From Pseudothermotoga sp. (GTDB lineage: Bacteria; Thermotogota; Thermotogae; Thermotogales; DSM-5069): 64,000 nt of DNA. Shown one piece after another: positions 1 through 64,000 of this stretch. The stretch covers positions 1 to 64,000 of the forward strand of contig JANXCS010000005.1 of the NCBI GenBank assembly GCA_025060105.1. The letters are read 5' to 3'. Under the pieces are notes generated by a model. The model worked only from the letters and a program-made list of their open reading frames with translations, ran no database searches and was not told where the DNA came from. Each line of letters begins with the position of its first letter. Within the stretch, counting starts at the first letter, position 1. A program made the position numbers and the translations under genes.

Positions 1-2
1 AG

Positions 3-56
3 TTGAGTTCGATAGCTGAGAGTTTGGTGGAACAGGTGAGAAAGTTCAAGTTTTGA
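3..56 (+). CDS. C-terminal end of a gene, probably a methyl-accepting chemotaxis protein (partial)
   Basis: An open frame enters from the left edge and stops with TGA at 54-56. Only 17 residues are visible, ending in EQVRKFKF. A short amphipathic helix followed by a basic-aromatic end of this kind is common at the C-terminus of Thermotogae chemotaxis receptors, and a strong terminator follows at once, which supports a real gene end. The identity is a guess from very little sequence; that a coding region ends here is more certain. Confidence 0.4.
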   Translation: MSSIAESLVEQVRKFKF

Positions 57-73
57 TGTGTGAATCGAATGTG

Positions 74-99
74 AAAAAGGGCGCAAGCGCGCCCTTTTT
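74..99. terminator. Bidirectional rho-independent terminator
   Basis: A perfect 11-bp stem (74-84 with 89-99) around a 4-nt AAGC loop. The arms start with AAAAA and end with TTTTT, so it has a T-run on both strands. It lies between two convergent genes (stop at 56 and stop at 114) and can serve both. Confidence 0.9.
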
Positions 100-113
100 G
101 TGTTTAAATTTTG

Positions 114-2675
114 CTATTTTCTCTTCACCCATACACACCTCAAACCACGATCAAAAAAGAATTCCTTGATCACATCGTAACCAAGCTCAGAAAGCTCTCT
201 TTTCATTCGAGCACTTGAGCGCAGGATCCTGAAGGCTGGATAATACCAAACGGGATCGTTTCCATCTGAAAGGTTGGGAAAATGATGAAAAATCAAGGCT
301 TCTTCGGCGTTGGAAAGAATTTTGTTAAGTTCAACACTCGTTTCAACACCCTCAACAACGATTCGCTTACCAGATCCGACTGTGAGCTCTATTCCAAGAT
401 CTTCGAAGATGTGATGGAAGCTTTCCAAAATGTCTGTTTTTTCAACATTGTCCCAGTGCGTTTCGAGTAATACCTCACGAAGTTGGGCTTCTTTAACCTT
501 CACGTGCGATTCTATACCAAATTCTTTCTCAAGATCTTTGTAAGCTTTTATGGATTCATCCACGGGAAAAGGTATGGCGTAGAGTAAACCGTCTTTAGAT
601 CTCTTCCATACTCTCACTGGATGTATAACACCGAGCGTGGAGAATTTCTCAGACACGTTTCCAACCCAGACGATAGGATCTTCCTTGCCGAACCAGTTCA
701 ACGTTGTGTTCGGATAAAGTCCACTGTAAGTGAATCTTCCAAAAGCTATGTCTGCAAGCTTTTCATTTTCCTCAACGGCCTTTATGTGGTGAGTGATCGC
801 TTTTTCTTTGTCGAACTTGCTGTAAAATTTTGCGAGCCGATAGTGATACATCGGAAACTTCGAAGGATCTTTGATTTTATTCAAAAGTTCAACGGCTTTT
901 TCTGGTTTTTCAGTATGCACTGCAGATACGTAGAGTGCCACATCGTTACTTGAGATCAAATAAAGCTTGGACAATTCGTTACCAACGTACTTTTTGAAAT
1001 CTATCATGAACTCCTTTTGGCTGGCGTAGAATTTGTAAAGTTCCTCATAAACACCCTCGATGGTTGGATCGAGTCTAGTTTTGAGATCCTCCACGATGGG
1101 TTTTATAAACTGAGAAAGCTCTGGGACGAGCTGTAAGGCGTCTCTATAAGCTCTGACCGCTTCGAGAAACTTTGATTCTTTCAACAGATGATCTGCAAAC
1201 AACGCCTTCGCAATTCCTTTTATTAAAACGTCGTCATCTTCCACAAATTTTTCCACGAAACGTTTTCTTTCACCCTCTGGAAGGACTGTGTAGACGAACA
1301 GCAAACCTCCCACACCGTTTTCCTTGACGAGTTTTTCGAGTTGAGATTGACAAATGAACTCGAGTAAAAGGTCTTCTCCAGTTTGTACACGTTTGAGCAG
1401 GTAGTAGGAAAACGGTGTGATCTGTTTCAGAACTATTTCTTCAACCTTCACTGGAATGTTTTTCTCTACGATTTTTTCGTAAAGAGGTTGTGCATTGAGC
1501 TGTAGATTCTTTCTCCTTGCGAATTCTATGAGTTTTTTCAGCCCGGTGAAGCTTTTCTCGACATCCTTGCTACTCGCCTTGATGAGCAGATATTGGACTA
1601 AGTCTTCTCGAACGTCTTCGTCTCTGTCGAACCTTTCCAAGGCGAGTTGATTAAAACGGTCGTATTCTTCCAACTCGATCGAAGCGATCATAGCTAGAAT
1701 ATCTGCGGTGGGTACATCCTTAAAGCTCATGATAGTCCAGCCGAACTTTTCTATGTTTGCAGAAGCTTGTTCAACAGCCTTCTTGAATTCTTCGTAGTGT
1801 TTCAAAAGCGATTTCCAGTCACGCTTTTTGAAATCGACATGTATCAAAGCAAGATACGGATCTGGATATTCTGGAACGGCTTGAACCGCAGTTTTTGCGA
1901 GTTGTTGGGCAAGTTCATACAAACCTGCGTTCAAAAGATCTATGGAGAACAAATAGAGGAACTCTAAACCTATGGCGGGTATCGAGGTGAGTCTTTTCAG
2001 AACTTGCAGCGCTTCCCATCCCACAGCTGCAGCTTCATGGAGTCTACCGCCTGTTTTTTCCGTCTTGTAAAGTTGTATAAGGTAGTACAATTTTTCTTGA
2101 TCATTTCTGCATTCTTGGAGATGTTTTCTTATCAAAGTTCCAGTACGTTCATATTTCTGCTTTCTCAACTTTCTGGTCCAAATGTAACCGTAATGGTAGA
2201 TTAAAAAGTTCGCGTTCACCACCTTCGGTTTGTAGATGGCTTGGTTGTGCACGATATTTTTGTAATAGACTGTTCCGTTTCGGAAGATGCGTGGTGTAGA
2301 GGCAGTTTCAGTTCTCTTGAAATCCCAATCCAGATAACTCAAGGTCGGTAGATAAACTGTATTCACATCCTTTGGTAGGCTTTGGAGAAAGGATCTTATG
2401 TTCTTCCTGAATTCTTCGGAAACTTCTTCGTCCGCGTCGAAAATGAACACCCATTCACAACTGGGATACTTCAGGGAATTATTCCTCGCTTCAGAAAAAT
2501 CGTTCTTCCAAGGATGAAAGTAGAGTTTATCTGTATACTCACGCACTATCTGTGGTGTTCTATCCTTAGAACCTGTGTCGACGACGATGATTTCATCGAC
2601 AACATCCTTGATACTGTCTAAAGCTCGTCTTATGTTGTATTCTTCGTCTTTCACGATCATCGCCACCGAAAGCAA
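114..2675 (-). CDS. Family 2 glycosyltransferase fused to TPR repeats
   Basis: About 853 residues. The first 190 or so form a GT2 (GT-A fold) domain: the opening LLSVAMIVKDEE, then EIIVVDTGSKDRT and the metal-binding FDADEE are typical of this family, which moves sugars from nucleotide-sugar donors. The rest is helical and reads as TPR-like repeats (clearest near residues 220-300 and 490-560), with an unrecognised C-terminal part of about 160 residues. No signal peptide or membrane segment is evident, so the protein is probably cytoplasmic. I place the start at TTG 2675, which follows AGGAG and puts the family's first strand at the N-terminus; the frame stays open up to TTG 2705. It is the last gene of the minus-strand block and ends at the terminator at 74-99. 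The acceptor is unknown; surface polysaccharide or protein glycosylation are both possible. Confidence 0.8.
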   Translation of the reverse strand: MLSVAMIVKDEEYNIRRALDSIKDVVDEIIVVDTGSKDRTPQIVREYTDKLYFHPWKNDFSEARNNSLKYPSCEWVFIFDADEEVSEEFRKNIRSFLQSLPKDVNTVYLPTLSYLDWDFKRTETASTPRIFRNGTVYYKNIVHNQAIYKPKVVNANFLIYHYGYIWTRKLRKQKYERTGTLIRKHLQECRNDQEKLYYLIQLYKTEKTGGRLHEAAAVGWEALQVLKRLTSIPAIGLEFLYLFSIDLLNAGLYELAQQLAKTAVQAVPEYPDPYLALIHVDFKKRDWKSLLKHYEEFKKAVEQASANIEKFGWTIMSFKDVPTADILAMIASIELEEYDRFNQLALERFDRDEDVREDLVQYLLIKASSKDVEKSFTGLKKLIEFARRKNLQLNAQPLYEKIVEKNIPVKVEEIVLKQITPFSYYLLKRVQTGEDLLLEFICQSQLEKLVKENGVGGLLFVYTVLPEGERKRFVEKFVEDDDVLIKGIAKALFADHLLKESKFLEAVRAYRDALQLVPELSQFIKPIVEDLKTRLDPTIEGVYEELYKFYASQKEFMIDFKKYVGNELSKLYLISSNDVALYVSAVHTEKPEKAVELLNKIKDPSKFPMYHYRLAKFYSKFDKEKAITHHIKAVEENEKLADIAFGRFTYSGLYPNTTLNWFGKEDPIVWVGNVSEKFSTLGVIHPVRVWKRSKDGLLYAIPFPVDESIKAYKDLEKEFGIESHVKVKEAQLREVLLETHWDNVEKTDILESFHHIFEDLGIELTVGSGKRIVVEGVETSVELNKILSNAEEALIFHHFPNLSDGNDPVWYYPAFRILRSSARMKRELSELGYDVIKEFFFDRGLRCVWVKRK

Positions 2676-2736
2676 ACATCTCCTCTGCAACGAGCACACC
2701 TCCAATGAATTGTTCTAGAGGTTGAAAAATTGTTCC

Positions 2737-3210
2737 TCAACGCTCCGGCAGAACGAACAAAACCTCGTCTTTGGGCCTCACGACACCACCTTTCAACACT
2801 CTGAGGAATATCCCTTCACTGGGCATAACACATTTCCCCACCGACTTTGCTATAGCACAACGATCATGACATTCCTTGCCCACTTGTGTCACTTCCAAGA
2901 TGGCTTCGTTTATGTAAACCTTCGTTCCGATTGGGAGTTTATAAACTTCCACACCATCGACGGTGATATTCTCGGCGAAATCTCCAAAAGAAACTTTTAT
3001 ACCCCAACTTCTAGCTTTGTCGATACTACTTTTAGAGAGCATCGAAACCTGTCTGTGCCAATCTCCAGCGTGTGCATCACCGTGAACACCGTGATTTTCC
3101 ACTAGGATGATGTATTCTTGCGGTGTTTTCTTTACACCTTTCACTTTCGATAGATTCACAGAGAGAACGACTCCGACCAGTTCACCTTTTCCATTCACCA
3201 GACTTTCCAC
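2737..3210 (-). CDS. MOSC-domain protein
   Basis: About 157 residues with the MOSC fold seen in the C-terminal domain of molybdenum cofactor sulfurases and in YiiM-like proteins. Recognisable parts are the GVHGDAHAG segment, the FGDFAENITV segment and the single conserved Cys in GKECHDRC. MOSC proteins are thought to handle sulfur or Mo/W-pterin, and this one follows moaC and moaA, which fits cofactor work for molybdo- or tungsto-enzymes. The frame opens at GTG 3210 and overlaps moaC by 29 nt, but GTG 3198 is better placed behind a GGTGGA ribosome site, giving a 17-nt overlap. Translational coupling to moaC is likely. The substrate cannot be read from sequence. Confidence 0.85.
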   Translation of the reverse strand: MESLVNGKGELVGVVLSVNLSKVKGVKKTPQEYIILVENHGVHGDAHAGDWHRQVSMLSKSSIDKARSWGIKVSFGDFAENITVDGVEVYKLPIGTKVYINEAILEVTQVGKECHDRCAIAKSVGKCVMPSEGIFLRVLKGGVVRPKDEVLFVLPER

Positions 3211-3655
3211 CCGCTTTGTAAAGAAGACAGATCTCTTCTATAACCATCTCCCGATCGATCGACTTGCACATATCATAGACAGTGAGCGCAGCAACAGAGG
3301 CAGCAAGCAGTGCTTCCATCTCAACACCCGTTTTTCCAACATTTTTGACCGTGGTTTTTATCATCAAAATTCCATTCTCTTCATTTGCCTCGAACTGAAC
3401 ATCCACATGCGAAAGGTTTATATTGTGACAAAGCGGAATGAGCTCAGAAGCTTTCTTGGCAGCCATTATACCAGCGATCTTCGCAACGGTGAATACATCG
3501 CCTTTCTTGATGAAACCTCCTACAACAGCCTTGAGTGTTTCAGGTTTCATCTTCACCCTTGCTTGAGCGATCGCCGTTCTTTCTGTGTCCATCTTTTGAG
3601 AGATATCGACCATTTTCGCGTTGCCTTGTTCATCTAAATGTGAAAAACTTTCCAT
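3182..3655 (-). CDS. moaC: Cyclic pyranopterin monophosphate synthase MoaC
   Basis: 157 residues, the usual MoaC length. It converts the MoaA product (3',8-cH2GTP) to cyclic pyranopterin monophosphate, the second part of molybdopterin synthesis step 1. Diagnostic motifs are SELIPLCHNINLSHV, GKTGVEMEALLAAS and LTVYDMCKSIDR, which hold the conserved His, Glu, Asp and Lys of the active site. ATG 3655 follows GGAGGTTAG. It sits 3 nt after moaA and overlaps the MOSC gene, so the three are co-transcribed. No moaB/mogA, moaD, moaE or moeA is present in the window; they must be elsewhere for the pathway to work. Confidence 0.97.
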   Translation of the reverse strand: MESFSHLDEQGNAKMVDISQKMDTERTAIAQARVKMKPETLKAVVGGFIKKGDVFTVAKIAGIMAAKKASELIPLCHNINLSHVDVQFEANEENGILMIKTTVKNVGKTGVEMEALLAASVAALTVYDMCKSIDREMVIEEICLLYKAGGKSGEWKR

Positions 3656-3658
3656 TTT

Positions 3659-4576
3659 CTAACCTCCAAGTTCTCTCATGTTGCTTTGAACGAAACTTTC
3701 GTTCATATTGTGCCTCAAAGGTTTGCTTTCCACAGTGGAGCGGAGAATCATCAACAGTTCTTCTTTTGAACCAGTTCGATTCAAAAGTTCTCTCAAATCT
3801 ATGCAGAAGCTCGAACCCAAACATGGATACAATTTACCTTCACTGCTCACTCTGATCTTGTTGCACGAACTACAGAAATTCTTGCTGAGAGCAGCGATGA
3901 TGCCAACGTAATTACCGTTCTTCGTAACATAGTAACTCGCAGGTCCAAAACCAAGCTTCACGTTCACAGGCTTCAATTCGAAAGATTCCAAACGCTTCAT
4001 GATCTCACTCAAAGGAACACTCTCATTATTTTGACCGATGGGCATCAGCTCAATGAACCTGATGGGAATCTTCAATTTACTTGCAAATCGAACCAAATTT
4101 GGAATTTCTTCCACGTTGTATCGATTCACAACGCAATTGAGTTTAATGTTCAGTTTTTCTTTCAAAGCAGCTTTGAGGCCGTCCAGAACGTCACTCAATT
4201 TCGCTTTCGTGATTTTGTAAAAGATTTCTTCATCTAGACTGTGAAGCGAGAGATTTATGTTGCGCACATGGAATTTACTGAGAATCTTGACGAATTCCTT
4301 CAAGCGAGATCCATTGGTAGTGATGGAAATATGAAAATTCTTTGAGAACAGCTCGAGTATCTGTGGCAAGTCTTGTCTGATTAAAGGCTCTCCACCTGTG
4401 ATTCGAACGTGTTCTATACCCAACAAGGAGAAGAGCTCAGAAAAGCTTTTCAATTCGTTCAAAGTTAATTCGTGAATAATCGTTCTGTTTGAAGAACAGA
4501 AAAAGCAATCGAAGTTGCACTTACTATTGACAGATAAACGTAGGTAATTTATGTTTCTCCCATGTTTGTCGTACAT
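3659..4576 (-). CDS. moaA: GTP 3',8-cyclase MoaA (radical SAM)
   Basis: About 305 residues from ATG 4576. It catalyses the first step of molybdopterin synthesis from GTP using S-adenosylmethionine. The N-terminal radical-SAM cluster motif is CNFDCFFC and the second cluster ligands lie in FCSSCNKIRV and LYPC. TGGEPL is the SAM-binding GGEP motif, and the protein ends in Gly-Gly, as functional MoaA proteins do. The frame is open to TTG 4618, inside the 3' end of the adenine deaminase gene, but family alignment favours the ATG (MYDKHGRNINYLRLSV). No ribosome site precedes that ATG; a TATAAT at 4592-4587 lies 10 nt upstream and could give a leaderless transcript, though this may be chance. Confidence 0.95.
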   Translation of the reverse strand: MYDKHGRNINYLRLSVNSKCNFDCFFCSSNRTIIHELTLNELKSFSELFSLLGIEHVRITGGEPLIRQDLPQILELFSKNFHISITTNGSRLKEFVKILSKFHVRNINLSLHSLDEEIFYKITKAKLSDVLDGLKAALKEKLNIKLNCVVNRYNVEEIPNLVRFASKLKIPIRFIELMPIGQNNESVPLSEIMKRLESFELKPVNVKLGFGPASYYVTKNGNYVGIIAALSKNFCSSCNKIRVSSEGKLYPCLGSSFCIDLRELLNRTGSKEELLMILRSTVESKPLRHNMNESFVQSNMRELGG

Positions 4577-4587
4577 ACCAAGAAAGA

Positions 4588-6249
4588 TTATACAATCGAG
4601 TTGGACAACAATTTGCAAGATTCTACGTCCACGATGCCAAGGTCAGAGAATTTGAATCTGGGACTCAGGGTGAGGGTGAGAAAAGAAAAGAACAAGAAAG
4701 GTTTTCTGTGTCGTACGCCGTTTTCTCTTAGCTTTTCTTCTATACCTTTCAAAATTGATGATACCTCCTCTACAGCTCGATCACTGATGATCCCACCAAT
4801 TTTTAAAGGCAATCTCATCAAAGTTTGTCCATCATAAAAAACAACACCACCATTCATTTTGAGCATTTCATTGGCAGCAAATTCCATGCATTTAGCACAT
4901 TTACCGACAACTAAAATATTGTGAGCGTCATGCGCAAAACTCGAGGCGATGGCACCACGTTTCAGGCCAAAACCTTTCAGAAGACCCACGTGTCCCTTCG
5001 GTTTAGAAAATTTTCTGTGAAACACAGCGACGTTGACAAAGTCACCATCAACAAAGCCGTTTTGAACAGTGAGTGTTTCTTCGCTCAGCTCAGTGAAATT
5101 GTTCTCATCGTTCGCGACAATAACTCTCAGTTTTCGAACACCATCTGAAACGTTTGTCAGTTTGAAATCATCCACATCGAAGTGATCGATGAAGATCGAA
5201 TTGGGCAAGGAGGTGGAATGCTTTGGAAACTCCAGCTTTTCAATATCAACACCGTTCACATAAACTACACTTGGCTTAAGATTGGTTAGATCTTCACACG
5301 TGAAGAAACATGCTCTCTTTCCTGGGGCTATGACTCCAAAATCTTTTAAACCAAGATACATCGCTGGTCTGATCGTGGCTGAGGCTATCGCATCGATGGC
5401 GGGCCAGCCGAGCTCGATAGCTTTTGAAACCAAAAGATTCAAATGGCCCTCGACGAGCTTCGAAGCTGGAACATCATCGGTGACGATCAAAATCCTCGAA
5501 CGATCGTTTAGATTCCTGACGAAGTCAACGTTTTTTTCGTTGAGCGATTTTTCCTGAAGCATCACGCACATGCCTTTACGTAGCTGTTCGGACAGTTTTT
5601 TCGGATTCGTGAGTGTGTGATCTGAGCTCACACCGTAGGAAATGTACTTAGAGAGTTCTTCACCAGTGAGCGTTGGGCAATGACCTTCGATCAGTAAATC
5701 AAATCTCTTTGCAGTTTCAACGATCTTCAAAAGCTCCTCATCTTCATTCAAAAGTGCACGATAATCCATCAACTCACCGAGTGCTAAAACATCAGGCATT
5801 TTCGCGAAAAATTCAACATCTTCATGGGTGATCGAAGCGTTGGGCGTTTCAAGATTGAAACGAGTTGGTGGCACACAACTCGGAATGGCTCCGTAGAATT
5901 TCAAAGGTTGTAAAGAGCCTTCTTCGAACATGAAACGAACGCCATCAATTCCAAAAACGTTGGCCATCTCGTGTGGATCTTGAAGCACAGCAACTGTACC
6001 ATGCTTCAGAGCAATCCTGGCGAACTCGTTACATCTTATCAAACTGCTTTCCACATGCATATGGGCATCTATGAAACCTGGTAGACAGTAAAGTCCTTTC
6101 AGATCGATCACTTCAACAGGTTCATTGATGGTTACATCACCTTCTTCGACGAACTCGAACTTGCCGTTTTTCACCGAGAACCAACCATGAAAAACTCTTT
6201 GAGTGGTGACATCCACTATCGAACAATTAAAGAATATCTTTCTTTCCAC
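4588..6249 (-). CDS. ade: Adenine deaminase
   Basis: 553 residues, the expected size of bacterial Ade/AdeC, an amidohydrolase that turns adenine into hypoxanthine and ammonia with a binuclear metal centre. The metal-binding PGFIDAHMHVESSL is near residue 60, DPHEMANVFG follows near residue 92, and EGHCPTLTGEEL is near residue 192. The C-terminal GFGLKRGAIASSFAHDAHN and SDLGIVDVE blocks match the family. GTG 6249 follows GAGGATAGGA and overlaps the nucleoside phosphorylase gene by 23 nt. Phosphorylase plus deaminase is a purine salvage pair: one frees the base from a nucleoside, the other deaminates adenine. Confidence 0.95.
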   Translation of the reverse strand: MERKIFFNCSIVDVTTQRVFHGWFSVKNGKFEFVEEGDVTINEPVEVIDLKGLYCLPGFIDAHMHVESSLIRCNEFARIALKHGTVAVLQDPHEMANVFGIDGVRFMFEEGSLQPLKFYGAIPSCVPPTRFNLETPNASITHEDVEFFAKMPDVLALGELMDYRALLNEDEELLKIVETAKRFDLLIEGHCPTLTGEELSKYISYGVSSDHTLTNPKKLSEQLRKGMCVMLQEKSLNEKNVDFVRNLNDRSRILIVTDDVPASKLVEGHLNLLVSKAIELGWPAIDAIASATIRPAMYLGLKDFGVIAPGKRACFFTCEDLTNLKPSVVYVNGVDIEKLEFPKHSTSLPNSIFIDHFDVDDFKLTNVSDGVRKLRVIVANDENNFTELSEETLTVQNGFVDGDFVNVAVFHRKFSKPKGHVGLLKGFGLKRGAIASSFAHDAHNILVVGKCAKCMEFAANEMLKMNGGVVFYDGQTLMRLPLKIGGIISDRAVEEVSSILKGIEEKLRENGVRHRKPFLFFSFLTLTLSPRFKFSDLGIVDVESCKLLSNSIV

Positions 6250-6979
6250 TCCTATCCTCCTCGATCAATATCTCTACAGCCTTGATGGTCACATCGATGG
6301 CTCTTTTCTCCGCCACACGGAACAATTTTTCTTTTTCCTCCAAACTTGGCTGAGGTTTGAGCCATATGTTCGAATCCGTTGCCAAGATCGCACCAGTTCG
6401 AACGTGTTTCACACTGCCTAGGATGAACGTTATGGCACACTCTTGTTCTGCAGCCACAACACCACATTCCCTCAAGAACTCGTTCAGATTCTGATCTTGA
6501 ACATAATAAGCATCCCGTGTATAGACAACGCCATGGTAGAAATCGTATCCTAAGTATTTTGCCGCTCTCATCAAAGCCAAAGTCACCCTCAGATCGGCAA
6601 CGGCAGGGAATGGCGCCGGAGCGTAAGCATGGGATGTACCTTCACCACGATAAGCTGCCGTCGCGATCACGAGTGAGCCTATGGGCATATCGGGCTGTCT
6701 GGAACCTGCCGAACCTACACGGATCAAAGTCTTCGCCCCAACCTTTATGAGCTCCTCTATCGCTATCGAAGCCGAAGGACCTCCGATGCCCGTTGAACAC
6801 ACACTCACTTTCACTCCATTCAACGTTCCCGTATAGACATGGTAAGCGCGATTCCTAGCGATCAAGACAACATTTTCCAATCTCTCGGCGATCTTCTCGG
6901 CCCGAGCTTCATCTCCCGGTATGAAAACGTATTCTCCCACGTCACCGAACTTACAGCGTATATGCTTTTGAATCTCCAT
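6227..6979 (-). CDS. Nucleoside phosphorylase (PNP/uridine phosphorylase family)
   Basis: 250 residues, the standard length of trimeric/hexameric NP-I phosphorylases, which split nucleosides with phosphate into base and ribose-1-phosphate. Seen are the phosphate loop IPGDEARAEKIAERL, STGIGGPSASIAIEEL, LIRVGSAGS (phosphate-binding) and the ribose-binding acidic motif, here AAEQECAI. Most relatives have Glu-Met-Glu at this point; the Gln is unusual and might shift the substrate. The STGIGGPSAS block leans towards uridine phosphorylase, while the adjacent adenine deaminase argues for a purine nucleoside, so I leave the substrate open. ATG 6979 follows GGGAGGAATAGAT. It begins 2 nt after the end of the transporter ATPase gene. 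Confidence 0.9.
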   Translation of the reverse strand: MEIQKHIRCKFGDVGEYVFIPGDEARAEKIAERLENVVLIARNRAYHVYTGTLNGVKVSVCSTGIGGPSASIAIEELIKVGAKTLIRVGSAGSRQPDMPIGSLVIATAAYRGEGTSHAYAPAPFPAVADLRVTLALMRAAKYLGYDFYHGVVYTRDAYYVQDQNLNEFLRECGVVAAEQECAITFILGSVKHVRTGAILATDSNIWLKPQPSLEEKEKLFRVAEKRAIDVTIKAVEILIEEDRSGKKDIL

Positions 6980-6981
6980 AT

Positions 6982-8040
6982 CTATTCCTCCCTCAACACT
7001 AGAAGATCTTCCGGTGGAACGTGCACAAAAATCTTCGAGCTATCCGGAATATTCGACGAAACATCCGATTCGACAGAAAATTGACGTTCCTCCAATTTCA
7101 AAATGAGTAGGACGGTTTCACCTTGGTACAACTTGGAAAGTAGTTGGACTTCGAAGGAATTTGGAGATTCCTTTTGAACGATTTTCATTCTTCTTGGTTT
7201 TGCGAAAAGCACGACTCTATCTCCAGGCTTGATTTCACTGGTGATGCGTGCCATGAACGATTTGTCGCCACAGATAACTTCCGCGAAGTTTTCGCGAATC
7301 GTTCTCACATGACCTGTCGCCAACATTTGAAAACCCATGAAGCTGGCAACAAATTTGGTTTTTGGATTGAGATAGACATCTTGGGGAGTACCGACTTGTT
7401 CGATCTTTCCATCTCTCATCACCACTATTCGATCTGACAAAGCCACCGCTTCGGATTGATCGTGAGTAACGTAGATCGTTGTGATCGCAAGTTTTTGTTG
7501 AAGTTGTCTCAGCTCACTGCGCATTTCAGCTCTGAGGTTCGCATCGAGGTTCGAAAGCGGCTCATCCATGAGAAGCAGATCTGGTTCAATCACTATAGCT
7601 CTGGCTATGGCCACGCGTTGTTGCTGACCTCCTGACAACTCTGAGGGAAGTCTATCTTCAAAACCTGAAAGTCCAACCAGTTCAAGAGCATCCCTGACCT
7701 TTCTTTCTATCTCTGCTTTTGGCAATCTCCTCATTCTCAAGCCGAAAGCAACATTTTCAAAAGCGTTCATGTGAGGAAAAAGCGCATAATTTTGAAAGAC
7801 TATACCGATGTTCCTTCTGTGTGGAGGCACGTTCGTGTAGTCTTTTCCATCCACTATGACCTTGCCCTCGATGGGTTTGAGAAAACCTGCAACTACTCTG
7901 AGCGTTGTAGTCTTGCCGCAACCGCTCGGACCGAGGAGAGAAACGAATTCACCTTTCTGCACGGAAAGGTTTAAATTTTTCAGCACTGGCTGATTTTTCT
8001 GATAAGCCACCGTCAAATTGATCAATTCCAAGAAAGCCAC
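6982..8040 (-). CDS. ABC importer ATPase, PotA/MalK type
   Basis: 352 residues: an ABC domain (about 1-235) and a C-terminal TOBE-like regulatory domain. Walker A is GPSGCGKTTT, the Q-loop is VFQNYALFPH, the signature is LSGGQQQR, Walker B is LLLMDEPLSNLD and the switch His is in YVTHDQ; all are intact. It powers the two permeases encoded just upstream. GTG 8040 follows GAGGGATGA. The order (binding protein, two permeases, ATPase) is that of the spermidine/putrescine, iron and thiamine type importers. Confidence 0.93.
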   Translation of the reverse strand: MAFLELINLTVAYQKNQPVLKNLNLSVQKGEFVSLLGPSGCGKTTTLRVVAGFLKPIEGKVIVDGKDYTNVPPHRRNIGIVFQNYALFPHMNAFENVAFGLRMRRLPKAEIERKVRDALELVGLSGFEDRLPSELSGGQQQRVAIARAIVIEPDLLLMDEPLSNLDANLRAEMRSELRQLQQKLAITTIYVTHDQSEAVALSDRIVVMRDGKIEQVGTPQDVYLNPKTKFVASFMGFQMLATGHVRTIRENFAEVICGDKSFMARITSEIKPGDRVVLFAKPRRMKIVQKESPNSFEVQLLSKLYQGETVLLILKLEERQFSVESDVSSNIPDSSKIFVHVPPEDLLVLREE

Positions 8041-8050
8041 GGTTCATCCC

Positions 8051-8830
8051 TCACACGAATTTGGAGATTCCAAGGAGTTTTTGAGCGATCAACACTATCA
8101 CCAAAGTTAAGCCTATGAGGAGAGTAGAGAGTGCAGCGATGCTGGGATTGTAATAGTATTCCATGTACGTCATCATGACGATGGGTAGAGTGTTCACACC
8201 AGGTCCACTGAGAAACAACGACACTGGAACCTCGTTGAAAGAAATGATGAACGTCATTATGAATGCGGATATCATTCCAACCTTGATGTTCGGCAAGACC
8301 ACAAGAAAGAAGCTTTTGATGGGATTCGCGCCAAGACTTTGAGCGGCTTCTTCGACCGAGATTGGCAGGTTCACCAAGCTGGCGAGAGTTGATCTGATAG
8401 CGTATGGAAGAACGATCGCCGTATGGCCTATCAACAGTGTTGTCTCGATCGAAAATATACGCAGCAGCACGAAAAATCTGAGTAACGCCAGCCCAGCCAC
8501 CATGCCTGGCACTATCGAAGGAGAAGTGCTGATCAGTTCGATCAACCTCTTTCCCTTGAAGTCGTATCTGGAAGTAGCATACGCAGTCGGGACTCCAAGC
8601 AGGAGTGATAGAAAAGAAGCTAAAAGTGCGATGCGTAAGCTCAACAACAAGCTCTTTTGGAACATGGACATACCGATGACTTTTTTAAACCATGATAGGG
8701 TGAAACCGGTGGGTGGGAATCTGAGCGTCGAGCTGGGTTCGAAAGAAGCGAAAAAGATTATCAAAAAAGGACCAAGCATGATGGAAAGCGCAACAACGAG
8801 GGAGAACACCAACCACTTGCTCTGCGTCAT
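8051..8830 (-). CDS. ABC importer permease, PotC type
   Basis: 259 residues with about six membrane segments, starting with WLVFSLVVALSIMLGPFLII. The EAA loop that contacts the ATPase is EEAAQSLGANPIKSFFLVVLP near residue 160. This is the second permease of a PotBC-like pair. ATG 8830 overlaps the end of the first permease gene (ATGA), so the two are translationally coupled. It is followed 10 nt later by the ATPase gene. The transported compound is not readable from the permease. Confidence 0.92.
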   Translation of the reverse strand: MTQSKWLVFSLVVALSIMLGPFLIIFFASFEPSSTLRFPPTGFTLSWFKKVIGMSMFQKSLLLSLRIALLASFLSLLLGVPTAYATSRYDFKGKRLIELISTSPSIVPGMVAGLALLRFFVLLRIFSIETTLLIGHTAIVLPYAIRSTLASLVNLPISVEEAAQSLGANPIKSFFLVVLPNIKVGMISAFIMTFIISFNEVPVSLFLSGPGVNTLPIVMMTYMEYYYNPSIAALSTLLIGLTLVIVLIAQKLLGISKFV

Positions 8831-9645
8831 TTTTTCACCCCGATCGTGCTGATAGCTCGCGAAAGAGTGTTAACAGCAACCGTGCTGAGAAACATGATCA
8901 CAGCTATCACGGTTGCCATGGTCCAATCCAGTGTGATTGAAGCTTTCTGATAGAGCAACGTGCTCAACATGAGCACACGACTGCCTCCAAGGACCGCTGG
9001 TGTCACATAAGCAGTGATGCAACCTGTGAAAACCAACGTGCAACCGGTCACGATACCCTCACTCGTTAAGGGTAAATAGATTCTCGTGAACAGATTGAAA
9101 GCGCTGGCCCCGAGACTTCTCGCAGCTAACGGCACATCCTTAGGTAAATTTTCCAACGCGCTCGTCAAGGATATGACCATGAGAGGCAAAAAAAGCTGCA
9201 ACAGACCAATGAAAACAGCCCCGCGCGTGTAGAGTAAGCGCACGGGGCTGTCCGTAAATTTCAGAGTGAGCAACAGATTGTTTATCAAACCTTCTCTTCC
9301 CAACACGGCGTGCCATGAAAAAGTTCTGGCCACGGGATTAGTCATCAATGGGAATACCAACAGCGTCATGAGTAAACTTCTGAGCGAATCGTTCTTAACA
9401 CTCACCACAGCCATGGCTGCAGGATAACCTATAAGTAACGCCACGAAAGTTACCGAAAATCCCATCAAAAGACTTCTCACATAAACTGTGCGCGACAATC
9501 TCTGTCTAAAGAATTCCAAGTACCTGTGTACGACCCATCCTTTGGTGGGTTGATACACACTCTCAGCGAACATCGCCAGTAATGGTAATAAGAAGAATAT
9601 CACGAGAAAAGCTAAACACGGTAACAGGAGGAGATACCTTTTCAT
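8827..9645 (-). CDS. ABC importer permease, PotB type
   Basis: 272 residues with about six membrane segments; the first is close to the N-terminus (YLLLLPCLAFLVIFFLLPLL). The EAA loop reads LAARSLGASAFNLFTRIYLP near residue 180. First permease of the pair, starting at ATG 9645 one base after the stop of the binding-protein gene, and overlapping the next permease by 4 nt. Unlike four other importers in this window, no hairpin separates it from its binding-protein gene. Confidence 0.92.
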   Translation of the reverse strand: MKRYLLLLPCLAFLVIFFLLPLLAMFAESVYQPTKGWVVHRYLEFFRQRLSRTVYVRSLLMGFSVTFVALLIGYPAAMAVVSVKNDSLRSLLMTLLVFPLMTNPVARTFSWHAVLGREGLINNLLLTLKFTDSPVRLLYTRGAVFIGLLQLFLPLMVISLTSALENLPKDVPLAARSLGASAFNLFTRIYLPLTSEGIVTGCTLVFTGCITAYVTPAVLGGSRVLMLSTLLYQKASITLDWTMATVIAVIMFLSTVAVNTLSRAISTIGVKK

Positions 9646-9646
9646 A

Positions 9647-10669
9647 TCACTGTGCGATCAGTTCATTCCACTTGCTGATCCATTTGTCGTAATTTTCCAC
9701 GATGAACTTGATGTCGTAAAAGACTAAAGATTTGATGTGTTCTTCACCGTAGGTGAGTTTTTCAGCTATTTCAGGTGGCACTTTCACCTTGACGTTCACA
9801 GGTGAATCGACCAGATCCATCGCCTCAGCGAGTTGTACTTCATAGCTGATCAAAAAATCGATGTATTTGTATGCACCATCCAGATTCTTTGCACCTTTCA
9901 CTATGCACAACACGTTCGTAAAACCGAGCATACCTTCTTCGGGCACCACCCAAGCGAGCGGCAATCCGGTCTCCAAGAATTGACCCCAAGAAAAGCGCGT
10001 GACTGGGGCCATCCAAACTTCACCCATCTTGAAGAGGTTGATCAACTCGGAGGAAGTTTTGTAGAAAGTCACCACATTCTTCTTCAGCTCTGCCACTTTC
10101 TGGAAGGCAGCTTTCAACTCAGGATCATAAGCGTTCCCAGCAAAGATCTTGTTGAAATGCATCATCATGACGGGACCTTGGGTGGTGGTGATATCTGGCA
10201 AACTTATGCGTCCAGCCACATCTTTCGACCAGAAATCTTTCCAAGAAGTGATGGCTCTTTTGATTTTGTCCGTTCTATAGACTATGCCCATGCTGTAAAC
10301 GGTGTAGCCTATGGCGTAGTTACCACCTATTGGATCCTTCGCGAAGTCGTAGATGTCCTTGTAATTGCTCAACTTAGAAACGTCAATTGGTTGTAACAAA
10401 CCATTCTTAACAGCGAGCATGGCAAAATAATCCGCAAAATGTACCACATCTATCACGGGATTGTCCTTCTGAGTGATGAGTTTGCTGAGTCTCACAGAGT
10501 TGTTGCCTAGTTCTCTTTCGATCTGGATACCGTACTTTTCGAGGAAAGGTTTCGTGATGTTCTTGTCTAAAAGATCCAAGTTGAATCCCCACGTGGACAC
10601 GTTGAGCTTTTGGACACCGAGTACGAACACTACCATCAATGCAATCAAAAGCACAAAAAACTTTCTCAT
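9647..10669 (-). CDS. ABC importer substrate-binding protein, PotD/thiamine-binding class
   Basis: 340 residues from ATG 10669, chosen because GGGAGGG lies the right distance upstream and the signal peptide then begins MRKFFVLLIALMVVFVLGV. The protein has no obvious lipobox Cys. The body resembles class I/PotD-like periplasmic proteins: LNVSTWGFN at the mature start, VIDVVHFADYFAMLAVKNG, and YAIGYTVYSMGIVYRTDKI. It should be secreted and hand its ligand to the permeases encoded next. Relatives bind polyamines, iron, thiamine or other small cations and phospho-compounds. Co-transcription with nucleoside phosphorylase and adenine deaminase suggests a nucleoside or base-containing ligand, but that is inference from context. 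Confidence 0.88.
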   Translation of the reverse strand: MRKFFVLLIALMVVFVLGVQKLNVSTWGFNLDLLDKNITKPFLEKYGIQIERELGNNSVRLSKLITQKDNPVIDVVHFADYFAMLAVKNGLLQPIDVSKLSNYKDIYDFAKDPIGGNYAIGYTVYSMGIVYRTDKIKRAITSWKDFWSKDVAGRISLPDITTTQGPVMMMHFNKIFAGNAYDPELKAAFQKVAELKKNVVTFYKTSSELINLFKMGEVWMAPVTRFSWGQFLETGLPLAWVVPEEGMLGFTNVLCIVKGAKNLDGAYKYIDFLISYEVQLAEAMDLVDSPVNVKVKVPPEIAEKLTYGEEHIKSLVFYDIKFIVENYDKWISKWNELIAQ

Positions 10670-10891
10670 GAACATCCCTCCCACAGTTTGTTTGGAATTA
10701 TTTTACCTCCAATGTGTGAAGAGTTTTTGACTGAACATGATCGCAAATGTTGTTCAACTTTACTGACAGGAAATGATCTTAGAATAAAGCATAAAAGTAT
10801 GAAAAAATGAGAAAAATGGTAAAAGAACAAGCAAAAAGATTTTTCTCAACGACTAGTTCGTCTTTTTAGAGAATATGCGAATCTGTTTGTG

Positions 10892-10920
10892 TTGATCTTT
10901 CTTTGACCGACAGATAAAAT
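10892..10920 (+). promoter_or_regulatory. Promoter of the oligogalacturonate operon
   Basis: TTGATC at 10892-10897, a 17-bp spacer, and TAAAAT at 10915-10920. The start GTG 10963 follows AAGGAGTGA at 10948-10956. The rest of the divergent gap (10670-10962) is AT-rich; I found no clear promoter for the leftward transporter operon and no convincing operator palindrome. Confidence 0.75.
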
Positions 10921-10962
10921 AATATTTTGAAACTTAAAACCCATCGCAAGGAGTGATTTTTT

Positions 10963-11805
10963 GTGAACCAGCATTTCTTCAACATATCATCTTCAAAGCC
11001 ACACTTTGTCAGCGAACCGCCAATGAATGGGATGAAATACCTTGGTTTCGAAAGGATCGTCCTTGGGTGTGGGAATTCTCACACTGCCAACAGCGGGGAT
11101 TTTGAGATCTTCCTCGTCGTTCTTTCTGGAAAATGCGATGTAAAGGTCAACGACAAGGATTTTTCCTCGATTGGAGAGAGAAAAAGTGTATTTTTGGGTA
11201 AACCATATACGGTGTACATCCCACCGAGATCGGATTACTCGATCAAAGCCATCGGTTTCACTTGCGAATTGGTGCTCGCCAAGGCCTTCGTCGGTGTCAA
11301 GAGTGATATACCAGCCTATTTGATCACACCGAACGAAGTCGCAGCTGGCAAATGGGGTATTTCGAACTATTCGAGGACTTATCATCAAATAGCTGTGGAT
11401 GATAAACATCCCGCGGTTAAGCTCATGGTGGGTGAAACCTTCACGCCCTCTGGAAATTGGTCTACTTACCCTCCGCATCGACACGAAAGACACAATCCTC
11501 CAGAGGAGGTTTTCCTTGAAGAGATCTATTACTATCGAGTAGATCATCCAAAAGGATGGGGTATAGCGAGGCACTACAGTGATGATGGAACTATAAACTT
11601 CGCAGAGATCATCAAAGACGACACACTGCATCTTATACCCAAAGGCTATCACACAGCGGTTGCCGCACCGGGCTTCACGGTCTACTATCTGTGGTTCTTG
11701 GCTGGAGAAGAAAGAGTGCAGATACCTTACGTAGATCCAGACATGAGATTCATCGATCAAGCTACTAAGATGATCAAAAACATCGAAGATAACCTCTCGT
11801 TATGA
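10963..11805 (+). CDS. IolB-family sugar acid isomerase, probably acting in uronate breakdown
   Basis: 280 residues of the IolB/KduI bicupin superfamily. The C-terminal half carries STYPPHRHERHNPPEEVFLE with the metal-binding His, His and Glu, then IYYYRVDHPKGWG, PKGYHTAVAAPG and YYLWFLAGEE, which match 5-deoxy-glucuronate isomerase (IolB) better than KduI. IolB acts in inositol catabolism, but no other inositol gene is here. All neighbours are pectin genes (KduD and KdgF directly downstream), so it may isomerise 5-keto-4-deoxyuronate to 3-deoxy-D-glycero-2,5-hexodiulosonate, the step between KdgF and KduD. That role is inference; the family call is firm. GTG 10963 follows a strong ribosome site. 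It ends 10 nt before kduD. Confidence 0.85.
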   Translation: MNQHFFNISSSKPHFVSEPPMNGMKYLGFERIVLGCGNSHTANSGDFEIFLVVLSGKCDVKVNDKDFSSIGERKSVFLGKPYTVYIPPRSDYSIKAIGFTCELVLAKAFVGVKSDIPAYLITPNEVAAGKWGISNYSRTYHQIAVDDKHPAVKLMVGETFTPSGNWSTYPPHRHERHNPPEEVFLEEIYYYRVDHPKGWGIARHYSDDGTINFAEIIKDDTLHLIPKGYHTAVAAPGFTVYYLWFLAGEERVQIPYVDPDMRFIDQATKMIKNIEDNLSL

Positions 11806-11815
11806 GGTGAAGTTG

Positions 11816-12586
11816 ATGAAAGTTTTGGAAAGCTTTTCTTTGAAGGACAAAGTCGCCATAGTGACCGGTGCTTCCAGAGGTTTAGGACAAGCGATGGCGA
11901 TCGCTCTAGCCGAAGCTGGAGCGGACGTTTTGGGTGTGAGTAGAACCATCGAGCAACAGCGAGAAACAAGGCAGATCATAGAATCTCTTGGAAGAAGATA
12001 CGTAGCGGTTGCACTCGATCTTCGCCAGCTTGATAAACTATCAACGATATTCGACATCGCTTTGAAAGAGTTTGGGACGATGGATATTCTCGTGAACAAC
12101 GCTGGAATCATCAAGCGCGCCCCAGTGACGGAATACAGTGTTGAAGATTGGGATGAAGTGATGGATGTGAATTTGAAATCGGTGTTCTTGCTTTCTCAAA
12201 TGTTCTCAAAATATTTGATAGAGCACGGCAAAAAAGGAAAGATCATCAATGTTGCCTCCATGCTTTCGTTTCAGGGGGGTATTTACACCACTGCATACAC
12301 CGTCTCAAAACATGGCATACTTGGTTTGACGAGGGTATTTGCCAACGAACTCGCGAAGTACAACATCAACGTGAATGCGATCGCGCCAGGTTACATGGTC
12401 ACTGACAACACGGAAGCTTTGAGAAAAGACGAAAAAAGATACACAGAGATTCTCTCAAGGATTCCGATGGGTAGATGGGGACTACCGGAGGATCTGAAAG
12501 GTGTGGTGGTGTTTTTGGCGAGCGAAGCTTCAAACTACGTTACTGGTGCGGTGATACCAGTGGATGGAGGTTGGTTGTCCAGATGA
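11816..12586 (+). CDS. kduD: 2-deoxy-D-gluconate / 2-dehydro-3-deoxy-D-gluconate 5-dehydrogenase KduD
   Basis: 256 residues, a classical short-chain dehydrogenase. TGASRGLGQAMA is the nucleotide-binding glycine motif, NNAGI follows, and the catalytic Ser-Tyr-Lys triad lies in ASMLSFQGG and AYTVSKHG. The INVNAIAPGYMVTDNTEALR and IPMGRWGLPEDLKG stretches are highly characteristic of KduD, which reduces 2,5-diketo-3-deoxygluconate to 2-keto-3-deoxygluconate in pectin breakdown. I use ATG 11816, which follows GAGGTGA; an in-frame GTG at 11807 is less well placed. The stop overlaps the kdgF start by 4 nt. The kinase and aldolase (KdgK, KdgA) needed next are not in the window. Confidence 0.93.
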   Translation: MKVLESFSLKDKVAIVTGASRGLGQAMAIALAEAGADVLGVSRTIEQQRETRQIIESLGRRYVAVALDLRQLDKLSTIFDIALKEFGTMDILVNNAGIIKRAPVTEYSVEDWDEVMDVNLKSVFLLSQMFSKYLIEHGKKGKIINVASMLSFQGGIYTTAYTVSKHGILGLTRVFANELAKYNINVNAIAPGYMVTDNTEALRKDEKRYTEILSRIPMGRWGLPEDLKGVVVFLASEASNYVTGAVIPVDGGWLSR

Positions 12587-12915
12587 GAACGTTCGGACAT
12601 GCAAACGATGTAACTGCCAAAAAGGTCAAAGAAGGTATAGAGATGCGAGTCTTAGTTTGGTCTGGAAAACTCATGATGACGCATGTGAGTTTCAAAAAAG
12701 GAAGTGTTGGAGATTTGCACAGTCATCCCCATGAGCAAATCAGTTACATAGTGGAAGGGGAGTTCCTCTACACCGTTGGGGAGAAAAAATATCACATGGA
12801 AGCTGGTGGAGCCATTTATGTGCCTAGCAACGTGAAACACCAAGTCGAGGCCTTGACAGATGGTGTTCTGCTGGATGTCTTTACACCGATAAGAGAAGAT
12901 TATTTACCACAATGA
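12583..12915 (+). CDS. kdgF: KdgF-type cupin, unsaturated uronate cyclisation/ring-opening protein
   Basis: 110 residues, a single cupin. HSHPHEQ gives His46, His48 and Gln52, and NVKHQ gives His86; these match the metal ligands of KdgF. DVFTPIREDYL at the C-terminus supplies Asp98 and Arg104, which correspond to KdgF active-site residues. KdgF helps convert 4,5-unsaturated monouronates from pectate or alginate into the linear 5-keto-4-deoxyuronate. It thus feeds the isomerase and KduD encoded just before it. Start ATG 12583 overlaps the kduD stop (ATGA). No signal peptide, so cytoplasmic. Confidence 0.9.
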   Translation: MRTFGHANDVTAKKVKEGIEMRVLVWSGKLMMTHVSFKKGSVGDLHSHPHEQISYIVEGEFLYTVGEKKYHMEAGGAIYVPSNVKHQVEALTDGVLLDVFTPIREDYLPQ

Positions 12916-12935
12916 GTGGGTGAGGAGGTGTTTGT

Positions 12936-13889
12936 ATGAGGAGGTTGCTGGTTGTACTGTTGGCTTCTCTGCTCGTCTTTGTCGGCATAGCTGCACCGAT
13001 CGTGCTCAAAGCGGCAGACGTTCATCCACATGGTTATCCAACGGTAGAAGGCATCAAAATGATGGGTAAAGTCATCGAACTCATGACGAACGGTAAGTAC
13101 AAAGTCGAAGTGTACGCGAGTGGACAACTTGGAGACGAAAAAGAAGTGATCGAGCAAACGATCATGAATGCGATTCAAATCGCACGCGTTTCAGTAGCAC
13201 CGGTTCAAACGTTCTACAACCCAATTGGAGTTTTCACGATGCCTTATCTGTTCAGGGACGAAGATCATTACTGGAAAGTCCTGGAAGGACCGATAGGTGA
13301 GGAAATCTTGAAAGGTCTCGAAAAGATAGGCCTAGTTGGTCTATGCTACTACGATGCCGGTGCAAGAAGCTTTTACACCAAAAAACCTGTGCAGAAACCA
13401 GAAGATTTGAAGGGTATGAAAATAAGAGTGCAAGCAAACGAAGTCATGATAGCCATGGTGAACGCACTCGGTGCCACAGGCGTTCCGATGGCTTATGCCG
13501 AAGTGTACACGGCTTTGCAAACGGGTGTCGTAGATGGTGCCGAAAACAACCCACCATCTTACTACACGGCGAGACATTTCGAAGTCGCACCCTATTATTG
13601 TCTGGATAGTCACACGAGAACTCCCGAAATCGTGCTGATACCTAAAGCGCTGTGGGACAAATTGACACCTGAAGAAAAGATAATCTTCAAAACAGCGGCT
13701 TGGGCTTCGGCACAATATCAGAAGTATCTGTGGAAGAAGATGGAAGAAGAAGCACTCGCAGCCGTTGAAAAAGGTGGAGCGAAGATATTTAGACCGGACA
13801 TCACAGCTTTCCAGAAACTCATGCAACCTGTCTACGACAAATTCCCACAGTATAAAGATCTGATCCAAAGGATCCAAGCAGTCAAATGA
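12936..13889 (+). CDS. TRAP transporter substrate-binding protein (DctP type), probably for galacturonate oligomers
   Basis: 317 residues with an N-terminal signal peptide (RRLLVVLLASLLVFVGIAA). It belongs to the DctP family: DVHPHGYPTVEG at the mature start, GQLGDEKEVIEQ, and KGMKIRVQANEV with the conserved carboxylate-binding Arg (about residue 164), then VYTALQTGVVDGAENNPPSYY. TRAP systems take up organic acids with a sodium or proton gradient rather than ATP. Sitting among pectin genes, it most likely binds galacturonate or short saturated/unsaturated oligogalacturonates. ATG 12936 follows GAGGAGGTG. A hairpin separates it from the membrane subunit genes. Confidence 0.93.
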   Translation: MRRLLVVLLASLLVFVGIAAPIVLKAADVHPHGYPTVEGIKMMGKVIELMTNGKYKVEVYASGQLGDEKEVIEQTIMNAIQIARVSVAPVQTFYNPIGVFTMPYLFRDEDHYWKVLEGPIGEEILKGLEKIGLVGLCYYDAGARSFYTKKPVQKPEDLKGMKIRVQANEVMIAMVNALGATGVPMAYAEVYTALQTGVVDGAENNPPSYYTARHFEVAPYYCLDSHTRTPEIVLIPKALWDKLTPEEKIIFKTAAWASAQYQKYLWKKMEEEALAAVEKGGAKIFRPDITAFQKLMQPVYDKFPQYKDLIQRIQAVK

Positions 13890-13896
13890 TCTTCAG

Positions 13897-13918
13897 CTGG
13901 GCGCACTCCTGCGCCCAG
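13897..13918 (+). terminator. Intercistronic hairpin after the TRAP binding-protein gene
   Basis: Perfect 9-bp stem CTGGGCGCA / TGCGCCCAG (13897-13905 with 13910-13918), 4-nt loop, then TCTTTT. It starts 8 nt after the dctP stop and lies before the dctQ ribosome site. It probably acts as a partial terminator or 3' stabiliser that lowers membrane subunit expression relative to the binding protein. Confidence 0.75.
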
Positions 13919-13939
13919 TCTTTTCAGAGGTGGAACACC

Positions 13940-14431
13940 ATGAGAAGAGCGCTGGAAAGGTTGCTACATTTGGTTGAAAATGTCATCGTATATTTTTCCA
14001 TCATCGGCTTGATGTTCATGGTTGTCATAGTTTTCTATCAAGTAATAGGAAGGTATCTTTTCAATAGACCACCAAGATGGACCGAGGAAATCGCTTTGAT
14101 AATGATGATTTGGATCGCCATGCTTGGGGCAGGTGTGGGCTTGAAAAACGATATACACATGCGTGTTGAAGTGTTCATGAACGTTTTTCCAAAGTCAATT
14201 CAAAGACTCGTTGAGATCGCCATCATGATCCTCATAGGATATTTTGGAATCCAAATGACTCGATACACTCTGATCATGATTCAAAGACTTCCAAACAGGA
14301 TGCCTGCGACGGGAATATCCGTGAGGTGGATGTATCTACCAGTGGCCGTATGTGGAGTCTTATTGGTGGTGTGCGTTGCCCTGAAGATTTTAGAACAACT
14401 TGCTCTGCTGAAGGGTGAGAGAAAACAATGA
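13940..14431 (+). CDS. TRAP transporter small membrane subunit (DctQ type)
   Basis: 163 residues with four membrane segments, the normal DctQ topology (about residues 13-35, 48-66, 88-108 and 130-150). The motif FYQVIGRYLFNRPPRWTEEI between the first two segments is the family hallmark. It bridges the binding protein and the large subunit. I place the start at ATG 13940 behind AGAGGTGG, downstream of the hairpin; the longer open frame upstream would read through the hairpin and is unlikely. The stop overlaps the large-subunit start (ATGA). Confidence 0.9.
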   Translation: MRRALERLLHLVENVIVYFSIIGLMFMVVIVFYQVIGRYLFNRPPRWTEEIALIMMIWIAMLGAGVGLKNDIHMRVEVFMNVFPKSIQRLVEIAIMILIGYFGIQMTRYTLIMIQRLPNRMPATGISVRWMYLPVAVCGVLLVVCVALKILEQLALLKGERKQ

Positions 14432-15819
14432 AAAAGATTCTCTCGTACGTCTTTGGTGCGATCATGATCGTTCTTCTAGGAATACTACTCGCTTTCATGT
14501 TGAGATTACCGATGACACAGAATGTTCCTCGCGAAGAGGGGGGAAGGATTGTTTTATTCAGCTCTTTTGTGCTCTTCATGATGTTCAGAATGCCCATAGC
14601 CTTTTGCTTAGGTATTCCCGCTCTACTAACGGCGATATATTTGAGACTCCCTGCCATGGTAGTTTTTCAGAGGATGAGCGCAGGTATAAACGCTTTTTCT
14701 CTGATAGCTATCCCGTTCTTCATACTCGCTGGTCAAATCATGGCCGAAGGTGGCATTGCACAAAAAATCGTGGAGTTTTCAAACATACTGATCGGTCGCG
14801 TACGCGGTGGCCTTGCGATGGTGAACATACTCGCGAGTATGTTCTTTGGAGGAGTGAGTGGTTCCTCCGTTGCTGATACATCTTCCATCGGTGCTTTCTT
14901 GATCCCCATGATGGTCCGTCAAGGGTACGATAGGGACTTCTCGATCGCTGTGACGATAACTTCTTCCACACTCGGGATCATCATCCCCCCGAGCCACAAC
15001 ATGATCATCTATTCGCTCGCGGCAGGTGGTGTTTCGGTCGGCGCACTGTTCATGGCCGGTTACATTCCTGGAATCATGGTCGGATTGGCTCAGATGCTCG
15101 TCGCTTACATAATTTCAGTGAAGAGAAATTATCCTATCGCTGGTAAAGTTGGCCTCAAAGAAGCGCTCATCATAACACGAGATTCCATCCTCGGCCTTCT
15201 GGTTGGTATCATCATCATAGCGGGCATCATCTTCGGAGTGTTCACAGCCACAGAAGCTTCCGTGGTGGCAGCGGTTTATGCATTGTTCATCACCGCGTTC
15301 GTCTACAAAACCATGGATCTCAAGAAGCTGCTCAGAACCTTTCAAAGCACAGCTGTGGTCATCGCAATGGTTCTGTTCATCATAGCGAGTTCTTCCGCTT
15401 TCGGTTATCTCTTAGCTTATCTAAAGGTGCCAGCGCTCGTGGCTGGTGCTCTGACGAGCATTACGACGAACAAGTATGTTCTTTTACTGCTCATCAACCT
15501 GATGCTTCTGTTCTTAGGCATGATCATGGATATGGCCCCGCTCATTTTGATAACCACTCCCATCCTTCTGCCGTTGGTGCGTTCGCTGGGAATTTCACCG
15601 GTACAGTTCGGTATCGTCATGATGATCAACCTTGGTATAGGCTTGTGTACACCTCCCGTTGGGACAACGCTGTTCGTTGGATGCGCTATAGGAAAGAGCA
15701 CGATGGAGAGAGTGGCGAAAGCATCCATACCCTTCTATTTGGCCATGATAGCCATCCTGTTGCTCGTCACTTACGTTCCTTGGTTCACCATGTTCCTGGG
15801 AGGTAGGTTCGCCCGGTGA
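14428..15819 (+). CDS. TRAP transporter large membrane subunit (DctM type)
   Basis: 463 residues, about 12-13 membrane segments. The family blocks PIAFCLGIPALL, FFGGVSGSSVADTSSIG, GIIIPPSHNMIIYSLAAGG and GLCTPPVGTTLFVGC are all present. It forms the transport channel with DctQ and DctP. The N-terminus has an extra hydrophobic segment (about residues 10-25) and a polar linker before the usual first helix, giving a slightly long protein for the family. ATG 14428 overlaps the dctQ stop, and its own end overlaps the GH28 gene (GTGA), so the set is translationally coupled. Confidence 0.95.
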   Translation: MKKILSYVFGAIMIVLLGILLAFMLRLPMTQNVPREEGGRIVLFSSFVLFMMFRMPIAFCLGIPALLTAIYLRLPAMVVFQRMSAGINAFSLIAIPFFILAGQIMAEGGIAQKIVEFSNILIGRVRGGLAMVNILASMFFGGVSGSSVADTSSIGAFLIPMMVRQGYDRDFSIAVTITSSTLGIIIPPSHNMIIYSLAAGGVSVGALFMAGYIPGIMVGLAQMLVAYIISVKRNYPIAGKVGLKEALIITRDSILGLLVGIIIIAGIIFGVFTATEASVVAAVYALFITAFVYKTMDLKKLLRTFQSTAVVIAMVLFIIASSSAFGYLLAYLKVPALVAGALTSITTNKYVLLLLINLMLLFLGMIMDMAPLILITTPILLPLVRSLGISPVQFGIVMMINLGIGLCTPPVGTTLFVGCAIGKSTMERVAKASIPFYLAMIAILLLVTYVPWFTMFLGGRFAR

Positions 15820-17183
15820 GTTTTCATAACGAGCTGGCTGAGAAAGTAGCACGAGAGTTCAATGAAAAATTTTTAGCCAACGTTTCTGAGCCAAAAATAC
15901 CTTCCAGAGAATTTCTGATCGTCGATTTTGGTGCTGTTGCGAACGGTAAAAGCGACTGCACTGAGATTTTCAACAAAACCATCAAAGAAATTTCAAAACG
16001 AGGCGGAGGAAGGATCATTATTCCCGAAGGTGTTTACCTAACTGGTCCGATACACCTCGAGAGCAACGTTGAACTACACCTTCAAAACGCTACGATCAAG
16101 TTCTACACTGACCCAAAAAAGTACTTACCAGTGGTACTGACAAGATTCGAGGGTATGGAACTGTACAACTACTCTCCCCTCATTTACGCGAATGGCAAAA
16201 CCAACATAGCGATCACGGGACGGGGCGTTCTGGATGGCCAAGCGAGCGAAGAGAATTGGTGGATCTGGAAGGGTAAAGAAGAGTTCGGCTGGAAGGTTGG
16301 TATGCCAAATCAATTGAAAGATGTGGCGAAACTTACAGAGATGGTGAAAAACGGTGTGCCGATCGAAGAAAGAATTTTCGGTGAAGGCCATTTCTTGAGG
16401 CCAAACTTCATTCAGTTCTACAACTGCAAGAACGTACTTTTGGAAGGTTTCGAGTTGATCAACTCACCTATGTGGTGCATTCACCCCGTGCTGTGTGAAA
16501 ACGTGATAGTGAGGAATGTTAAGGTGCGCAGCAGAGGACCAAACAACGATGGGATAAATCCAGAGTCGTGCAAGTATGTCCTCATAGAAAAATGTTTCTT
16601 CGACACGGGTGACGATTCGATCGCCGTGAAGTCTGGTCGAAATGAAGATGGGAGACGCATAGCCGCTCCGTGCGAGTACGTTTTAGTACGTGACAACGTT
16701 GTGCTGAGCGAGAAAAGTCATGGTGGATTCGTCATTGGCAGTGAAATGTCTGGCGGTGTACGAAAACTCATGGCGTTGAACAATTCTTTCATCAACTTGG
16801 AAAGAGTGTTGAGAATAAAAACTAATTCAAGAAGGGGTGGTTTCGTCGAAGATGTGTATTTCTTTGACAATGTGGCAGTGAACGTATCGGAAGAATTCAT
16901 TGTGATCCACCTTGATTATGACAACGAGGTCGGCGATTTTCCACCCACTGTGCGAAACATCTTTGTGAGAAACTTCAAGGGCATTCGTGGCAAGTACGGA
17001 ATAAGAATCAAAGGTTTGGAGGAATCGAAGGTACTCAATGTGCATTTGCAAGATTGTTCTTTTGAGGATGTCCAATCAGCAATGGAGCTCAGCAATTGCC
17101 AGCTTTTCTTTGAAAATGTTAGGATTGGGAGAAACTTTCTTTCGAAAGCAACGTTGGAAGGAAATGTGAGGATGTTTCAATAA
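15816..17183 (+). CDS. GH28 exo-polygalacturonase, intracellular
   Basis: 455 residues of the GH28 right-handed beta-helix family. The three catalytic Asp are in GPNNDGINPE (Asp245) and DTGDDSIAVKSG (Asp266, Asp267); SHGGFVIGSE (His302) and RIKTN (333-337) complete the active site. There is no signal peptide, so it acts in the cytoplasm on oligogalacturonides brought in by the TRAP system, releasing galacturonic acid. Length and lack of signal resemble the T. maritima exo-acting enzyme. The start is GTG 15816, overlapping the transporter gene by 4 nt. It is the last pectin gene; about 80 nt later a different system begins. Confidence 0.93.
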   Translation: MSFHNELAEKVAREFNEKFLANVSEPKIPSREFLIVDFGAVANGKSDCTEIFNKTIKEISKRGGGRIIIPEGVYLTGPIHLESNVELHLQNATIKFYTDPKKYLPVVLTRFEGMELYNYSPLIYANGKTNIAITGRGVLDGQASEENWWIWKGKEEFGWKVGMPNQLKDVAKLTEMVKNGVPIEERIFGEGHFLRPNFIQFYNCKNVLLEGFELINSPMWCIHPVLCENVIVRNVKVRSRGPNNDGINPESCKYVLIEKCFFDTGDDSIAVKSGRNEDGRRIAAPCEYVLVRDNVVLSEKSHGGFVIGSEMSGGVRKLMALNNSFINLERVLRIKTNSRRGGFVEDVYFFDNVAVNVSEEFIVIHLDYDNEVGDFPPTVRNIFVRNFKGIRGKYGIRIKGLEESKVLNVHLQDCSFEDVQSAMELSNCQLFFENVRIGRNFLSKATLEGNVRMFQ

Positions 17184-17262
17184 CTCCCCGAACACTTCTG
17201 CTTGGATTCCCTAGAAAGCCCACTTGAATGGTACAATCCTTTTAAGGAAGCAAGGTGAAATT

Positions 17263-19755
17263 TTGCTCAAAACGCTTTTGAAGATCGCTTTCAGAAATTT
17301 TTCGATGCGTTTTAAAACCACCCTCGTTCTCATACTCGGTATCTGTGTACCTTCGATGTTGCTCGTCGGAGGACTATCCCTCAACGATTCGATCAGCCGT
17401 TTCATGCAGAAGAGTTTTTCCACAAATTTCGGTGCGGCGGATGCCTACGTGGAAAATAGGCGAAATAACATATTTTTCAAACTCCCACTCGATCGAGAGA
17501 TCTTGGACGAACTGAAAAACGAAGAAGAAATCTCAGCCATTCTCCCGGTAGGGGAGACGCTCGGAAGAATCGAGTTCAACGGTCAATTGAAAGACTGCCT
17601 CGTTATAATGGTAGATCCAAAGTCGTTGAGTGAGTTCGTTGGAAAATTCGTTGATCTGTCAAAAGGTACTATCGTTTCAAAAGACCTCGCACAAGCTATG
17701 AACATCTCTGAAGGCCAACTCATCGATTTGAACGTTGGGAGTGGGGGAAAACAACTGAGGGTACACCAAATAGGCAAAGAAGGCTTTTTGAACTTTCGAG
17801 GAGAAAATCTGCACTACGCTGGAACGATTTTCATCGACAAAGATCAATTTCAAGGGATGTTTCCCTTTCCCACGAGAGTTTATCTAAGTCTCAACCTTCC
17901 AATCGAGCAACAAGAATCCTTCGTTGAGACGTTGAAAAGCAAATTCAAAGTGAACGCGGTTGCTATGAAAACGCGTTTGTTGAATTCCCCAGCCAGCAAA
18001 GCACTGGGATACCTTACGATCGCATTCAGTAGCTTTTCCATAGTTGCTTCATTGGTCTTGGTATACATATTCGCGCAGAGTTTCATCGAAGAACGCAATC
18101 CAACTATAGTGACGATGAGAATCCTTGGTATGAAAACAAAGCACATATCTTCAACCCTCATGGTTGAAGGGACTGTGTACATGTTTGTGGCTGGATGTCT
18201 TGGAAGCCTTGTGGGCATCTTTTTAGGTAAGTACTTGCTGAACAGGTTACAAAGTTTTACAACCATCTTCATCGACAGTTTTGCCTCGATCTTTTCACAG
18301 CTAGAATTTCATGTGTCTCCATCGACGATTTTGATTGGTGTTTTTGCCGGACTTGTCCTTCCTCTATTCATGTTTTCATTGAGGGTAATGAGTTTGACTC
18401 GAAAACCTCCGATTCAAACGTTCACAAAGAGAAGTCAAGGTACTCTCCGCATTTCCAGTTCGATCAAGGTTTTAAGTTTCCTTTTGGGTTTATCCGTTAT
18501 AGTCTTACTCACGTTTGTACCCACAACTCAACCCATAACGGCTTGGAAGTTGTTGCTAAGAGGTGTAGGATTCTTTCTGGCGAGTTGGTTGGTTTGTTTA
18601 CCCGTGCTCAGTTTTATAAGGAAGGTTTTGTCTCGATTTTTCCATAAGAAATCTGTTTCAATTTTTCTTGCACTTTCTTATGTAGAAAGAAACTTGAGAA
18701 GCACTTCTGTGGTGGCTGTAATGTTTGGTTTGATCGTCTTTGTCATGATCATCGTCATCACCATTCCATACAACGTCGAACGATTCATCGAAGATAAGTT
18801 CAAAACAGGCTTGTTTGGTTATAACTTCATGGTGATTTACAATCCTTTGAAACTTGTTTTCTTAAAAGAAGAAATCGACATCACAAAAGATCTAAACGAA
18901 CCCACTAGGGTGTACATCGCTCAATTCGAAGATGATCTCATCGCGTTCGTGGATGAAAATTTTTTGAAGACAGCCACTGTGCCCATAGAGACAAACAAGA
19001 AATGGAGAGAACGATTGCTACATCCAAACACGATCGTTTTGGGGTACACCAATGAAGAGAAGAAAAATCTGGCAAAAACGATCAGCGGTACCATCAAATC
19101 ACCCTTCAGGATCGGTGGAAGTGAGAAGATGAGTTTCGAAGTGATCGATACTTTCGACATGAGAAAATTGATGGTCCCAGTCAAATACATCGCATCGATC
19201 AACAGTTTACCCAAAAATGCAAGATCGATCCCGATCGTTCTTGGGAAAGTAGAACCACGAGCCGTCTCAAAAGTCAAGGAATTTTACTCTAAAAGATTCG
19301 ATTTTCCTGTGCACATAACAGAAGAATTGAACAGACTCTTCTCTGGAGTTGATTTGCTCGTTCGAGTGGGTGTAACACTGCTCTACTTTGGATTGATGAG
19401 CGGTTTCAGCGGAATTGCGTTCTATACCTTGAGGAACATAATGGTGCGAAGACGTCTCACGGGAGCATTGAGAGCCATAGGTATGACATCCAAAAGTGTT
19501 GCAAATGCTTTCATTTTGGAAAGTTTGACGATAGCTTCTGTGGGTGTAGTAGTTGGCTTGCTTGCTGGTTTCCTCGAATCTAAGGATGTCACCAAGACAA
19601 TCCTTGGGATGTTTGGATCTGAACATTTTGTTTTTCCTATTTGGCGACTCTTCAGTGTGGTATCGGCGATTTATGTCGTTGTGATCTTGGTGATCTTCCT
19701 AGCTGTGAAGTTCTTTCGAGCGAACTTAGCCGAATCGCTCAGAACACCAGAGTGA
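17263..19755 (+). CDS. FtsX/MacB-like ABC transporter permease
   Basis: About 830 residues. It opens with a membrane segment, has a large extracytoplasmic MacB-type domain (about residues 40-250), a first FtsX core of three helices (about 260-385), further helices near 430-480, a second extracytoplasmic domain (about 500-690) and a second FtsX core ending near 825. Such double-FtsX permeases work with a MacB/LolD-like ATPase in lipoprotein release, peptide export or envelope stress signalling. I use TTG 17263, which follows AAGGTGAAA; the frame stays open to TTG 17224. The ATPase gene follows 11 nt later. The substrate is unknown. Confidence 0.85.
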   Translation: MLKTLLKIAFRNFSMRFKTTLVLILGICVPSMLLVGGLSLNDSISRFMQKSFSTNFGAADAYVENRRNNIFFKLPLDREILDELKNEEEISAILPVGETLGRIEFNGQLKDCLVIMVDPKSLSEFVGKFVDLSKGTIVSKDLAQAMNISEGQLIDLNVGSGGKQLRVHQIGKEGFLNFRGENLHYAGTIFIDKDQFQGMFPFPTRVYLSLNLPIEQQESFVETLKSKFKVNAVAMKTRLLNSPASKALGYLTIAFSSFSIVASLVLVYIFAQSFIEERNPTIVTMRILGMKTKHISSTLMVEGTVYMFVAGCLGSLVGIFLGKYLLNRLQSFTTIFIDSFASIFSQLEFHVSPSTILIGVFAGLVLPLFMFSLRVMSLTRKPPIQTFTKRSQGTLRISSSIKVLSFLLGLSVIVLLTFVPTTQPITAWKLLLRGVGFFLASWLVCLPVLSFIRKVLSRFFHKKSVSIFLALSYVERNLRSTSVVAVMFGLIVFVMIIVITIPYNVERFIEDKFKTGLFGYNFMVIYNPLKLVFLKEEIDITKDLNEPTRVYIAQFEDDLIAFVDENFLKTATVPIETNKKWRERLLHPNTIVLGYTNEEKKNLAKTISGTIKSPFRIGGSEKMSFEVIDTFDMRKLMVPVKYIASINSLPKNARSIPIVLGKVEPRAVSKVKEFYSKRFDFPVHITEELNRLFSGVDLLVRVGVTLLYFGLMSGFSGIAFYTLRNIMVRRRLTGALRAIGMTSKSVANAFILESLTIASVGVVVGLLAGFLESKDVTKTILGMFGSEHFVFPIWRLFSVVSAIYVVVILVIFLAVKFFRANLAESLRTPE

Positions 19756-19766
19756 GGAGGAACGTT

Positions 19767-20462
19767 GTGATCGAGGTTAAAGATCTTTACAAAGTCTACG
19801 GTAAAGGGGAAAACCAAGTAGAAGCGCTCAGAGGTATTAATCTTTCGATAGAGCGTGGAGAATTTTTGGCGATCTTGGGACCGTCTGGATCTGGAAAGAC
19901 GACACTTTTGAATTGTCTGTCTGGTATAGACTCACCCACGAAAGGTGAAATCTTTTTCAACGGGATCGCTTTTCATTCGCTCGGTGAGGAAGAAAAGACC
20001 AAGCTCAGAGCGAAGCATATGGGTTTTGTCTTTCAATTTTTCAATTTGATTCCCGTTCTCACGGTGCTCGAAAACGTGGAACTTCCACTCAAAATACTCG
20101 GTGTAAATCACAAACAAGGAAGAGAACGTGCCATCGAAATGCTCAAAAAAGTCGATCTGCTCGAAAAGATAAACAGATTCCCATCACAACTTTCAGGTGG
20201 TGAACAGCAGAGAGTGGCGATAGCAAGGGCTTTGGTACACAAACCAAGCATCGTTTGGGCAGATGAACCCACGGGCAATCTCGATTCCGAAACTGGGTTG
20301 ATGGTGATAGAGTTGTTAGATAAGGTGCGTGCCGAGCACGGAACGACTTTGGTCGTGGTCACCCACGATGAACGCATAGCAAGAAGAGCAGATCGTGTTC
20401 TCATCATGAGGGATGGAAAGTTTGTAAAAGAGGAACCGAACCAAAAGAGAATCACAACTTGA
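19767..20462 (+). CDS. MacB/LolD-like ABC ATPase
   Basis: About 231 residues, a single ABC domain of the MacB/LolD class. Walker A is GPSGSGKTTL, the Q-loop FQFFNLIPVLT, the signature LSGGEQQR, Walker B IVWADEPTGNLD, and the switch His is in VVTHDERIARRADR. LIPVLTVLENVELPL and DEPTGNLDSET are typical of this class. Start GTG 19767 follows GAGGAGG and comes 11 nt after the FtsX-type permease stop, so the two form one unit. The frame upstream of that point only overlaps the permease gene in another phase. Confidence 0.93.
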   Translation: MIEVKDLYKVYGKGENQVEALRGINLSIERGEFLAILGPSGSGKTTLLNCLSGIDSPTKGEIFFNGIAFHSLGEEEKTKLRAKHMGFVFQFFNLIPVLTVLENVELPLKILGVNHKQGRERAIEMLKKVDLLEKINRFPSQLSGGEQQRVAIARALVHKPSIVWADEPTGNLDSETGLMVIELLDKVRAEHGTTLVVVTHDERIARRADRVLIMRDGKFVKEEPNQKRITT

Positions 20463-20711
20463 CTTGAAAAATATTCTTTTGAAGCTGTATCAACAGTTCT
20501 ACGGTTGTGTGTCTCATGGAATCGAGATGTTCTGCAAATTGAAATAAGCTCGATCGATGACACTCACAGCATCGCTGTGAAGATCGTGAACGTTTACAAA
20601 ACTTCTACCCCAAGATCGATCAAAATTTAAACCTTGCAGTTTGCAACACGAGCAAAGCTCGCTTCGATCTGAGAGTTTCGAATGATATTGAGCGTAGTTC
20701 AAATCGCAATG
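20463..20711. other. Gap between convergent genes without a recognised gene
   Basis: It holds a 7-bp stem with a 3-nt loop (TCACAGC at 20564-20570 with GCTGTGA at 20574-20580) and a 5-bp stem with a 3-nt loop (CGAGC 20649-20653 with GCTCG 20657-20661). Neither is followed by a T-run, so neither is a convincing terminator. Short open frames on both strands look random. Confidence 0.4.
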
Positions 20712-22877
20712 TTAGGGATTGAACCTCTTTTCTTCGAGAGGAACTGTTCCTTTCAAGCGAATATCCCTCGAGGAAGATCCTATCCTTATTTCGTACTCAC
20801 CACCCTCGATGATCCATTCTCCGCCATCGAAACTTGCAAGGTCTTTTACAGGTATGCTCAGTGATATTCTCTCAGTTTGTCCGGGAACTAAAAGCTTTGT
20901 TTTGTGGAACTCTTTGAGTTCTTGTAATGGTTTGTCTAATCTTCCTTTCGGAGCTTTGATGTAAATTTGTGCAATCTCTTTGCCTGCAAAGTTTCCAACG
21001 TTTGTCACCGCGAAAGAAATTTTCAATGCATTTTTTTCCAGAAAGACTTTCAGCTCGCTGTATTCAAATTTAGTATAAGAAAGGCCAAAGCCAAATTCGT
21101 AAACTGGTCTCACACCGAACGTGTCGTAGTATCTATAACCAACGTATATATCTTCTTCATAAACAACCCTCTTTGGATCCTGTCTTGGTTCACCTGGAAA
21201 GTTCCACGAAGGCACATCATCGTAATCCATTGGGAATGTTGTTGGAAGCTTTCCGGAAGGATTGATCTTGCCAGACAAAACGTCCGCGATTATCCTACCT
21301 GTTTCCTGACCCGCTTGCCAAACAAGAACGATCGCATCTACGAGATTTTCCCAACTCGCAATTTCAACGGGGCTACCTATGTTCAAAAGAACGACCACTT
21401 TCTTTCCAGATTCATGGAAAATCCTCGACACAGTTTCAACAAGCTTTCGCTCATCGTTGGAAAGATAGAAGTCGCCTTCCACAGGTTTTCGATCGTATCC
21501 TTCACCAGAGATCCTGCTGATCACAATGATCGCCGCATCGTTCTTCGAAGCTAATTTTTCTATTTGTTCTTCTTTCAAGAAATCCTCAGGAAGCTTTGGC
21601 CTTATGGGTGTGCCCCAAGGATCCCTTCTGACTTTGTAATCCTCTTTGCAACGCATTTGTTCGATGTAATCCTCGTAGATTTTTGCGAGTTTTTCATCAA
21701 CACAAAACTTTCCTTCTCTCAAGCCTTCAAGGATCGAGACAGTGTAACGTGGATGCGTATCACCGCTACCTGTGCCTCCTTTTATAGTCTCGATTTGTCC
21801 AGTTCCAAATAGAGCGATCCTCTCAGCTTCATCCAAAGGAAGGACACCTTTGTTCTTCAACAGAACTACACCCTCGCTACCCGCCTCGTAAGCAATCTTT
21901 GCGTGTGCGCTCAAATCTGGACTGTTTGAGTATTGATAATTCTTAAATGAAGGACTGTTCATCAGAGTTTTCAAGATGTTCTTCACGCATTGATCGAGTT
22001 TTTCTTCGCTCAATCTTCCTTCTTTTATAGCTTGTAAGATCTCCTCTATTTCGTCTCTCCTTTCCCTGTTCACTTGGTAGGTTTTTCCAGGCATGATGAG
22101 ATCGTTTCCTGATTTGAGTTGTTCTACAGGATTGTCACCAGCGTACCAATCGGTCATCACGAAACCATCGAAACCCCATTCCCCTTTGAGTACTTTTTTA
22201 AGAAGCCATTCGTGTTGGGAACAATATTTTCCGTTGAGCTTGTTGTAGGCACTCATCACGGTCCAAGGCTTCGACTTTTTCACAGCGATTTCAAAAGCTT
22301 TGAGATATATCTCTCTCAAAGCTCTCTCTGACACGATCGTATCTACGGACATTCTGTTCGTTTCTTGCTCGTTCGCTACGAAATGCTTCAGACAAGCTCC
22401 AACACCTTGGGACTGAACTCCTTTGACGAACGCCGCAGCCATCTCACCAGAAAGTACGGGATCTTCTGAATAATACTCAAAATTTCTCCCACACAAAGGG
22501 TTTCTGTGTATGTTCATCGCGGGAGCGAGGAGGATGTCTACGCCGTACTCTCGCACTTCTTCACCCATAGCCTTACCGACGCTTTCAACGATTTCTCTGT
22601 TCCAAGTAGAAGCGAGCATCGAGGCGATGGGAAATGCGGTGGCATGATAGGTTCGTTCGTCCCCTTCCCTCGTCGGGCTTATTCTGAGCCCGGCTGGTCC
22701 GTCTGCCAAACGCGCCGAAGGGATATTCAATCTGACTATTGAATGCGTCTCACCAGCGACTCCCGTCACTTTAGAGGCAGGATTACCAAATAAACCAGGA
22801 ATTCCGACTCCAACAACGATTCTCACTTTCTCCTCCAGCGTTAATCGAGGAAGAATCTCACTCAGGTTCATCGTCAC
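20712..22877 (-). CDS. bglB: GH3 beta-glucosidase
   Basis: 721 residues, the same length as the T. neapolitana GH3 enzyme BglB. It has the (beta/alpha)8 domain with the catalytic nucleophile in FVMTDWYAGDNP (Asp243), the substrate-site pair KHF (164-166), a second alpha/beta domain near 330-550 and a C-terminal fibronectin III-like domain (about 610-715). It hydrolyses beta-glucosides such as cellobiose or laminaribiose. No signal peptide: cytoplasmic, acting on sugars imported by the ABC transporter encoded upstream. The start is GTG 22877 or ATG 22871; both lie behind AGAAGGGGG. It overlaps the small membrane gene by about 20 nt and is the last gene of the operon. Confidence 0.95.
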   Translation of the reverse strand: MTMNLSEILPRLTLEEKVRIVVGVGIPGLFGNPASKVTGVAGETHSIVRLNIPSARLADGPAGLRISPTREGDERTYHATAFPIASMLASTWNREIVESVGKAMGEEVREYGVDILLAPAMNIHRNPLCGRNFEYYSEDPVLSGEMAAAFVKGVQSQGVGACLKHFVANEQETNRMSVDTIVSERALREIYLKAFEIAVKKSKPWTVMSAYNKLNGKYCSQHEWLLKKVLKGEWGFDGFVMTDWYAGDNPVEQLKSGNDLIMPGKTYQVNRERRDEIEEILQAIKEGRLSEEKLDQCVKNILKTLMNSPSFKNYQYSNSPDLSAHAKIAYEAGSEGVVLLKNKGVLPLDEAERIALFGTGQIETIKGGTGSGDTHPRYTVSILEGLREGKFCVDEKLAKIYEDYIEQMRCKEDYKVRRDPWGTPIRPKLPEDFLKEEQIEKLASKNDAAIIVISRISGEGYDRKPVEGDFYLSNDERKLVETVSRIFHESGKKVVVLLNIGSPVEIASWENLVDAIVLVWQAGQETGRIIADVLSGKINPSGKLPTTFPMDYDDVPSWNFPGEPRQDPKRVVYEEDIYVGYRYYDTFGVRPVYEFGFGLSYTKFEYSELKVFLEKNALKISFAVTNVGNFAGKEIAQIYIKAPKGRLDKPLQELKEFHKTKLLVPGQTERISLSIPVKDLASFDGGEWIIEGGEYEIRIGSSSRDIRLKGTVPLEEKRFNP

Positions 22878-23061
22878 GCCCCCTTCTTCGCTTTTCTCGA
22901 AAGATCAAAATGATCAAGAAAAGAGCGGTGAGAATCAAAAGCACTACATTCAAATAGAACTCGAACGGTCTAATTCCACGTTGAAGATAATAAATCAGTA
23001 CAAACAACTCGAGCACCAACGCCCACGCAAACAAACCAAGCAAAGCACGTGTGCTCATCAC
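22858..23061 (-). CDS. Small two-helix membrane protein of the beta-glucoside operon
   Basis: 67 residues with two predicted membrane helices (about 6-25 and 35-53) and a short charged tail (REKRRRGRDDEPE). It overlaps the preceding ATPase gene by 4 nt (ATGA) and the beta-glucosidase gene by 20 nt, which strongly suggests a real, translationally coupled gene. I do not recognise a family. The T. maritima beta-glucoside operon also leaves a small gene at this point between the ATPase and beta-glucosidase genes. A role as a transporter accessory is possible but unproven. Confidence 0.75.
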   Translation of the reverse strand: MMSTRALLGLFAWALVLELFVLIYYLQRGIRPFEFYLNVVLLILTALFLIILIFREKRRRGRDDEPE

Positions 23062-23864
23062 ACGTCTTCCAATTTCCTGTAAAGTTTGGGTATGCTGGCA
23101 ACCAGCGTCTTGGCATAATTGTGAGTCGGTTCGAGCACGACTTTATCTGTGTGACCATGCTCGACGATGCAACCATCCTTCATGACAAAGATTCTGTCCG
23201 AAACGTAGTAAGCGAGTCCAAGATCATGGGTTATAAAAATTATCGATGTGCCCCGTTCTTCTCTCAGTTCCATGAGGAGTTTTATTATCCCCCCTCTGCA
23301 GGAAGCATCTATCATCGAAGTCGGTTCATCAGCCACGATGAGTAGGGGTCTTAAAATCCAGCATCTGGCTATCATGATCCTCTGCTTTTGACCACCAGAA
23401 ATCTGATGTGGATATTTCCCCAGAACGTCTTTCGGATCAATGCCCACCTTGATGAGTGAATCTTTTATGATCGCCATCGCTTCCTTTCTGTTCGAAGGCT
23501 TTCTTTCAAGAAGACCGATCGCTTGCCACAGAGTTCTCTCGACAGGATAGAAGGGATTGTAACTCGCAAATGGATCTTGAAAAACTGCATGTACTTTTCT
23601 TCGGAAATCTTTCAACTGTTCTTTGTTACTTAAATCTCTCCAAACGTCTTTTCCCTCAAAGAGGATTTCTCCCGATGTTGGTGGGAGCAACCTCAGGATC
23701 ATCTTGGCGGTGGTCGTTTTGCCAGAACCACTTTCCCCCACGAGCGAGATGATCTCTTTTTCGTTGATTTCGAAAGACACATTCTTCACGGCTTCTATGC
23801 GCTTCTTGGAGAAAAAACCTACATTGAACACCTTCGAAAGGTTTCTGACAACGAGTCTATTCAT
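23058..23864 (-). CDS. ABC importer ATPase, DppF/OppF type (beta-glucoside operon)
   Basis: About 269 residues. Walker A is GESGSGKTTT, the Q-loop is VFQDPFASYNP, the signature ISGGQKQR, Walker B LLIVADEPTSMID and the switch His in FITHDLGLAYY. The QDPFASYNP block marks the OppF side of the dipeptide-type pair. In Thermotogae such transporters carry oligosaccharides. Start ATG 23864 follows GGAGGAGA and overlaps the OppD-type gene by 4 nt. It lacks the Cys-containing C-terminal extension seen in its partner. Confidence 0.92.
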   Translation of the reverse strand: MNRLVVRNLSKVFNVGFFSKKRIEAVKNVSFEINEKEIISLVGESGSGKTTTAKMILRLLPPTSGEILFEGKDVWRDLSNKEQLKDFRRKVHAVFQDPFASYNPFYPVERTLWQAIGLLERKPSNRKEAMAIIKDSLIKVGIDPKDVLGKYPHQISGGQKQRIMIARCWILRPLLIVADEPTSMIDASCRGGIIKLLMELREERGTSIIFITHDLGLAYYVSDRIFVMKDGCIVEHGHTDKVVLEPTHNYAKTLVASIPKLYRKLEDV

Positions 23865-24859
23865 GTTCTCTCCTCCGCGTACAAAAAGCAAGCAACTTTT
23901 CTTCCAGGTTCGATCTCTTTCAAGATAGGCTCTTCTTTCTCGCAAATTTTCATCACATGAACACACCTTGGATGGAACCTACAGCCAGAGGGTGGATCTA
24001 TCAGATTGGGTGGCGTCCCTGGAACAACCACGATACCCCTTTTCTTCACTTCTGGTTCTGGTGTCAAAACAGAATTGAGTAAACCTTGGCTGTATGGATG
24101 CAACGGTCTTTCGAGGATCTTCTCGATTGGAGAGATTTCGACAATTTTTCCTGCGTACATGATGATCATCCTGTCTGCAATCTGTCTGACGGTGGCTATG
24201 TCGTGCGTTATGAAGAGGATACTTTTTATCACATTGTGTCGTTTCAACTTCATCAAAACTTTGAGAAACACCTTCTGATTCACCACATCGAGTGCTGAAG
24301 TTGGTTCATCGGCGATGAGGAGCTTCGGATTCAAGATAGTCGCTATGGCTATCACAGCCCTCTGCTTCATACCCCCGCTCAACTCGAACGGATATCTCTT
24401 CAACCACACCGGGTCCAAGCCGACTTCTTGAAATCTCTCCCTAGCTTTCGAAAGTAACTGTTTCTCTGGTATTCGATGAGACTCAGCAAGATGTTTTATG
24501 TAACTTTCTATCTTTATCGTAGGCATCAGTGCGTTCATGGCTGACTGAGGTATAATAGAGATTTCTTTACCCCAGAATCTCTTCTTGACTTCATCCCGAG
24601 TCAAAGAAGAAATCTCGTTTGGTACTCCATTCACTTTCAAAACGATCCTCCCACCGATCAAAATGAGTGGCTTCAGCACGTTCATGAACAGTACGTTCGA
24701 AAGAGTCGTTTTTCCACAACCAGATTCACCCACAACACCGACCACTTCGTCTTCGAAGATTTCCAAAGTCACCCCGTCCACGGCTTTGACGAAAATTCTT
24801 CCAAGTTTGTAATAGGCCTTCACATCTTCTGCTTCTAAAAGTATCTGCTTCACCTTCAT
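23861..24859 (-). CDS. ABC importer ATPase, DppD/OppD type (beta-glucoside operon)
   Basis: About 333 residues. Walker A is GESGCGKTTL, the signature LSGGMKQR, Walker B LLIADEPTSALD, the switch His in FITHDIATVRQIADR. The C-terminal region RPLHPYSQGLL and FHPRCVHVMKICEKEEP with its Cys residues is the oligopeptide/dipeptide transporter C-terminal domain. It pairs with the ATPase encoded next. The start is ATG 24859 (overlapping the permease stop as ATGA) or GTG 24853, which has better spacing from GGGAGG. Confidence 0.92.
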   Translation of the reverse strand: MKVKQILLEAEDVKAYYKLGRIFVKAVDGVTLEIFEDEVVGVVGESGCGKTTLSNVLFMNVLKPLILIGGRIVLKVNGVPNEISSLTRDEVKKRFWGKEISIIPQSAMNALMPTIKIESYIKHLAESHRIPEKQLLSKARERFQEVGLDPVWLKRYPFELSGGMKQRAVIAIATILNPKLLIADEPTSALDVVNQKVFLKVLMKLKRHNVIKSILFITHDIATVRQIADRMIIMYAGKIVEISPIEKILERPLHPYSQGLLNSVLTPEPEVKKRGIVVVPGTPPNLIDPPSGCRFHPRCVHVMKICEKEEPILKEIEPGRKVACFLYAEERT

Positions 24860-25698
24860 TCCTCCCTGAGTCTGGGGTTGAAAACTTCGTCCATCGCCGT
24901 ACTCACGATCATCAAAGATGCAGTGATCGCAACGATCGCAACTCCGGGTGGGACAAACCACCACCAGAGCCCTCTTCTCACAGCTTCCATCAGTACCGCC
25001 CACTGAAGCATGATCCCAAGGGAAGTTCCTTTCGTCGGTCCAAGACCTATCAAACTCAACGCCGCTTCACCGAGTATCCCACCGTTTATGAAGAGCACAA
25101 AGGACATGAACGCGTAAGTCGCTATCGTGGGGATCAGATCTTCAACTATCAATCTCAAGTCGGAATAACCAGCCAAGATTGAAAGATAGACGTATTCTCT
25201 AGACATAACGCTCATGAGCTGAGCCCTTATAGCCCTCGCGAACCAAGGCCATTGGAACAAACCCAGTATGATGGCGATCATTTCAACGCTTCTGACTCTG
25301 AAATAACTCGCTATTAAGATGGCTATCAAGATGGATGGCGTTGTCAAAACTATGTTCGTCACCGCCATGAGAAGATCGTCCGTCACACCTCTCTTAACTG
25401 CTGACAAGGTACCAACGATGGTTCCAATGGACAGAGAAATTATGGCGGCAAGAAAACCAATGTACAGGGAAGAACGTATGCCATTCAAAAGTTGTGCGAG
25501 GATGTCTCTCCCATAGGTGTCCGTACCCAATGGATGTGAAATTGAAGGTGGTTTCTCGTAGTCCCAGCTCATTTCCATAGGATCCACCTTGTACACTGAT
25601 GGGCCGAAGATGCCTAGGAGCAAGAAAAACAAGAATACGGAAAATCCCACCGTGAATTTTTTGCTCTTGAAAAGAGGCTTGATCATCGTTGCGAACAC
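24856..25698 (-). CDS. ABC importer permease, DppC/OppC type (beta-glucoside operon)
   Basis: 280 residues with about six membrane segments. The motif PPSISHPLGTDTYGRDIL near residue 55 is the N-terminal OppC hallmark, and YVYLSILAGYSDLRLIVEDLIP is the EAA-like loop contacting the ATPases. Start GTG 25698 follows GGAGGA 7 nt away and comes 3 nt after the DppB-type stop. It forms the membrane channel with the DppB-type partner. Confidence 0.93.
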   Translation of the reverse strand: MFATMIKPLFKSKKFTVGFSVFLFFLLLGIFGPSVYKVDPMEMSWDYEKPPSISHPLGTDTYGRDILAQLLNGIRSSLYIGFLAAIISLSIGTIVGTLSAVKRGVTDDLLMAVTNIVLTTPSILIAILIASYFRVRSVEMIAIILGLFQWPWFARAIRAQLMSVMSREYVYLSILAGYSDLRLIVEDLIPTIATYAFMSFVLFINGGILGEAALSLIGLGPTKGTSLGIMLQWAVLMEAVRRGLWWWFVPPGVAIVAITASLMIVSTAMDEVFNPRLREE

Positions 25699-25701
25699 GT
25701 T

Positions 25702-26718
25702 TCATTCCTCCTGCCCAATTCTTATCCTTGGATCCACAAGGGCATAAATGAAGTCGACTAAGAAGTTGGCCAAATAGATGGATGCTATCAACATCACGAA
25801 GATACCTTGTATCAAAGGATAATCGAGTGTCGTTAAAGCCCTGAAAAGGAGATAACCTGTTCCTGGATAGTTGAACACGATCTCCGTGATCAGAGAACCT
25901 CCAAGGATACCCCCGAGTTGCAACGCGAGTCCTGTTATCTGTGGAAGCATTGAATTTCTGAAAACGTATTTGAAAACTCTTCTATCTTTCATGCCCAAAT
26001 ACTCTGAAAACATGGCATAATCACTTCCAAGTTCGTAAGTGACCATCAGTCTCATTCCAATGGCCCAACCTCCCATGGCCGATACCACTATCGAAGAAAA
26101 GGGGAGTATGTAGTGTTTCAGAACGTTCAATACAAAAGACCAGCTGAGTGTCGGGATGAGCCCTTGAGAGTAAGCACCGTGTGTCGGTAGGATCCTCAAC
26201 CTCACCGCAAAAAAGAAGATGAAAATCATGCCGAGCCAGTAATAAGGAATCTGTGAGACCACGAGCGAAGAGGTGAGCACTGCCTTATCGATCCAAGTGT
26301 TCCTCCTGTAAGCTGCCAAAGCCCCAAGACCGTTTCCTAAAATCCAGGCAACGATCGTTGCCGGGAGCAACAACATCAAGGTCCATGGAATCACTGGAAT
26401 TATCAGATCCACCACTTTTCTTGGATAAAAGGTTATGGATGTTCCCAAATCCCCTCTGAAAGCCTTACTCACGAATTCAATGTACTGACGATACCAAGGT
26501 TTACCGAGTCCGAACTCTTCCATCAAAGTTTTTTCAGCTGCTCTTATCGCTTCAGGTTTCGCCTGAGCGATCTGTGAGAGATTGGCAAGAATTTGAGCAA
26601 GTGGATTACCCGGGATGGCACGTGGAAGAATGAAAACGATCGTGGTTGCCACGATGTAAGTAATGAGCAGAAAAACAAAACGTCTAATGAGATACCTGAC
26701 CATCGACTTGGAGACCAT
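25702..26718 (-). CDS. ABC importer permease, DppB/OppB type (beta-glucoside operon)
   Basis: About 338 residues with six membrane segments. MVRYLIRRFVFLLITYIVAT at the N-terminus, LPRAIPGNPL and the C-terminal YPGTGYLLFRA and DPRIRIGQEE are typical of OppB-type subunits. I use ATG 26718 behind GAGGAGA; the longer open frame runs back through a hairpin and the end of the binding-protein gene. There is a second ATG at 26703, but it lacks a good ribosome site. Confidence 0.92.
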   Translation of the reverse strand: MVSKSMVRYLIRRFVFLLITYIVATTIVFILPRAIPGNPLAQILANLSQIAQAKPEAIRAAEKTLMEEFGLGKPWYRQYIEFVSKAFRGDLGTSITFYPRKVVDLIIPVIPWTLMLLLPATIVAWILGNGLGALAAYRRNTWIDKAVLTSSLVVSQIPYYWLGMIFIFFFAVRLRILPTHGAYSQGLIPTLSWSFVLNVLKHYILPFSSIVVSAMGGWAIGMRLMVTYELGSDYAMFSEYLGMKDRRVFKYVFRNSMLPQITGLALQLGGILGGSLITEIVFNYPGTGYLLFRALTTLDYPLIQGIFVMLIASIYLANFLVDFIYALVDPRIRIGQEE

Positions 26719-26753
26719 CGGCACCTTCTCCTCACAGCCCAGAAATGGAAGAA

Positions 26754-26778
26754 CCCCGGCCCCTGGGGGAGGCCGGGG
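26754..26778 (-). terminator. Intercistronic hairpin after the beta-glucoside binding-protein gene
   Basis: Perfect 8-bp GC stem CCCCGGCC / GGCCGGGG (26754-26761 with 26771-26778) and a 9-nt loop, followed on the minus strand by TTCTTCC. It sits 7 nt after the binding-protein stop and before the first permease. It is a likely attenuator or 3' end stabiliser. Confidence 0.7.
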
Positions 26779-26785
26779 AATTTTC

Positions 26786-28603
26786 TTACTTGCCAGCCGC
26801 TTGTAAATCAGCAAAAACTTTGGTAGTAGGTATCAGATAACCACCCTTTTCCGTCGTTTCAAACCAAGAAGGAATAGGTTGTGGTTTGCTCTTCGGAGAT
26901 ATTCCAAACAGTGTTGGCAGAGTGTTGGCATGCCATGGAGATGGTCTGAACCAGTATGGATTCTCTTCGGATGGCCATTTGATCCAGAATCTTTCGGAGT
27001 ATTCATACCAGTGAGCGGTGTAGAACGCAGGAACACTCGGCATATCCCTGTAGATTATTTCCTGAATCCTGTAGTAAGCTTTCTTTCTGACCGCAGGATC
27101 GAGCGTTGAAACTGCCGAATCGAGTAATTTCACGATCTCGTCATTGTCATACCTTTCCCAATCTCCAGCCCAAGTCACTTCACCCACAGGTGCGGAAAGC
27201 CTCTTGTCGAGAACAAATCTGTAGATGTTCAGCGGATGATCGAAACCGGGACCGACACTCCAAGAGATTATGAGATCGAACGTTCCCTTGGTCATTCTGT
27301 CCGCCCAAACTGAAAAGTCTGGAAATTCTGTCGCAACATCTATCCCTATCTCTCTGAGGTTTTTAGCTATCATTTCACACATCATCATCCAATCAGTCCA
27401 ACCATATGGAACAGAGATCGTGTAGGGTCCCAGCCTCGTACCATCGGGTGATACTCTTATGCCGTCTCTACCTTTCTTGAAACCCGCGTCATCGAGTATT
27501 TTGTTGGCTAGACTGAGGTTTGTCGGAACCCTTCCATCAGCAGTCCCGAACGTTTTTTTCGCAAGCTCGTAATCGATGTACTGCTTGTTCGGTTCGAACA
27601 GATCGATGACCATCGATGGATGAGCTTGGCTTCCGTATCCAAAGTAAGCTTTCTTCAACATCTCACTGTATGGAACAGCGTAAGCTATGGCTTTTCTCAC
27701 CACTGAATTGTTCAAACCAGGTTTGGTGTTGTTGATGTAGACAAAACCGACACCATCTGGCAAATAATAAGGTTCTTTCTTATACCATGTCCCGATCGGA
27801 AGTTTTTTCTTCTCCCACAGTTCCCACACGCTGGGTATGAACAAACCAGCCCAGTCGACGTCTCCTTGCTCAACCGCGAGGCTCGCTGCGGGGTTATCTT
27901 TGTAAATCACGTGCGCGATGTATTTGGGTCTCGGGAGACCAAATATGTCTTTGCCCCACCAATTGTCGATCCTTTCGTAAATCACTATGTTTGGATCATA
28001 GTAGAACAGCTTGTAAGGCCCAGAGACCACCTGCTCTTTGGGATTATCGTTGACCCAGTCTCTTATGTTCACACCTTGAGCTTCAAGTTTTTCGTACACA
28101 TGCTTCGGCATAGGATCTGTACCTAGAGAGTAAGAGAGGAACTGGAAGTAGTTCAGATTATCTTGCCTCGCTTTGAACTCAACGGTCTTTGTGTCCACCG
28201 CTTTCACATACTCGATGTAGTCACTCCAACCGGTCCCAGGGCCTATTCCGAGCTTCTTCGTGAGTTCAAAAGTGTAAACATAATCGTGAGCCGTGATGGG
28301 AACACCATCACTCCATTTTGCTTGATCTCTGATCTTGATCCGTATGGTCTTATCGCTCACAAAGCGATAGCTTTCTGCGATCATCGGAAGCCATGCATCT
28401 CTTCCAAGATCGTAGATGAACGCTGGCACGAACAGAAATTGGTCAGTTCCCCAAGTGGACTGTGCTGCATACAGATTCCAAGTCGTGGCCGGCCCCCAAA
28501 GTGCACCAGCCACGTACACCGTTTCTTCCCTGGGTAGAGACACCTGGGTGAAAGTCAATGCAGTGAGTAAAACTGTTAACAGTAAAACAAAGAACTTCTT
28601 CAC
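26786..28603 (-). CDS. Oligosaccharide-binding protein, SBP_bac_5 (DppA/OppA) class, probably for beta-glucosides
   Basis: 605 residues with a signal peptide (KKFFVLLLTVLLTALTFTQ) and no lipobox Cys. The family 5 binding-protein fold is evident from AKWSDGVPITAHDYVYTFEL, PKHVYEKLEAQG, GWTDWMMMCEMIAKNLREIG and AGDWERYDND. Although related to oligopeptide-binding proteins, such proteins in Thermotogae bind sugars; placement with a GH3 enzyme points to cellobiose, laminaribiose or similar beta-glucosides. I use GTG 28603, 7 nt behind AAGGGGG. It is the first gene of the operon. Unlike the T. maritima locus, no ROK-type regulator gene lies next to it. Confidence 0.92.
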   Translation of the reverse strand: MKKFFVLLLTVLLTALTFTQVSLPREETVYVAGALWGPATTWNLYAAQSTWGTDQFLFVPAFIYDLGRDAWLPMIAESYRFVSDKTIRIKIRDQAKWSDGVPITAHDYVYTFELTKKLGIGPGTGWSDYIEYVKAVDTKTVEFKARQDNLNYFQFLSYSLGTDPMPKHVYEKLEAQGVNIRDWVNDNPKEQVVSGPYKLFYYDPNIVIYERIDNWWGKDIFGLPRPKYIAHVIYKDNPAASLAVEQGDVDWAGLFIPSVWELWEKKKLPIGTWYKKEPYYLPDGVGFVYINNTKPGLNNSVVRKAIAYAVPYSEMLKKAYFGYGSQAHPSMVIDLFEPNKQYIDYELAKKTFGTADGRVPTNLSLANKILDDAGFKKGRDGIRVSPDGTRLGPYTISVPYGWTDWMMMCEMIAKNLREIGIDVATEFPDFSVWADRMTKGTFDLIISWSVGPGFDHPLNIYRFVLDKRLSAPVGEVTWAGDWERYDNDEIVKLLDSAVSTLDPAVRKKAYYRIQEIIYRDMPSVPAFYTAHWYEYSERFWIKWPSEENPYWFRPSPWHANTLPTLFGISPKSKPQPIPSWFETTEKGGYLIPTTKVFADLQAAGK

Positions 28604-28630
28604 GAAGCATCCCCCCTTTGTGAGAGTTTT

Positions 28631-28647
28631 CACCAAACATGTTGGTG
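28631..28647. promoter_or_regulatory. Candidate operator of the beta-glucoside operon
   Basis: A 6-bp inverted repeat CACCAA-ACATG-TTGGTG, 28 bp upstream of the start of the binding-protein gene. A looser inverted repeat, TTGTTG at 28684-28689 and CAACAA at 28701-28706, lies further upstream. I could not settle on -35 and -10 boxes. The regulator is not encoded next to it. Confidence 0.45.
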
Positions 28648-28758
28648 TTTATTCACCGTAACAATATAGTTGAACAGAACGTGTTGTTGATACTTTCCAG
28701 CAACAAAGTTTACTCTACATCCACGAAAAACAACAAGATTGTTTTTTCAGAAAAATCA

Positions 28759-28773
28759 TCGGATTTGATCCGA
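28759..28773 (-). terminator. Possible terminator of the glycan locus
   Basis: 6-bp perfect stem TCGGAT / ATCCGA with a 3-nt loop; on the minus strand it is followed by TGATTTTTCTG. It lies about 220 nt after the stop of the GH127-like gene. The stem is short, so the call is weak. Confidence 0.4.
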
Positions 28774-28990
28774 ATAGCACGTAAAACATGCTCATATCTC
28801 TTGAAATTGAAATTAATCTTTCATTTTCTTAGTTTAAAACATGCTTTCGTTTCGAGGCACGGAACAGTTCATGGATTCAAGAAAAGTAATGTCATCACGT
28901 AGGAGTAAAATCAGTTAGGAAAGACTGTACACTAGTGAACCATGCTGCTACAGAATCTTCGCGAAGTTTCATAGACACATTTGAATCGAA

Positions 28991-30862
28991 TTACTCAGCA
29001 ACGTTCAACCAAACGACCATTGGTCCCTGCTCTCTGTTCGCCCAAAGATGGTATGGGACAAGGACGATCTCGCCAGATTTGAGTACCTTTCTTTTAGAAT
29101 AAGGTTCATAAAGAGAAGATACCTTTTTCCCCTCGGCACCTTTAACTTTTATGAAAAGTGTTCTGCCCAAGATTGAATCGAAAGCAGTGTACACATCGCA
29201 GACACCAACTGGATCAACTGCAAACGTCCAGACGTCTATGGATGGATTATCAACTTTCTCCCCGCAGAACAGAATGGGGCCCCTCATAACAGCAACTTTA
29301 CCAACGTTCTCACGCACGTATGGATGACTCTTCATGAACCTAACGTTGAACGGTATGAACAGTGAAACGACGTTGGCACCGCTCCAAAGTCGAGTTACTC
29401 TTGCGTATCCTTTGTTCAAGCTGACATTCTCTGGAGTCCCGTTCACTTCAATAAAAGCTTCGTGAGCCCAAGCAGGTATCCTCAGCATCAAATCAAAATG
29501 AACAGGTTCTTCACACTCTAGAGTTATCTCAACATGACCATCGAATGGATAATCCGTCTGCTGAGAAATCTTTACGCGCTTTCCTTTCAAAAAGAACTCA
29601 CAAGCACTCTGTTCGTAAATGTGCAACCAAACAGAATCGTTAGATACAGTGTAGATATACCCAGGAAGGCTAGGTAAGAAACGAGCGAGGTTCGTCGGAC
29701 AGCATGCACAATTGAACCAATCTTTCCTTCTATGCCTCCCAAGATCTTCCAATGGATTCACATAAAAATAATGCACACCGTCGGTAGATATACCCGAAAG
29801 CAAACCGTTGTAAAGAACCTGCTCCATGGCATCGGCAAACTTGGCTTCACCGGTTGCTAGGAGCATTCTCCAATTCCACATGAAACTGGCGATCGATGCA
29901 CAAGTCTCAGCATAAGCCCTCCTGTTGGGTAACTCGTATTCTTCTCCAAATGCTTCTCCTTCATAACGTGAACCGACACCACCTGTGATGTACACTTTCT
30001 TCGTCATCATGTTTTCCCACAGATTCGTCAAAGTTCTAAGGAAATCTTTGTTCGATGTCTCAAGATAAAAATCTGTAGCACCACAGCAAAGATAAAGCAT
30101 TCTGACGGCATGTCCTGTAACTTCTGTCAACTCCAAAAATGGCCTGTGGTCTATGGTGTATTCTTTGCCACCTGCGAAACCGTGCCCCCTCTCCGCGATG
30201 AAATAATTCGCCAAATTGAGAAATTCAAGATCTCCTGTTTCTCTGAATAACTCTATGAGAGCCATTTCTATCTCTGGATGACCGCAAGTTCCACGCTTTT
30301 TTCCAAATCCAAAAACATTCTCTATGTGGTTTGCCAACTTCAACGCGGTATCGAAGAGCTTCCTCTTTCCCGTCACTCTGTGATGTGCTATGGCCGCTTG
30401 TATCAAATGGCCTGCACAGTAGAGTTCATGCATATTTGCTAGATCGGTCCATCTATCTTTAGCCCGCTCGAAGGTGAAATAAGTGTTCAAATATCCGTTT
30501 TCATCCTGAGCTGCTATGATTTCGTCAATCACATTGTTCAACAACTTTTCAAGTTTCTCTCTGAGGGCTGGCTCTGCATACAAAAGGGCGTAAGAACAAC
30601 CTTCCACCCACTTGTAAACATCCGAATCGTTGAAGAAATAACCTTGGAAATCTTTCTTCATTTTTCCACTAGCTCTTCTGAAATTGTCTATCCGACCGGT
30701 GCTTTCCAAAAGATCATACTGAGCAGGTATAGTGACCTCCAACGCTCTTTTCAAATATCTAGCCAAATAACCTTCAATACGAACCTGCTCAAGGGAAAGT
30801 GGTCTGAAAACAGCGGCAGGACTCTTTTCACATCTCGTGATGTATGTATATGTTTTATTCAT
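28991..30862 (-). CDS. GH127-like beta-L-arabinofuranosidase (DUF1680)
   Basis: 623 residues. The family's (alpha/alpha)6 barrel motifs are present: FFNDSDVYKWVEG, GGVGSRYEGEAFGEEYELPN, AYAETCASI and NCACCPTN. In GH127 the nucleophile is a Cys held by zinc with Glu and two further Cys; the matching residues here are Glu319, Cys321, Cys387 and Cys388. Known members remove terminal beta-L-arabinofuranose, for example from hydroxyproline-linked arabinosides. No signal peptide, so it acts on imported sugars. ATG 30862 follows GGGGGG and comes 2 nt after the related upstream gene. It is the last gene of the glycan locus. Confidence 0.88.
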   Translation of the reverse strand: MNKTYTYITRCEKSPAAVFRPLSLEQVRIEGYLARYLKRALEVTIPAQYDLLESTGRIDNFRRASGKMKKDFQGYFFNDSDVYKWVEGCSYALLYAEPALREKLEKLLNNVIDEIIAAQDENGYLNTYFTFERAKDRWTDLANMHELYCAGHLIQAAIAHHRVTGKRKLFDTALKLANHIENVFGFGKKRGTCGHPEIEMALIELFRETGDLEFLNLANYFIAERGHGFAGGKEYTIDHRPFLELTEVTGHAVRMLYLCCGATDFYLETSNKDFLRTLTNLWENMMTKKVYITGGVGSRYEGEAFGEEYELPNRRAYAETCASIASFMWNWRMLLATGEAKFADAMEQVLYNGLLSGISTDGVHYFYVNPLEDLGRHRRKDWFNCACCPTNLARFLPSLPGYIYTVSNDSVWLHIYEQSACEFFLKGKRVKISQQTDYPFDGHVEITLECEEPVHFDLMLRIPAWAHEAFIEVNGTPENVSLNKGYARVTRLWSGANVVSLFIPFNVRFMKSHPYVRENVGKVAVMRGPILFCGEKVDNPSIDVWTFAVDPVGVCDVYTAFDSILGRTLFIKVKGAEGKKVSSLYEPYSKRKVLKSGEIVLVPYHLWANREQGPMVVWLNVAE

Positions 30863-30864
30863 GA

Positions 30865-32829
30865 TCAACCCCCCAATTTCACATAGGGAAACTCTGTGAT
30901 TCTCAGTGCCGTACATCCATATGGAACTAGTTCCACTTCGTTAATCCCATTTTCCTTAATATGACTTTCATCAACCTTTGGAGGCTCGGCTGCCGAGCCA
31001 TTCACTAAAGTCCACTCAGGAACCTTGAATGCTTTGAGCCGGATTTTTATCGGAGTATCCTTGGAATAGAACGGAACACTATTTTCAGGTATGGTCGTTT
31101 TGATCAATTTGATATCTTTTGAAAGGATCAAAGCGTAATTCCAATCACTTCTTGGGTATACTTCGTAATCTGCAAACGGCTCTTTACCCTGTATCTTTTT
31201 CCATTCTTCCTTTATTTTCAAACTGAAGATCAATGGTCCCCGCTGCAGGTAAACTGTATGGTCCGACCAGGAGACTGGTTCAATTTCAAAGTCAAATTTT
31301 AATCTCACTTTACTCTTACCTTTTGGTATCTGAAGCACGACAAGAGGCTGATTTAAAACCTCCTTCCTTTCACCGTTCAATACTATCAACGTTGATTTGG
31401 ACCAAGATGGTATTCTCACTGCAACACGAATATCTTTGGATGAAGAAATCGATAAGGTGATCTCATCATCGAATGGATAATCTGTTTCCTCAAAGATTTG
31501 ACAACTATGTCCATCCGGCCAGTTATAGTTCAGCACACATGGAGCGTAAACTACCGCAACAAAACAATCGCTTTGATCAAGCATGAAAAGATTTTTAACC
31601 AACTTTGGCCAACCTTGATGCATGTTGGCTGTGCAACAACCAAAGTTTGGTTCTAAACCAAAGATGTTCGAATCATCGTTGTTATTGTACCAATTTCTTT
31701 TTTGTACGGTGCACAACACTTGGTTAACTTGTTGATCGTACTGATGTGCATAGAATTCAGGCCTTATAGTGGCAGGTAGTGCATTGTAGGCGACCTTTTC
31801 CAGATAGTCTGCAAACCTTGGTTCGCCGAAAACTCTGAACAGATTTTCCAGGCTGAACATGAATTCAACAACAGCACAGAGCTCCGTCCCCTGAGTAGTC
31901 TTCCTTCCGTTCAAGTGCTCATCTCCACTGAACATACCGTTTGGCTGACCGTGGTATTTCATAAGATTTTCGATGGCTTTTAACGCAACTTCGCGGTAGC
32001 GTTCATCATGTTTAATTTGGTATTTCATCGCTGGTTCTTTCAAAGCCATTGCGACATTCACAACGTGTGTCGTATGGTATATGAAAAACAATCTTTCAAC
32101 CTCCTGCTTCGCAAGGCCAAACTCTTCAGGATGAGAAAGAACCTTTGGCCAACCACTATAAGATTTGACTTTGGCCATGAGATCTTTCGGAAGGTACTTT
32201 TCTGTTCGCTCAACGTAAGGAAAATCGTTGAATATCTCCGACCAGTTGATCGTTTGATTGAGTATTAACTTAGCCAGGTCGATCAAGAAAGGTTCTTTGA
32301 CCCTGTTGTACAACCAAAAAATGGAAATCAAGTTTTCAAAACCTCTAGCCCAAGCCCAGTGCTCCAACGGTTTAGCTTGCAGCGCTGAAGATTGATATTT
32401 AAAGTAATTCGACATGAACTTTATGACTCTAGGATCTTTAGTTGCTTCATGATAACTTATTAAAGCCTTCAACATGACCATTCTCGGCCACCAGTCAGGG
32501 TTGGTCCTCGGTCCGAAGAATCCTTCCGGATCTTGTCCGGATAATACCGAATTCATCCATTTTTCAGCTTTCTTGATTAACCAGTCTTCGCCGAGAATGT
32601 AGGCGAGAGGAACAAGTCCATCACAATAGTAAGGACCCCTTTCCCAGTCTTCACCATCGCCTCCCAACCAAGCACTGTTTGAAGCTACGCTGGGCCAGAT
32701 CTCCTCTAAATGACCTGTGAGCCCATGCATCTGTAACTCTAGTTGCTTTTTGAGCCATCCAAGAGGCTTTATGACACCCAAATCGAGCTCTTGGAACCTT
32801 GATTTAAGAGTCACACTCAAAGCTCTCAC
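30865..32829 (-). CDS. Second, divergent DUF1680-family glycoside hydrolase
   Basis: 654 residues, a distant paralogue of the adjacent GH127-like protein. The zinc-thiolate site is conserved: Glu316 and Cys318 in TQGTELCAVVEF, and Cys398-Cys399 in NFGCCTANMHQGW. The N-terminal half has the helical repeats of an (alpha/alpha)6 barrel (EHWAWARGFENLISIFWLY), and the C-terminal third is beta-rich, starting near PDGHSCQIFEETDYPFDDE. It may belong to another DUF1680 branch (GH146 or an uncharacterised family). The start is uncertain: GTG 32829 is very close to GAGGGG, while TTG 32820 or GTG 32814 fit that site better. No signal peptide. Confidence 0.8.
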   Translation of the reverse strand: MRALSVTLKSRFQELDLGVIKPLGWLKKQLELQMHGLTGHLEEIWPSVASNSAWLGGDGEDWERGPYYCDGLVPLAYILGEDWLIKKAEKWMNSVLSGQDPEGFFGPRTNPDWWPRMVMLKALISYHEATKDPRVIKFMSNYFKYQSSALQAKPLEHWAWARGFENLISIFWLYNRVKEPFLIDLAKLILNQTINWSEIFNDFPYVERTEKYLPKDLMAKVKSYSGWPKVLSHPEEFGLAKQEVERLFFIYHTTHVVNVAMALKEPAMKYQIKHDERYREVALKAIENLMKYHGQPNGMFSGDEHLNGRKTTQGTELCAVVEFMFSLENLFRVFGEPRFADYLEKVAYNALPATIRPEFYAHQYDQQVNQVLCTVQKRNWYNNNDDSNIFGLEPNFGCCTANMHQGWPKLVKNLFMLDQSDCFVAVVYAPCVLNYNWPDGHSCQIFEETDYPFDDEITLSISSSKDIRVAVRIPSWSKSTLIVLNGERKEVLNQPLVVLQIPKGKSKVRLKFDFEIEPVSWSDHTVYLQRGPLIFSLKIKEEWKKIQGKEPFADYEVYPRSDWNYALILSKDIKLIKTTIPENSVPFYSKDTPIKIRLKAFKVPEWTLVNGSAAEPPKVDESHIKENGINEVELVPYGCTALRITEFPYVKLGG

Positions 32830-32839
32830 CCCTCAAGAT

Positions 32840-35800
32840 CTACCGCATCGTTATCGAAAACAAATTGTGCCCGTTTCGTTCAACCTTGTTTATCTTGAAG
32901 ACCACCTTTTCATCATCTATCTTGAGAACACTGGGTAATTCTTTCAGCAGTTCCCCGACGCTGGAGGCCTCTACAAGGATTTCATAGACTTTACCCAGTT
33001 TATTCATTGATACTAATCTGAGCTTTCCTGAAGGATTGAAGGGCACAGGGTCTCGTTCGATTGCATAGAGTTCAAAAGGTAATCGATATGTCACAACTGC
33101 ACTCATCTCACTGCAAAGAATTTCAGGTACATCGATCCTCGTGGCGAATAAACCTTCGAGCGTACTGAAATTCACCTTCGAGCCGTTGACGACAACTTCG
33201 ATTTGATAGGCCTGCTTGGGAATCCAAAATGAGAGACAACTCCTGATTGGCTTGCTACAATCCAGTCGGTACAGCTCATTCCAGAAACCTTTCGAAACCT
33301 CGTGTCGTTCAAACGATAAATTCATTAGGACTTCTCCGACTTTGAGATTTCTTGCAACGAACTTGCTAATATTCCATGGAAACTGTGGAGATAAGCTGAC
33401 CGAAGAATTTGGGGCATCCGCAACGAAACCAAGCATCCCTTCGACTAAAGGTTGTATCGCCATACTTTCTGACCATGCTTGGTGTGGACATATTCCAGAA
33501 GGCTTGTATATTTCTCCATGGTAAACTTCACTTATGTAACCTTTGGCGAAGTATTTCGCATTGGAAAGATTGGAAAGCAAATGACTAAAACCACTCAAAC
33601 TGCCTCCAACTTTGAACTCTGCAAGACTCACCCAACCTGTGAATAGCGGCCAAACTGTTCCTTCGTGGTAACCGTTTGGATTATATATTCCAGAGCTCTT
33701 TCCTATGATTCTCACGCCCCAGTCTGTCGAAAAATCGTTCGTTGCGTATGGTATCACTTGATGCTTCGACCTTTCAAAATCCATTGACCCTAAATATACT
33801 GCAACGGCTGTCATCACAGTGAGGTAATTCAATTTCTCTCCGTTATCCCGTATTCCCAGTATGTAGAATCCCGTCTCTTGATCGTAGAACTTGCTCAAAG
33901 CTGATTCAACTTTTAAGAACGCTTGCTCAGCTTTCTCCAATGTTCTATAATCTTGGACAGTCTTTGACATCTCGATCATCCCTTTAGTGGCGGCTAACCA
34001 GATAGCATTTAAATAAAGTTCTGCACGAGATCCGTACAACTTGCCTCCCTCTATCCAACCGTGCCCTTCGATCTTGTTCTCGATCAAGCCGTCTTGATCT
34101 CGATCAGTCGAGAGACAGAATTCGAAAGCCTTCACAACATTGCTCCATATACTTTTCAGAAACTCCACATCGTTAGTGTGTTTCCAGTATCTATGAACGG
34201 TCAACAGAAAAAGCGGTGTCGAATCTGCTGCATCATAATGAACAACGCCACTGCTGGTCAATTCGTGGAATATCTTTCCATCCACCCTTTGGTACTTCAT
34301 TAGCAGCTCCAGATTTCTCTTCACCGTCACCCAATCTCCAATATCGAGCAACGCCAAACTTACCCATTCGCTGTCCCGCCCAAAATACCACGCATAACCT
34401 GGCCTAGCTGAGAACCAACCTGGTTTACTGTTTGCATAGCCAGCCATCAAACCTTCACCTAGAGAAGGGACTGCTGTGAAAAATTTTATAGTACCTAACT
34501 TGGCACATTCGAACATTTTGTCCAAGATTGCATGGTCCGACTCTATCTGCAAAGTTTTTTCTAGATACTCTTTCACGAAAAGATTGTAATTCCTTAATTC
34601 CTGTGTAAAATCTACTACGTCTGGTATTTCCTCAGATTCTATGAAACCTGCCAAGCATATAGATAAACTTCTGTGAGCGCTCACCAGCAACTCTATTTTC
34701 AGGCTCTCCCTTGTCGTATCCCAAAGGATTTTTATGGGGGAATTCACCTTGAGAAAACCGGAAAACATACCATCACTTGTTTGAAACAACAAAAGACCGT
34801 TTTCTTCATAATAGTTGAACGATCTACCACAGTTGAAGGCTTCATCAAAAGGCCACATGATGCGTGTATCTGACTCAAGTTCGATTTTCACATCGTGTTG
34901 GCGGTCATCTTCGAATTCCATTTGGAACATGGCGAGTGGTTTGTCAAGACTGACGAACGATACCAAGCGCAAAGAATCAGCTTCGTGAATAACTCTGTCT
35001 GCATAGATCTTATGGTACACATTCAGCTCGCTGAAATTACGACCATCTATGGAGAAGTTAAGCCTTTTCAGAAACCTGAACGGATGAACCCAAATCTCAT
35101 CGAAGATTCCATTTTCTCTAAGGTTTACAAGAATTCTCCTACCACAAAGATTGGTGTAATCTGTTCCTACACCTTCGTGTATCAATAAACTCGGATTGAC
35201 GAACTCTTCTTTCAAAGGTTCAATAATCAAATTCAACGATTTCAATGAATGATTCAACATCGTTCTATTCTCACAAATCGGCCAAAAATGGGCTTTTGAA
35301 CCAACTGTTGTCAGGTATTTGAGCACATTATTTACAAACAGTTTTGCTTCAGCCAAACAGTACTTCATATGAGGACTTTTGAAGTTGAGATAACCTCCCA
35401 CGCACAAGATTCTCTTTCTATCATTGAATTCATATTCCCATACGACGGGATTATCCCTCATGACAGAAATGTATCTCTTCTCGACAGCAATGATTCTTGC
35501 TAGAGAACCATCATAATAGAAAACTGTTTCATGATCACTCGAGGTCAAAAGATAACTGTAAAAACCACCATTGAGATTTTCAAAGAGCGGATGATTCTTA
35601 TAAGCTTGAAAGCCTCTTTTGTCCCAAGGATCTTCAGATCTCACGATTTGACAACTTCTTGTAACATCTCGATGCTCGAGTAATTCAGTCACAGTTCGCA
35701 CAGCCTGACCATAAAAGATCATTGGAACTCGGCCCAGCATGTTTTGAATCAATCTAGGGTCAGCTATGTTGTGAAACCATAACACATCAGCTGATTCGGG

Positions 35801-35869
35801 ATCATTCACGAACTCCACTTCATCCATCACTACGTCGTGATTCTCACTTTTCATGAGGAAAATTTTCAC
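32840..35869 (-). CDS. Large (alpha/alpha)6-barrel glycosidase with an N-terminal amidotransferase-like domain
   Basis: About 1009 residues. Residues 1-210 look like a class I glutamine-amidotransferase-like Rossmann domain (ADVLWFHNIADPRLIQ, VPMIFYGQAVRTVTELL, RILCVGGYLNFKSPH) with no evident Cys-His-Glu triad; such domains occur as structural modules in glycosidases. A beta-rich region follows, then from about 470 to 830 an (alpha/alpha)6 barrel resembling glycogen-debranching and GH63/GH15-like enzymes: RPGYAWYFGRDSEWVSLALL, GHGWIEGG and YHEGTVWPLFTGW. It is a paralogue of the 800-residue protein of 38194-40596. I use GTG 35869 behind GAGGTGG, overlapping the GH38-like gene by 26 nt. The substrate is unknown. 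No signal peptide. Confidence 0.75.
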   Translation of the reverse strand: MKIFLMKSENHDVVMDEVEFVNDPESADVLWFHNIADPRLIQNMLGRVPMIFYGQAVRTVTELLEHRDVTRSCQIVRSEDPWDKRGFQAYKNHPLFENLNGGFYSYLLTSSDHETVFYYDGSLARIIAVEKRYISVMRDNPVVWEYEFNDRKRILCVGGYLNFKSPHMKYCLAEAKLFVNNVLKYLTTVGSKAHFWPICENRTMLNHSLKSLNLIIEPLKEEFVNPSLLIHEGVGTDYTNLCGRRILVNLRENGIFDEIWVHPFRFLKRLNFSIDGRNFSELNVYHKIYADRVIHEADSLRLVSFVSLDKPLAMFQMEFEDDRQHDVKIELESDTRIMWPFDEAFNCGRSFNYYEENGLLLFQTSDGMFSGFLKVNSPIKILWDTTRESLKIELLVSAHRSLSICLAGFIESEEIPDVVDFTQELRNYNLFVKEYLEKTLQIESDHAILDKMFECAKLGTIKFFTAVPSLGEGLMAGYANSKPGWFSARPGYAWYFGRDSEWVSLALLDIGDWVTVKRNLELLMKYQRVDGKIFHELTSSGVVHYDAADSTPLFLLTVHRYWKHTNDVEFLKSIWSNVVKAFEFCLSTDRDQDGLIENKIEGHGWIEGGKLYGSRAELYLNAIWLAATKGMIEMSKTVQDYRTLEKAEQAFLKVESALSKFYDQETGFYILGIRDNGEKLNYLTVMTAVAVYLGSMDFERSKHQVIPYATNDFSTDWGVRIIGKSSGIYNPNGYHEGTVWPLFTGWVSLAEFKVGGSLSGFSHLLSNLSNAKYFAKGYISEVYHGEIYKPSGICPHQAWSESMAIQPLVEGMLGFVADAPNSSVSLSPQFPWNISKFVARNLKVGEVLMNLSFERHEVSKGFWNELYRLDCSKPIRSCLSFWIPKQAYQIEVVVNGSKVNFSTLEGLFATRIDVPEILCSEMSAVVTYRLPFELYAIERDPVPFNPSGKLRLVSMNKLGKVYEILVEASSVGELLKELPSVLKIDDEKVVFKINKVERNGHNLFSITMR

Positions 35870-38183
35870 TATCGATCCACCTCTTCTTCTGATACTTAGA
35901 CCAAACATATCTGAAATCATCAAGGTTTTGTTCAATACGAATCGGTAGCTCATATTTCAAAGTGACTATCTCGAATGGTTTAAGGATCAACTCTTTTTCC
36001 AACTCTTCTATTTCTTCGCCGAGCAAGTTAGTTTTCTTCACCTTAGTGTATGGAAAATTCGGTAAGATCTCGATCTTTTGATTCTCTTCTTTTGGATTCC
36101 AAAGTCTTACAATTATGGAGTTATCCTGAACGTAGAGAGCACTCATCTGTATGTTCCCAAATATCTTGAAAGGTTGAAAACAATTAGTACCTTGTTGCTC
36201 ACCAACGATGGCTGCGGCGATCATAGGTCTGTTGAACTCCTGTGCCAATTTCAAAGGATCCTTTTGATCGTCGAAGCTGAAACCATACCTTGTCTTGACT
36301 TTCCTTGCAAAGTTTTCCTCATCCCAAGGATCATAAAGATAAAGCACACAGTAGACTTTCGAACCATCACGTATGAACCCGTGATTACCTACGTGGAGGA
36401 ATAAAAGGTTCGTATGATCACTGAGAAGTTGCACAAATCTGAGGCTTGCAAAATGATTCTTTATTTTCTCAAAGAACTTTTCTGAGGTCATCCAACTACC
36501 TTTTGGATAGTAACGATAGTGTTCGATAGATGGTAAGGCTTCTTCTACACCGAAGGGATAATCGTATCGAACATTTCGCAGTTCTTCCCCTGTGTGAAGT
36601 TCAACCATGAGAGCCCCAACATAACCAGGCTTTGGTTTCTCGAGAAGCTGAATTTCTGCCTCGACTTCTATCCAACTGTTCAACTCCCCAAACTTGATTC
36701 TTTGGTCACACAAGTAAGGCCCTATTCTTGTCCTTAAGCAAATTTCGACCAGGTCTGGAAGAAGTCTTCTAAAAATTGCGGGATCGATAATTTGAGGTTC
36801 ATAACCTGCGCAACACAGCTTGTTTAACTCATAAATGTTGCTTTCCAATTTCGTTCTTATGACTGCCGTTGGGAGAATCTCGTACCTCGTGCCACGCCAA
36901 AACACTTCAATGTTTTCTTCACGAATCTGAACGTGTATTTCTGGTTGGTTCGACTTGTTAACAGCGCAAATGCTCAGTGCTGGAATTTCATTTATAGCTG
37001 CGATTTCGTTGGTTTCCTGTAGTTTCGCATATCCTTTTCTCTCCCAGGGTAATGGATTAAAAACACAGATTTCATACTTGCTGTTCATTATTTCTGAGAA
37101 CGTTTTCATGTACCTCTTGAGCACTGATTCAATGAATTCAAGTGCTGTTCTCAAATAAATCTTTCCCACATCACCGCAAAAACCTTCGCACTCGTCTATA
37201 TCATGAGCCTGAGAGATCATCAAAAGCCTTTGTGCCTCTTCGAATTCCCAACTCGGGTAGTCTAACCACTGCGGTGACAGACCATTCAAGTACGCTATCG
37301 TTGCCAAGGCTTGGGCATCTAATAAGCTGTGCTCAACTTTTCTCCTTTCTATTTGTAAAGTGTTTCCGTTTTTTCCAATCGATAAACCATGATACAGATC
37401 CGCCAACTTGAATGAAACCGTTTTCTCTGGTCTTCGAAAAGTTATCACGTCACTCGGTTTTACAGGTTCAAATTCGAAAAAATCTTGCAATTTATTCAAT
37501 TCACTTTCGATCAGCTCTGCTCTACACATCCACTTCGGTGAATTCAATAATTCTAACCATTGAATCAATATCGGCTGTGAGTCACTCTCTAAAGAATCTT
37601 TTATTGACTTCTCCAGATCCTCTGGCCACTGGTGTACACACAGATCTGTGAAAGTGATGGCAGCTATTTTTGAGCCGTCCCTTCCTTGCCACAGAACAGT
37701 TGGTTGTTGAAACTTTGGAACGTAAGGAGTGTGCCAGGTTTCCTGAAAGAAGAAGCAGTACACTTCGTAGCCTGCTTGAAGCATTATCTGAGGAAGTTGT
37801 GGAAAAAAATAGAACTCTTCTTCCCAAAAAAGTTTTGGTCGGACTCCAAAAAGCCTTTCACAAGTCCTGACTCCAAAAACGATTTGCTGAATGTTGCTTT
37901 CCTCGCCTATAAAAATCGGATAAGGTTGAGTGTAAGTACCTGCGGCTATTTCAATCTTCCCTTCCTCGATGGCTTTTTTGAGTCGTTGAAACGTTTCTGG
38001 GTGTTTCCAAGCTAAATATTCGTAACCGATAGCATCAAAATTGATCGCACCTTTCAAATTATTTTTCTCAACTAATCTGAGCATTTCTATTACAGAATTC
38101 TCAAGTGTTCCCAACCCCCACATCCATTCCATATCGATCCAGTGCATGTGGTTCCCAAAGGTATAAAGAATTCTCTTTTTCAT
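35844..38183 (-). CDS. Divergent GH38-like (alpha-mannosidase-related) protein
   Basis: 779 residues. The overall plan is that of bacterial GH38 enzymes: an N-terminal barrel domain opening with FGNHMHWIDMEWMW, a helical domain with the HD motif in SQAHDIDECEG, and a beta-sandwich C-terminal half opening with VFNPLPWERKGYAKL. Key residues differ from the usual pattern. The first metal motif has two residues between His and Asp instead of one, and the nucleophile region is LFWEEEFYFFPQLPQ, with Glu where GH38 has Asp. It may use a different nucleophile, act on another sugar, or be a separate family between GH38 and GH57. ATG 38183 follows GTGAGGG. Cytoplasmic; flanked by other glycosidase genes. 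Confidence 0.75.
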   Translation of the reverse strand: MKKRILYTFGNHMHWIDMEWMWGLGTLENSVIEMLRLVEKNNLKGAINFDAIGYEYLAWKHPETFQRLKKAIEEGKIEIAAGTYTQPYPIFIGEESNIQQIVFGVRTCERLFGVRPKLFWEEEFYFFPQLPQIMLQAGYEVYCFFFQETWHTPYVPKFQQPTVLWQGRDGSKIAAITFTDLCVHQWPEDLEKSIKDSLESDSQPILIQWLELLNSPKWMCRAELIESELNKLQDFFEFEPVKPSDVITFRRPEKTVSFKLADLYHGLSIGKNGNTLQIERRKVEHSLLDAQALATIAYLNGLSPQWLDYPSWEFEEAQRLLMISQAHDIDECEGFCGDVGKIYLRTALEFIESVLKRYMKTFSEIMNSKYEICVFNPLPWERKGYAKLQETNEIAAINEIPALSICAVNKSNQPEIHVQIREENIEVFWRGTRYEILPTAVIRTKLESNIYELNKLCCAGYEPQIIDPAIFRRLLPDLVEICLRTRIGPYLCDQRIKFGELNSWIEVEAEIQLLEKPKPGYVGALMVELHTGEELRNVRYDYPFGVEEALPSIEHYRYYPKGSWMTSEKFFEKIKNHFASLRFVQLLSDHTNLLFLHVGNHGFIRDGSKVYCVLYLYDPWDEENFARKVKTRYGFSFDDQKDPLKLAQEFNRPMIAAAIVGEQQGTNCFQPFKIFGNIQMSALYVQDNSIIVRLWNPKEENQKIEILPNFPYTKVKKTNLLGEEIEELEKELILKPFEIVTLKYELPIRIEQNLDDFRYVWSKYQKKRWIDSENFPHEK

Positions 38184-38193
38184 TTGAATTCCC

Positions 38194-40596
38194 TCACTTC
38201 GAAACAAATTTCATTATCAGCTCTTCGATATCGTCAATTGTTACTTGAAAAAGATTTTCTTCGACTTTTTGTACGGGTAAATCTGGCTCAACGATCAAAG
38301 AGTATATGGGAGGGCAAAACACGTAAATAGTACAGTTAGACACATTGGAAAATTTGATGGTTGCAGAGTGCTTATCACTCAGGAATTCAGCCTGGACTGG
38401 TCTCCAAGAACAGGATCCAAATCTCAAGTTCGTATACTCAAAAGAGTAGTCAACACCGCTCAATCTATAATCGATCTTTTTGTTCTCTTCGAGAATGAAC
38501 TCGAACGCCAATTTGTTTTCACTCTTTGAGTGTTTCTCGTCGGTCAGGATGGAACCAAAGAGGGGTTCTTTTAATTGGAAGATAATCCTGACCGGTTTTT
38601 TAGATAGATTTTTGAATAGATATGAACAAACATCGCCTCGTCTTTGGAACTCTATGCTTACTCTGGCTTCTCCGACTCTCACGTTGTCAATGACATACCT
38701 TTTCCAATGAATTGGTATCCTTGGGCTGAACTTCAAGACGAGTTGTGTTGCATCTGTTTCTAATCCGAAGAGTCCTTCCAAGATAGCCCACAAAATCGGT
38801 CCTACAGAGAAAAGTTGGTGTGGAACTGCCGTCACTACAGGAACAAAAATATCCCCTGAAAAAAGCTCAGATAAATGTGTCGAACCTTCTTCTACAAGGG
38901 CCCTGACAGCACTTTTGATGATCTGCCATCCGACGAGATCGTACCCCGTTCGGTAGCAAGACTGTGCAACAAAACCATTTATGAAGTACCAAATACTCCC
39001 CAGATTGTAATTTATTGGATCGTAATGTTCACAAACCTCTATCGATCTTGCACCCCATCTCGTCATGACAGTGCTACTGGATATTCTCTCGATGAAAGCT
39101 TCCGACCTCTTCGGATCGAGAACAGAAAGAGAGATAGCAAACGATGGCCACGGTGTCAAATGACCAAAGAGTTTTCCATCGCTGTTTATTGACAGATAAT
39201 AAGCTTTTGATTCTTCTCGCCAGAATGTTCTTTCAATTGAATCTCTAACTCTTTGAATCTTTTTTTCAAGTTTTTCACAAATCTCTGCTTCCTCTATTCT
39301 GGCGAAAACATCTCTCAAACGCTCAATCGCAGCCAAATAAACGGCGTTTGTGTACAACTCATATTTTGGTTTTCTAAACTCGCTTATCTCCAACGCACCA
39401 AGACCTGCCTTGAGGTTCACAACCAAACCTGTTTCATCACACATCGTATCGTAGAAGTCGCACGCTTTCATTATCTTGTCCTTCATGGATCTGAGAAAAT
39501 CTGTATCACCAGATCGGGTCACGTAATGCGCACAAGCTAGAAGGAACCAAGCAGTGGTATCAGCATGGAGAAAAGCAAAGCCCTTGTAATTGTTGAACCA
39601 ATCTATAAGACCATGAGATTGAGAAATCTCATGAGGAATTCGTCCTTCTGGATTTTGATAGGAAGCATAGAATTCAAGGTTTCTTCTGACAGTTTCTATA
39701 TCACCGTAATCACACATGGCTAACGAGTTTATGGATGCATCTGCCGCGAAGAACCAAGCAAAACCAGGCCTTGTGGATTTACCAGAAGGTCCTATCCCAG
39801 CGACCAACGCTTCCCCTAAGTTTGGATTCTTGATCAAGCCTTTCAGCAGAGACAGTTTACCCCAGCTGAAAAATTCATTCAGATCTTGATCTGGTGTTTC
39901 TAATCTCACCGTTTTCTCCAGGTAAGATCGATAATACTTTCTCGCTTTTTCTATCTCTTTGTGAACGCTTTTTTCTGAGACGAGTAGGTCCTGAAGAGTT
40001 TTTTTGCTCATGTTCCCACCTATTACGCTTACAGGGAACTCCTTTTTTCCTGCTTCGATCCGAACCTTGAAACTATACATTGTTTCAGCGAAGGCATGAT
40101 CACCCTCTTTTGAAAACTTCTCAGCTCCAGGCGCGCGAATCATGGCTGAAAACGAATCGGTTGGCTCTGATATTACAAATCCTCCAAGCTGATCTGACCA
40201 GTGACAATATTGACCACCTATCGCACCTGGCCACATGAGGTTCAATTCCGGTTTGAAATGAAAAATCAACTCCAGATCGACTGAAGAAGTGATACTGTAT
40301 AAAACGAAACAGCCTGGAAAATCTATGGGGGAGAAAATGGTTTCATCCACACAGAACAAAGGGTGCGCATAGTGGATGGTTACAGACTCGGGTTTGAAGA
40401 AAATATCAATGGCAAATCCTTCTAAAGAAACAGTTTCAAGCACTTTTGGCAACCAAACGCTTGTCCTGAAATTACTGAGCAACTTCACCGGCCAGCTCCA
40501 AAATTCCAAACCTTGGCCGAACCACCCCATGACACATGATCTCTTTCCAACGCTCTCTAAGTAAAGTCTTGACTTAACTCTTAGAAATCTTGTCAC
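38194..40596 (-). CDS. (alpha/alpha)6-barrel glycosidase, glycogen-debranching-like fold
   Basis: 800 residues. An N-terminal beta domain (about 1-220) precedes an (alpha/alpha)6 barrel (about 240-620) and a C-terminal beta region. It is clearly related to the 1009-residue neighbour: NLGEALVAGIGPS, STRPGFAWFFAADASINSLA and VRRNLEFYASYQNPEGRIPHE match the corresponding blocks there, and YELYTNAVYLAAIERL matches its AELYLNAIWLA segment. The candidate acid position differs (GLGALEISE here, GHGWIEGG there), so the two probably act on different linkages. GTG 40596 follows AAGGA and overlaps the GntR gene by 23 nt. No signal peptide. Confidence 0.75.
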   Translation of the reverse strand: MTRFLRVKSRLYLESVGKRSCVMGWFGQGLEFWSWPVKLLSNFRTSVWLPKVLETVSLEGFAIDIFFKPESVTIHYAHPLFCVDETIFSPIDFPGCFVLYSITSSVDLELIFHFKPELNLMWPGAIGGQYCHWSDQLGGFVISEPTDSFSAMIRAPGAEKFSKEGDHAFAETMYSFKVRIEAGKKEFPVSVIGGNMSKKTLQDLLVSEKSVHKEIEKARKYYRSYLEKTVRLETPDQDLNEFFSWGKLSLLKGLIKNPNLGEALVAGIGPSGKSTRPGFAWFFAADASINSLAMCDYGDIETVRRNLEFYASYQNPEGRIPHEISQSHGLIDWFNNYKGFAFLHADTTAWFLLACAHYVTRSGDTDFLRSMKDKIMKACDFYDTMCDETGLVVNLKAGLGALEISEFRKPKYELYTNAVYLAAIERLRDVFARIEEAEICEKLEKKIQRVRDSIERTFWREESKAYYLSINSDGKLFGHLTPWPSFAISLSVLDPKRSEAFIERISSSTVMTRWGARSIEVCEHYDPINYNLGSIWYFINGFVAQSCYRTGYDLVGWQIIKSAVRALVEEGSTHLSELFSGDIFVPVVTAVPHQLFSVGPILWAILEGLFGLETDATQLVLKFSPRIPIHWKRYVIDNVRVGEARVSIEFQRRGDVCSYLFKNLSKKPVRIIFQLKEPLFGSILTDEKHSKSENKLAFEFILEENKKIDYRLSGVDYSFEYTNLRFGSCSWRPVQAEFLSDKHSATIKFSNVSNCTIYVFCPPIYSLIVEPDLPVQKVEENLFQVTIDDIEELIMKFVSK

Positions 40597-41305
40597 AATC
40601 CTTCACTCCTTGTTTTTGGACGTAGTCCTTCACGTCTTCAATATCGAGATCTATGATTTTCTCATAAACTTCCAAAGCCTTTGTTAGGTCTCTCCTTACG
40701 ATGCTGTCGCACAACTCCTTGTGATAGGGAAGACCACGATCACCAAAATCTTGTAAACCAAGGGGTGAGTGCCAGAGTATGCCAAGTAACGAAAAGAGAT
40801 TTTCGAAAACCATCTGAAGAATCCTGTTGTTGGCTATTTCGAATATCTTCCTGTGAAACTTTTCGTCCATTTCACTGAGTTTTTCATGACTCTCGATTGA
40901 TCTTTCCAAATCCGCGAAGGCTGTTTTTAGTTCTTCGAGCTGTTCCTTGCTAGCATTTTGAATGGCAAGTTTTATAGCTCCACTTTCTAAGCACCTTCGA
41001 ACTTCCAATAGTTCCAAAATGTCTTTAGGGTTATCAGAACATACTTTGAGAGGTATGTTGAAAGAAATACTGAGACCATTTTTCCTCAACACATAAGTTC
41101 CACTACCGTGAATAGTTTTCGTAACACCTTCCAATTCTAAGACCCTGAGAGCTTCTCTCACGATGGTTCGACTAACTTGAAACATACTCGCTAATTGATA
41201 TTCCGCAGGCAATTTTTCCATATCTTGTTCTAATATCAACTTTTTGATGGCTTCTGCAACGAGGAGAGATTTTCTTTCCTTCACGGTGTTGTTGATCTTT
41301 ACCAC
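40574..41305 (-). CDS. GntR-family regulator, FadR/FCD subfamily
   Basis: 243 residues. A winged helix-turn-helix occupies residues 12-75 (LPAEYQLASMFQVSRTIVREALRVLE), followed by a helical FCD ligand domain with likely metal-binding Asp/His residues (EVRRCLESGAIKLA, MDEKFHRKIFEIANN, YHKELCDSIVRRD). FadR-type members bind palindromes and respond to sugar acids or related effectors. It is encoded between a transporter and the glycosidases, and two matching palindromes lie upstream of the two binding-protein genes of the locus (45672-45702 and 51366-51390), so it likely controls both operons, its own included. Start GTG 41305. Confidence 0.92.
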   Translation of the reverse strand: MVKINNTVKERKSLLVAEAIKKLILEQDMEKLPAEYQLASMFQVSRTIVREALRVLELEGVTKTIHGSGTYVLRKNGLSISFNIPLKVCSDNPKDILELLEVRRCLESGAIKLAIQNASKEQLEELKTAFADLERSIESHEKLSEMDEKFHRKIFEIANNRILQMVFENLFSLLGILWHSPLGLQDFGDRGLPYHKELCDSIVRRDLTKALEVYEKIIDLDIEDVKDYVQKQGVKDCDKISKS

Positions 41306-41312
41306 CTCTCTT

Positions 41313-42155
41313 TCATTCTTTCATACCAGTCAATGCTATACCTTCGACAAAGTATTTTTGCGCTATGAGAAACATGACAATTATTGGTAGCATCACAACA
41401 ACTGCTGCTGCCATTTGGTATGGCCAGTTCACTTCGAACATGGTCTTGAAATACGCGATTCCAACCTCAACTGTGCGCATCTTCTCTGTCCTAGTCACTA
41501 ACAAAGGCCACATGAAAGCTTTCCATGTGCTCATGAAGGCAAATATTCCGAGTGTGGCAAGTGCTGGTTTAGAGAGAGGAAGAACAATCCTCCAAAATAT
41601 CATGAGCTCACTAGCCCCATCTATCCTTGCAGCATCCTCTAAGTTCTTAGGTAAAGTGAGGAAGAACTGTCTCAAAAGAAATGTGCCCCAAACACTGAAA
41701 AAAGAAGGCACCGTTAAAGCCCAGTAGGTGTCGATCCAGTTCAGTGATTTCACGATCAGAAATGATGGAATTAGAGTTACAATTCCTGGTATCATCATCG
41801 TTGAAAGAAAAATCCAGAAGACAATATCTCGCCCTGGAAAACTTAACCGCGCAAAAGCGTATGCTGCCATAGAACAAAACAACAATTGTATGGGTACCAC
41901 TATCATAACCATAATAGCAGAATTTAGAAAGTATCTACCAAAGGGAACCAACGTCAGAGCGTTTTTGTAGTTTGACCATTTCGGTTGGTCTGGTATAAAC
42001 TTCGGTGGGAAATGGAAGACTTCCATTTTATCCATTAGAGATGTTGAAACCATCCATAGAAAAGGTATCAACATCGTTAGAGCTACAAACAATAATACAG
42101 CATAAGTTATAACACTACTGATCATTTTTTTTATCTTACGATTTTTATCATTCAT
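41313..42155 (-). CDS. Sugar ABC importer permease, MalG type (system 1)
   Basis: 280 residues with six membrane segments. The EAA loop reads DAARIDGASELMIFWRIVLP near residue 185, and the ending VEGIALTGMKE is typical of CUT1-family MalG subunits. It pairs with the fused MalF-type protein encoded 4 nt upstream. It is 280 residues long, exactly like its counterpart in system 2, and the two are close paralogues. ATG 42155 follows GAGGAGTGAG. No ATPase gene lies in this operon. Confidence 0.95.
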   Translation of the reverse strand: MNDKNRKIKKMISSVITYAVLLFVALTMLIPFLWMVSTSLMDKMEVFHFPPKFIPDQPKWSNYKNALTLVPFGRYFLNSAIMVMIVVPIQLLFCSMAAYAFARLSFPGRDIVFWIFLSTMMIPGIVTLIPSFLIVKSLNWIDTYWALTVPSFFSVWGTFLLRQFFLTLPKNLEDAARIDGASELMIFWRIVLPLSKPALATLGIFAFMSTWKAFMWPLLVTRTEKMRTVEVGIAYFKTMFEVNWPYQMAAAVVVMLPIIVMFLIAQKYFVEGIALTGMKE

Positions 42156-42159
42156 AATC

Positions 42160-44298
42160 TCACTCCTCGTAGAAAGTTTTTCCCATCAATCTGAATTGAA
42201 TAAACGAAGCTATGAAGATTAGCAAGAACAGAAACCAAGATTGTGCGCTGGCATATCCCATCCTAAAACCCTTCCAAGCCGTGTTGTATATATGATAGAC
42301 AAATACGTTCGTGCTTCCCGCAGGCCCTCCCTCAGTCATGACATAAACCGGAGTGAAAATCTGGAATGAGCCTATAACAGACGTTATGAGAAGAAAAACA
42401 GTCGTCGGTTTAAGCATGGGTAAGGTTATATAAACGAATTTATGCCAACTGTTTGCTCCATCAAGATCTGCCACCTCGTACAAATAACTTGGTATACCTT
42501 TCAAACCAGCCAGATATATGACCATTTGATAGCCAAGATTCATCCAAATTGTCATGATCATAATGGACATCATCGCGGTTTTCGGGTCCGATAGCCACCT
42601 TTGAGGAGGGATTCTGAAGATACCAAGAAGGTAGTTCAGTAATCCAAATTCTGGGTTGTAAATCCATTGCCAGACAATTGATATAGCCACGAAGGAAGAT
42701 ATAGAAGGAAGAAAATAAAGCAATCTGAGCAAGTTTATACCCTTTATCCTCTTGTTCATCAAAAGTGCTACTCCCAATGAGAGGGCCATACCTATCGGCA
42801 CATTCAGCGTATAGATTGCTGTGTTTTTCAGTGAGCGCATGATATCCTTATCTTTCAAAACGTTCATGAAATTTTCAAAACCAACGAACGGTTTCAATGG
42901 ATCTACCATGGACCATTCATGAAAACTGAGATACAGTGAAAATGCTATGGGAATCAAGAGCCACATCATGAACATAGAAATTCCAGGTAGCAGGAATGAA
43001 TAACCTTTCATTGTGTTTCTAAGCACCAATTTATTATCAATGTTTTTTACAAGAAAATCCAAGATGAAGAGCATGAAAGCAAGACAACTCAGAACAACGA
43101 AGAAAACAAGAACCAGATTCTTTCCTTGAGTATTGACTCTTAGAGGCAAATATGTTAACTTTGTTTCTCCAAATTTAAACGTGAAGGTCTTCAAACCACG
43201 TACGGAATGAAAAATTTCATCTGGAGCCATCTTCGAAAGTCTGTCCATGTCCTTTTTCAAATTGGCCATGATCGTAGTTGAAGAAGCTATCAACTTCTCA
43301 GAGCCATCGAAAATAGCCAAGTTGAAAATTTTGGTGAGATCTTCCAAATCTCCCGTCTTTTGAGTGCATTGTTTCATGTAGGTACGTAACGACATAGTAA
43401 AATCCCTGACGGCTCTTTCCGAAAATTTATCCAAATTTCCTTTCAAGAAGAAGGTGAGAAGCAAGAAAACAGTCAAAACTATTAAGGAACAAATTCTAGA
43501 TGAGAACAATGTTTTTTTCGCTAATAAGATAACGAAAGAACAAAGAATCACCAAACCTACCCCAATAGCTAACAAAAAATATATGACCTGTGCAATCTCG
43601 GCTTTGACGTTTACCATTTCTGTACCAACAACGATAACACCTTCAGCATGCCAATTCAAATAGTCAAGAAAAGGTGTTGCAGCTATTATATAGTGCTTTT
43701 TTCCAGATCTCACTGAGGCAGAGACGGGGTTCCAAGCCGATTGGGCAGCCTTCAGTGTTTTTTCAGGAAAAGGTAAGTTTATGTTAGTGCCGATATTCAC
43801 CATTTCTTTCGTAATATTAGAAAGGTAAGCGAAGCTGTGATTCACGTGGTTTAATTGATCGGACACATTTTCTTCGTAAACAAAAAAGGAATCAAAGTTC
43901 ATGTCTTTAGCTTTTACAACGCGCGCGATTAACTTAGAGTTCTCCACAATAATCATTGGAACAGGATCACCTGTCATCAAATTGAACATGAGATCTTCTG
44001 TAAAACTGATGGTTTTACCGCCTGAACTCAATGGCTTGCCAGCTTCATTAACCACATACATGAACGAATCTTTCTCATCCATAACAGTATCGACGATCTC
44101 ACCGTGAAAGAACTTTTCAGCGTTTTTTGAGACTTTTTCTCTTATAGCTTGCAGTGTGGACCGTATAACTTTGGAGATTTCCTCAAGATTTTCAGCTTTC
44201 ACAACTTGAACGGTTTTGAAGAAGAAATATCCTAAAATAAATGAACAAACAACAATCAAAGTACACAAAAATAGAAGAAAGATGATTTTCACATTCAT
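42160..44298 (-). CDS. MalF-type sugar ABC permease with an N-terminal double sensor-like extension (system 1)
   Basis: 712 residues, against about 290-320 for a usual MalF-type subunit. Membrane segments lie near 5-27, 238-260, 269-286 and 394-418, before a normal six-helix permease core that begins near 432 (GYSFLLPGISMFMMWLLIP) and has the EAA loop ADLDGANSWHKFVYITLP. Residues 28-235 and 287-393 should be extracytoplasmic. The first opens with a long helix and then SFMYVVNEAGKPLSSGG, and the second has NLAIFDGSEKLIASS; both look like Cache/PAS-type sensor folds. In MalF the extra P2 loop comes after the first core helix, so this arrangement is different. ATG 44298 follows GGGAGGAG. The partner genes are the binding protein upstream and MalG downstream. 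Confidence 0.88.
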   Translation of the reverse strand: MNVKIIFLLFLCTLIVVCSFILGYFFFKTVQVVKAENLEEISKVIRSTLQAIREKVSKNAEKFFHGEIVDTVMDEKDSFMYVVNEAGKPLSSGGKTISFTEDLMFNLMTGDPVPMIIVENSKLIARVVKAKDMNFDSFFVYEENVSDQLNHVNHSFAYLSNITKEMVNIGTNINLPFPEKTLKAAQSAWNPVSASVRSGKKHYIIAATPFLDYLNWHAEGVIVVGTEMVNVKAEIAQVIYFLLAIGVGLVILCSFVILLAKKTLFSSRICSLIVLTVFLLLTFFLKGNLDKFSERAVRDFTMSLRTYMKQCTQKTGDLEDLTKIFNLAIFDGSEKLIASSTTIMANLKKDMDRLSKMAPDEIFHSVRGLKTFTFKFGETKLTYLPLRVNTQGKNLVLVFFVVLSCLAFMLFILDFLVKNIDNKLVLRNTMKGYSFLLPGISMFMMWLLIPIAFSLYLSFHEWSMVDPLKPFVGFENFMNVLKDKDIMRSLKNTAIYTLNVPIGMALSLGVALLMNKRIKGINLLRLLYFLPSISSFVAISIVWQWIYNPEFGLLNYLLGIFRIPPQRWLSDPKTAMMSIMIMTIWMNLGYQMVIYLAGLKGIPSYLYEVADLDGANSWHKFVYITLPMLKPTTVFLLITSVIGSFQIFTPVYVMTEGGPAGSTNVFVYHIYNTAWKGFRMGYASAQSWFLFLLIFIASFIQFRLMGKTFYEE

Positions 44299-44340
44299 TG
44301 CTTTTTCTCCTCCCAAAAAATACTTCATATTTCAGGAAAA

Positions 44341-44362
44341 GGTGGTGGCATAAGCCACCACC
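44341..44362 (-). terminator. Intercistronic hairpin after binding-protein gene 1
   Basis: Perfect 9-bp stem GGTGGTGGC / GCCACCACC (44341-44349 with 44354-44362), 4-nt loop; on the minus strand TTTTCC follows. It lies 13 nt after the binding-protein stop and before the fused permease. Probably a partial terminator or stabiliser. Confidence 0.75.
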
Positions 44363-44375
44363 TTGTTGATATCCG

Positions 44376-45647
44376 CTAGCGCCCGAAAACCTTTGCTTCG
44401 ATTTCTTTCACAGCCCAATCTAATGCTTCTTTGACTGGTGTATTCAAGGATAAAATTTTATCTATAGCTTGCGCAAAGATGTCTTCAGCTTTGTACCAAT
44501 CAACTACCCTGCAACCGATCGGCAATCTCGCAGTTGGTACTATTTCGACAAATTTTTTCTCAACTCCCCATTTGTCTTGAGCCACGAGCAATTCGTTGGT
44601 TGGGATGTGTCCTGACAATTCGATTCTAGCCTCAAGTACTTCGCGTTTCTGACCTTCTGCTCCAGACAACCAAGCGACAAATTGCAAAGCTTCCCTCGGA
44701 TGTTTTGTCGTCGACATTACACTCCAAGCGGTAGCATATATAACAGTTTGACTCGATTTTGCATAAGGTCCCTTTGGTAATCTGACGACACCAATTTCCA
44801 GAGTTCCTTCTTCTATGTACTTTCTCATTCCAAAGAGCGACCAATGTCCACTGACATAGAAACCTATTCTGTTAGTGTAAAGCATGTTACCAAGACCACC
44901 GAAAGCAGAAATCACGTCTGGTTCAGGCGCCACTTTGTATTTTTTTATCAGATCAACGAAAAACTGCACAGCTTCAATTGTTTGCGGACTGTTGAGGTAA
45001 CCCGATACCGTCTTGTAATCCGGTGAGATGATCTCTCCACCATAAGACCAAATCATCGGACACAACTGGTAGAAAAGTCTGCCAACATGTGCTCCATATT
45101 GATCGATTTTACCATCGCCATCGAAATCCTTTGTCATTGCTTGTGCCATCTTGAGAAAGTCGTTCCATGTCCAGTCATCGCTTGGTTCAGGCAACCCTGC
45201 CTGCTTCAAGAGCTTCTTGTTGTAATACACAACCATTGGGGTAAAACCTTTCGGGAGACCAAAGAGCTTTCCATCTGGTGAGGTGAATATCTCGAGCACA
45301 TTGGGATAATACTCTTCAATGTTGACTCCTAAAATCCTCAAATACGGTCTGATGTTGAGTGGGACACCACGTTCAGTGAATGTAGGCATGTAAGGCGCAT
45401 CGAGAAGGAAAACATCTGGAGGATTGCCAGCGGCGATGGATGCAAGTAGAGCTTGCGTGTAATTCTCTGGGTAAACCTCTGGAACGATTTTTATATTCGG
45501 ATACTTCGCTTGGAAAGCCGCCATTTTTGCATTCGCATGTTTGATGTCCTCCTCGCCGCCACCCCAACCAGTCCATCTGAGTTCAATGACTTGCGCGATC
45601 ATGAGAGCTGCGACCAAAATCATAGCCACCATGAAGAACTTACGCAT
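44376..45647 (-). CDS. Sugar ABC importer binding protein, CUT1 class (system 1)
   Basis: 423 residues with a signal peptide (RKFFMVAMILVAALMIAQ) and no lipobox Cys. It is a family 1 extracellular solute-binding protein: IELRWTGWGGGEE at the mature start, NPPDVFLLDAPYMPTFTERG, and GLPKGFTPMVVYYNKKLLKQ are typical of oligosaccharide binders. I use ATG 45647 behind GGGAGGTG; the frame upstream runs through the operator. It is the first gene of the operon that includes the fused permease, MalG, GntR and five glycosidase-type genes. The ligand is likely the oligosaccharide those enzymes degrade. Confidence 0.93.
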   Translation of the reverse strand: MRKFFMVAMILVAALMIAQVIELRWTGWGGGEEDIKHANAKMAAFQAKYPNIKIVPEVYPENYTQALLASIAAGNPPDVFLLDAPYMPTFTERGVPLNIRPYLRILGVNIEEYYPNVLEIFTSPDGKLFGLPKGFTPMVVYYNKKLLKQAGLPEPSDDWTWNDFLKMAQAMTKDFDGDGKIDQYGAHVGRLFYQLCPMIWSYGGEIISPDYKTVSGYLNSPQTIEAVQFFVDLIKKYKVAPEPDVISAFGGLGNMLYTNRIGFYVSGHWSLFGMRKYIEEGTLEIGVVRLPKGPYAKSSQTVIYATAWSVMSTTKHPREALQFVAWLSGAEGQKREVLEARIELSGHIPTNELLVAQDKWGVEKKFVEIVPTARLPIGCRVVDWYKAEDIFAQAIDKILSLNTPVKEALDWAVKEIEAKVFGR

Positions 45648-45671
45648 AGAAACACCTCCCCATATTTTGAA

Positions 45672-45702
45672 GCATACTTGTCTAATAAGTAGACAAGTAT
45701 GC
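45672..45702. promoter_or_regulatory. Operator of glycan operon 1, perfect 13-bp inverted repeat
   Basis: GCATACTTGTCTA (45672-45684), 5-bp centre, TAGACAAGTATGC (45690-45702), 25 bp upstream of the binding-protein start. A TTGTAA -35-like hexamer (minus strand, 45711-45706) directly abuts it, so a bound repressor would cover the promoter. The same sequence recurs at 51366-51390. The TTGTCTA/TAGACAA half-sites fit a GntR/FadR-type dimer. Confidence 0.85.
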
Positions 45703-45788
45703 AACTTACAATATTTATTGTACTCAGCAAAACCCCTCTCTTTCACAAGTAATGTAACATTCCTGTAAAATTTTCCGAGAAATTCGAA

Positions 45789-46814
45789 TCATCTTGGCCA
45801 CCTTTTTTCAAGCTCTAAAAGAGCAGGGAAAGTTGTGTGAGGTTCAATCTGGTACCAATAAGCCACAGAAGTGATATCATCTGTCAAAGGTTGAAAAGTT
45901 CCATCAGGCCACCATCCGAGAGTCTGAACTGTAACTCTCAGGGTTTTTCTGAAAAAGATTGGATCAAATATGTGCCATCTGTACATGACATGCTTTGGAA
46001 TTTGTCCTTCCTGCTTTAACCAAAGAGGATATCCCAAAAAAGGCGTTGAATAGGTTTTTCCAAAACCCCAAGCTCCTCCGAAGTAATCCTCGATGCCTGT
46101 GTAGCATATGCTCGGATTTTCCTCACCATCTATGAAGAACTTAACTTCACCTTCTCCCCACCAACCGTTTGAAAGTTGTTCCCATGCTATAACGGTTCCA
46201 ATGTACTTTCCTCTACCTTCGACACCATCTAAAATCACGTGTTGTGGATTATCTCTAGTGGTCATACTTCTACGCCACTGCGAGTGAAAGTAGGTCACGT
46301 CATTCCCAAGTTTCTTTTTAACAAAAGATATTTGGTAGAAGAAATATGGTATGTCATTCTCGCTCTGATTTTCGATTGTCATCCTCGCTCTTTTTTTGAA
46401 AGGCATGGGCCAGTACGAATTGAATCCACCAGAAGGATTCACAGAGATGGGTAAAGAGTTGACCTCAAATCTCAATCCGAAGCAATTAACAAAGAAATCT
46501 CCCAGCGGTACTTCTACAGATGGTACATTTTCATCATCCCAGTACATCCTCAAAATACAACTTCTGTAAGCTTTTTGATCTACTGTCATCCAAATGTAAG
46601 TTATGACACCAGGACCTTCAATGTCAGCCAGCAAAGTTTCCTGTTTAACCCTTAGGGAGATACATGGCCTGACTTTCCATCCTCTTCCAAGCCTTCTCGC
46701 AGGATTCTCAGGACCAGGAATCTCAAGGGCACCTCTGTTCCTGCCTCCGGTGGGATTCTCAGCTGATACGGAAAATGTCTCCGCATCGGCAAGCTTGTAA
46801 AACTCTTCAAGCAC
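45789..46814 (-). CDS. DUF2961 protein, GH172-type glycoside hydrolase
   Basis: 341 residues of the DUF2961 family, now classed as GH172, whose studied members act on alpha-D-fructofuranosides or D-arabinofuranosides. The N-terminal NPTGGRNRGALEIPGPENPA is unusual for its Gly/Pro richness but typical of the family. The core blocks DIEGPGVITYIWMT, YWDDENVPSVEVPLGDFF and GEGEVKFFIDGEENPSICY then IEDYFGGAWGF carry the acidic residues (Glu221/Glu223 and Glu242) likely to be catalytic. No signal peptide. GTG 46814 follows GAGAGGTGA, 6 nt after the MalG-type gene. It is the last gene of operon 2; the operator of operon 1 begins about 85 nt later. Confidence 0.88.
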   Translation of the reverse strand: MLEEFYKLADAETFSVSAENPTGGRNRGALEIPGPENPARRLGRGWKVRPCISLRVKQETLLADIEGPGVITYIWMTVDQKAYRSCILRMYWDDENVPSVEVPLGDFFVNCFGLRFEVNSLPISVNPSGGFNSYWPMPFKKRARMTIENQSENDIPYFFYQISFVKKKLGNDVTYFHSQWRRSMTTRDNPQHVILDGVEGRGKYIGTVIAWEQLSNGWWGEGEVKFFIDGEENPSICYTGIEDYFGGAWGFGKTYSTPFLGYPLWLKQEGQIPKHVMYRWHIFDPIFFRKTLRVTVQTLGWWPDGTFQPLTDDITSVAYWYQIEPHTTFPALLELEKRWPR

Positions 46815-46820
46815 TGAACA

Positions 46821-47663
46821 TCACCTCTCATAACCCGAAGATAGTTTTATGCCCTGAAGGAGCCACTTTTGGGCAAGAAAGTAGATCACTATGAGAGGTA
46901 TAGAAGAAAGAGTAGCTGCAGCGAGTTGAATCGGATAATCAATTGTGTATTGAGTGGTGAACATAGCTATGCCAATTTCTATCATTCTCATCTCCTTGCT
47001 CCTTGTAACTATGAGGGGCCAGAGAAAAGATTTCCATGTTCCAAGGAACGTGAAAGTTGCTACTGTGGCAAGAACAGGTTTACACAGAGGGAGCACAATC
47101 CTCCAAAATATAGTGAACTCTGAAGCTCCATCTATCCTTGCAGCATCTTCCAAACTGTTTGGGAGTGTGAGCATGTACTGTCTCATCAAAAACATTCCCC
47201 ATATGTTACCAAGCGAGGGAACTATTAAAGCTAAGTACGTGTCTATCCACCCGAGGTTGCGAAGGATTATGAACCCAGGTATTAAAGTTACAACTCCTGG
47301 TAGCATCATGAAGGCTATGAATATTCTGAAGATGAGATCCCTACCGGGAAAATAAAGCCTTGAGAGTGCATATCCTCCCATGGATACCACTACGAGTTGC
47401 CCCAGAACGACGGAAACGGCAACAAATACTGTATTGAAAATGTATCTGCCCCATGGTTGAGACTTCCACATCTCTATATAATTTTGAAATCTAGGATTGG
47501 AAGGAAACAGTTTCGGTGGAAAACTATATATCTCAAACTGCGCCATGAGAGATGAAGAAACCATGACTATGTATGGCAACAACGTTGAGATGGCTAGAAT
47601 CATTAGGATGAACATAATGAAAAGTTTCAGCAGGATTCTTACAGATTTCCTTTTTTCCCTCAT
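46821..47663 (-). CDS. Sugar ABC importer permease, MalG type (system 2)
   Basis: 280 residues, six membrane segments, EAA loop DAARIDGASEFTIFWRIVLP. It is a close paralogue of the system 1 MalG subunit: PGRDLIFRIFIAFMMLPGVV and GWIDTYLALIVPS match block by block. I use ATG 47663, which gives the same length as its paralogue and follows GGTGGTGTGA; the frame extends to 47687 without a better site. It forms the channel with the fused MalF-type protein encoded 26 nt upstream. Confidence 0.93.
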   Translation of the reverse strand: MREKRKSVRILLKLFIMFILMILAISTLLPYIVMVSSSLMAQFEIYSFPPKLFPSNPRFQNYIEMWKSQPWGRYIFNTVFVAVSVVLGQLVVVSMGGYALSRLYFPGRDLIFRIFIAFMMLPGVVTLIPGFIILRNLGWIDTYLALIVPSLGNIWGMFLMRQYMLTLPNSLEDAARIDGASEFTIFWRIVLPLCKPVLATVATFTFLGTWKSFLWPLIVTRSKEMRMIEIGIAMFTTQYTIDYPIQLAAATLSSIPLIVIYFLAQKWLLQGIKLSSGYER

Positions 47664-47689
47664 ATCACACCACCACGCACACAACAAAA

Positions 47690-49912
47690 TTAGAAATATT
47701 GCTTCCAGCTCTCTTTCCCAAAGAGTTTGAACTCAACATAAGTTAGTACAAGTAGAACTAAAAAAAGCATCCAAGATTGTGCTGCAGCATATCCCATCTT
47801 TAGTTCTATCCAAGCAGATTCCCATATGTGATAGAAGACAACATCTGTGCTCCTCAGAGGTCCACCTTGAGTCAAGACGTAAATCGGTGTGAATACTTGG
47901 AATGAACCAATCACACTGGTTACGAGCACGAAAACAGTCGTTGGTTTTAAAAGTGGAATAGTTATGAAGCGAAACTTTTGGAAAGCATTGGCTCCATCTA
48001 TGCTGGCTGCTTCATAGAAAGCTTGAGGTATGCTTTGAAGCCCTGCAAGAAAAATTATCATCTGACTTCCCAAAGATTGCCAGATAGTCATTAACATTAT
48101 GGCTATTAAAGCCGTGTTTGGGGAAGTTAGCCAAGGAATCTTCGGAATACCGAAGAATCCCAACACATAGTTCAATATACCGAATTCCTTATTCAGTATC
48201 CACCTCCAAACTATTGTGGTCGAAACACCCGCAGTTACAGCTGGTAGATAGTATACAGTGCGCAGAAGTGCCATACTTTTGGTTTGTCGGTTAACCGCGA
48301 TGGCGAGAAAAAGTGAAAGTAGCATACTGATAGGAACTTGGAGTGAGAATATTACTGTGTTTTTCATGGCATTCCAAAAGAGCTTATCTTGAAATAACTC
48401 TTTGAAGTTTTCAAACCCAACGAAAGGTTTCGCTGGATCTATCACGTTCCATCTGTGAAACGCCAAGTAAAATGAAAAAGCCACAGGACCAGCTGCCCAC
48501 CATAGGAGATGAATGAGCGCGGGAGCCAAGAAAATGTATCCGACCAACGTGGCTTTGAGGAATCGAGGATGATCGGTATTCTTTATCGAGAAACCGAGTA
48601 TCAAAACCAAAATGAAAGATACCATGATCATGACTATCCCCATGAATTTGATGTTCACCACATTGTTCACAAGCGGTGTTTTCTCTTTCAATAGAAACAA
48701 AACCTCACTCTCTTGTTTCAAACCCAGGTAAGTGTAACGGACCTTGTTTACATCCAACTCACCTATTTCAACTGTATCGATATTCCTCAGCTTCATCCAG
48801 TTTGCTAGCGTGCTGAGCACATTCTTTTTCAGCGTGGATGAAACGATATTTCTATTCTCAATCAACAGGATTTGAACGTTTAACATTTTCTTCATCTCAT
48901 CAAATTGAGTTGTTTCTAGCCAAATTTTTCCAAACCTCTTTAGAACCTTGGACATTGCTTCTGTACATTCTATGTACTCAGTTTCCAAAACCTTGGGCAT
49001 TTGAAAGACGAAAACGAACAAGATCGAAAACAACAAAGGTAAGGAATAAAAAAATAAAACACTCATAACTTTTAACTTTTTCCTCACAGTACTCAAAATC
49101 CCAAATATCAGGATTACGAAAGAAGCTGAAAATAGAAAAATATCGATGATCAGAAATTTCAGAAAAGCTTTTTGCACCTCTCGAAACTCAATAGAATTGA
49201 TGAGAAACCCTTTGATTCCCCATTCTTCAAAATCAAAAAATGGTACAGCGATCACTAATTCTCCATCTTTTGTTATCTCCGTCTCAGGCCTTTGACCTCC
49301 TGCAGCCTTTTTCAAAAGATCAGCACTCACTTGGAAACCTTCTCCAAAAACTTTTCCATCCTTCGATATGAAAAACACCTTTCTATGAATCAGATGGCCA
49401 ATCTTGGCAAAATAATCCGCAGGGAGTGTTTTGCCCACAAGGACAATTAGGTCATCACCATTGATGGTTTTGACCACCATTGCGGTTCTGATCTGTACAG
49501 CATCATCCAGAAAATAGAGGTCCGAGAGAAAAGCATAACTCTCTTCATAAAGCAATGCTTGGATCAAAGCGTCGTTGTAGAAATCTTCACTCGGTACGTT
49601 ACCAAACTCTGAAACTGAGTTTCCATCAATATCCATCCATATGGCAAATGAACAATCTTCACACATTTTGCGACCCAAACTTTCAAGATTGGAAATGGAA
49701 ATGTCCTCGTTCTTTAAAAAATCAGAGATTCTTTTTCCAAAACTATGCAGATCACTCTTTAGATAAAAAAGGCTAATCCTAGCAAGATCACTCTCTACAT
49801 CTCTTTTGTAATGAACAAATTTCGATCTGAAGTAAAAAGCTGAAAAGACGAAAATCATCACAATGAAGGATGTCGTGACCAAAATTAAGTAAGCTTTTAC
49901 TCTTTCGCTCAA
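47690..49912 (-). CDS. MalF-type sugar ABC permease with an N-terminal double sensor-like extension (system 2)
   Basis: 740 residues with the same plan as the system 1 protein. Membrane segments lie near 7-28, 252-272, 283-304 and 422-443, then a normal six-helix core from about 455 (VGYIFLAPALIHLLWWAAG) with the EAA loop EAASIDGANAFQKFRFITIP. Extracytoplasmic parts are about 29-250 and 305-420. The first shows two PAS-like strand-turn-strand units (SFAIWMDIDGNSVSEFG and KVFFISKDGKVFGEG), as in a double Cache domain, and a Cys pair (CEDC, 84-87). The second has NVQILLIENRNIVSST. The core is strongly conserved between the two copies, the extensions only weakly. TTG 49912 follows GGAGGG. Confidence 0.88.
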   Translation of the reverse strand: MSERVKAYLILVTTSFIVMIFVFSAFYFRSKFVHYKRDVESDLARISLFYLKSDLHSFGKRISDFLKNEDISISNLESLGRKMCEDCSFAIWMDIDGNSVSEFGNVPSEDFYNDALIQALLYEESYAFLSDLYFLDDAVQIRTAMVVKTINGDDLIVLVGKTLPADYFAKIGHLIHRKVFFISKDGKVFGEGFQVSADLLKKAAGGQRPETEITKDGELVIAVPFFDFEEWGIKGFLINSIEFREVQKAFLKFLIIDIFLFSASFVILIFGILSTVRKKLKVMSVLFFYSLPLLFSILFVFVFQMPKVLETEYIECTEAMSKVLKRFGKIWLETTQFDEMKKMLNVQILLIENRNIVSSTLKKNVLSTLANWMKLRNIDTVEIGELDVNKVRYTYLGLKQESEVLFLLKEKTPLVNNVVNIKFMGIVMIMVSFILVLILGFSIKNTDHPRFLKATLVGYIFLAPALIHLLWWAAGPVAFSFYLAFHRWNVIDPAKPFVGFENFKELFQDKLFWNAMKNTVIFSLQVPISMLLSLFLAIAVNRQTKSMALLRTVYYLPAVTAGVSTTIVWRWILNKEFGILNYVLGFFGIPKIPWLTSPNTALIAIMLMTIWQSLGSQMIIFLAGLQSIPQAFYEAASIDGANAFQKFRFITIPLLKPTTVFVLVTSVIGSFQVFTPIYVLTQGGPLRSTDVVFYHIWESAWIELKMGYAAAQSWMLFLVLLVLTYVEFKLFGKESWKQYF

Positions 49913-49936
49913 CTTTTAACCCTCCAACCATTTAAA

Positions 49937-49960
49937 AAGGAGGGGAAAACTCCCCTCCTT
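49937..49960 (-). terminator. Intercistronic hairpin after binding-protein gene 2
   Basis: 9-bp stem AAGGAGGGG / CCCCTCCTT (49937-49945 with 49952-49960), 6-nt loop; on the minus strand it is followed by TTTAAATGG, and the inner T's add a U-run. It touches the last base of the binding-protein stop codon. Same position as the hairpin in system 1. Confidence 0.75.
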
Positions 49961-51249
49961 CATTGCCATTCGCCTTTCTTTATAGCTTTGTCTATCTCCT
50001 CTGCAGCCCAGTCGAAGGCTTCCTTGACTGACACTCCTTTGATCAAGATACGATCAACTGCTTCAGCCCATGTTCTTTCAAACAAGGGCCTGTAGTACTT
50101 AGTTTGGGATCCAACAGGAACTCTAGCGAAACTCAACATCTTTATGAAAACTGCATCCACCTTGTTTAAAGTTGCCTGTTCTTCTGCGATCCTCTTGTTG
50201 GCAGATATGGCAAGCCCACCTTTTAAACATCTTTCTCTCTGGGCGTACTCACTAGACAACCAAGCTGCCAACTCTACAGCTAACCTCTTGTCTGCCACAT
50301 TTGCTGGAACAGCCCAACCAGATGCGTAAGTAACTGTCACGTTCTTGAATCCTGGCGCATGCGGTATCGGCGCGATTCCCACATCGATGGGTGCTCCCTG
50401 CTCTATCTGTCTTTTCACGCTCAACCAGAACCATCTTCCCGTGATCACCATACCTATTCGACCTGTAAAGAAGAGAGAAGACGCTCCACCGAGAGCAGCT
50501 GCTTCTTCTGGCGAGGGTGCGTATTTTTTCTTGAAAAGATCTACGAAGAAACTGTAGGTTTTAACGTTGGTTTCGCTGTTGAGATATCCTGTAGTATAGG
50601 TGAAATCCGGCGAGAACACTTCACCACCACCAGCCCAGAGGAGTGGCACGGCGACCCCAACCCAGCTTGGGAAAGAGAATGCCCAAACATCGACCTTTCC
50701 GTCTCCGTCTGTGTCCTTAGTCAATTTCGCAGCAGTTTCCTCAAACTCTTTCCAAGTCCAACCACTTTCTGGAGGATAAGGCACTCCAAACCTATCAAAG
50801 AGCTTCTTGTTGTAGAACACACCCACAGGGCTCGTATCCTTTGGTAAAGCGTATATGGATCTACCGGCTCTGAATATATCAACTAGCACTTCGAAATACT
50901 CGTTCAAGTTCGTTCCAGAAACGCGTTCCTCTGCGAGTCTCGACAGGTATGGAGCCAAGTTCAGCAAAAGTTTTTCTTCAGAATACCTTGGAACCATCTC
51001 GGCATCTAAGAGAAACACATCGGGAGGAGTTCCTGCTGCTATGTCTGTCAGGATCTTCTGATAGTAGTTCTGTGGTATCGGCTCGTACACCACTTCAATG
51101 TCTGGATGAGTCCTCATGAATTCCGCTAAAATCTTCTGATCCAATTCCGCCTCAAGTGCACCAGCCCAACTGCAAACTCTAAGTTTTGTTTTGCCGAATC
51201 CCACTGCGAAGATCAGAGCAACGAGGAAAACGATCAACAACCTCCTCAT
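49960..51249 (-). CDS. Sugar ABC importer binding protein, CUT1 class (system 2)
   Basis: 429 residues with a signal peptide (RRLLIVFLVALIFAVGFG). Family 1 solute-binding protein, a paralogue of the system 1 protein: TPPDVFLLDAEMVPRYSEE, ALPKDTSPVGVFYNKKLFD and TKDTDGDGKVDVWAF match its blocks. The many aromatic residues in the ligand cleft (GYLNSETNV, GRWFWLSV) are usual for sugar binders. ATG 51249 follows GAGGAGGTGCAGG. First gene of operon 2, which continues with the fused permease, MalG and GH172. No ATPase is encoded; a shared one, perhaps that of 57417-58505 or one elsewhere, must serve. Confidence 0.93.
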   Translation of the reverse strand: MRRLLIVFLVALIFAVGFGKTKLRVCSWAGALEAELDQKILAEFMRTHPDIEVVYEPIPQNYYQKILTDIAAGTPPDVFLLDAEMVPRYSEEKLLLNLAPYLSRLAEERVSGTNLNEYFEVLVDIFRAGRSIYALPKDTSPVGVFYNKKLFDRFGVPYPPESGWTWKEFEETAAKLTKDTDGDGKVDVWAFSFPSWVGVAVPLLWAGGGEVFSPDFTYTTGYLNSETNVKTYSFFVDLFKKKYAPSPEEAAALGGASSLFFTGRIGMVITGRWFWLSVKRQIEQGAPIDVGIAPIPHAPGFKNVTVTYASGWAVPANVADKRLAVELAAWLSSEYAQRERCLKGGLAISANKRIAEEQATLNKVDAVFIKMLSFARVPVGSQTKYYRPLFERTWAEAVDRILIKGVSVKEAFDWAAEEIDKAIKKGEWQ

Positions 51250-51365
51250 ACCTGCACCTCCTCAATTTTGATGTGATCACACTATCTACAGACGAACTGA
51301 CAAAAAGATTAGGAAAAACTCAGATGAGAAGAAATAAATTTAAACGAAATGAGTCATTTGATTTG

Positions 51366-51390
51366 TTGTCTACTTATTATACAAGTATGC
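51366..51390. promoter_or_regulatory. Operator of glycan operon 2, copy of the operon 1 palindrome
   Basis: TTGTCTA (51366-51372), 5-bp centre, TATACAAGTATGC (51378-51390). The right arm has one mismatch to the operon 1 arm; the left arm is shorter. On the minus strand both regions read GTTGCATACTTGT, one variable base, TA, five centre bases, then TAGACAA. It lies 117 bp upstream of the binding-protein start. Confidence 0.8.
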
Positions 51391-51424
51391 AACCGTCAAT
51401 TTTATTTTACACTGATTACATCAT

Positions 51425-51529
51425 TTACGGCAGCCTCAGAGTAACGATCGCGTGAACATTTCTAATCGAGTTACTCTCAAGAAAGTGCACGCACATGTTC
51501 AAGGATTCCTCGATTTCAGCACGTTGCAT
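51425..51529 (-). CDS. Possible small gene or remnant of 34 codons
   Basis: The frame MQRAEIEESLNMCVHFLESN continues to a TAA at 51427-51425. AAGGTGA lies about 10 nt before the ATG. Upstream codons in the same frame (PQGEKLY) also look protein-like until a stop, so it may be the tail of a decayed gene. I do not recognise it; it may be chance. Confidence 0.2.
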   Translation of the reverse strand: MQRAEIEESLNMCVHFLESNSIRNVHAIVTLRLP

Positions 51530-51603
51530 GTAAAGCTTTTCACCTTGAGGTTAAAACACCCGATCAAGTTACTCGATGTGAAGCTTTTTTGGAGGAAATA
51601 GAA

Positions 51604-53481
51604 TCACACATCAACTAAAGCTCCGAGGAACTGACTTTTGTACAATTGTGCATAAAAGCCTCCTTTTTGGAGTAACTCTTTGTGTGTACCTTTCTCTATT
51701 ATCTTTCCTTCGTTCATTACTAGTATTAGATCGGCACTCTTGATTGTTGAAAGCCTGTGCGCTATGATGAAGCAAGTTCTACCTTTCATCAATTCGTTCA
51801 TGGCTTTTTGAATGTAGACTTCCGTCAGTGTGTCAACGTTACTGGTAGCCTCGTCCAAGATCAAAATGTCCGGATTAGCTAAGAAAGCTCGTGCAATCGT
51901 TATCAGTTGTTTCTCACCGTAGGATATATTCGTGGCTTCCTCATTTATCATGGTGTCATAACCATCTGGAAGAGCCATGATGAAGTGATGCGCTTGTGCC
52001 ATCTTTGCCGCAAGTTCTATCTCTTCCTGACTGGCGTTCTCTTTCCCGTAGGCGATGTTCTCCCTGATGGTACCGTTGAACAACCATGTATCTTGCAAAA
52101 CCATACCAAAACATTTTCTCAAATGGCTCTTATGGATATCCCTGATGTCTATTCCATCCAGTTTTATGCTACCTTTCTGTATCTCGTAGAACCTCATTAG
52201 AAGGTTCACCAGCGTGGTCTTCCCAGCGCCAGTTGGACCAACTATAGCTACTCTCTGACCACTCTTTATTTCTATGTTCAAATCTTCTATCAAAGGTTTA
52301 TCTGGGACATAGCTAAAATAAACTCTTTCGAATTTGATCTCGCCCTTGGCTTTCTCAATTTTGAGAGCGGAAGGGCTCTCCGGTTTTTCCTCTTCTTCAT
52401 CGAGTATCTCAAAGACTCTTTCAGCTGCAGCTATTGTTGATTGAATCAAATTCACTATGTTGGATATCTGCACGATCGGCTGGGTGAATTGCTGAGAATA
52501 CTGTATGAAAGCTTGAACATCACCTATTGTTATAGTTCTTCTGGTGACCAAGATACCCCCAACTACAGAAACTATCACATAACCGAGGTTTCCTATGAAC
52601 CGCATCAGGGGCATGATCATACCCGAAAGAAATTGGGCTTTGTAACTCGCATCACAGAGTTGCTCGTTGATCTTTTCGAATTTCTCGATCGCATCCTTCT
52701 CTCTGCAGTAAGCTTTGACGACGATATGGCCTGCGTAAATTTCTTCAACGTGACCACTGAGTTCTCCGATTTTTTTCTGCTGGGTTGAAAAATGCTTCTG
52801 AGAGAACTTCGCGATGAAAACTGTCGTCAAGATGCTCAAAGGTAACGTGAGCATCGTAACACCAGTGAGCAATGGGCTTATGGTGAGCATCATGATCGTG
52901 ACACCGATTATGGAAATCACACCAGAAACGAACTGAACAAAACCTTGCTGAAGCGTCCCACTTATCAGGTCAATATCGTTTATCACACGACTCAATATCT
53001 CTCCGTGAGTCCGTGAATCATAAAACTTCAGAGGAAGTCTTGCGAGTTTCTCAGAAATTTCCTTCCTCATCTTCATAACGATTTTCTGAGAAACTCCTGC
53101 CAAGATGTATTGCTGCACGTAATGTAAAAGTGCGCTCAAAACATACAGAATACTCACTTGAATCAATATTTTCGCGACATATGAGAAGTTTATCCTTGCA
53201 CCAGGCAACCTCAACATCTTCATCATTACACCACGAAAGATTTCCGTTGTTGCTCGGCCAAGAATTTTTGGAGCTATTATTGTGAGTACAGTTGCGGTGA
53301 TTGTCAAGGCGAGAACGATCGCTATTGGAAAAAGGTAAGGCCTGAGGTAAGTTATCAACCTTTTCAATGTTCCTTTGAAATCTTTAGCCTTCTCCGCTGG
53401 CCCTGTAAAAGCTGGGCCACCAGGTCTTGGGCCTCTAGCTGGAAATGGTCCGAGTCGAGCGGTTTTCCTTTCATCTGTCAC
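51604..53481 (-). CDS. Heterodimeric ABC exporter subunit, TM288-like
   Basis: About 625 residues: a Pro/Gly-rich N-terminal tail (PFPARGPRPGGPAF), six membrane helices (about 45-345) and an ABC domain. Walker A is GPTGAGKTTL, Walker B ILILDEATSNVD has the catalytic Glu, and the switch His is in FIIAHRLSTI. Its signature motif is NISYGEKQ instead of LSGGQ. Together with the partner, this gives one complete and one degenerate ATP site, as in T. maritima TM287/TM288, a multidrug-type exporter. I use GTG 53481 behind GGAGGTG; it overlaps the partner stop by 11 nt. The pair lies under a MarR regulator, which suggests drug or toxic compound efflux. Confidence 0.93.
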   Translation of the reverse strand: MTDERKTARLGPFPARGPRPGGPAFTGPAEKAKDFKGTLKRLITYLRPYLFPIAIVLALTITATVLTIIAPKILGRATTEIFRGVMMKMLRLPGARINFSYVAKILIQVSILYVLSALLHYVQQYILAGVSQKIVMKMRKEISEKLARLPLKFYDSRTHGEILSRVINDIDLISGTLQQGFVQFVSGVISIIGVTIMMLTISPLLTGVTMLTLPLSILTTVFIAKFSQKHFSTQQKKIGELSGHVEEIYAGHIVVKAYCREKDAIEKFEKINEQLCDASYKAQFLSGMIMPLMRFIGNLGYVIVSVVGGILVTRRTITIGDVQAFIQYSQQFTQPIVQISNIVNLIQSTIAAAERVFEILDEEEEKPESPSALKIEKAKGEIKFERVYFSYVPDKPLIEDLNIEIKSGQRVAIVGPTGAGKTTLVNLLMRFYEIQKGSIKLDGIDIRDIHKSHLRKCFGMVLQDTWLFNGTIRENIAYGKENASQEEIELAAKMAQAHHFIMALPDGYDTMINEEATNISYGEKQLITIARAFLANPDILILDEATSNVDTLTEVYIQKAMNELMKGRTCFIIAHRLSTIKSADLILVMNEGKIIEKGTHKELLQKGGFYAQLYKSQFLGALVDV

Positions 53482-55219
53482 TGAATTCACCTCCAACTAC
53501 TGCTTCTTCCTCCGAAATCTGCGAAAGCACTATGTCACGATATACTTGACAAGTTTGCATGAGCTGACTGTGTGTGCCGATACCCTCAACCCTACCTTCT
53601 TTCATGACCACGATTTGATCTGCATGCATTATTGTGGCAACCCTTTGAGCGACAACTATGACGGTGGCATCCTTCGTTTCTTTAAAAAGTCTTGCACGAA
53701 TTCTCGCATCCGTTCTGAAATCTAAGGCAGAGAAAGTGTCATCAAAAAGATAAATTTTTGGTCTTCCAACGATTGCTCGTGCTATCGATATTCTTTGTTT
53801 TTGTCCTCCAGAAAGGTTTGTTCCACCCTGGGCTACAACGCTGTTCAAGCCATCTGGCATTTTTTTAGCAAACTCATTCACTTGAGCAATTTCTGCCGCA
53901 TTGAAAATGTCTTCGTTCGTGAGCTCGTCCCGACCGAAACGAATATTTTCTGCTATAGTTCCTGAGAATATGATGGGTTTCTGAGGAGCATAACCTATCA
54001 TCTTTCTGAGTTTTCCGAGGGGAATCTTCTTCACATCGACCCCGTCGATTGTGATGGCTCCCTCAGTTGCATCGTAGAATCTCATGATCAAATTGAGTAT
54101 AGTTGTCTTACCAGAACCTGTGCCACCGATTATAGCGGTCATCTGACCTGGTCTAGCCGTGAAAGAAACATTCTGAAGGGCTGGCTCTTTCGCACCAGGA
54201 TAGTAAAAGGTGACGTTCTTGAATTCAACGACACCTTCACCTGATGGTTCTTCAGTATCCTCAGATTCCACAATGGAAGGGAACGCCTGTAGAACTTCCA
54301 TAACTCTCTGTGCAGAAACAGAAGCACGTGGCAAGAATACAAAAATCATCGAAATCATGATGAAGGAAAAGAGAATCTGCATCACATATTGCATGACTGC
54401 GATCATTGAACCAACTTGAAGTTGACCAAGATCTATCTGCTTCGCACCGAACCATATCAAAGCTATGATCGTGAAATTCATCACGATGGTCATTATTGGA
54501 AAAACGATCGATCCAATTCTGTTCACTTTGAGAGCTGTCTGAGTCAAATCCACATTGGCCTGTTCGAATCTATTTTTTTCATACTCTTCTTTGTTGAACG
54601 CTCTTATGACTCGAATGCCGGTTATCCTTTCCCTCAAAACCAAGTTGAGTTTATCGATTTTCTTCTGCATACTCTTGAAAAGAGGCATAACCTTTGCGAA
54701 AATCAAATACATAGCCAATGCAGCTGCAGGAACGGACACCAGCAGTATCATCGTCAATTTCGCGTTCTTTGAAATCGCCATGAATATGCTCCCAATCGCA
54801 ACAATGGGTGCTCTTATGACCATCCTTTGAACCATCACGAGAGCTTGTTGTATTTGAGTTACGTCGTTCGTGGTTCGTGTGATCAGTGAAGCAGTACTGA
54901 ATTTATCCATCTCAGTGAGAGAAAAACTTTGAACCCTTTTGAAGAGATCTTCTCTGAGGTCTTTCCCGGCACACATCGCAGCTTTAGAAGAGGTTGCACT
55001 CATGATGATTATTGCAACAACTTGAATCAGAGAAACCAGAAGCATTTTTCCACCGGTCTTCCAAATATAATCAACATCGCCTCTGGTTATTCCTTTGTCT
55101 ATTATTTGAGACATCAAGTCGGGCAGATAGAGTGTCACGTACGAATCAACTATCACAAGTAAAACAGTTATGAAAACCAACCATAGATAAGGTCGAAGGT
55201 ATCGCAAGATCTTAAGCAT
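53471..55219 (-). CDS. Heterodimeric ABC exporter subunit, TM287-like
   Basis: About 582 residues: six membrane helices (about 15-305) and an ABC domain. Walker A is GGTGSGKTTI and the signature is NLSGGQKQR, but Walker B reads IYLFDDTFSALD with Asp in place of the catalytic Glu, and the switch residue is Gln in VVAQRVATI. These two changes define the degenerate site of the TM287 type. I use ATG 55219, behind GGGGAG, which overlaps the marR stop by 8 nt; the longer frame reads back into marR. It needs the TM288-like partner to be active. Confidence 0.93.
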   Translation of the reverse strand: MLKILRYLRPYLWLVFITVLLVIVDSYVTLYLPDLMSQIIDKGITRGDVDYIWKTGGKMLLVSLIQVVAIIIMSATSSKAAMCAGKDLREDLFKRVQSFSLTEMDKFSTASLITRTTNDVTQIQQALVMVQRMVIRAPIVAIGSIFMAISKNAKLTMILLVSVPAAALAMYLIFAKVMPLFKSMQKKIDKLNLVLRERITGIRVIRAFNKEEYEKNRFEQANVDLTQTALKVNRIGSIVFPIMTIVMNFTIIALIWFGAKQIDLGQLQVGSMIAVMQYVMQILFSFIMISMIFVFLPRASVSAQRVMEVLQAFPSIVESEDTEEPSGEGVVEFKNVTFYYPGAKEPALQNVSFTARPGQMTAIIGGTGSGKTTILNLIMRFYDATEGAITIDGVDVKKIPLGKLRKMIGYAPQKPIIFSGTIAENIRFGRDELTNEDIFNAAEIAQVNEFAKKMPDGLNSVVAQGGTNLSGGQKQRISIARAIVGRPKIYLFDDTFSALDFRTDARIRARLFKETKDATVIVVAQRVATIMHADQIVVMKEGRVEGIGTHSQLMQTCQVYRDIVLSQISEEEAVVGGEFSDR

Positions 55220-55655
55220 TATGATCACTCCCCAGAGAACCTCTAAGGTTCGCAATGATCTTATCCAGGAGTTCTTTGAGTTGTATCCTCTCCTCTTCAG
55301 AAAATCCTCGTGTGGCAATTTCCTCAACTTTTTGCGCTTGCTGTTTCAAAAACTTGCAATAATTCTTTCCTTTTTCAGTCAAATAGACACGATGGAGTCT
55401 TCTATCATTTTCATCCTGCTTTCGGTATATCAATCCCGCTTTTTCCATCCTTTTAAGAACGATGGCCACAGTTGCAGATCTGAGGTTGAGTTTTTCGGCA
55501 ATTTGATTTTGAGTTATACCCTCATTTTTTTCAACGATCATGAGGGTAGGCAATTGACCTGGGTGTATGTCGTGTCTTTCTAATTCCTTATGAATTAGAT
55601 GGAAATGTAGTCTTTGGATGATTAAAAAACGTTTGAAGATACTGTCTTCGTTCAT
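55212..55655 (-). CDS. MarR-family regulator
   Basis: 147 residues. The winged helix-turn-helix lies at about 30-110 (QLPTLMIVEKNEGITQNQIAEKLNL, then the wing QDENDRRLHRVYLTEKG). MarR proteins are mostly repressors of efflux genes released by small aromatic compounds. The gene overlaps the exporter gene by 8 nt and its promoter carries a perfect palindrome just downstream of the -10, so autorepression with co-regulation of the exporter is likely. ATG 55655 follows GGAAGGTGAC. Confidence 0.93.
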   Translation of the reverse strand: MNEDSIFKRFLIIQRLHFHLIHKELERHDIHPGQLPTLMIVEKNEGITQNQIAEKLNLRSATVAIVLKRMEKAGLIYRKQDENDRRLHRVYLTEKGKNYCKFLKQQAQKVEEIATRGFSEEERIQLKELLDKIIANLRGSLGSDHNA

Positions 55656-55674
55656 TCTATGTCACCTTCCGTTT

Positions 55675-55695
55675 GACGTCTAACAATTAGACGTC
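55675..55695. promoter_or_regulatory. Operator of the marR-exporter operon
   Basis: Perfect inverted repeat GACGTCTAA-CAA-TTAGACGTC just downstream of the -10 box, where the transcript should start. A further GACGTC at 55720-55725 overlaps the -35 region. The likely ligand is the MarR protein encoded 20 bp downstream. Confidence 0.85.
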
Positions 55696-55698
55696 TAT

Positions 55699-55727
55699 AT
55701 TTTATCACCGACAGAATTGGACGTCAA
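55699..55727 (-). promoter_or_regulatory. Promoter of the marR-exporter operon
   Basis: On the minus strand TTGACG (55727-55722), 17-bp spacer, TAAAAT (55704-55699). A good sigma-70-type promoter, 44 bp upstream of the marR start. Confidence 0.8.
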
Positions 55728-55873
55728 GTGTGACTGGCTTTCATGCGGCTTGGTAGGTTCGACCAAACGAAGTTGAAAATGCTTTTGGGTGTGAAAAAGC
55801 GTACGAGTTACTACTCAGATTAAGAACACAAAGATATGAACAAGTTTTCTCAGCCAATCGCTTTCATGAAAAA

Positions 55874-56692
55874 CTATTTGATCAATGAAGAGAGTGATAA
55901 ACAAAGTCTGAGTAATCTGTAAGCTTCAAAATAGCTGAAAGTTTTGAACCACAGAGTTCTTGCATCGATTCTCTGGACATTTGGAAGCAATGAAGCCACT
56001 TCGGCGAAAGAGGAATTGTAGAAGACCAATTTCACTTCCACTGGTTCAGATTCAATCGTCGGTTTGAAAGATTTCACCTTCTTCAACGCTTCCTCAACAC
56101 CAGCTTTGATCTTTTCCTGAACGATCTCGAAAGGATAAAGTTTCGCTGCGTACCTTCCCACTGCTTCTTTGACCACTACCCCGACAAAATCGTTGAGCTC
56201 CTGCTTTGCACATTCTATAGTCAATTGATCACCAGTGATGAGTACGACAGGAACGTTGAAGCATCCTGCCACTCTCGCGTTCAAACCGGCCTCACTCAAC
56301 TGTTTTCCATTCACCTCAACTGTGAAAACTCTACCAGTGTAGGTGTGATCCATTATTGCTGGTGCACTACCTGCTCTCGCATGATAACCAACGAAGAAAA
56401 CGGCATCGAAGTTTTCATTTATTCCTTCCATCATACTCATAGGTTTTGGGCTGCCACTGATGAGTACGGCTCTGGGATGGAGCTCCTCGATGAGTATGTT
56501 ATCCATCGTGTTGTGTGAGTCGTTCACCACAACTTCTTTCACTCCGAATCGAACGGCAGCTTCCACTACAGCGTTGACTTCTCTTGTCATGAGTTTTCTG
56601 AACCTTTCATATTCTTTGTGTTCGGGCGAAACATGGTTTAATCCCACCACTCCAGAGATACCTTCCATATCTGCAGAAATGAAAACTCTCAT
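55874..56692 (-). CDS. dppA: D-aminopeptidase DppA (peptidase family M55)
   Basis: 272 residues, the normal M55 length. The zinc-site motifs are visible: RVFISADMEGISGVV at the start (Asp and Glu ligands), VVVNDSHNTMDN, and FFVGYHARAGS with MDHTYTG. DppA splits D-Ala-containing dipeptides and other D-peptides, as from peptidoglycan. ATG 56692 follows GAGGTG. It is the last gene of an operon with a sugar-type ABC importer and a C26 amidase, an unusual setting for this enzyme, which normally travels with peptide transporters. Confidence 0.93.
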   Translation of the reverse strand: MRVFISADMEGISGVVGLNHVSPEHKEYERFRKLMTREVNAVVEAAVRFGVKEVVVNDSHNTMDNILIEELHPRAVLISGSPKPMSMMEGINENFDAVFFVGYHARAGSAPAIMDHTYTGRVFTVEVNGKQLSEAGLNARVAGCFNVPVVLITGDQLTIECAKQELNDFVGVVVKEAVGRYAAKLYPFEIVQEKIKAGVEEALKKVKSFKPTIESEPVEVKLVFYNSSFAEVASLLPNVQRIDARTLWFKTFSYFEAYRLLRLCLSLSSLIK

Positions 56693-56696
56693 TTTT

Positions 56697-57407
56697 TCAC
56701 CTCTTTCTCTTTGAACACTCTTTAACAAAACGATCGAACAATTTGAAGTGTTCGATGTGCTTTTCGAACATCCTTTCAGGATGCCACTGGACGCCTAAAA
56801 CGAAATGGTCCTGATCGAACGATTCGACAGCCTCGATGACACCGTCACTCGCACGTGCGACGACCTTTAAAAAGGGTGAAACCATTTTGATCGCTTGGTG
56901 ATGGAAGCTGTTAACCAAAAGCTTTTCAGATCCAACGATGGAGAACACCAAACTGTCTCTCTCGATGAACACTGTGTGAGTGGGGGCATAAGCTGGAGCT
57001 TCCTGATAGTGTTTTAAGACATCTTTGAGTTCAGATTTTACGTCCTGATGAAGTGTTCCACCTAGAGCCACGTTGATCAATTGAACGCCTCTGCAGATGC
57101 CAAAGATAGGTTTCTTCTTTTCAAAAAAAATTTTGCAGAGTTCTATTTCGATCTCGTCCCTATCAGGAGTTATCTGGCCAAGACCCATTCTTGGTTCTTC
57201 ACCATAGTGGTGTGGATCTATATCCACTCCCCCGGAGAAGAGAATGCCGTCGAGGATTTCAGCCAGCTGGAAAAGATTTTCCGGGTGCTGCAGAATAGGG
57301 ATCAGAATGGGTAAAACACCAGCTTTCTCCAAAGCTTGATAGTAATTCATATTCAACCTGAGGGCATCTTGATCAACCGAGCACGTTACTCCGATGATCG
57401 GACGCAC
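56697..57407 (-). CDS. Gamma-glutamyl amide hydrolase, peptidase C26 (PuuD-like)
   Basis: 236 residues of the class I glutamine amidotransferase fold. The nucleophile Cys is in FGICRGVQLINVALGG and the His-Glu pair in GVQWHPE; DGILFSGGVDIDPHHY and NSFHHQAI are family blocks shared with PuuD and gamma-glutamyl-GABA hydrolases. It should cleave a gamma-glutamyl amide bond. Together with the D-aminopeptidase 4 nt downstream, it suggests breakdown of gamma-D-glutamyl or other cell-wall-type peptides after import. ATG 57407 follows the ATPase gene by 9 nt. Confidence 0.9.
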   Translation of the reverse strand: MRPIIGVTCSVDQDALRLNMNYYQALEKAGVLPILIPILQHPENLFQLAEILDGILFSGGVDIDPHHYGEEPRMGLGQITPDRDEIEIELCKIFFEKKKPIFGICRGVQLINVALGGTLHQDVKSELKDVLKHYQEAPAYAPTHTVFIERDSLVFSIVGSEKLLVNSFHHQAIKMVSPFLKVVARASDGVIEAVESFDQDHFVLGVQWHPERMFEKHIEHFKLFDRFVKECSKRKR

Positions 57408-57416
57408 GGTTCTATT

Positions 57417-58505
57417 TTAACTCAGAGGATCCATTCGAACAAGTGCTTCTCCGTTTTCATTGAACAGCATAAGATTTTTCAATTCAACACACAAAAACAA
57501 CTTTTGAGATATGAAAAATCTTTCTTCTGAGGGTCTCAGAATTTTGACCATGGCTTGTTCGACGGAAACGGTTATGATTTGTTCTCTACCCATGGACTCT
57601 ATCTCGTACACTTGCACTTCGATACAAACTGCTTCTTCGACCGCTCGCTCCAAGAGTAAACCTTTCTCTGGTCTGAAACCCAGAACAATTTTTTTACCCG
57701 CAATCCAATCCAAAAAATTCTTTGGAGCTCTGACAGGCTTACCTTCAATCAAAAGTTGTGTTCCATCGAACTCCGCTTTCAACAAATTGGTTGGTGGATT
57801 TCCTATGAAACTTGCAACGAATGTGTGCTGGGGCTTGTTGTAAATTTCTTCAGGAGTACCAACTTGTACCAATTTGCCGTTGTTTATCACTGCGATTCTG
57901 TCTGCTATCGCCAACGCTTCAGCTTGGTCGTGCGTAACGTAAACTGATGTGATTTTAAGATCTTTTTGTAGCCTTTTCAGTTCTGTCCTCACGCTGATCC
58001 TCAGCAACGCATCGAGATTACTCAGAGGCTCATCAAACAAAAGTATTTGAGGTTGTTTGACGAGTGCACGAGCTATGGCGACCCGCTGTTGCTGTCCTCC
58101 GCTGAGTTGCCAAGGATATCTCTCAAGCAATGCATCTATCTTCAACATGCTTGCAACCTGGTGAACCCTTTCAAATATGGTCTTTTTATCAAATTTTTTC
58201 AACGTGAGTGGAAAAGCTATATTCTCAAAAACCTTCATGTGCGGATAAAGTGCCCAGTTTTGAAAAACCAACCCAACGTTTCTTTCTTTGGGTGGTAAGA
58301 AAGTCACATCACGACCGTCGAACAGGATTCGGCCGGCAGTTGGTTTATAAATACCAGCTATCAAGTACATCAAAGTTGTTTTTCCACTTCCGGATGGTCC
58401 AAGAAGAACGACGAATTCACCATCTTCTATTTGCAAACTCACCCCATCGAGCGCGACCACTTTACCAAACTTTTTTGTGATATTCTCGAGCACGATGCGT
58501 GCCAA
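57417..58505 (-). CDS. ABC importer ATPase, MalK/UgpC type
   Basis: 362 residues: ABC domain (about 1-240) and a C-terminal TOBE-type regulatory domain. Walker A is GPSGSGKTTL, signature LSGGQQQR, Walker B ILLFDEPLSNLD, switch His in YVTHDQ; all intact. It follows its two permease genes by 6 nt. TTG 58505 follows GAGGTGA. It is the only MalK-type ATPase near the two ATPase-less sugar importers at 41313-51249 and might serve them too, though this is speculation. Confidence 0.93.
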   Translation of the reverse strand: MARIVLENITKKFGKVVALDGVSLQIEDGEFVVLLGPSGSGKTTLMYLIAGIYKPTAGRILFDGRDVTFLPPKERNVGLVFQNWALYPHMKVFENIAFPLTLKKFDKKTIFERVHQVASMLKIDALLERYPWQLSGGQQQRVAIARALVKQPQILLFDEPLSNLDALLRISVRTELKRLQKDLKITSVYVTHDQAEALAIADRIAVINNGKLVQVGTPEEIYNKPQHTFVASFIGNPPTNLLKAEFDGTQLLIEGKPVRAPKNFLDWIAGKKIVLGFRPEKGLLLERAVEEAVCIEVQVYEIESMGREQIITVSVEQAMVKILRPSEERFFISQKLFLCVELKNLMLFNENGEALVRMDPLS

Positions 58506-58511
58506 GACAAC

Positions 58512-59387
58512 TCACCTCCTGATACCTCCGGCATAGACTTTGAACAACAATTTCTGGGAACTTATGTAGAAGAAAACAGTTGGGAGTAAGTACAGTGTTG
58601 CAGCGGCTGCTAGCAATGGCATATAAGCCATCTCGGCTTCGAGGTTAGATTCTATGAAAGTGGCGAGGGTTTTATCTATGAGAAAAGTCCTAACATATAT
58701 GATATCTTGCCAACCCGCAAGAAAACCGAAGATCAAAATAGCAACAACACCTGGTTTTATGAGTGGAAGCATTATCTTCGCCCACGTTTTCAATCTCGAA
58801 GCACCATCGATCAAAGCAGACCACTCTATTTCCCACGGAAGCAGATCAAAAAAACCCTTCATGAGCCAAACGGACAGTGGGACTTCCAAAGCTGCACGCG
58901 CAAACACCACATAGAAGAAAGAAAAGTATCGTAACGCATTCAAATTCGTTGGCATCCAAATCCTATAGAGGAAATAAACTCCAACGATGAGTATCGAACC
59001 AGGCAGTGCGTGAAGCATCAGCATCATTAACAGTAAAAACTTTCTTCCTTTAAATTTGATCCTTGAAATAGCGTAACCAGAGAGCGTTCCAACCAACGTG
59101 GTAACGAGAGCCACACCGAGTGCCACGATGGCTGTGCTGAACATGTAGAGAAAGATATTTTCCCTCAATCCGCCCGTTATAGCGATCCTACCTTGGAAGA
59201 GTAACTGCCAGTTCCTCAGAGTGAATCTGACCTTCGAAAAGTCAAAGTTTGTCACCATTTGACTTGCAAAACTAGATAGAACAAGCACAGAAAAAGCCAT
59301 CAGAACTGGGATTGAAAAAGCTATCAAAACGATTGAATAAATCACTTGCTTGGTTTTGCTCCGAACCTCAACATCACTCAAGTTCAT
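58512..59387 (-). CDS. ABC importer permease, MalG type (system 3)
   Basis: 291 residues with six membrane segments. The EAA loop is SALIDGASRLKTWAKIMLP, and RRGG-like ends such as KVYAGGIRR are usual for CUT1 MalG subunits. Its ATG 59387 shares a base with the stop of the MalF-type gene. It is more distant from the two MalG copies of the glycan locus than those are from each other. Confidence 0.93.
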   Translation of the reverse strand: MNLSDVEVRSKTKQVIYSIVLIAFSIPVLMAFSVLVLSSFASQMVTNFDFSKVRFTLRNWQLLFQGRIAITGGLRENIFLYMFSTAIVALGVALVTTLVGTLSGYAISRIKFKGRKFLLLMMLMLHALPGSILIVGVYFLYRIWMPTNLNALRYFSFFYVVFARAALEVPLSVWLMKGFFDLLPWEIEWSALIDGASRLKTWAKIMLPLIKPGVVAILIFGFLAGWQDIIYVRTFLIDKTLATFIESNLEAEMAYMPLLAAAATLYLLPTVFFYISSQKLLFKVYAGGIRR

Positions 59388-60334
59388 CAGATATCACCAC
59401 GTGGTTCTATCATGAGTTTTCCAAAACCTAAAATTCTGAGCGTCATCCAACCTAGCAATCCACCGACGATCACCAAGATGGTACCAGCCGCCGCAGCGAA
59501 ACCTTGATCGAAAACACCAGTGAATGCGAGATCGTACACGTACAATGCCAAAGGTGTTCCGTAGGACTTATTCACCAACCTCCAGCTGACCAACAAATAT
59601 GTGTGCGCGTAAGAAGTAAGCAAACTCAAAAGCTGCCAAGTCGTTACATACATGATGTGCCACCTGATCTGGGGTATCAAAACTTTCTTGCAGATTTGCC
59701 AATCGGTCGCTCCATCGACCCGAGCCGCTATGACGAACTCACCCGGAATGCTCTTGATAGCAGAGGAAAGTACGATCATGCCAAAACTGACACCGACCAA
59801 ACCGTTGACGAAGACGATCACACCCCACGGTCCATAAGGAATGAAATCCTGTCCCCAAGCCATTGGCCTATGTATGAAGCCTAGCTTCATCAACAACGAG
59901 TTCAGTGTGCCTACGCTACTACCATGGAAAAAGTAATACCAAACGAGCCCATAAACAGCTATCGGAGACATTCTCGGTAAAAGCCAAATCGTACTCGCCA
60001 CAGGACCAGCAGTTTTACCAGCAAAGAAAGTCAAAATTGCGAGGATTAAACCCCCAAGTACGTTCACCAGAAGTGTACAACCTACGAAAATACCTGTAGT
60101 CAAAAATACGGCTCTCACTGACGGATCATTCAAAATCGCGTGGAACAATTTTTGATAGTTGTAGAAACCTATTATTCTCGTTGCATAACGATGTATGTTC
60201 CAATTCCTCAAGGGTGTGAAGCTGGTGTAGATTGTCAGAATCAAAGGGATCAGGTAGAAAACTATCACAACAATGAGAGCCGGGGCCAAAAAGGCCCACA
60301 GCTCCCATTTTCTTGGGAAATCTCCCCTGTTCAT
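59387..60334 (-). CDS. ABC importer permease, MalF type (system 3)
   Basis: 315 residues, a normal-size MalF-type subunit with six membrane segments and no N-terminal extension, which makes it a useful contrast to the fused proteins of the glycan locus. The core opens with WAFLAPALIVVIVFYLIPLI and the EAA loop is AARVDGATDWQICKKVLIP. ATG 60334 overlaps the binding-protein stop by 4 nt, with no hairpin between them. Confidence 0.93.
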   Translation of the reverse strand: MNRGDFPRKWELWAFLAPALIVVIVFYLIPLILTIYTSFTPLRNWNIHRYATRIIGFYNYQKLFHAILNDPSVRAVFLTTGIFVGCTLLVNVLGGLILAILTFFAGKTAGPVASTIWLLPRMSPIAVYGLVWYYFFHGSSVGTLNSLLMKLGFIHRPMAWGQDFIPYGPWGVIVFVNGLVGVSFGMIVLSSAIKSIPGEFVIAARVDGATDWQICKKVLIPQIRWHIMYVTTWQLLSLLTSYAHTYLLVSWRLVNKSYGTPLALYVYDLAFTGVFDQGFAAAAGTILVIVGGLLGWMTLRILGFGKLMIEPRGDI

Positions 60335-61911
60335 CTAGCTGGAAATCTCCAATCTTTAGGAATATCTTTGATGATCTTCACAGCAGCTTTGAGATCGAGA
60401 TCCGCGTTGATCTTTGAAATGGCATAATCTACAGCTTTTGCCGGATCCATTTGACCCCTCAGCACTTGATCAACGACTTCAGCAAAGATTGCCGTGAGTT
60501 TCGGATACATTGGATGAGCTGGCTGGAAATTCGTGTATTCAAGCATGTAAGAAACGTTTGAAAGGAAGGTAGCGTTTATTGGATTAACTGTGGCTTTGAC
60601 GATATTCGCGATCTTTTCCTTCACACCAGCATCGAGATCAACTTCAAGATTATAGAGTTTGTCAAGCCAACTTTTGTTGGCAAGCAAGGCAGCCGAGGCT
60701 TTAGTAATGGGCAACTTCGCACTCATGATGCTGTGCATAGCGTTTATATCTGGATCTGAGGCCTTTGCGACAATTAAAAACGCAAGTTCATCGTAAGTGC
60801 TTTTCAACGCACTGTATTTTGGATTCTGTGCACCAGCTTTGGAACTCACCATCCACATGAACGGCTGGCTCAACGTGACTGGCTTCTTGCCAGGTTCGCC
60901 AGCTGGGAACAATGTGTAGTAGAACCACTGTTCGACCTCCTCAGGTTTTAATCCCCTCATCTGACCAGTTTTAGGATCAGTGTAATAATCCTTGGTTTGC
61001 CATTCTGTCCAGTACCATGTGCCTCCGATGTCGAACAGAGTTTTACCATCAACTATGGCTGGATGCACCTGCTTGGCCCAGTCCCATGCCATCATATCCG
61101 ATGGCAAAAGTTTTTCGCGAGCAAAAACCCATTCGATGGTTAGCCACTTGTATATCGCTTCTTTGTCGAAAACGAGTTTTCCTTCCACTGGATCGTCTAA
61201 CCTACCTCCGAAGGCGAGTATGAACTGCATCAAATCGGGATGAGCAGTACCCCTTCGATGTATCAAACCCCACTCAGAAGCTTTCATCTCTACCGTCTTT
61301 TTAGACCAACTGTAGACATCGAGCCAGGTGAACTCACCCTTGAGTACCTTCTGATCTAGACCTTCCAAATTCAATCCCACCTTGGCAGCTATATCTTTTC
61401 TGATGTAGAATGGTCTGGCTTCTGTATCCTGCGGTAAACCGTAAATCTTACCCTTGTATTTGGCAACTTCAACGAGTGTGGGGAAAAAGCCTTCGAGGAA
61501 ATCCTTATGTCTTGAGAGATAAGGTGTTAAATCAAGCAGATAACCTTCCTCAGCCAAAGAAGCAATGTACACGTAAGAGTTCACTAAGAAATCACCGGCT
61601 GTTCCGAGAGGTTGTTTGCTGAGAAATTCCTGATACATCTGCGTGAAATCCAATTCATAGCGGGTCTCTCTGATCGTTATCTTGACATTGACTTTGTTCT
61701 TTGACCAGATATCGTTGATGCGTCTAGCTGCTTCCACAATTCCAAGGACTCTCAAAACACTGTTTGGATCTCCTGTTCCCCAAACTGCATAGCGTACCTC
61801 GTTGATGCCGTTTCTCTCGAGTGTTTTACCAACTTCAACGATTCTCTCTTCGAGACTGGCAAAAAGGGCAACTGCGGCGAACAATAAAACTGCTAAAAAC
61901 ACTTTTCTCAC
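60331..61911 (-). CDS. ABC importer binding protein, family 1, long form (system 3)
   Basis: 526 residues, about 100 longer than the other CUT1-type binding proteins here. Signal peptide RKVFLAVLLFAAVALFAS. Typical blocks are GLPQDTEARPFYIRKDIAAK and DIGGTWYWTEWQTKDYY. The C-terminal part (about 400-500) has extra helices. Although the transporter is of the carbohydrate class, its operon ends with two peptide-bond enzymes, so the ligand could be an amino-sugar peptide such as a muropeptide. GTG 61911 follows GGGAGGG. Confidence 0.88.
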   Translation of the reverse strand: MRKVFLAVLLFAAVALFASLEERIVEVGKTLERNGINEVRYAVWGTGDPNSVLRVLGIVEAARRINDIWSKNKVNVKITIRETRYELDFTQMYQEFLSKQPLGTAGDFLVNSYVYIASLAEEGYLLDLTPYLSRHKDFLEGFFPTLVEVAKYKGKIYGLPQDTEARPFYIRKDIAAKVGLNLEGLDQKVLKGEFTWLDVYSWSKKTVEMKASEWGLIHRRGTAHPDLMQFILAFGGRLDDPVEGKLVFDKEAIYKWLTIEWVFAREKLLPSDMMAWDWAKQVHPAIVDGKTLFDIGGTWYWTEWQTKDYYTDPKTGQMRGLKPEEVEQWFYYTLFPAGEPGKKPVTLSQPFMWMVSSKAGAQNPKYSALKSTYDELAFLIVAKASDPDINAMHSIMSAKLPITKASAALLANKSWLDKLYNLEVDLDAGVKEKIANIVKATVNPINATFLSNVSYMLEYTNFQPAHPMYPKLTAIFAEVVDQVLRGQMDPAKAVDYAISKINADLDLKAAVKIIKDIPKDWRFPAR

Positions 61912-62162
61912 ACTAATCCCTCCCTTCAGAAGTTGGGACCGAAAAAATTCTTATGCGCTGAATGTTAAGCTAATACAAGAAAAGTCTAAGTGCCCTTTAA
62001 ATTTCTATGGAAACCCCCCTGGATGAATCATTTCAACATACTCAGCTGAAATTTTTTCCTGATGGGGGCTTCGAGCTATAATAAAATATAGCAAATGTTA
62101 CGAAAAGTGTCAATCGATTACAATATGTTTCGAAAAATTACGAGATAGGCCAGGTGATACAC
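61912..62162. other. Divergent regulatory gap
   Basis: For the rightward genes there is a TATAAT at 62077-62082 but only a poor -35 (TTTTCC at 62054). For the leftward transporter operon TTGTAT, 17 bp, CATAAG (minus strand) is a possible weak promoter. Related segments GTTACGAAAA (62097-62106) and GTTTCGAAAA (62127-62136) may be regulator half-sites. Nothing else stands out. Confidence 0.35.
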
Positions 62163-63017
62163 GTGATAAAAGGTGTCGGCATAAACATCGATACACGGCG
62201 TCTCGCAGGATCCATCATAAATCTCGAAACAGAGTTTAGAAAATTCAAGCAGCTTGGCTTCGATTATGCGGAAGTTCCCCCTGCAGGTCTAGATTTGATT
62301 TTCAATGGGAAGTTTTTCAAAGAAAGGTTTCTCCGCTATAAGCATCTTTTTGAATCTTCTGGAATGAAATTCACCGTGCACGGCCCAGATCCTGTGGATC
62401 TTTCCAAAAACAGGGAGGAAGATTTTCTCATCCTTTCAGCCACCATAGACTTCGCCTCGAGCATTGGTGCAGACAGTGTTGTCTATCATTGCGGTTGGTC
62501 TGGAAAAGATGACGACAAGAAACACAGAGAAATCGAGAATTTGAAACGTTTGTCTTCGAAACTCGAAGAAAAAAAGGTTTGCCTTGTTGTAGAAAATACC
62601 ACTCAAACAGTAGAACAAACTCTCGAGATCGTTTACCATGTGAATCATCCCAAGATTAAGTTGCTGATCGATGTAGGTCATCTCTTCTTAAGAGTGAGAG
62701 GTGACGAGGAAGAATTGATCAAACAATTCACCTTAGGATTACCCTACACCTTTGAAATTCATGTCCATGACAATTTTGGAAAAGTCGAGAGCGATTTTGA
62801 ACGTAACATAGCAGATCAAATGCACTTCGCATATCTTTACGGTGTGGGAGATCTGCATCTACCCATCGGGCTTGGTCAGATACCGTTCGAACAGATACTC
62901 AAATTATTACAAAACGAATTTCAAGGTATCGTTGTTCTTGAGATAAACGATTTGAACAGATTCGAGAAAGATATACCTGAAAGCCTTTCGAGGTTGAGAA
63001 TGTTGATGCGAAAATGA
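62163..63017 (+). CDS. Sugar isomerase/epimerase-like TIM barrel (AP endonuclease 2 family)
   Basis: 284 residues. It has the xylose isomerase-like TIM-barrel pattern with likely metal ligands in CLVVENTTQ (Glu), LLIDVGHLF (Asp and His), EIHVHDN (His) and VVLEINDL (Glu). Members are sugar (phosphate) isomerases and epimerases, or hydroxypyruvate isomerase-like. The exact substrate cannot be told. I use GTG 63 of the 62100s, that is 62163, which follows AGGTGA at 62152-62157; the frame also opens at GTG 62154. It is followed 11 nt later by the transglutaminase-like gene. Confidence 0.8.
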   Translation: MIKGVGINIDTRRLAGSIINLETEFRKFKQLGFDYAEVPPAGLDLIFNGKFFKERFLRYKHLFESSGMKFTVHGPDPVDLSKNREEDFLILSATIDFASSIGADSVVYHCGWSGKDDDKKHREIENLKRLSSKLEEKKVCLVVENTTQTVEQTLEIVYHVNHPKIKLLIDVGHLFLRVRGDEEELIKQFTLGLPYTFEIHVHDNFGKVESDFERNIADQMHFAYLYGVGDLHLPIGLGQIPFEQILKLLQNEFQGIVVLEINDLNRFEKDIPESLSRLRMLMRK

Positions 63018-63028
63018 GGTGATTCAGA

Positions 63029-64000
63029 ATGCTTGAATTTCTCATCTGTGGCCTTCCAGAAAATGTGAGATTGTGTGAAGCCATTGGAGATTGGGAAACG
63101 GCCGCAGCTTTGATCGATAAATGGCTTAGAGACACTCGCATCACGGATATTCAACGCCAACGACTCGAATACGAAAAGTACAGAATCAAACGGTTGCTTT
63201 CTGCGTATCCATATGATGAGTCGCAAGCTCTAGAGAAAGCAAAGGAAATGATCAAAGATTTCGACTACGATGAATTCTACAAACTGGTTGAAGAAGGGTG
63301 CATTGACTTCATTGTTGTCAACAGGAGGAGAAGATTCTTCGAAAGATTTGTTCAAAACATTGGGTTTGCTCGAAGCGAATATAGAGAAAGAATAAAGAAA
63401 GACCCAAAAGAAGAACACGAAAGAGAACTGATCGAGCGAAGAATAAGAGAACTTTCGGAAGGTCGTAATCCAAGAACTTATAAAGTACACGTGAAAATCA
63501 AAGCAACTGTGGATTCTGAAGATGATTATTTCAGAGTTTGGCTTCCATTCCCGAAGGAAGGTTTCCAGATCAGAGATGTGAGATTACTCTACACCAGCGA
63601 TGAAAATTACTTCTTAGCTCACAACGATGCCCCACAACGAACTATCTTTTTTGAGGGAACCAGCAAGGAGTACATAGTAGAGTTTGAGTACAAAGTGAGT
63701 GAGTGGATCAACAAGATCGATCCAGCGAAAGTTCAAGAACCCGATTTGGACGATTTTTTGCAACAGGAACCACCGCACATTGTTTTCACAGACTATCTCA
63801 AATGGTTGACAAAGCAAATCGTGGCAGAAGAAACTAACCCTTACTTGAAAGCTAAACGCATTTATGATTGGATCACGACTAGAGTTAGATATTCTTATGT
63901 GAGACCATACGCGACTTATGAGAACATTTCCCAGTATGTGGCTGAGAATTTGAAGGGAGATTGTGGATTTCAAGCGTTACTGTTCATCACCATGTGCAGG
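63029..64000 (+). CDS. Transglutaminase-like domain protein (partial, runs off the window)
   Basis: At least 324 residues, open to the right edge. ATG 63029 follows GAGGTGATT. The N-terminal 150 residues are helical and rich in charge (ETAAALIDKWLRDTRIT, RRRRFFERFVQNIGFARSEY); then a beta-rich domain (about 150-230, VHVKIKATVDSEDDYFRVWL) leads into a transglutaminase/protease core with the helix YLKAKRIYDWITTRVRYSY and the nucleophile Cys in GDCGFQALLFI. The His and Asp of the triad lie beyond the window. Such proteins act as cysteine proteases or amidases on peptides; no signal peptide is visible. Confidence 0.8.
   Translation, partial: MLEFLICGLPENVRLCEAIGDWETAAALIDKWLRDTRITDIQRQRLEYEKYRIKRLLSAYPYDESQALEKAKEMIKDFDYDEFYKLVEEGCIDFIVVNRRRRFFERFVQNIGFARSEYRERIKKDPKEEHERELIERRIRELSEGRNPRTYKVHVKIKATVDSEDDYFRVWLPFPKEGFQIRDVRLLYTSDENYFLAHNDAPQRTIFFEGTSKEYIVEFEYKVSEWINKIDPAKVQEPDLDDFLQQEPPHIVFTDYLKWLTKQIVAEETNPYLKAKRIYDWITTRVRYSYVRPYATYENISQYVAENLKGDCGFQALLFITMCR

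Follow-up and report, generated by a model that had tools for sequence, protein, structure and literature searches.

MalF-type sugar permeases of Thermotogota with an N-terminal extension that carries a predicted double Cache domain

Among the extracellular sensors of prokaryotes, Cache domains are described as the largest superfamily, and the census of Upadhyay et al. (2016) found them exclusively in proteins with output signalling domains, its text mentioning neither a transporter nor a permease (PMC4822843). Among ABC permeases, MalF of the maltose importer has an extra extracytoplasmic domain, the P2 loop, which is located within the core of MalF and is accompanied by the Pfam domain TM_PBP2_N. 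In the window, the 64,000-nucleotide stretch of Pseudothermotoga DNA analysed here, two ABC permeases, referred to below as P1 and P2, also have an extra extracytoplasmic part, but theirs precedes the core as an N-terminal extension of 430-457 residues. The importer class is known and the sensor fold is known; their combination was not found described in the open-access literature on Cache domains and ABC permeases.

Layout of the permeases and their gene cluster

The two reading frames had been placed correctly in the initial annotation and lie on the minus strand (Table 1). P1 starts at the ATG at 44298, preceded by a strong GGAGGAG ribosome-binding site, and P2 at the TTG at 49912, preceded by GGAGG. 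The Pfam match to BPD_transp_1 was confined to the C-terminal core (residues 505-702 of P1 and 531-723 of P2), PF00528 scored 55.3 and 44.4 bits in the two permeases against a cut-off of 26.4, and the nearest models were UgpA, GlcT, and MalF, with UgpA matching at E values of 4e-34 and 1e-37. From their sequences, P1 and P2 are classed as MalF/UgpA-type (CUT1) ABC sugar permeases, and each is accompanied by genes for a binding protein and for a MalG-type partner. Both the binding proteins and the MalG partners are of ordinary build; the binding proteins are separate genes, and no SBP Pfam domain was found in P1 or P2.

Table 1 Coordinates of the two importer systems in the window, with residue numbers of each protein
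Feature	Position	Strand	Basis or remark
SBP2, system 2 solute-binding protein	49960..51249	-	SBP_bac_1
Hairpin and T-run between SBP2 and P2	49936..49961	-	Stable, GC-rich, z -3.63
P2, MalF-type permease with N-terminal extension of predicted dCache and second domain	47690..49912	-	740 aa, TTG start
P2 TM1, residues ~4-29, running on into long dCache stalk helix	49826..49903	-	Hydropathy, AlphaFold2
P2 predicted double Cache domain, residues ~30-243: long helix, distal and proximal alpha/beta subdomains	49184..49825	-	AlphaFold2, Foldseek, VIA
P2 TM2 and TM3 with short positive cytoplasmic turn, residues ~244-306	48995..49183	-	Hydropathy, AlphaFold2, charge
P2 predicted second extracytoplasmic domain, residues ~307-411: long helix and small alpha/beta domain	48680..48994	-	AlphaFold2
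P2 TM4, residues ~412-444, 13-residue linker to core TM1	48581..48679	-	Hydropathy, AlphaFold2
P2 MalF/UgpA-type permease core, residues ~458-740	47693..48541	-	PF00528, UgpA/GlcT models
MalG2, system 2 MalG-type permease, ordinary length	46821..47687	-	Pfam/NCBIfam models
DUF2961 (GH172-type) protein, kept beside many P2-type systems	45789..46814	-	Pfam and neighbourhoods of relatives
SBP1, system 1 solute-binding protein	44376..45746	-	SBP_bac_1
Hairpin and T-run between SBP1 and P1	44339..44364	-	Stable, GC-rich, z -4.59
P1, MalF-type permease with homologous extension	42160..44298	-	712 aa, ATG start
P1 predicted first extracytoplasmic domain, residues ~28-234, homologue of P2 dCache domain	43597..44217	-	hhalign probability 98.1, E 6.5e-14
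P1 predicted second extracytoplasmic domain, residues ~291-392	43123..43428	-	Hydropathy, hhalign, charge
P1 permease core, residues ~432-712	42163..43005	-	Pfam/NCBIfam models
MalG1, system 1 MalG-type permease, ordinary length	41313..42155	-	Pfam/NCBIfam models
GntR/FCD transcriptional regulator, after system 1	40574..41305	-	Pfam

Hydropathy analysis gave four hydrophobic segments ahead of the core, in the same order and spacing in both proteins, just as had been proposed from the letters: at residues ~1-33, 231-267, 262-290, and 390-421 of P1 and at ~4-29, 248-278, 280-306, and 416-447 of P2. The extension thus runs from TM1 through a domain of 208-221 aa, TM2-TM3, a domain of ~107 aa (~102-110), and TM4 to the permease core, the soluble stretches being 208 and 106 aa long in P1 and 221 and 108 aa in P2. 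No credible Pfam or NCBIfam match to the extension was found, and in searches of both collections a signalling output domain (MCP, kinase, GGDEF, or other) was absent from P1 and P2, BPD_transp_1 being the sole domain found. Sec3_C-term, Fijivirus_P9-2, and Tetraspanin were rejected as candidates, their Pfam scores being below threshold in the whole proteins; Sec3_C-term was taken as a chance helix match because its weak pass (25.3 against a cut-off of 23.7 bits) was restricted to an isolated segment and to 1 of 10 members.

The minus-strand order is SBP2, P2, MalG2, the DUF2961 (GH172-type) protein, SBP1, P1, MalG1, the GntR/FCD regulator, an MGH1-like glycosidase, and a GH38-type mannosidase, and the genes are separated by very short gaps; both importers are clustered with the DUF2961, MGH1-like, and GH38-type proteins at 35844-51249 of the window. 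The cluster holds two full sets of binding protein and permeases, plus glycosidases, and neither set has an ATPase of its own. Enzymes that degrade D-arabinan and difructose dianhydride I synthase/hydrolase belong to the DUF2961/GH172 family (PMC10115798, PMC8605356), and the cargo is, therefore, probably a glycoside. The hairpins that follow the two binding-protein genes would probably lower permease expression relative to the binding protein, which fits a binding protein made in excess. Upstream, at 51604-55655, the translations point to what looks like a separate operon, with a MarR-like regulator and a pair of ABC exporter half-transporters.

Topology and predicted fold of the extension

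The placement of both domains outside the membrane, claimed in the initial annotation, agrees with hydropathy and with counts of positive charge. The turn between TM2 and TM3 carries a net charge of +1 to +6 in 17 of the 18 sequences described below (0 in L026), the linker from TM4 to the core ranges from 0 to +5 and is mostly positive, and the first domain ranges from -3 to -27. Since a UgpA-type core normally starts with its N terminus inside, this charge pattern predicts that both domains are extracytoplasmic, each lying between transmembrane helices.

An AlphaFold2 model of the P2 extension, built with nine homologues, reached a pLDDT of 89.6 and a pTM of 0.86. In this model, a single helix of residues 2-66 rises out of the membrane as a stalk; after it come a distal (88-161) and then a proximal (166-241) alpha/beta subdomain, and TM2. 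Residues 1-444 repeat the same secondary structure in the full-length model, in which the core has a pLDDT below 50. Foldseek returned 38 PDB chains at E<=0.001 for the extension model, nearly all of them dCache sensor domains, and the top matches of the first domain were sensor domains of chemoreceptors or kinases. VIA alignment matched it to a model of McpB (Z 12.1), Tlp3 (Z 11.8, rmsd 4.4 Å over 216 residues), KinD (Z 11.6), PctA (Z 11.0), and Mlp24 (Z 10.8), and the fold matches span residues ~22-254. The first domain of P2 is, by this model, a double Cache (dCache) domain, with a long N-terminal helix and two Cache-type alpha/beta subdomains. The extensions of P1 and P2 are homologous over 332 aligned columns at ~17% identity (hhalign probability 98.1, E 6.5e-14), and the first domain of P1 is assigned as dCache by that homology. 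The Pfam dCache models did not match the domain of P1 or P2 at E values up to 10 or any of the homologues, and a genome-wide search with PF02743 likewise gave no match in the extension, so the dCache assignment is one made by fold.

The second domain of P2 is modelled as a long helix, a helix, two strands, a short helix, and four strands. In the model it is a small membrane-flanked alpha/beta domain with a stalk helix and six strands, and judged by this secondary structure it resembles a single Cache domain; the fold search of the P2 extension was filled by matches to the first domain. Profile, PDB, and Pfam comparisons gave no sequence relatives of it, and the idea that it is an internal duplicate of the first domain was dropped, as hhalign found nothing; PDB sequence matches of the extension, mainly designed helical proteins, were set aside. 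Of the earlier suggestion that the loops are PAS/Cache-like, the part concerning the first domain is borne out by the model as dCache, while for the second domain the likeness is one of secondary structure. Rather than a double sensor-like module, the extension is best seen as a single double Cache domain to which a small second domain is added.

The alignment of the extensions revealed no conserved ligand-pocket motif. The few residues invariant from P1 to P2 (G104, D227, W231, Y395, F441, and T455 in P2 numbering) map in the model to a hairpin and the proximal subdomain of the first domain, to the second domain, and to the region of TM4, a pattern that does not suggest a shared distal pocket.

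An origin of the extension from the MalF P2 loop was rejected, as the position differs, TM_PBP2_N has no match in P1 or P2 (it was found in the MalF encoded on contig C9 of the same genome), and hhalign against the P2 region of that C9 MalF gave a probability of 0.4. The initial annotation had already called this a different build, and no relation to the MalF loop was detectable by these two comparisons. MalF structures were also absent among the fold matches of the P2 extension, which carries no weight as proof.

Distribution and divergence

When 103 Thermotogota genomes were searched with a profile of the extension, 18 homologues, full or partial, turned up in 15 of them, spread over 6 genera. 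All have the same layout and are in frame, and every complete member keeps the four transmembrane segments; this recurrence indicates that the extension is neither a chance product nor a mis-called fusion. A match in a sixteenth genome (G047/L048) proved to be an unrelated RND/MMPL-like protein. A GTDB-wide scan with two conserved junction patterns, confirmed by tblastn, gave nine loci, all in Thermotogota; these patterns cover the P2 type, and forms that resemble P1 or have diverged may occur beyond the phylum. In the plasmid collection the matches were to MalF cores only, with no record covering 80% of P2, and the two places inspected hold permeases of ordinary length. Within the genome itself, the module is found on P1 and P2 and on no other MalF-type locus, which upholds the earlier view, based on the 315-aa MalF at 59387-60334, that it is not general in the organism.

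The gene directly upstream of the extended permease encodes a binding protein in 9 of 9 GTDB loci, all of one family with 60-87% identity to SBP2, and a MalG gene lies directly downstream wherever the contig continues (the contig of L088 ends inside the permease). At three loci (L085:7934-11011, L086:4854-7967, and L087:4830-7919), a protein of ~1030 aa follows MalG instead of DUF2961; that of L085, the one searched, has no Pfam match.

In a tree of the cores only, 16 extended permeases fall on one side of a branch and 31 ordinary ones on the other, with support of 98/95, although the bootstrap is not fully settled. Since all 16 extended permeases group together, the tree indicates a single fusion event, in an ancestor belonging to Thermotogota. 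No complete member without the module was seen in their clade.

Since that origin the extension has changed quickly. In two genomes of one family with orthologous systems, SBP2, MalG2, DUF2961, and SBP1 are 82-89% identical (the binding proteins 87-89%) and the P2 core 91%, whereas the extensions are only ~56-58% identical (47-64% across extension segments), making the extension the fastest-evolving part of the operon. Against putative Mesotoga-type systems, the values are 60-66% for SBP2, about 69% for the core, and 16-20% for the extension. The dN/dS ratio, computed with dS near saturation, is about 0.18 in the extension and 0.02 in the core, indicating that the extension is constrained yet fast. 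This pace is ordinary for a sensor domain: among dCache chemoreceptors, the clearest ortholog pair from the same two genomes has 61% identity in its sensor half, close to that of the extensions. The initial annotation had taken the divergence of the extensions as expected if the two sense different ligands or dock to different binding proteins; this reading fails, because the binding proteins hardly changed while the extensions drifted, and the divergence is no evidence for a different partner.

Possible roles and comparison with known systems

The best reading, to which we give a probability of roughly 0.45, is an importer gated by an outside signal that acts on the dCache module. A small molecule or protein outside the membrane would alter the dCache domain, the change would be relayed by TM2 and TM3, then by the second domain and TM4, to core TM1, and transport would be raised or lowered there, the contact between module and core being hypothetical given a core pLDDT below 50. 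As the protein carries no signalling output domain, the permease itself is the proposed effector. Having the dCache domain joined straight to a membrane channel suggests, but does not prove, that the importer answers an outside signal by itself. For this gating we count the dCache fold, the homology of the P1 and P2 modules, the outside topology, the single origin, purifying selection, a divergence close to that of a chemoreceptor's sensor half, and the permease as sole attached effector; against it, the lack of a conserved pocket motif and a fast-evolving extension beside a 91% identical core, which also suits a loosely constrained scaffold. The stricter form, a one-component regulated importer in which a dCache receptor is wired into the ABC channel and a signal other than the cargo sets uptake without a kinase, second messenger, or transcription step, is put forward tentatively.

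We find it doubtful that the module senses nothing and instead dimerises or clusters the transporters, anchors them to the cell envelope, or makes the permease more stable. The quick, unfocused divergence and missing pocket would suit such a role, and dCache domains can dimerise through their stalk helix, but the fold belongs to a dedicated ligand-binding family, and the reading frame and all four transmembrane segments have been kept in every complete member since the single origin. A need for heat stability would hardly explain the module by itself, since the genome's other MalF-type permeases do without it. A docking platform, with the dCache domain keeping the system's own binding protein close to the translocator and sensing no free small molecule, seems unlikely. 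The periplasmic domain of LuxQ holds the binding protein LuxP, LuxQ domains (2hj9, 3c30, and 3c38) are among the fold matches, and the fixed place of one binding-protein family upstream of the extended permease would fit this role. However, ordinary MalF/MalG cores bind their binding proteins without such an extension, and a docking face should drift less than the extensions do, both in the orthologous pair and against the putative Mesotoga-type systems; with binding proteins that hardly changed, this drift counts mildly against tight docking.

It is more improbable still that the module acts on a separate membrane partner, such as a histidine kinase or chemoreceptor, with the importer as co-receptor, as BceAB is for BceS. 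dCache domains do normally feed signalling proteins (PMC4822843), but the operons showed neither a kinase nor a receptor gene, and the regulator present is a soluble GntR/FCD protein. A Cache domain with a transporter as its only attached effector makes it possible to test, in a system that is small and probably heat-stable, whether an external signal can control an ABC importer directly and without transcription. The fold assignment also suggests that dCache domains can escape current sequence models and be hidden in proteins annotated simply as sugar permeases.

The Thermotogales MalG1/MalG2 proteins (PMC2246101) come from the same phylum and are likewise enlarged sugar-importer permeases, but their hydrophilic insert of ~500 aa is in MalG, between TM1 and TM2, whereas the extension of P1 and P2 is on MalF, and for these reasons it was not taken as that insert. 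Two other loci of the same genome carry enlarged permeases. On contig C9 (L022:4595-8772), a MalE-MalF-MalG operon encodes an 821-aa MalG with a large coiled-coil-like insert, as in PMC2246101, and a MalF with TM_PBP2_N. On contig C8 (L021:5097-8604), a 759-aa MalG has a hydrophilic insert of ~430 aa after TM1 and a 420-aa MalF has extra hydrophobic segments after core TM1, neither with a credible Pfam match. The OpuA and GlnPQ importers (PMC11065425, PMC8025302) also have extra extracytoplasmic domains tied to the permease, but these are the substrate-binding domains themselves, whereas P1 and P2 appear to add a Cache domain. With the dCache sensors of the chemoreceptors and kinases McpB, Tlp3, PctA, and KinD, the predicted domain shares its fold, size, long N-terminal stalk helix, and position outside between two transmembrane segments; it differs in escaping the Pfam dCache models and in being joined to an ABC permease without MCP, kinase, or GGDEF, and so, with no output domain for signalling beside it, departs from the Cache census (PMC4822843). 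The alpha2delta subunit of voltage-gated calcium channels also contains a Cache domain and belongs to a transport complex (PMC4822843), but alpha2delta is a separate eukaryotic accessory subunit, whereas the predicted dCache domains of P1 and P2 are fused to the permease itself.
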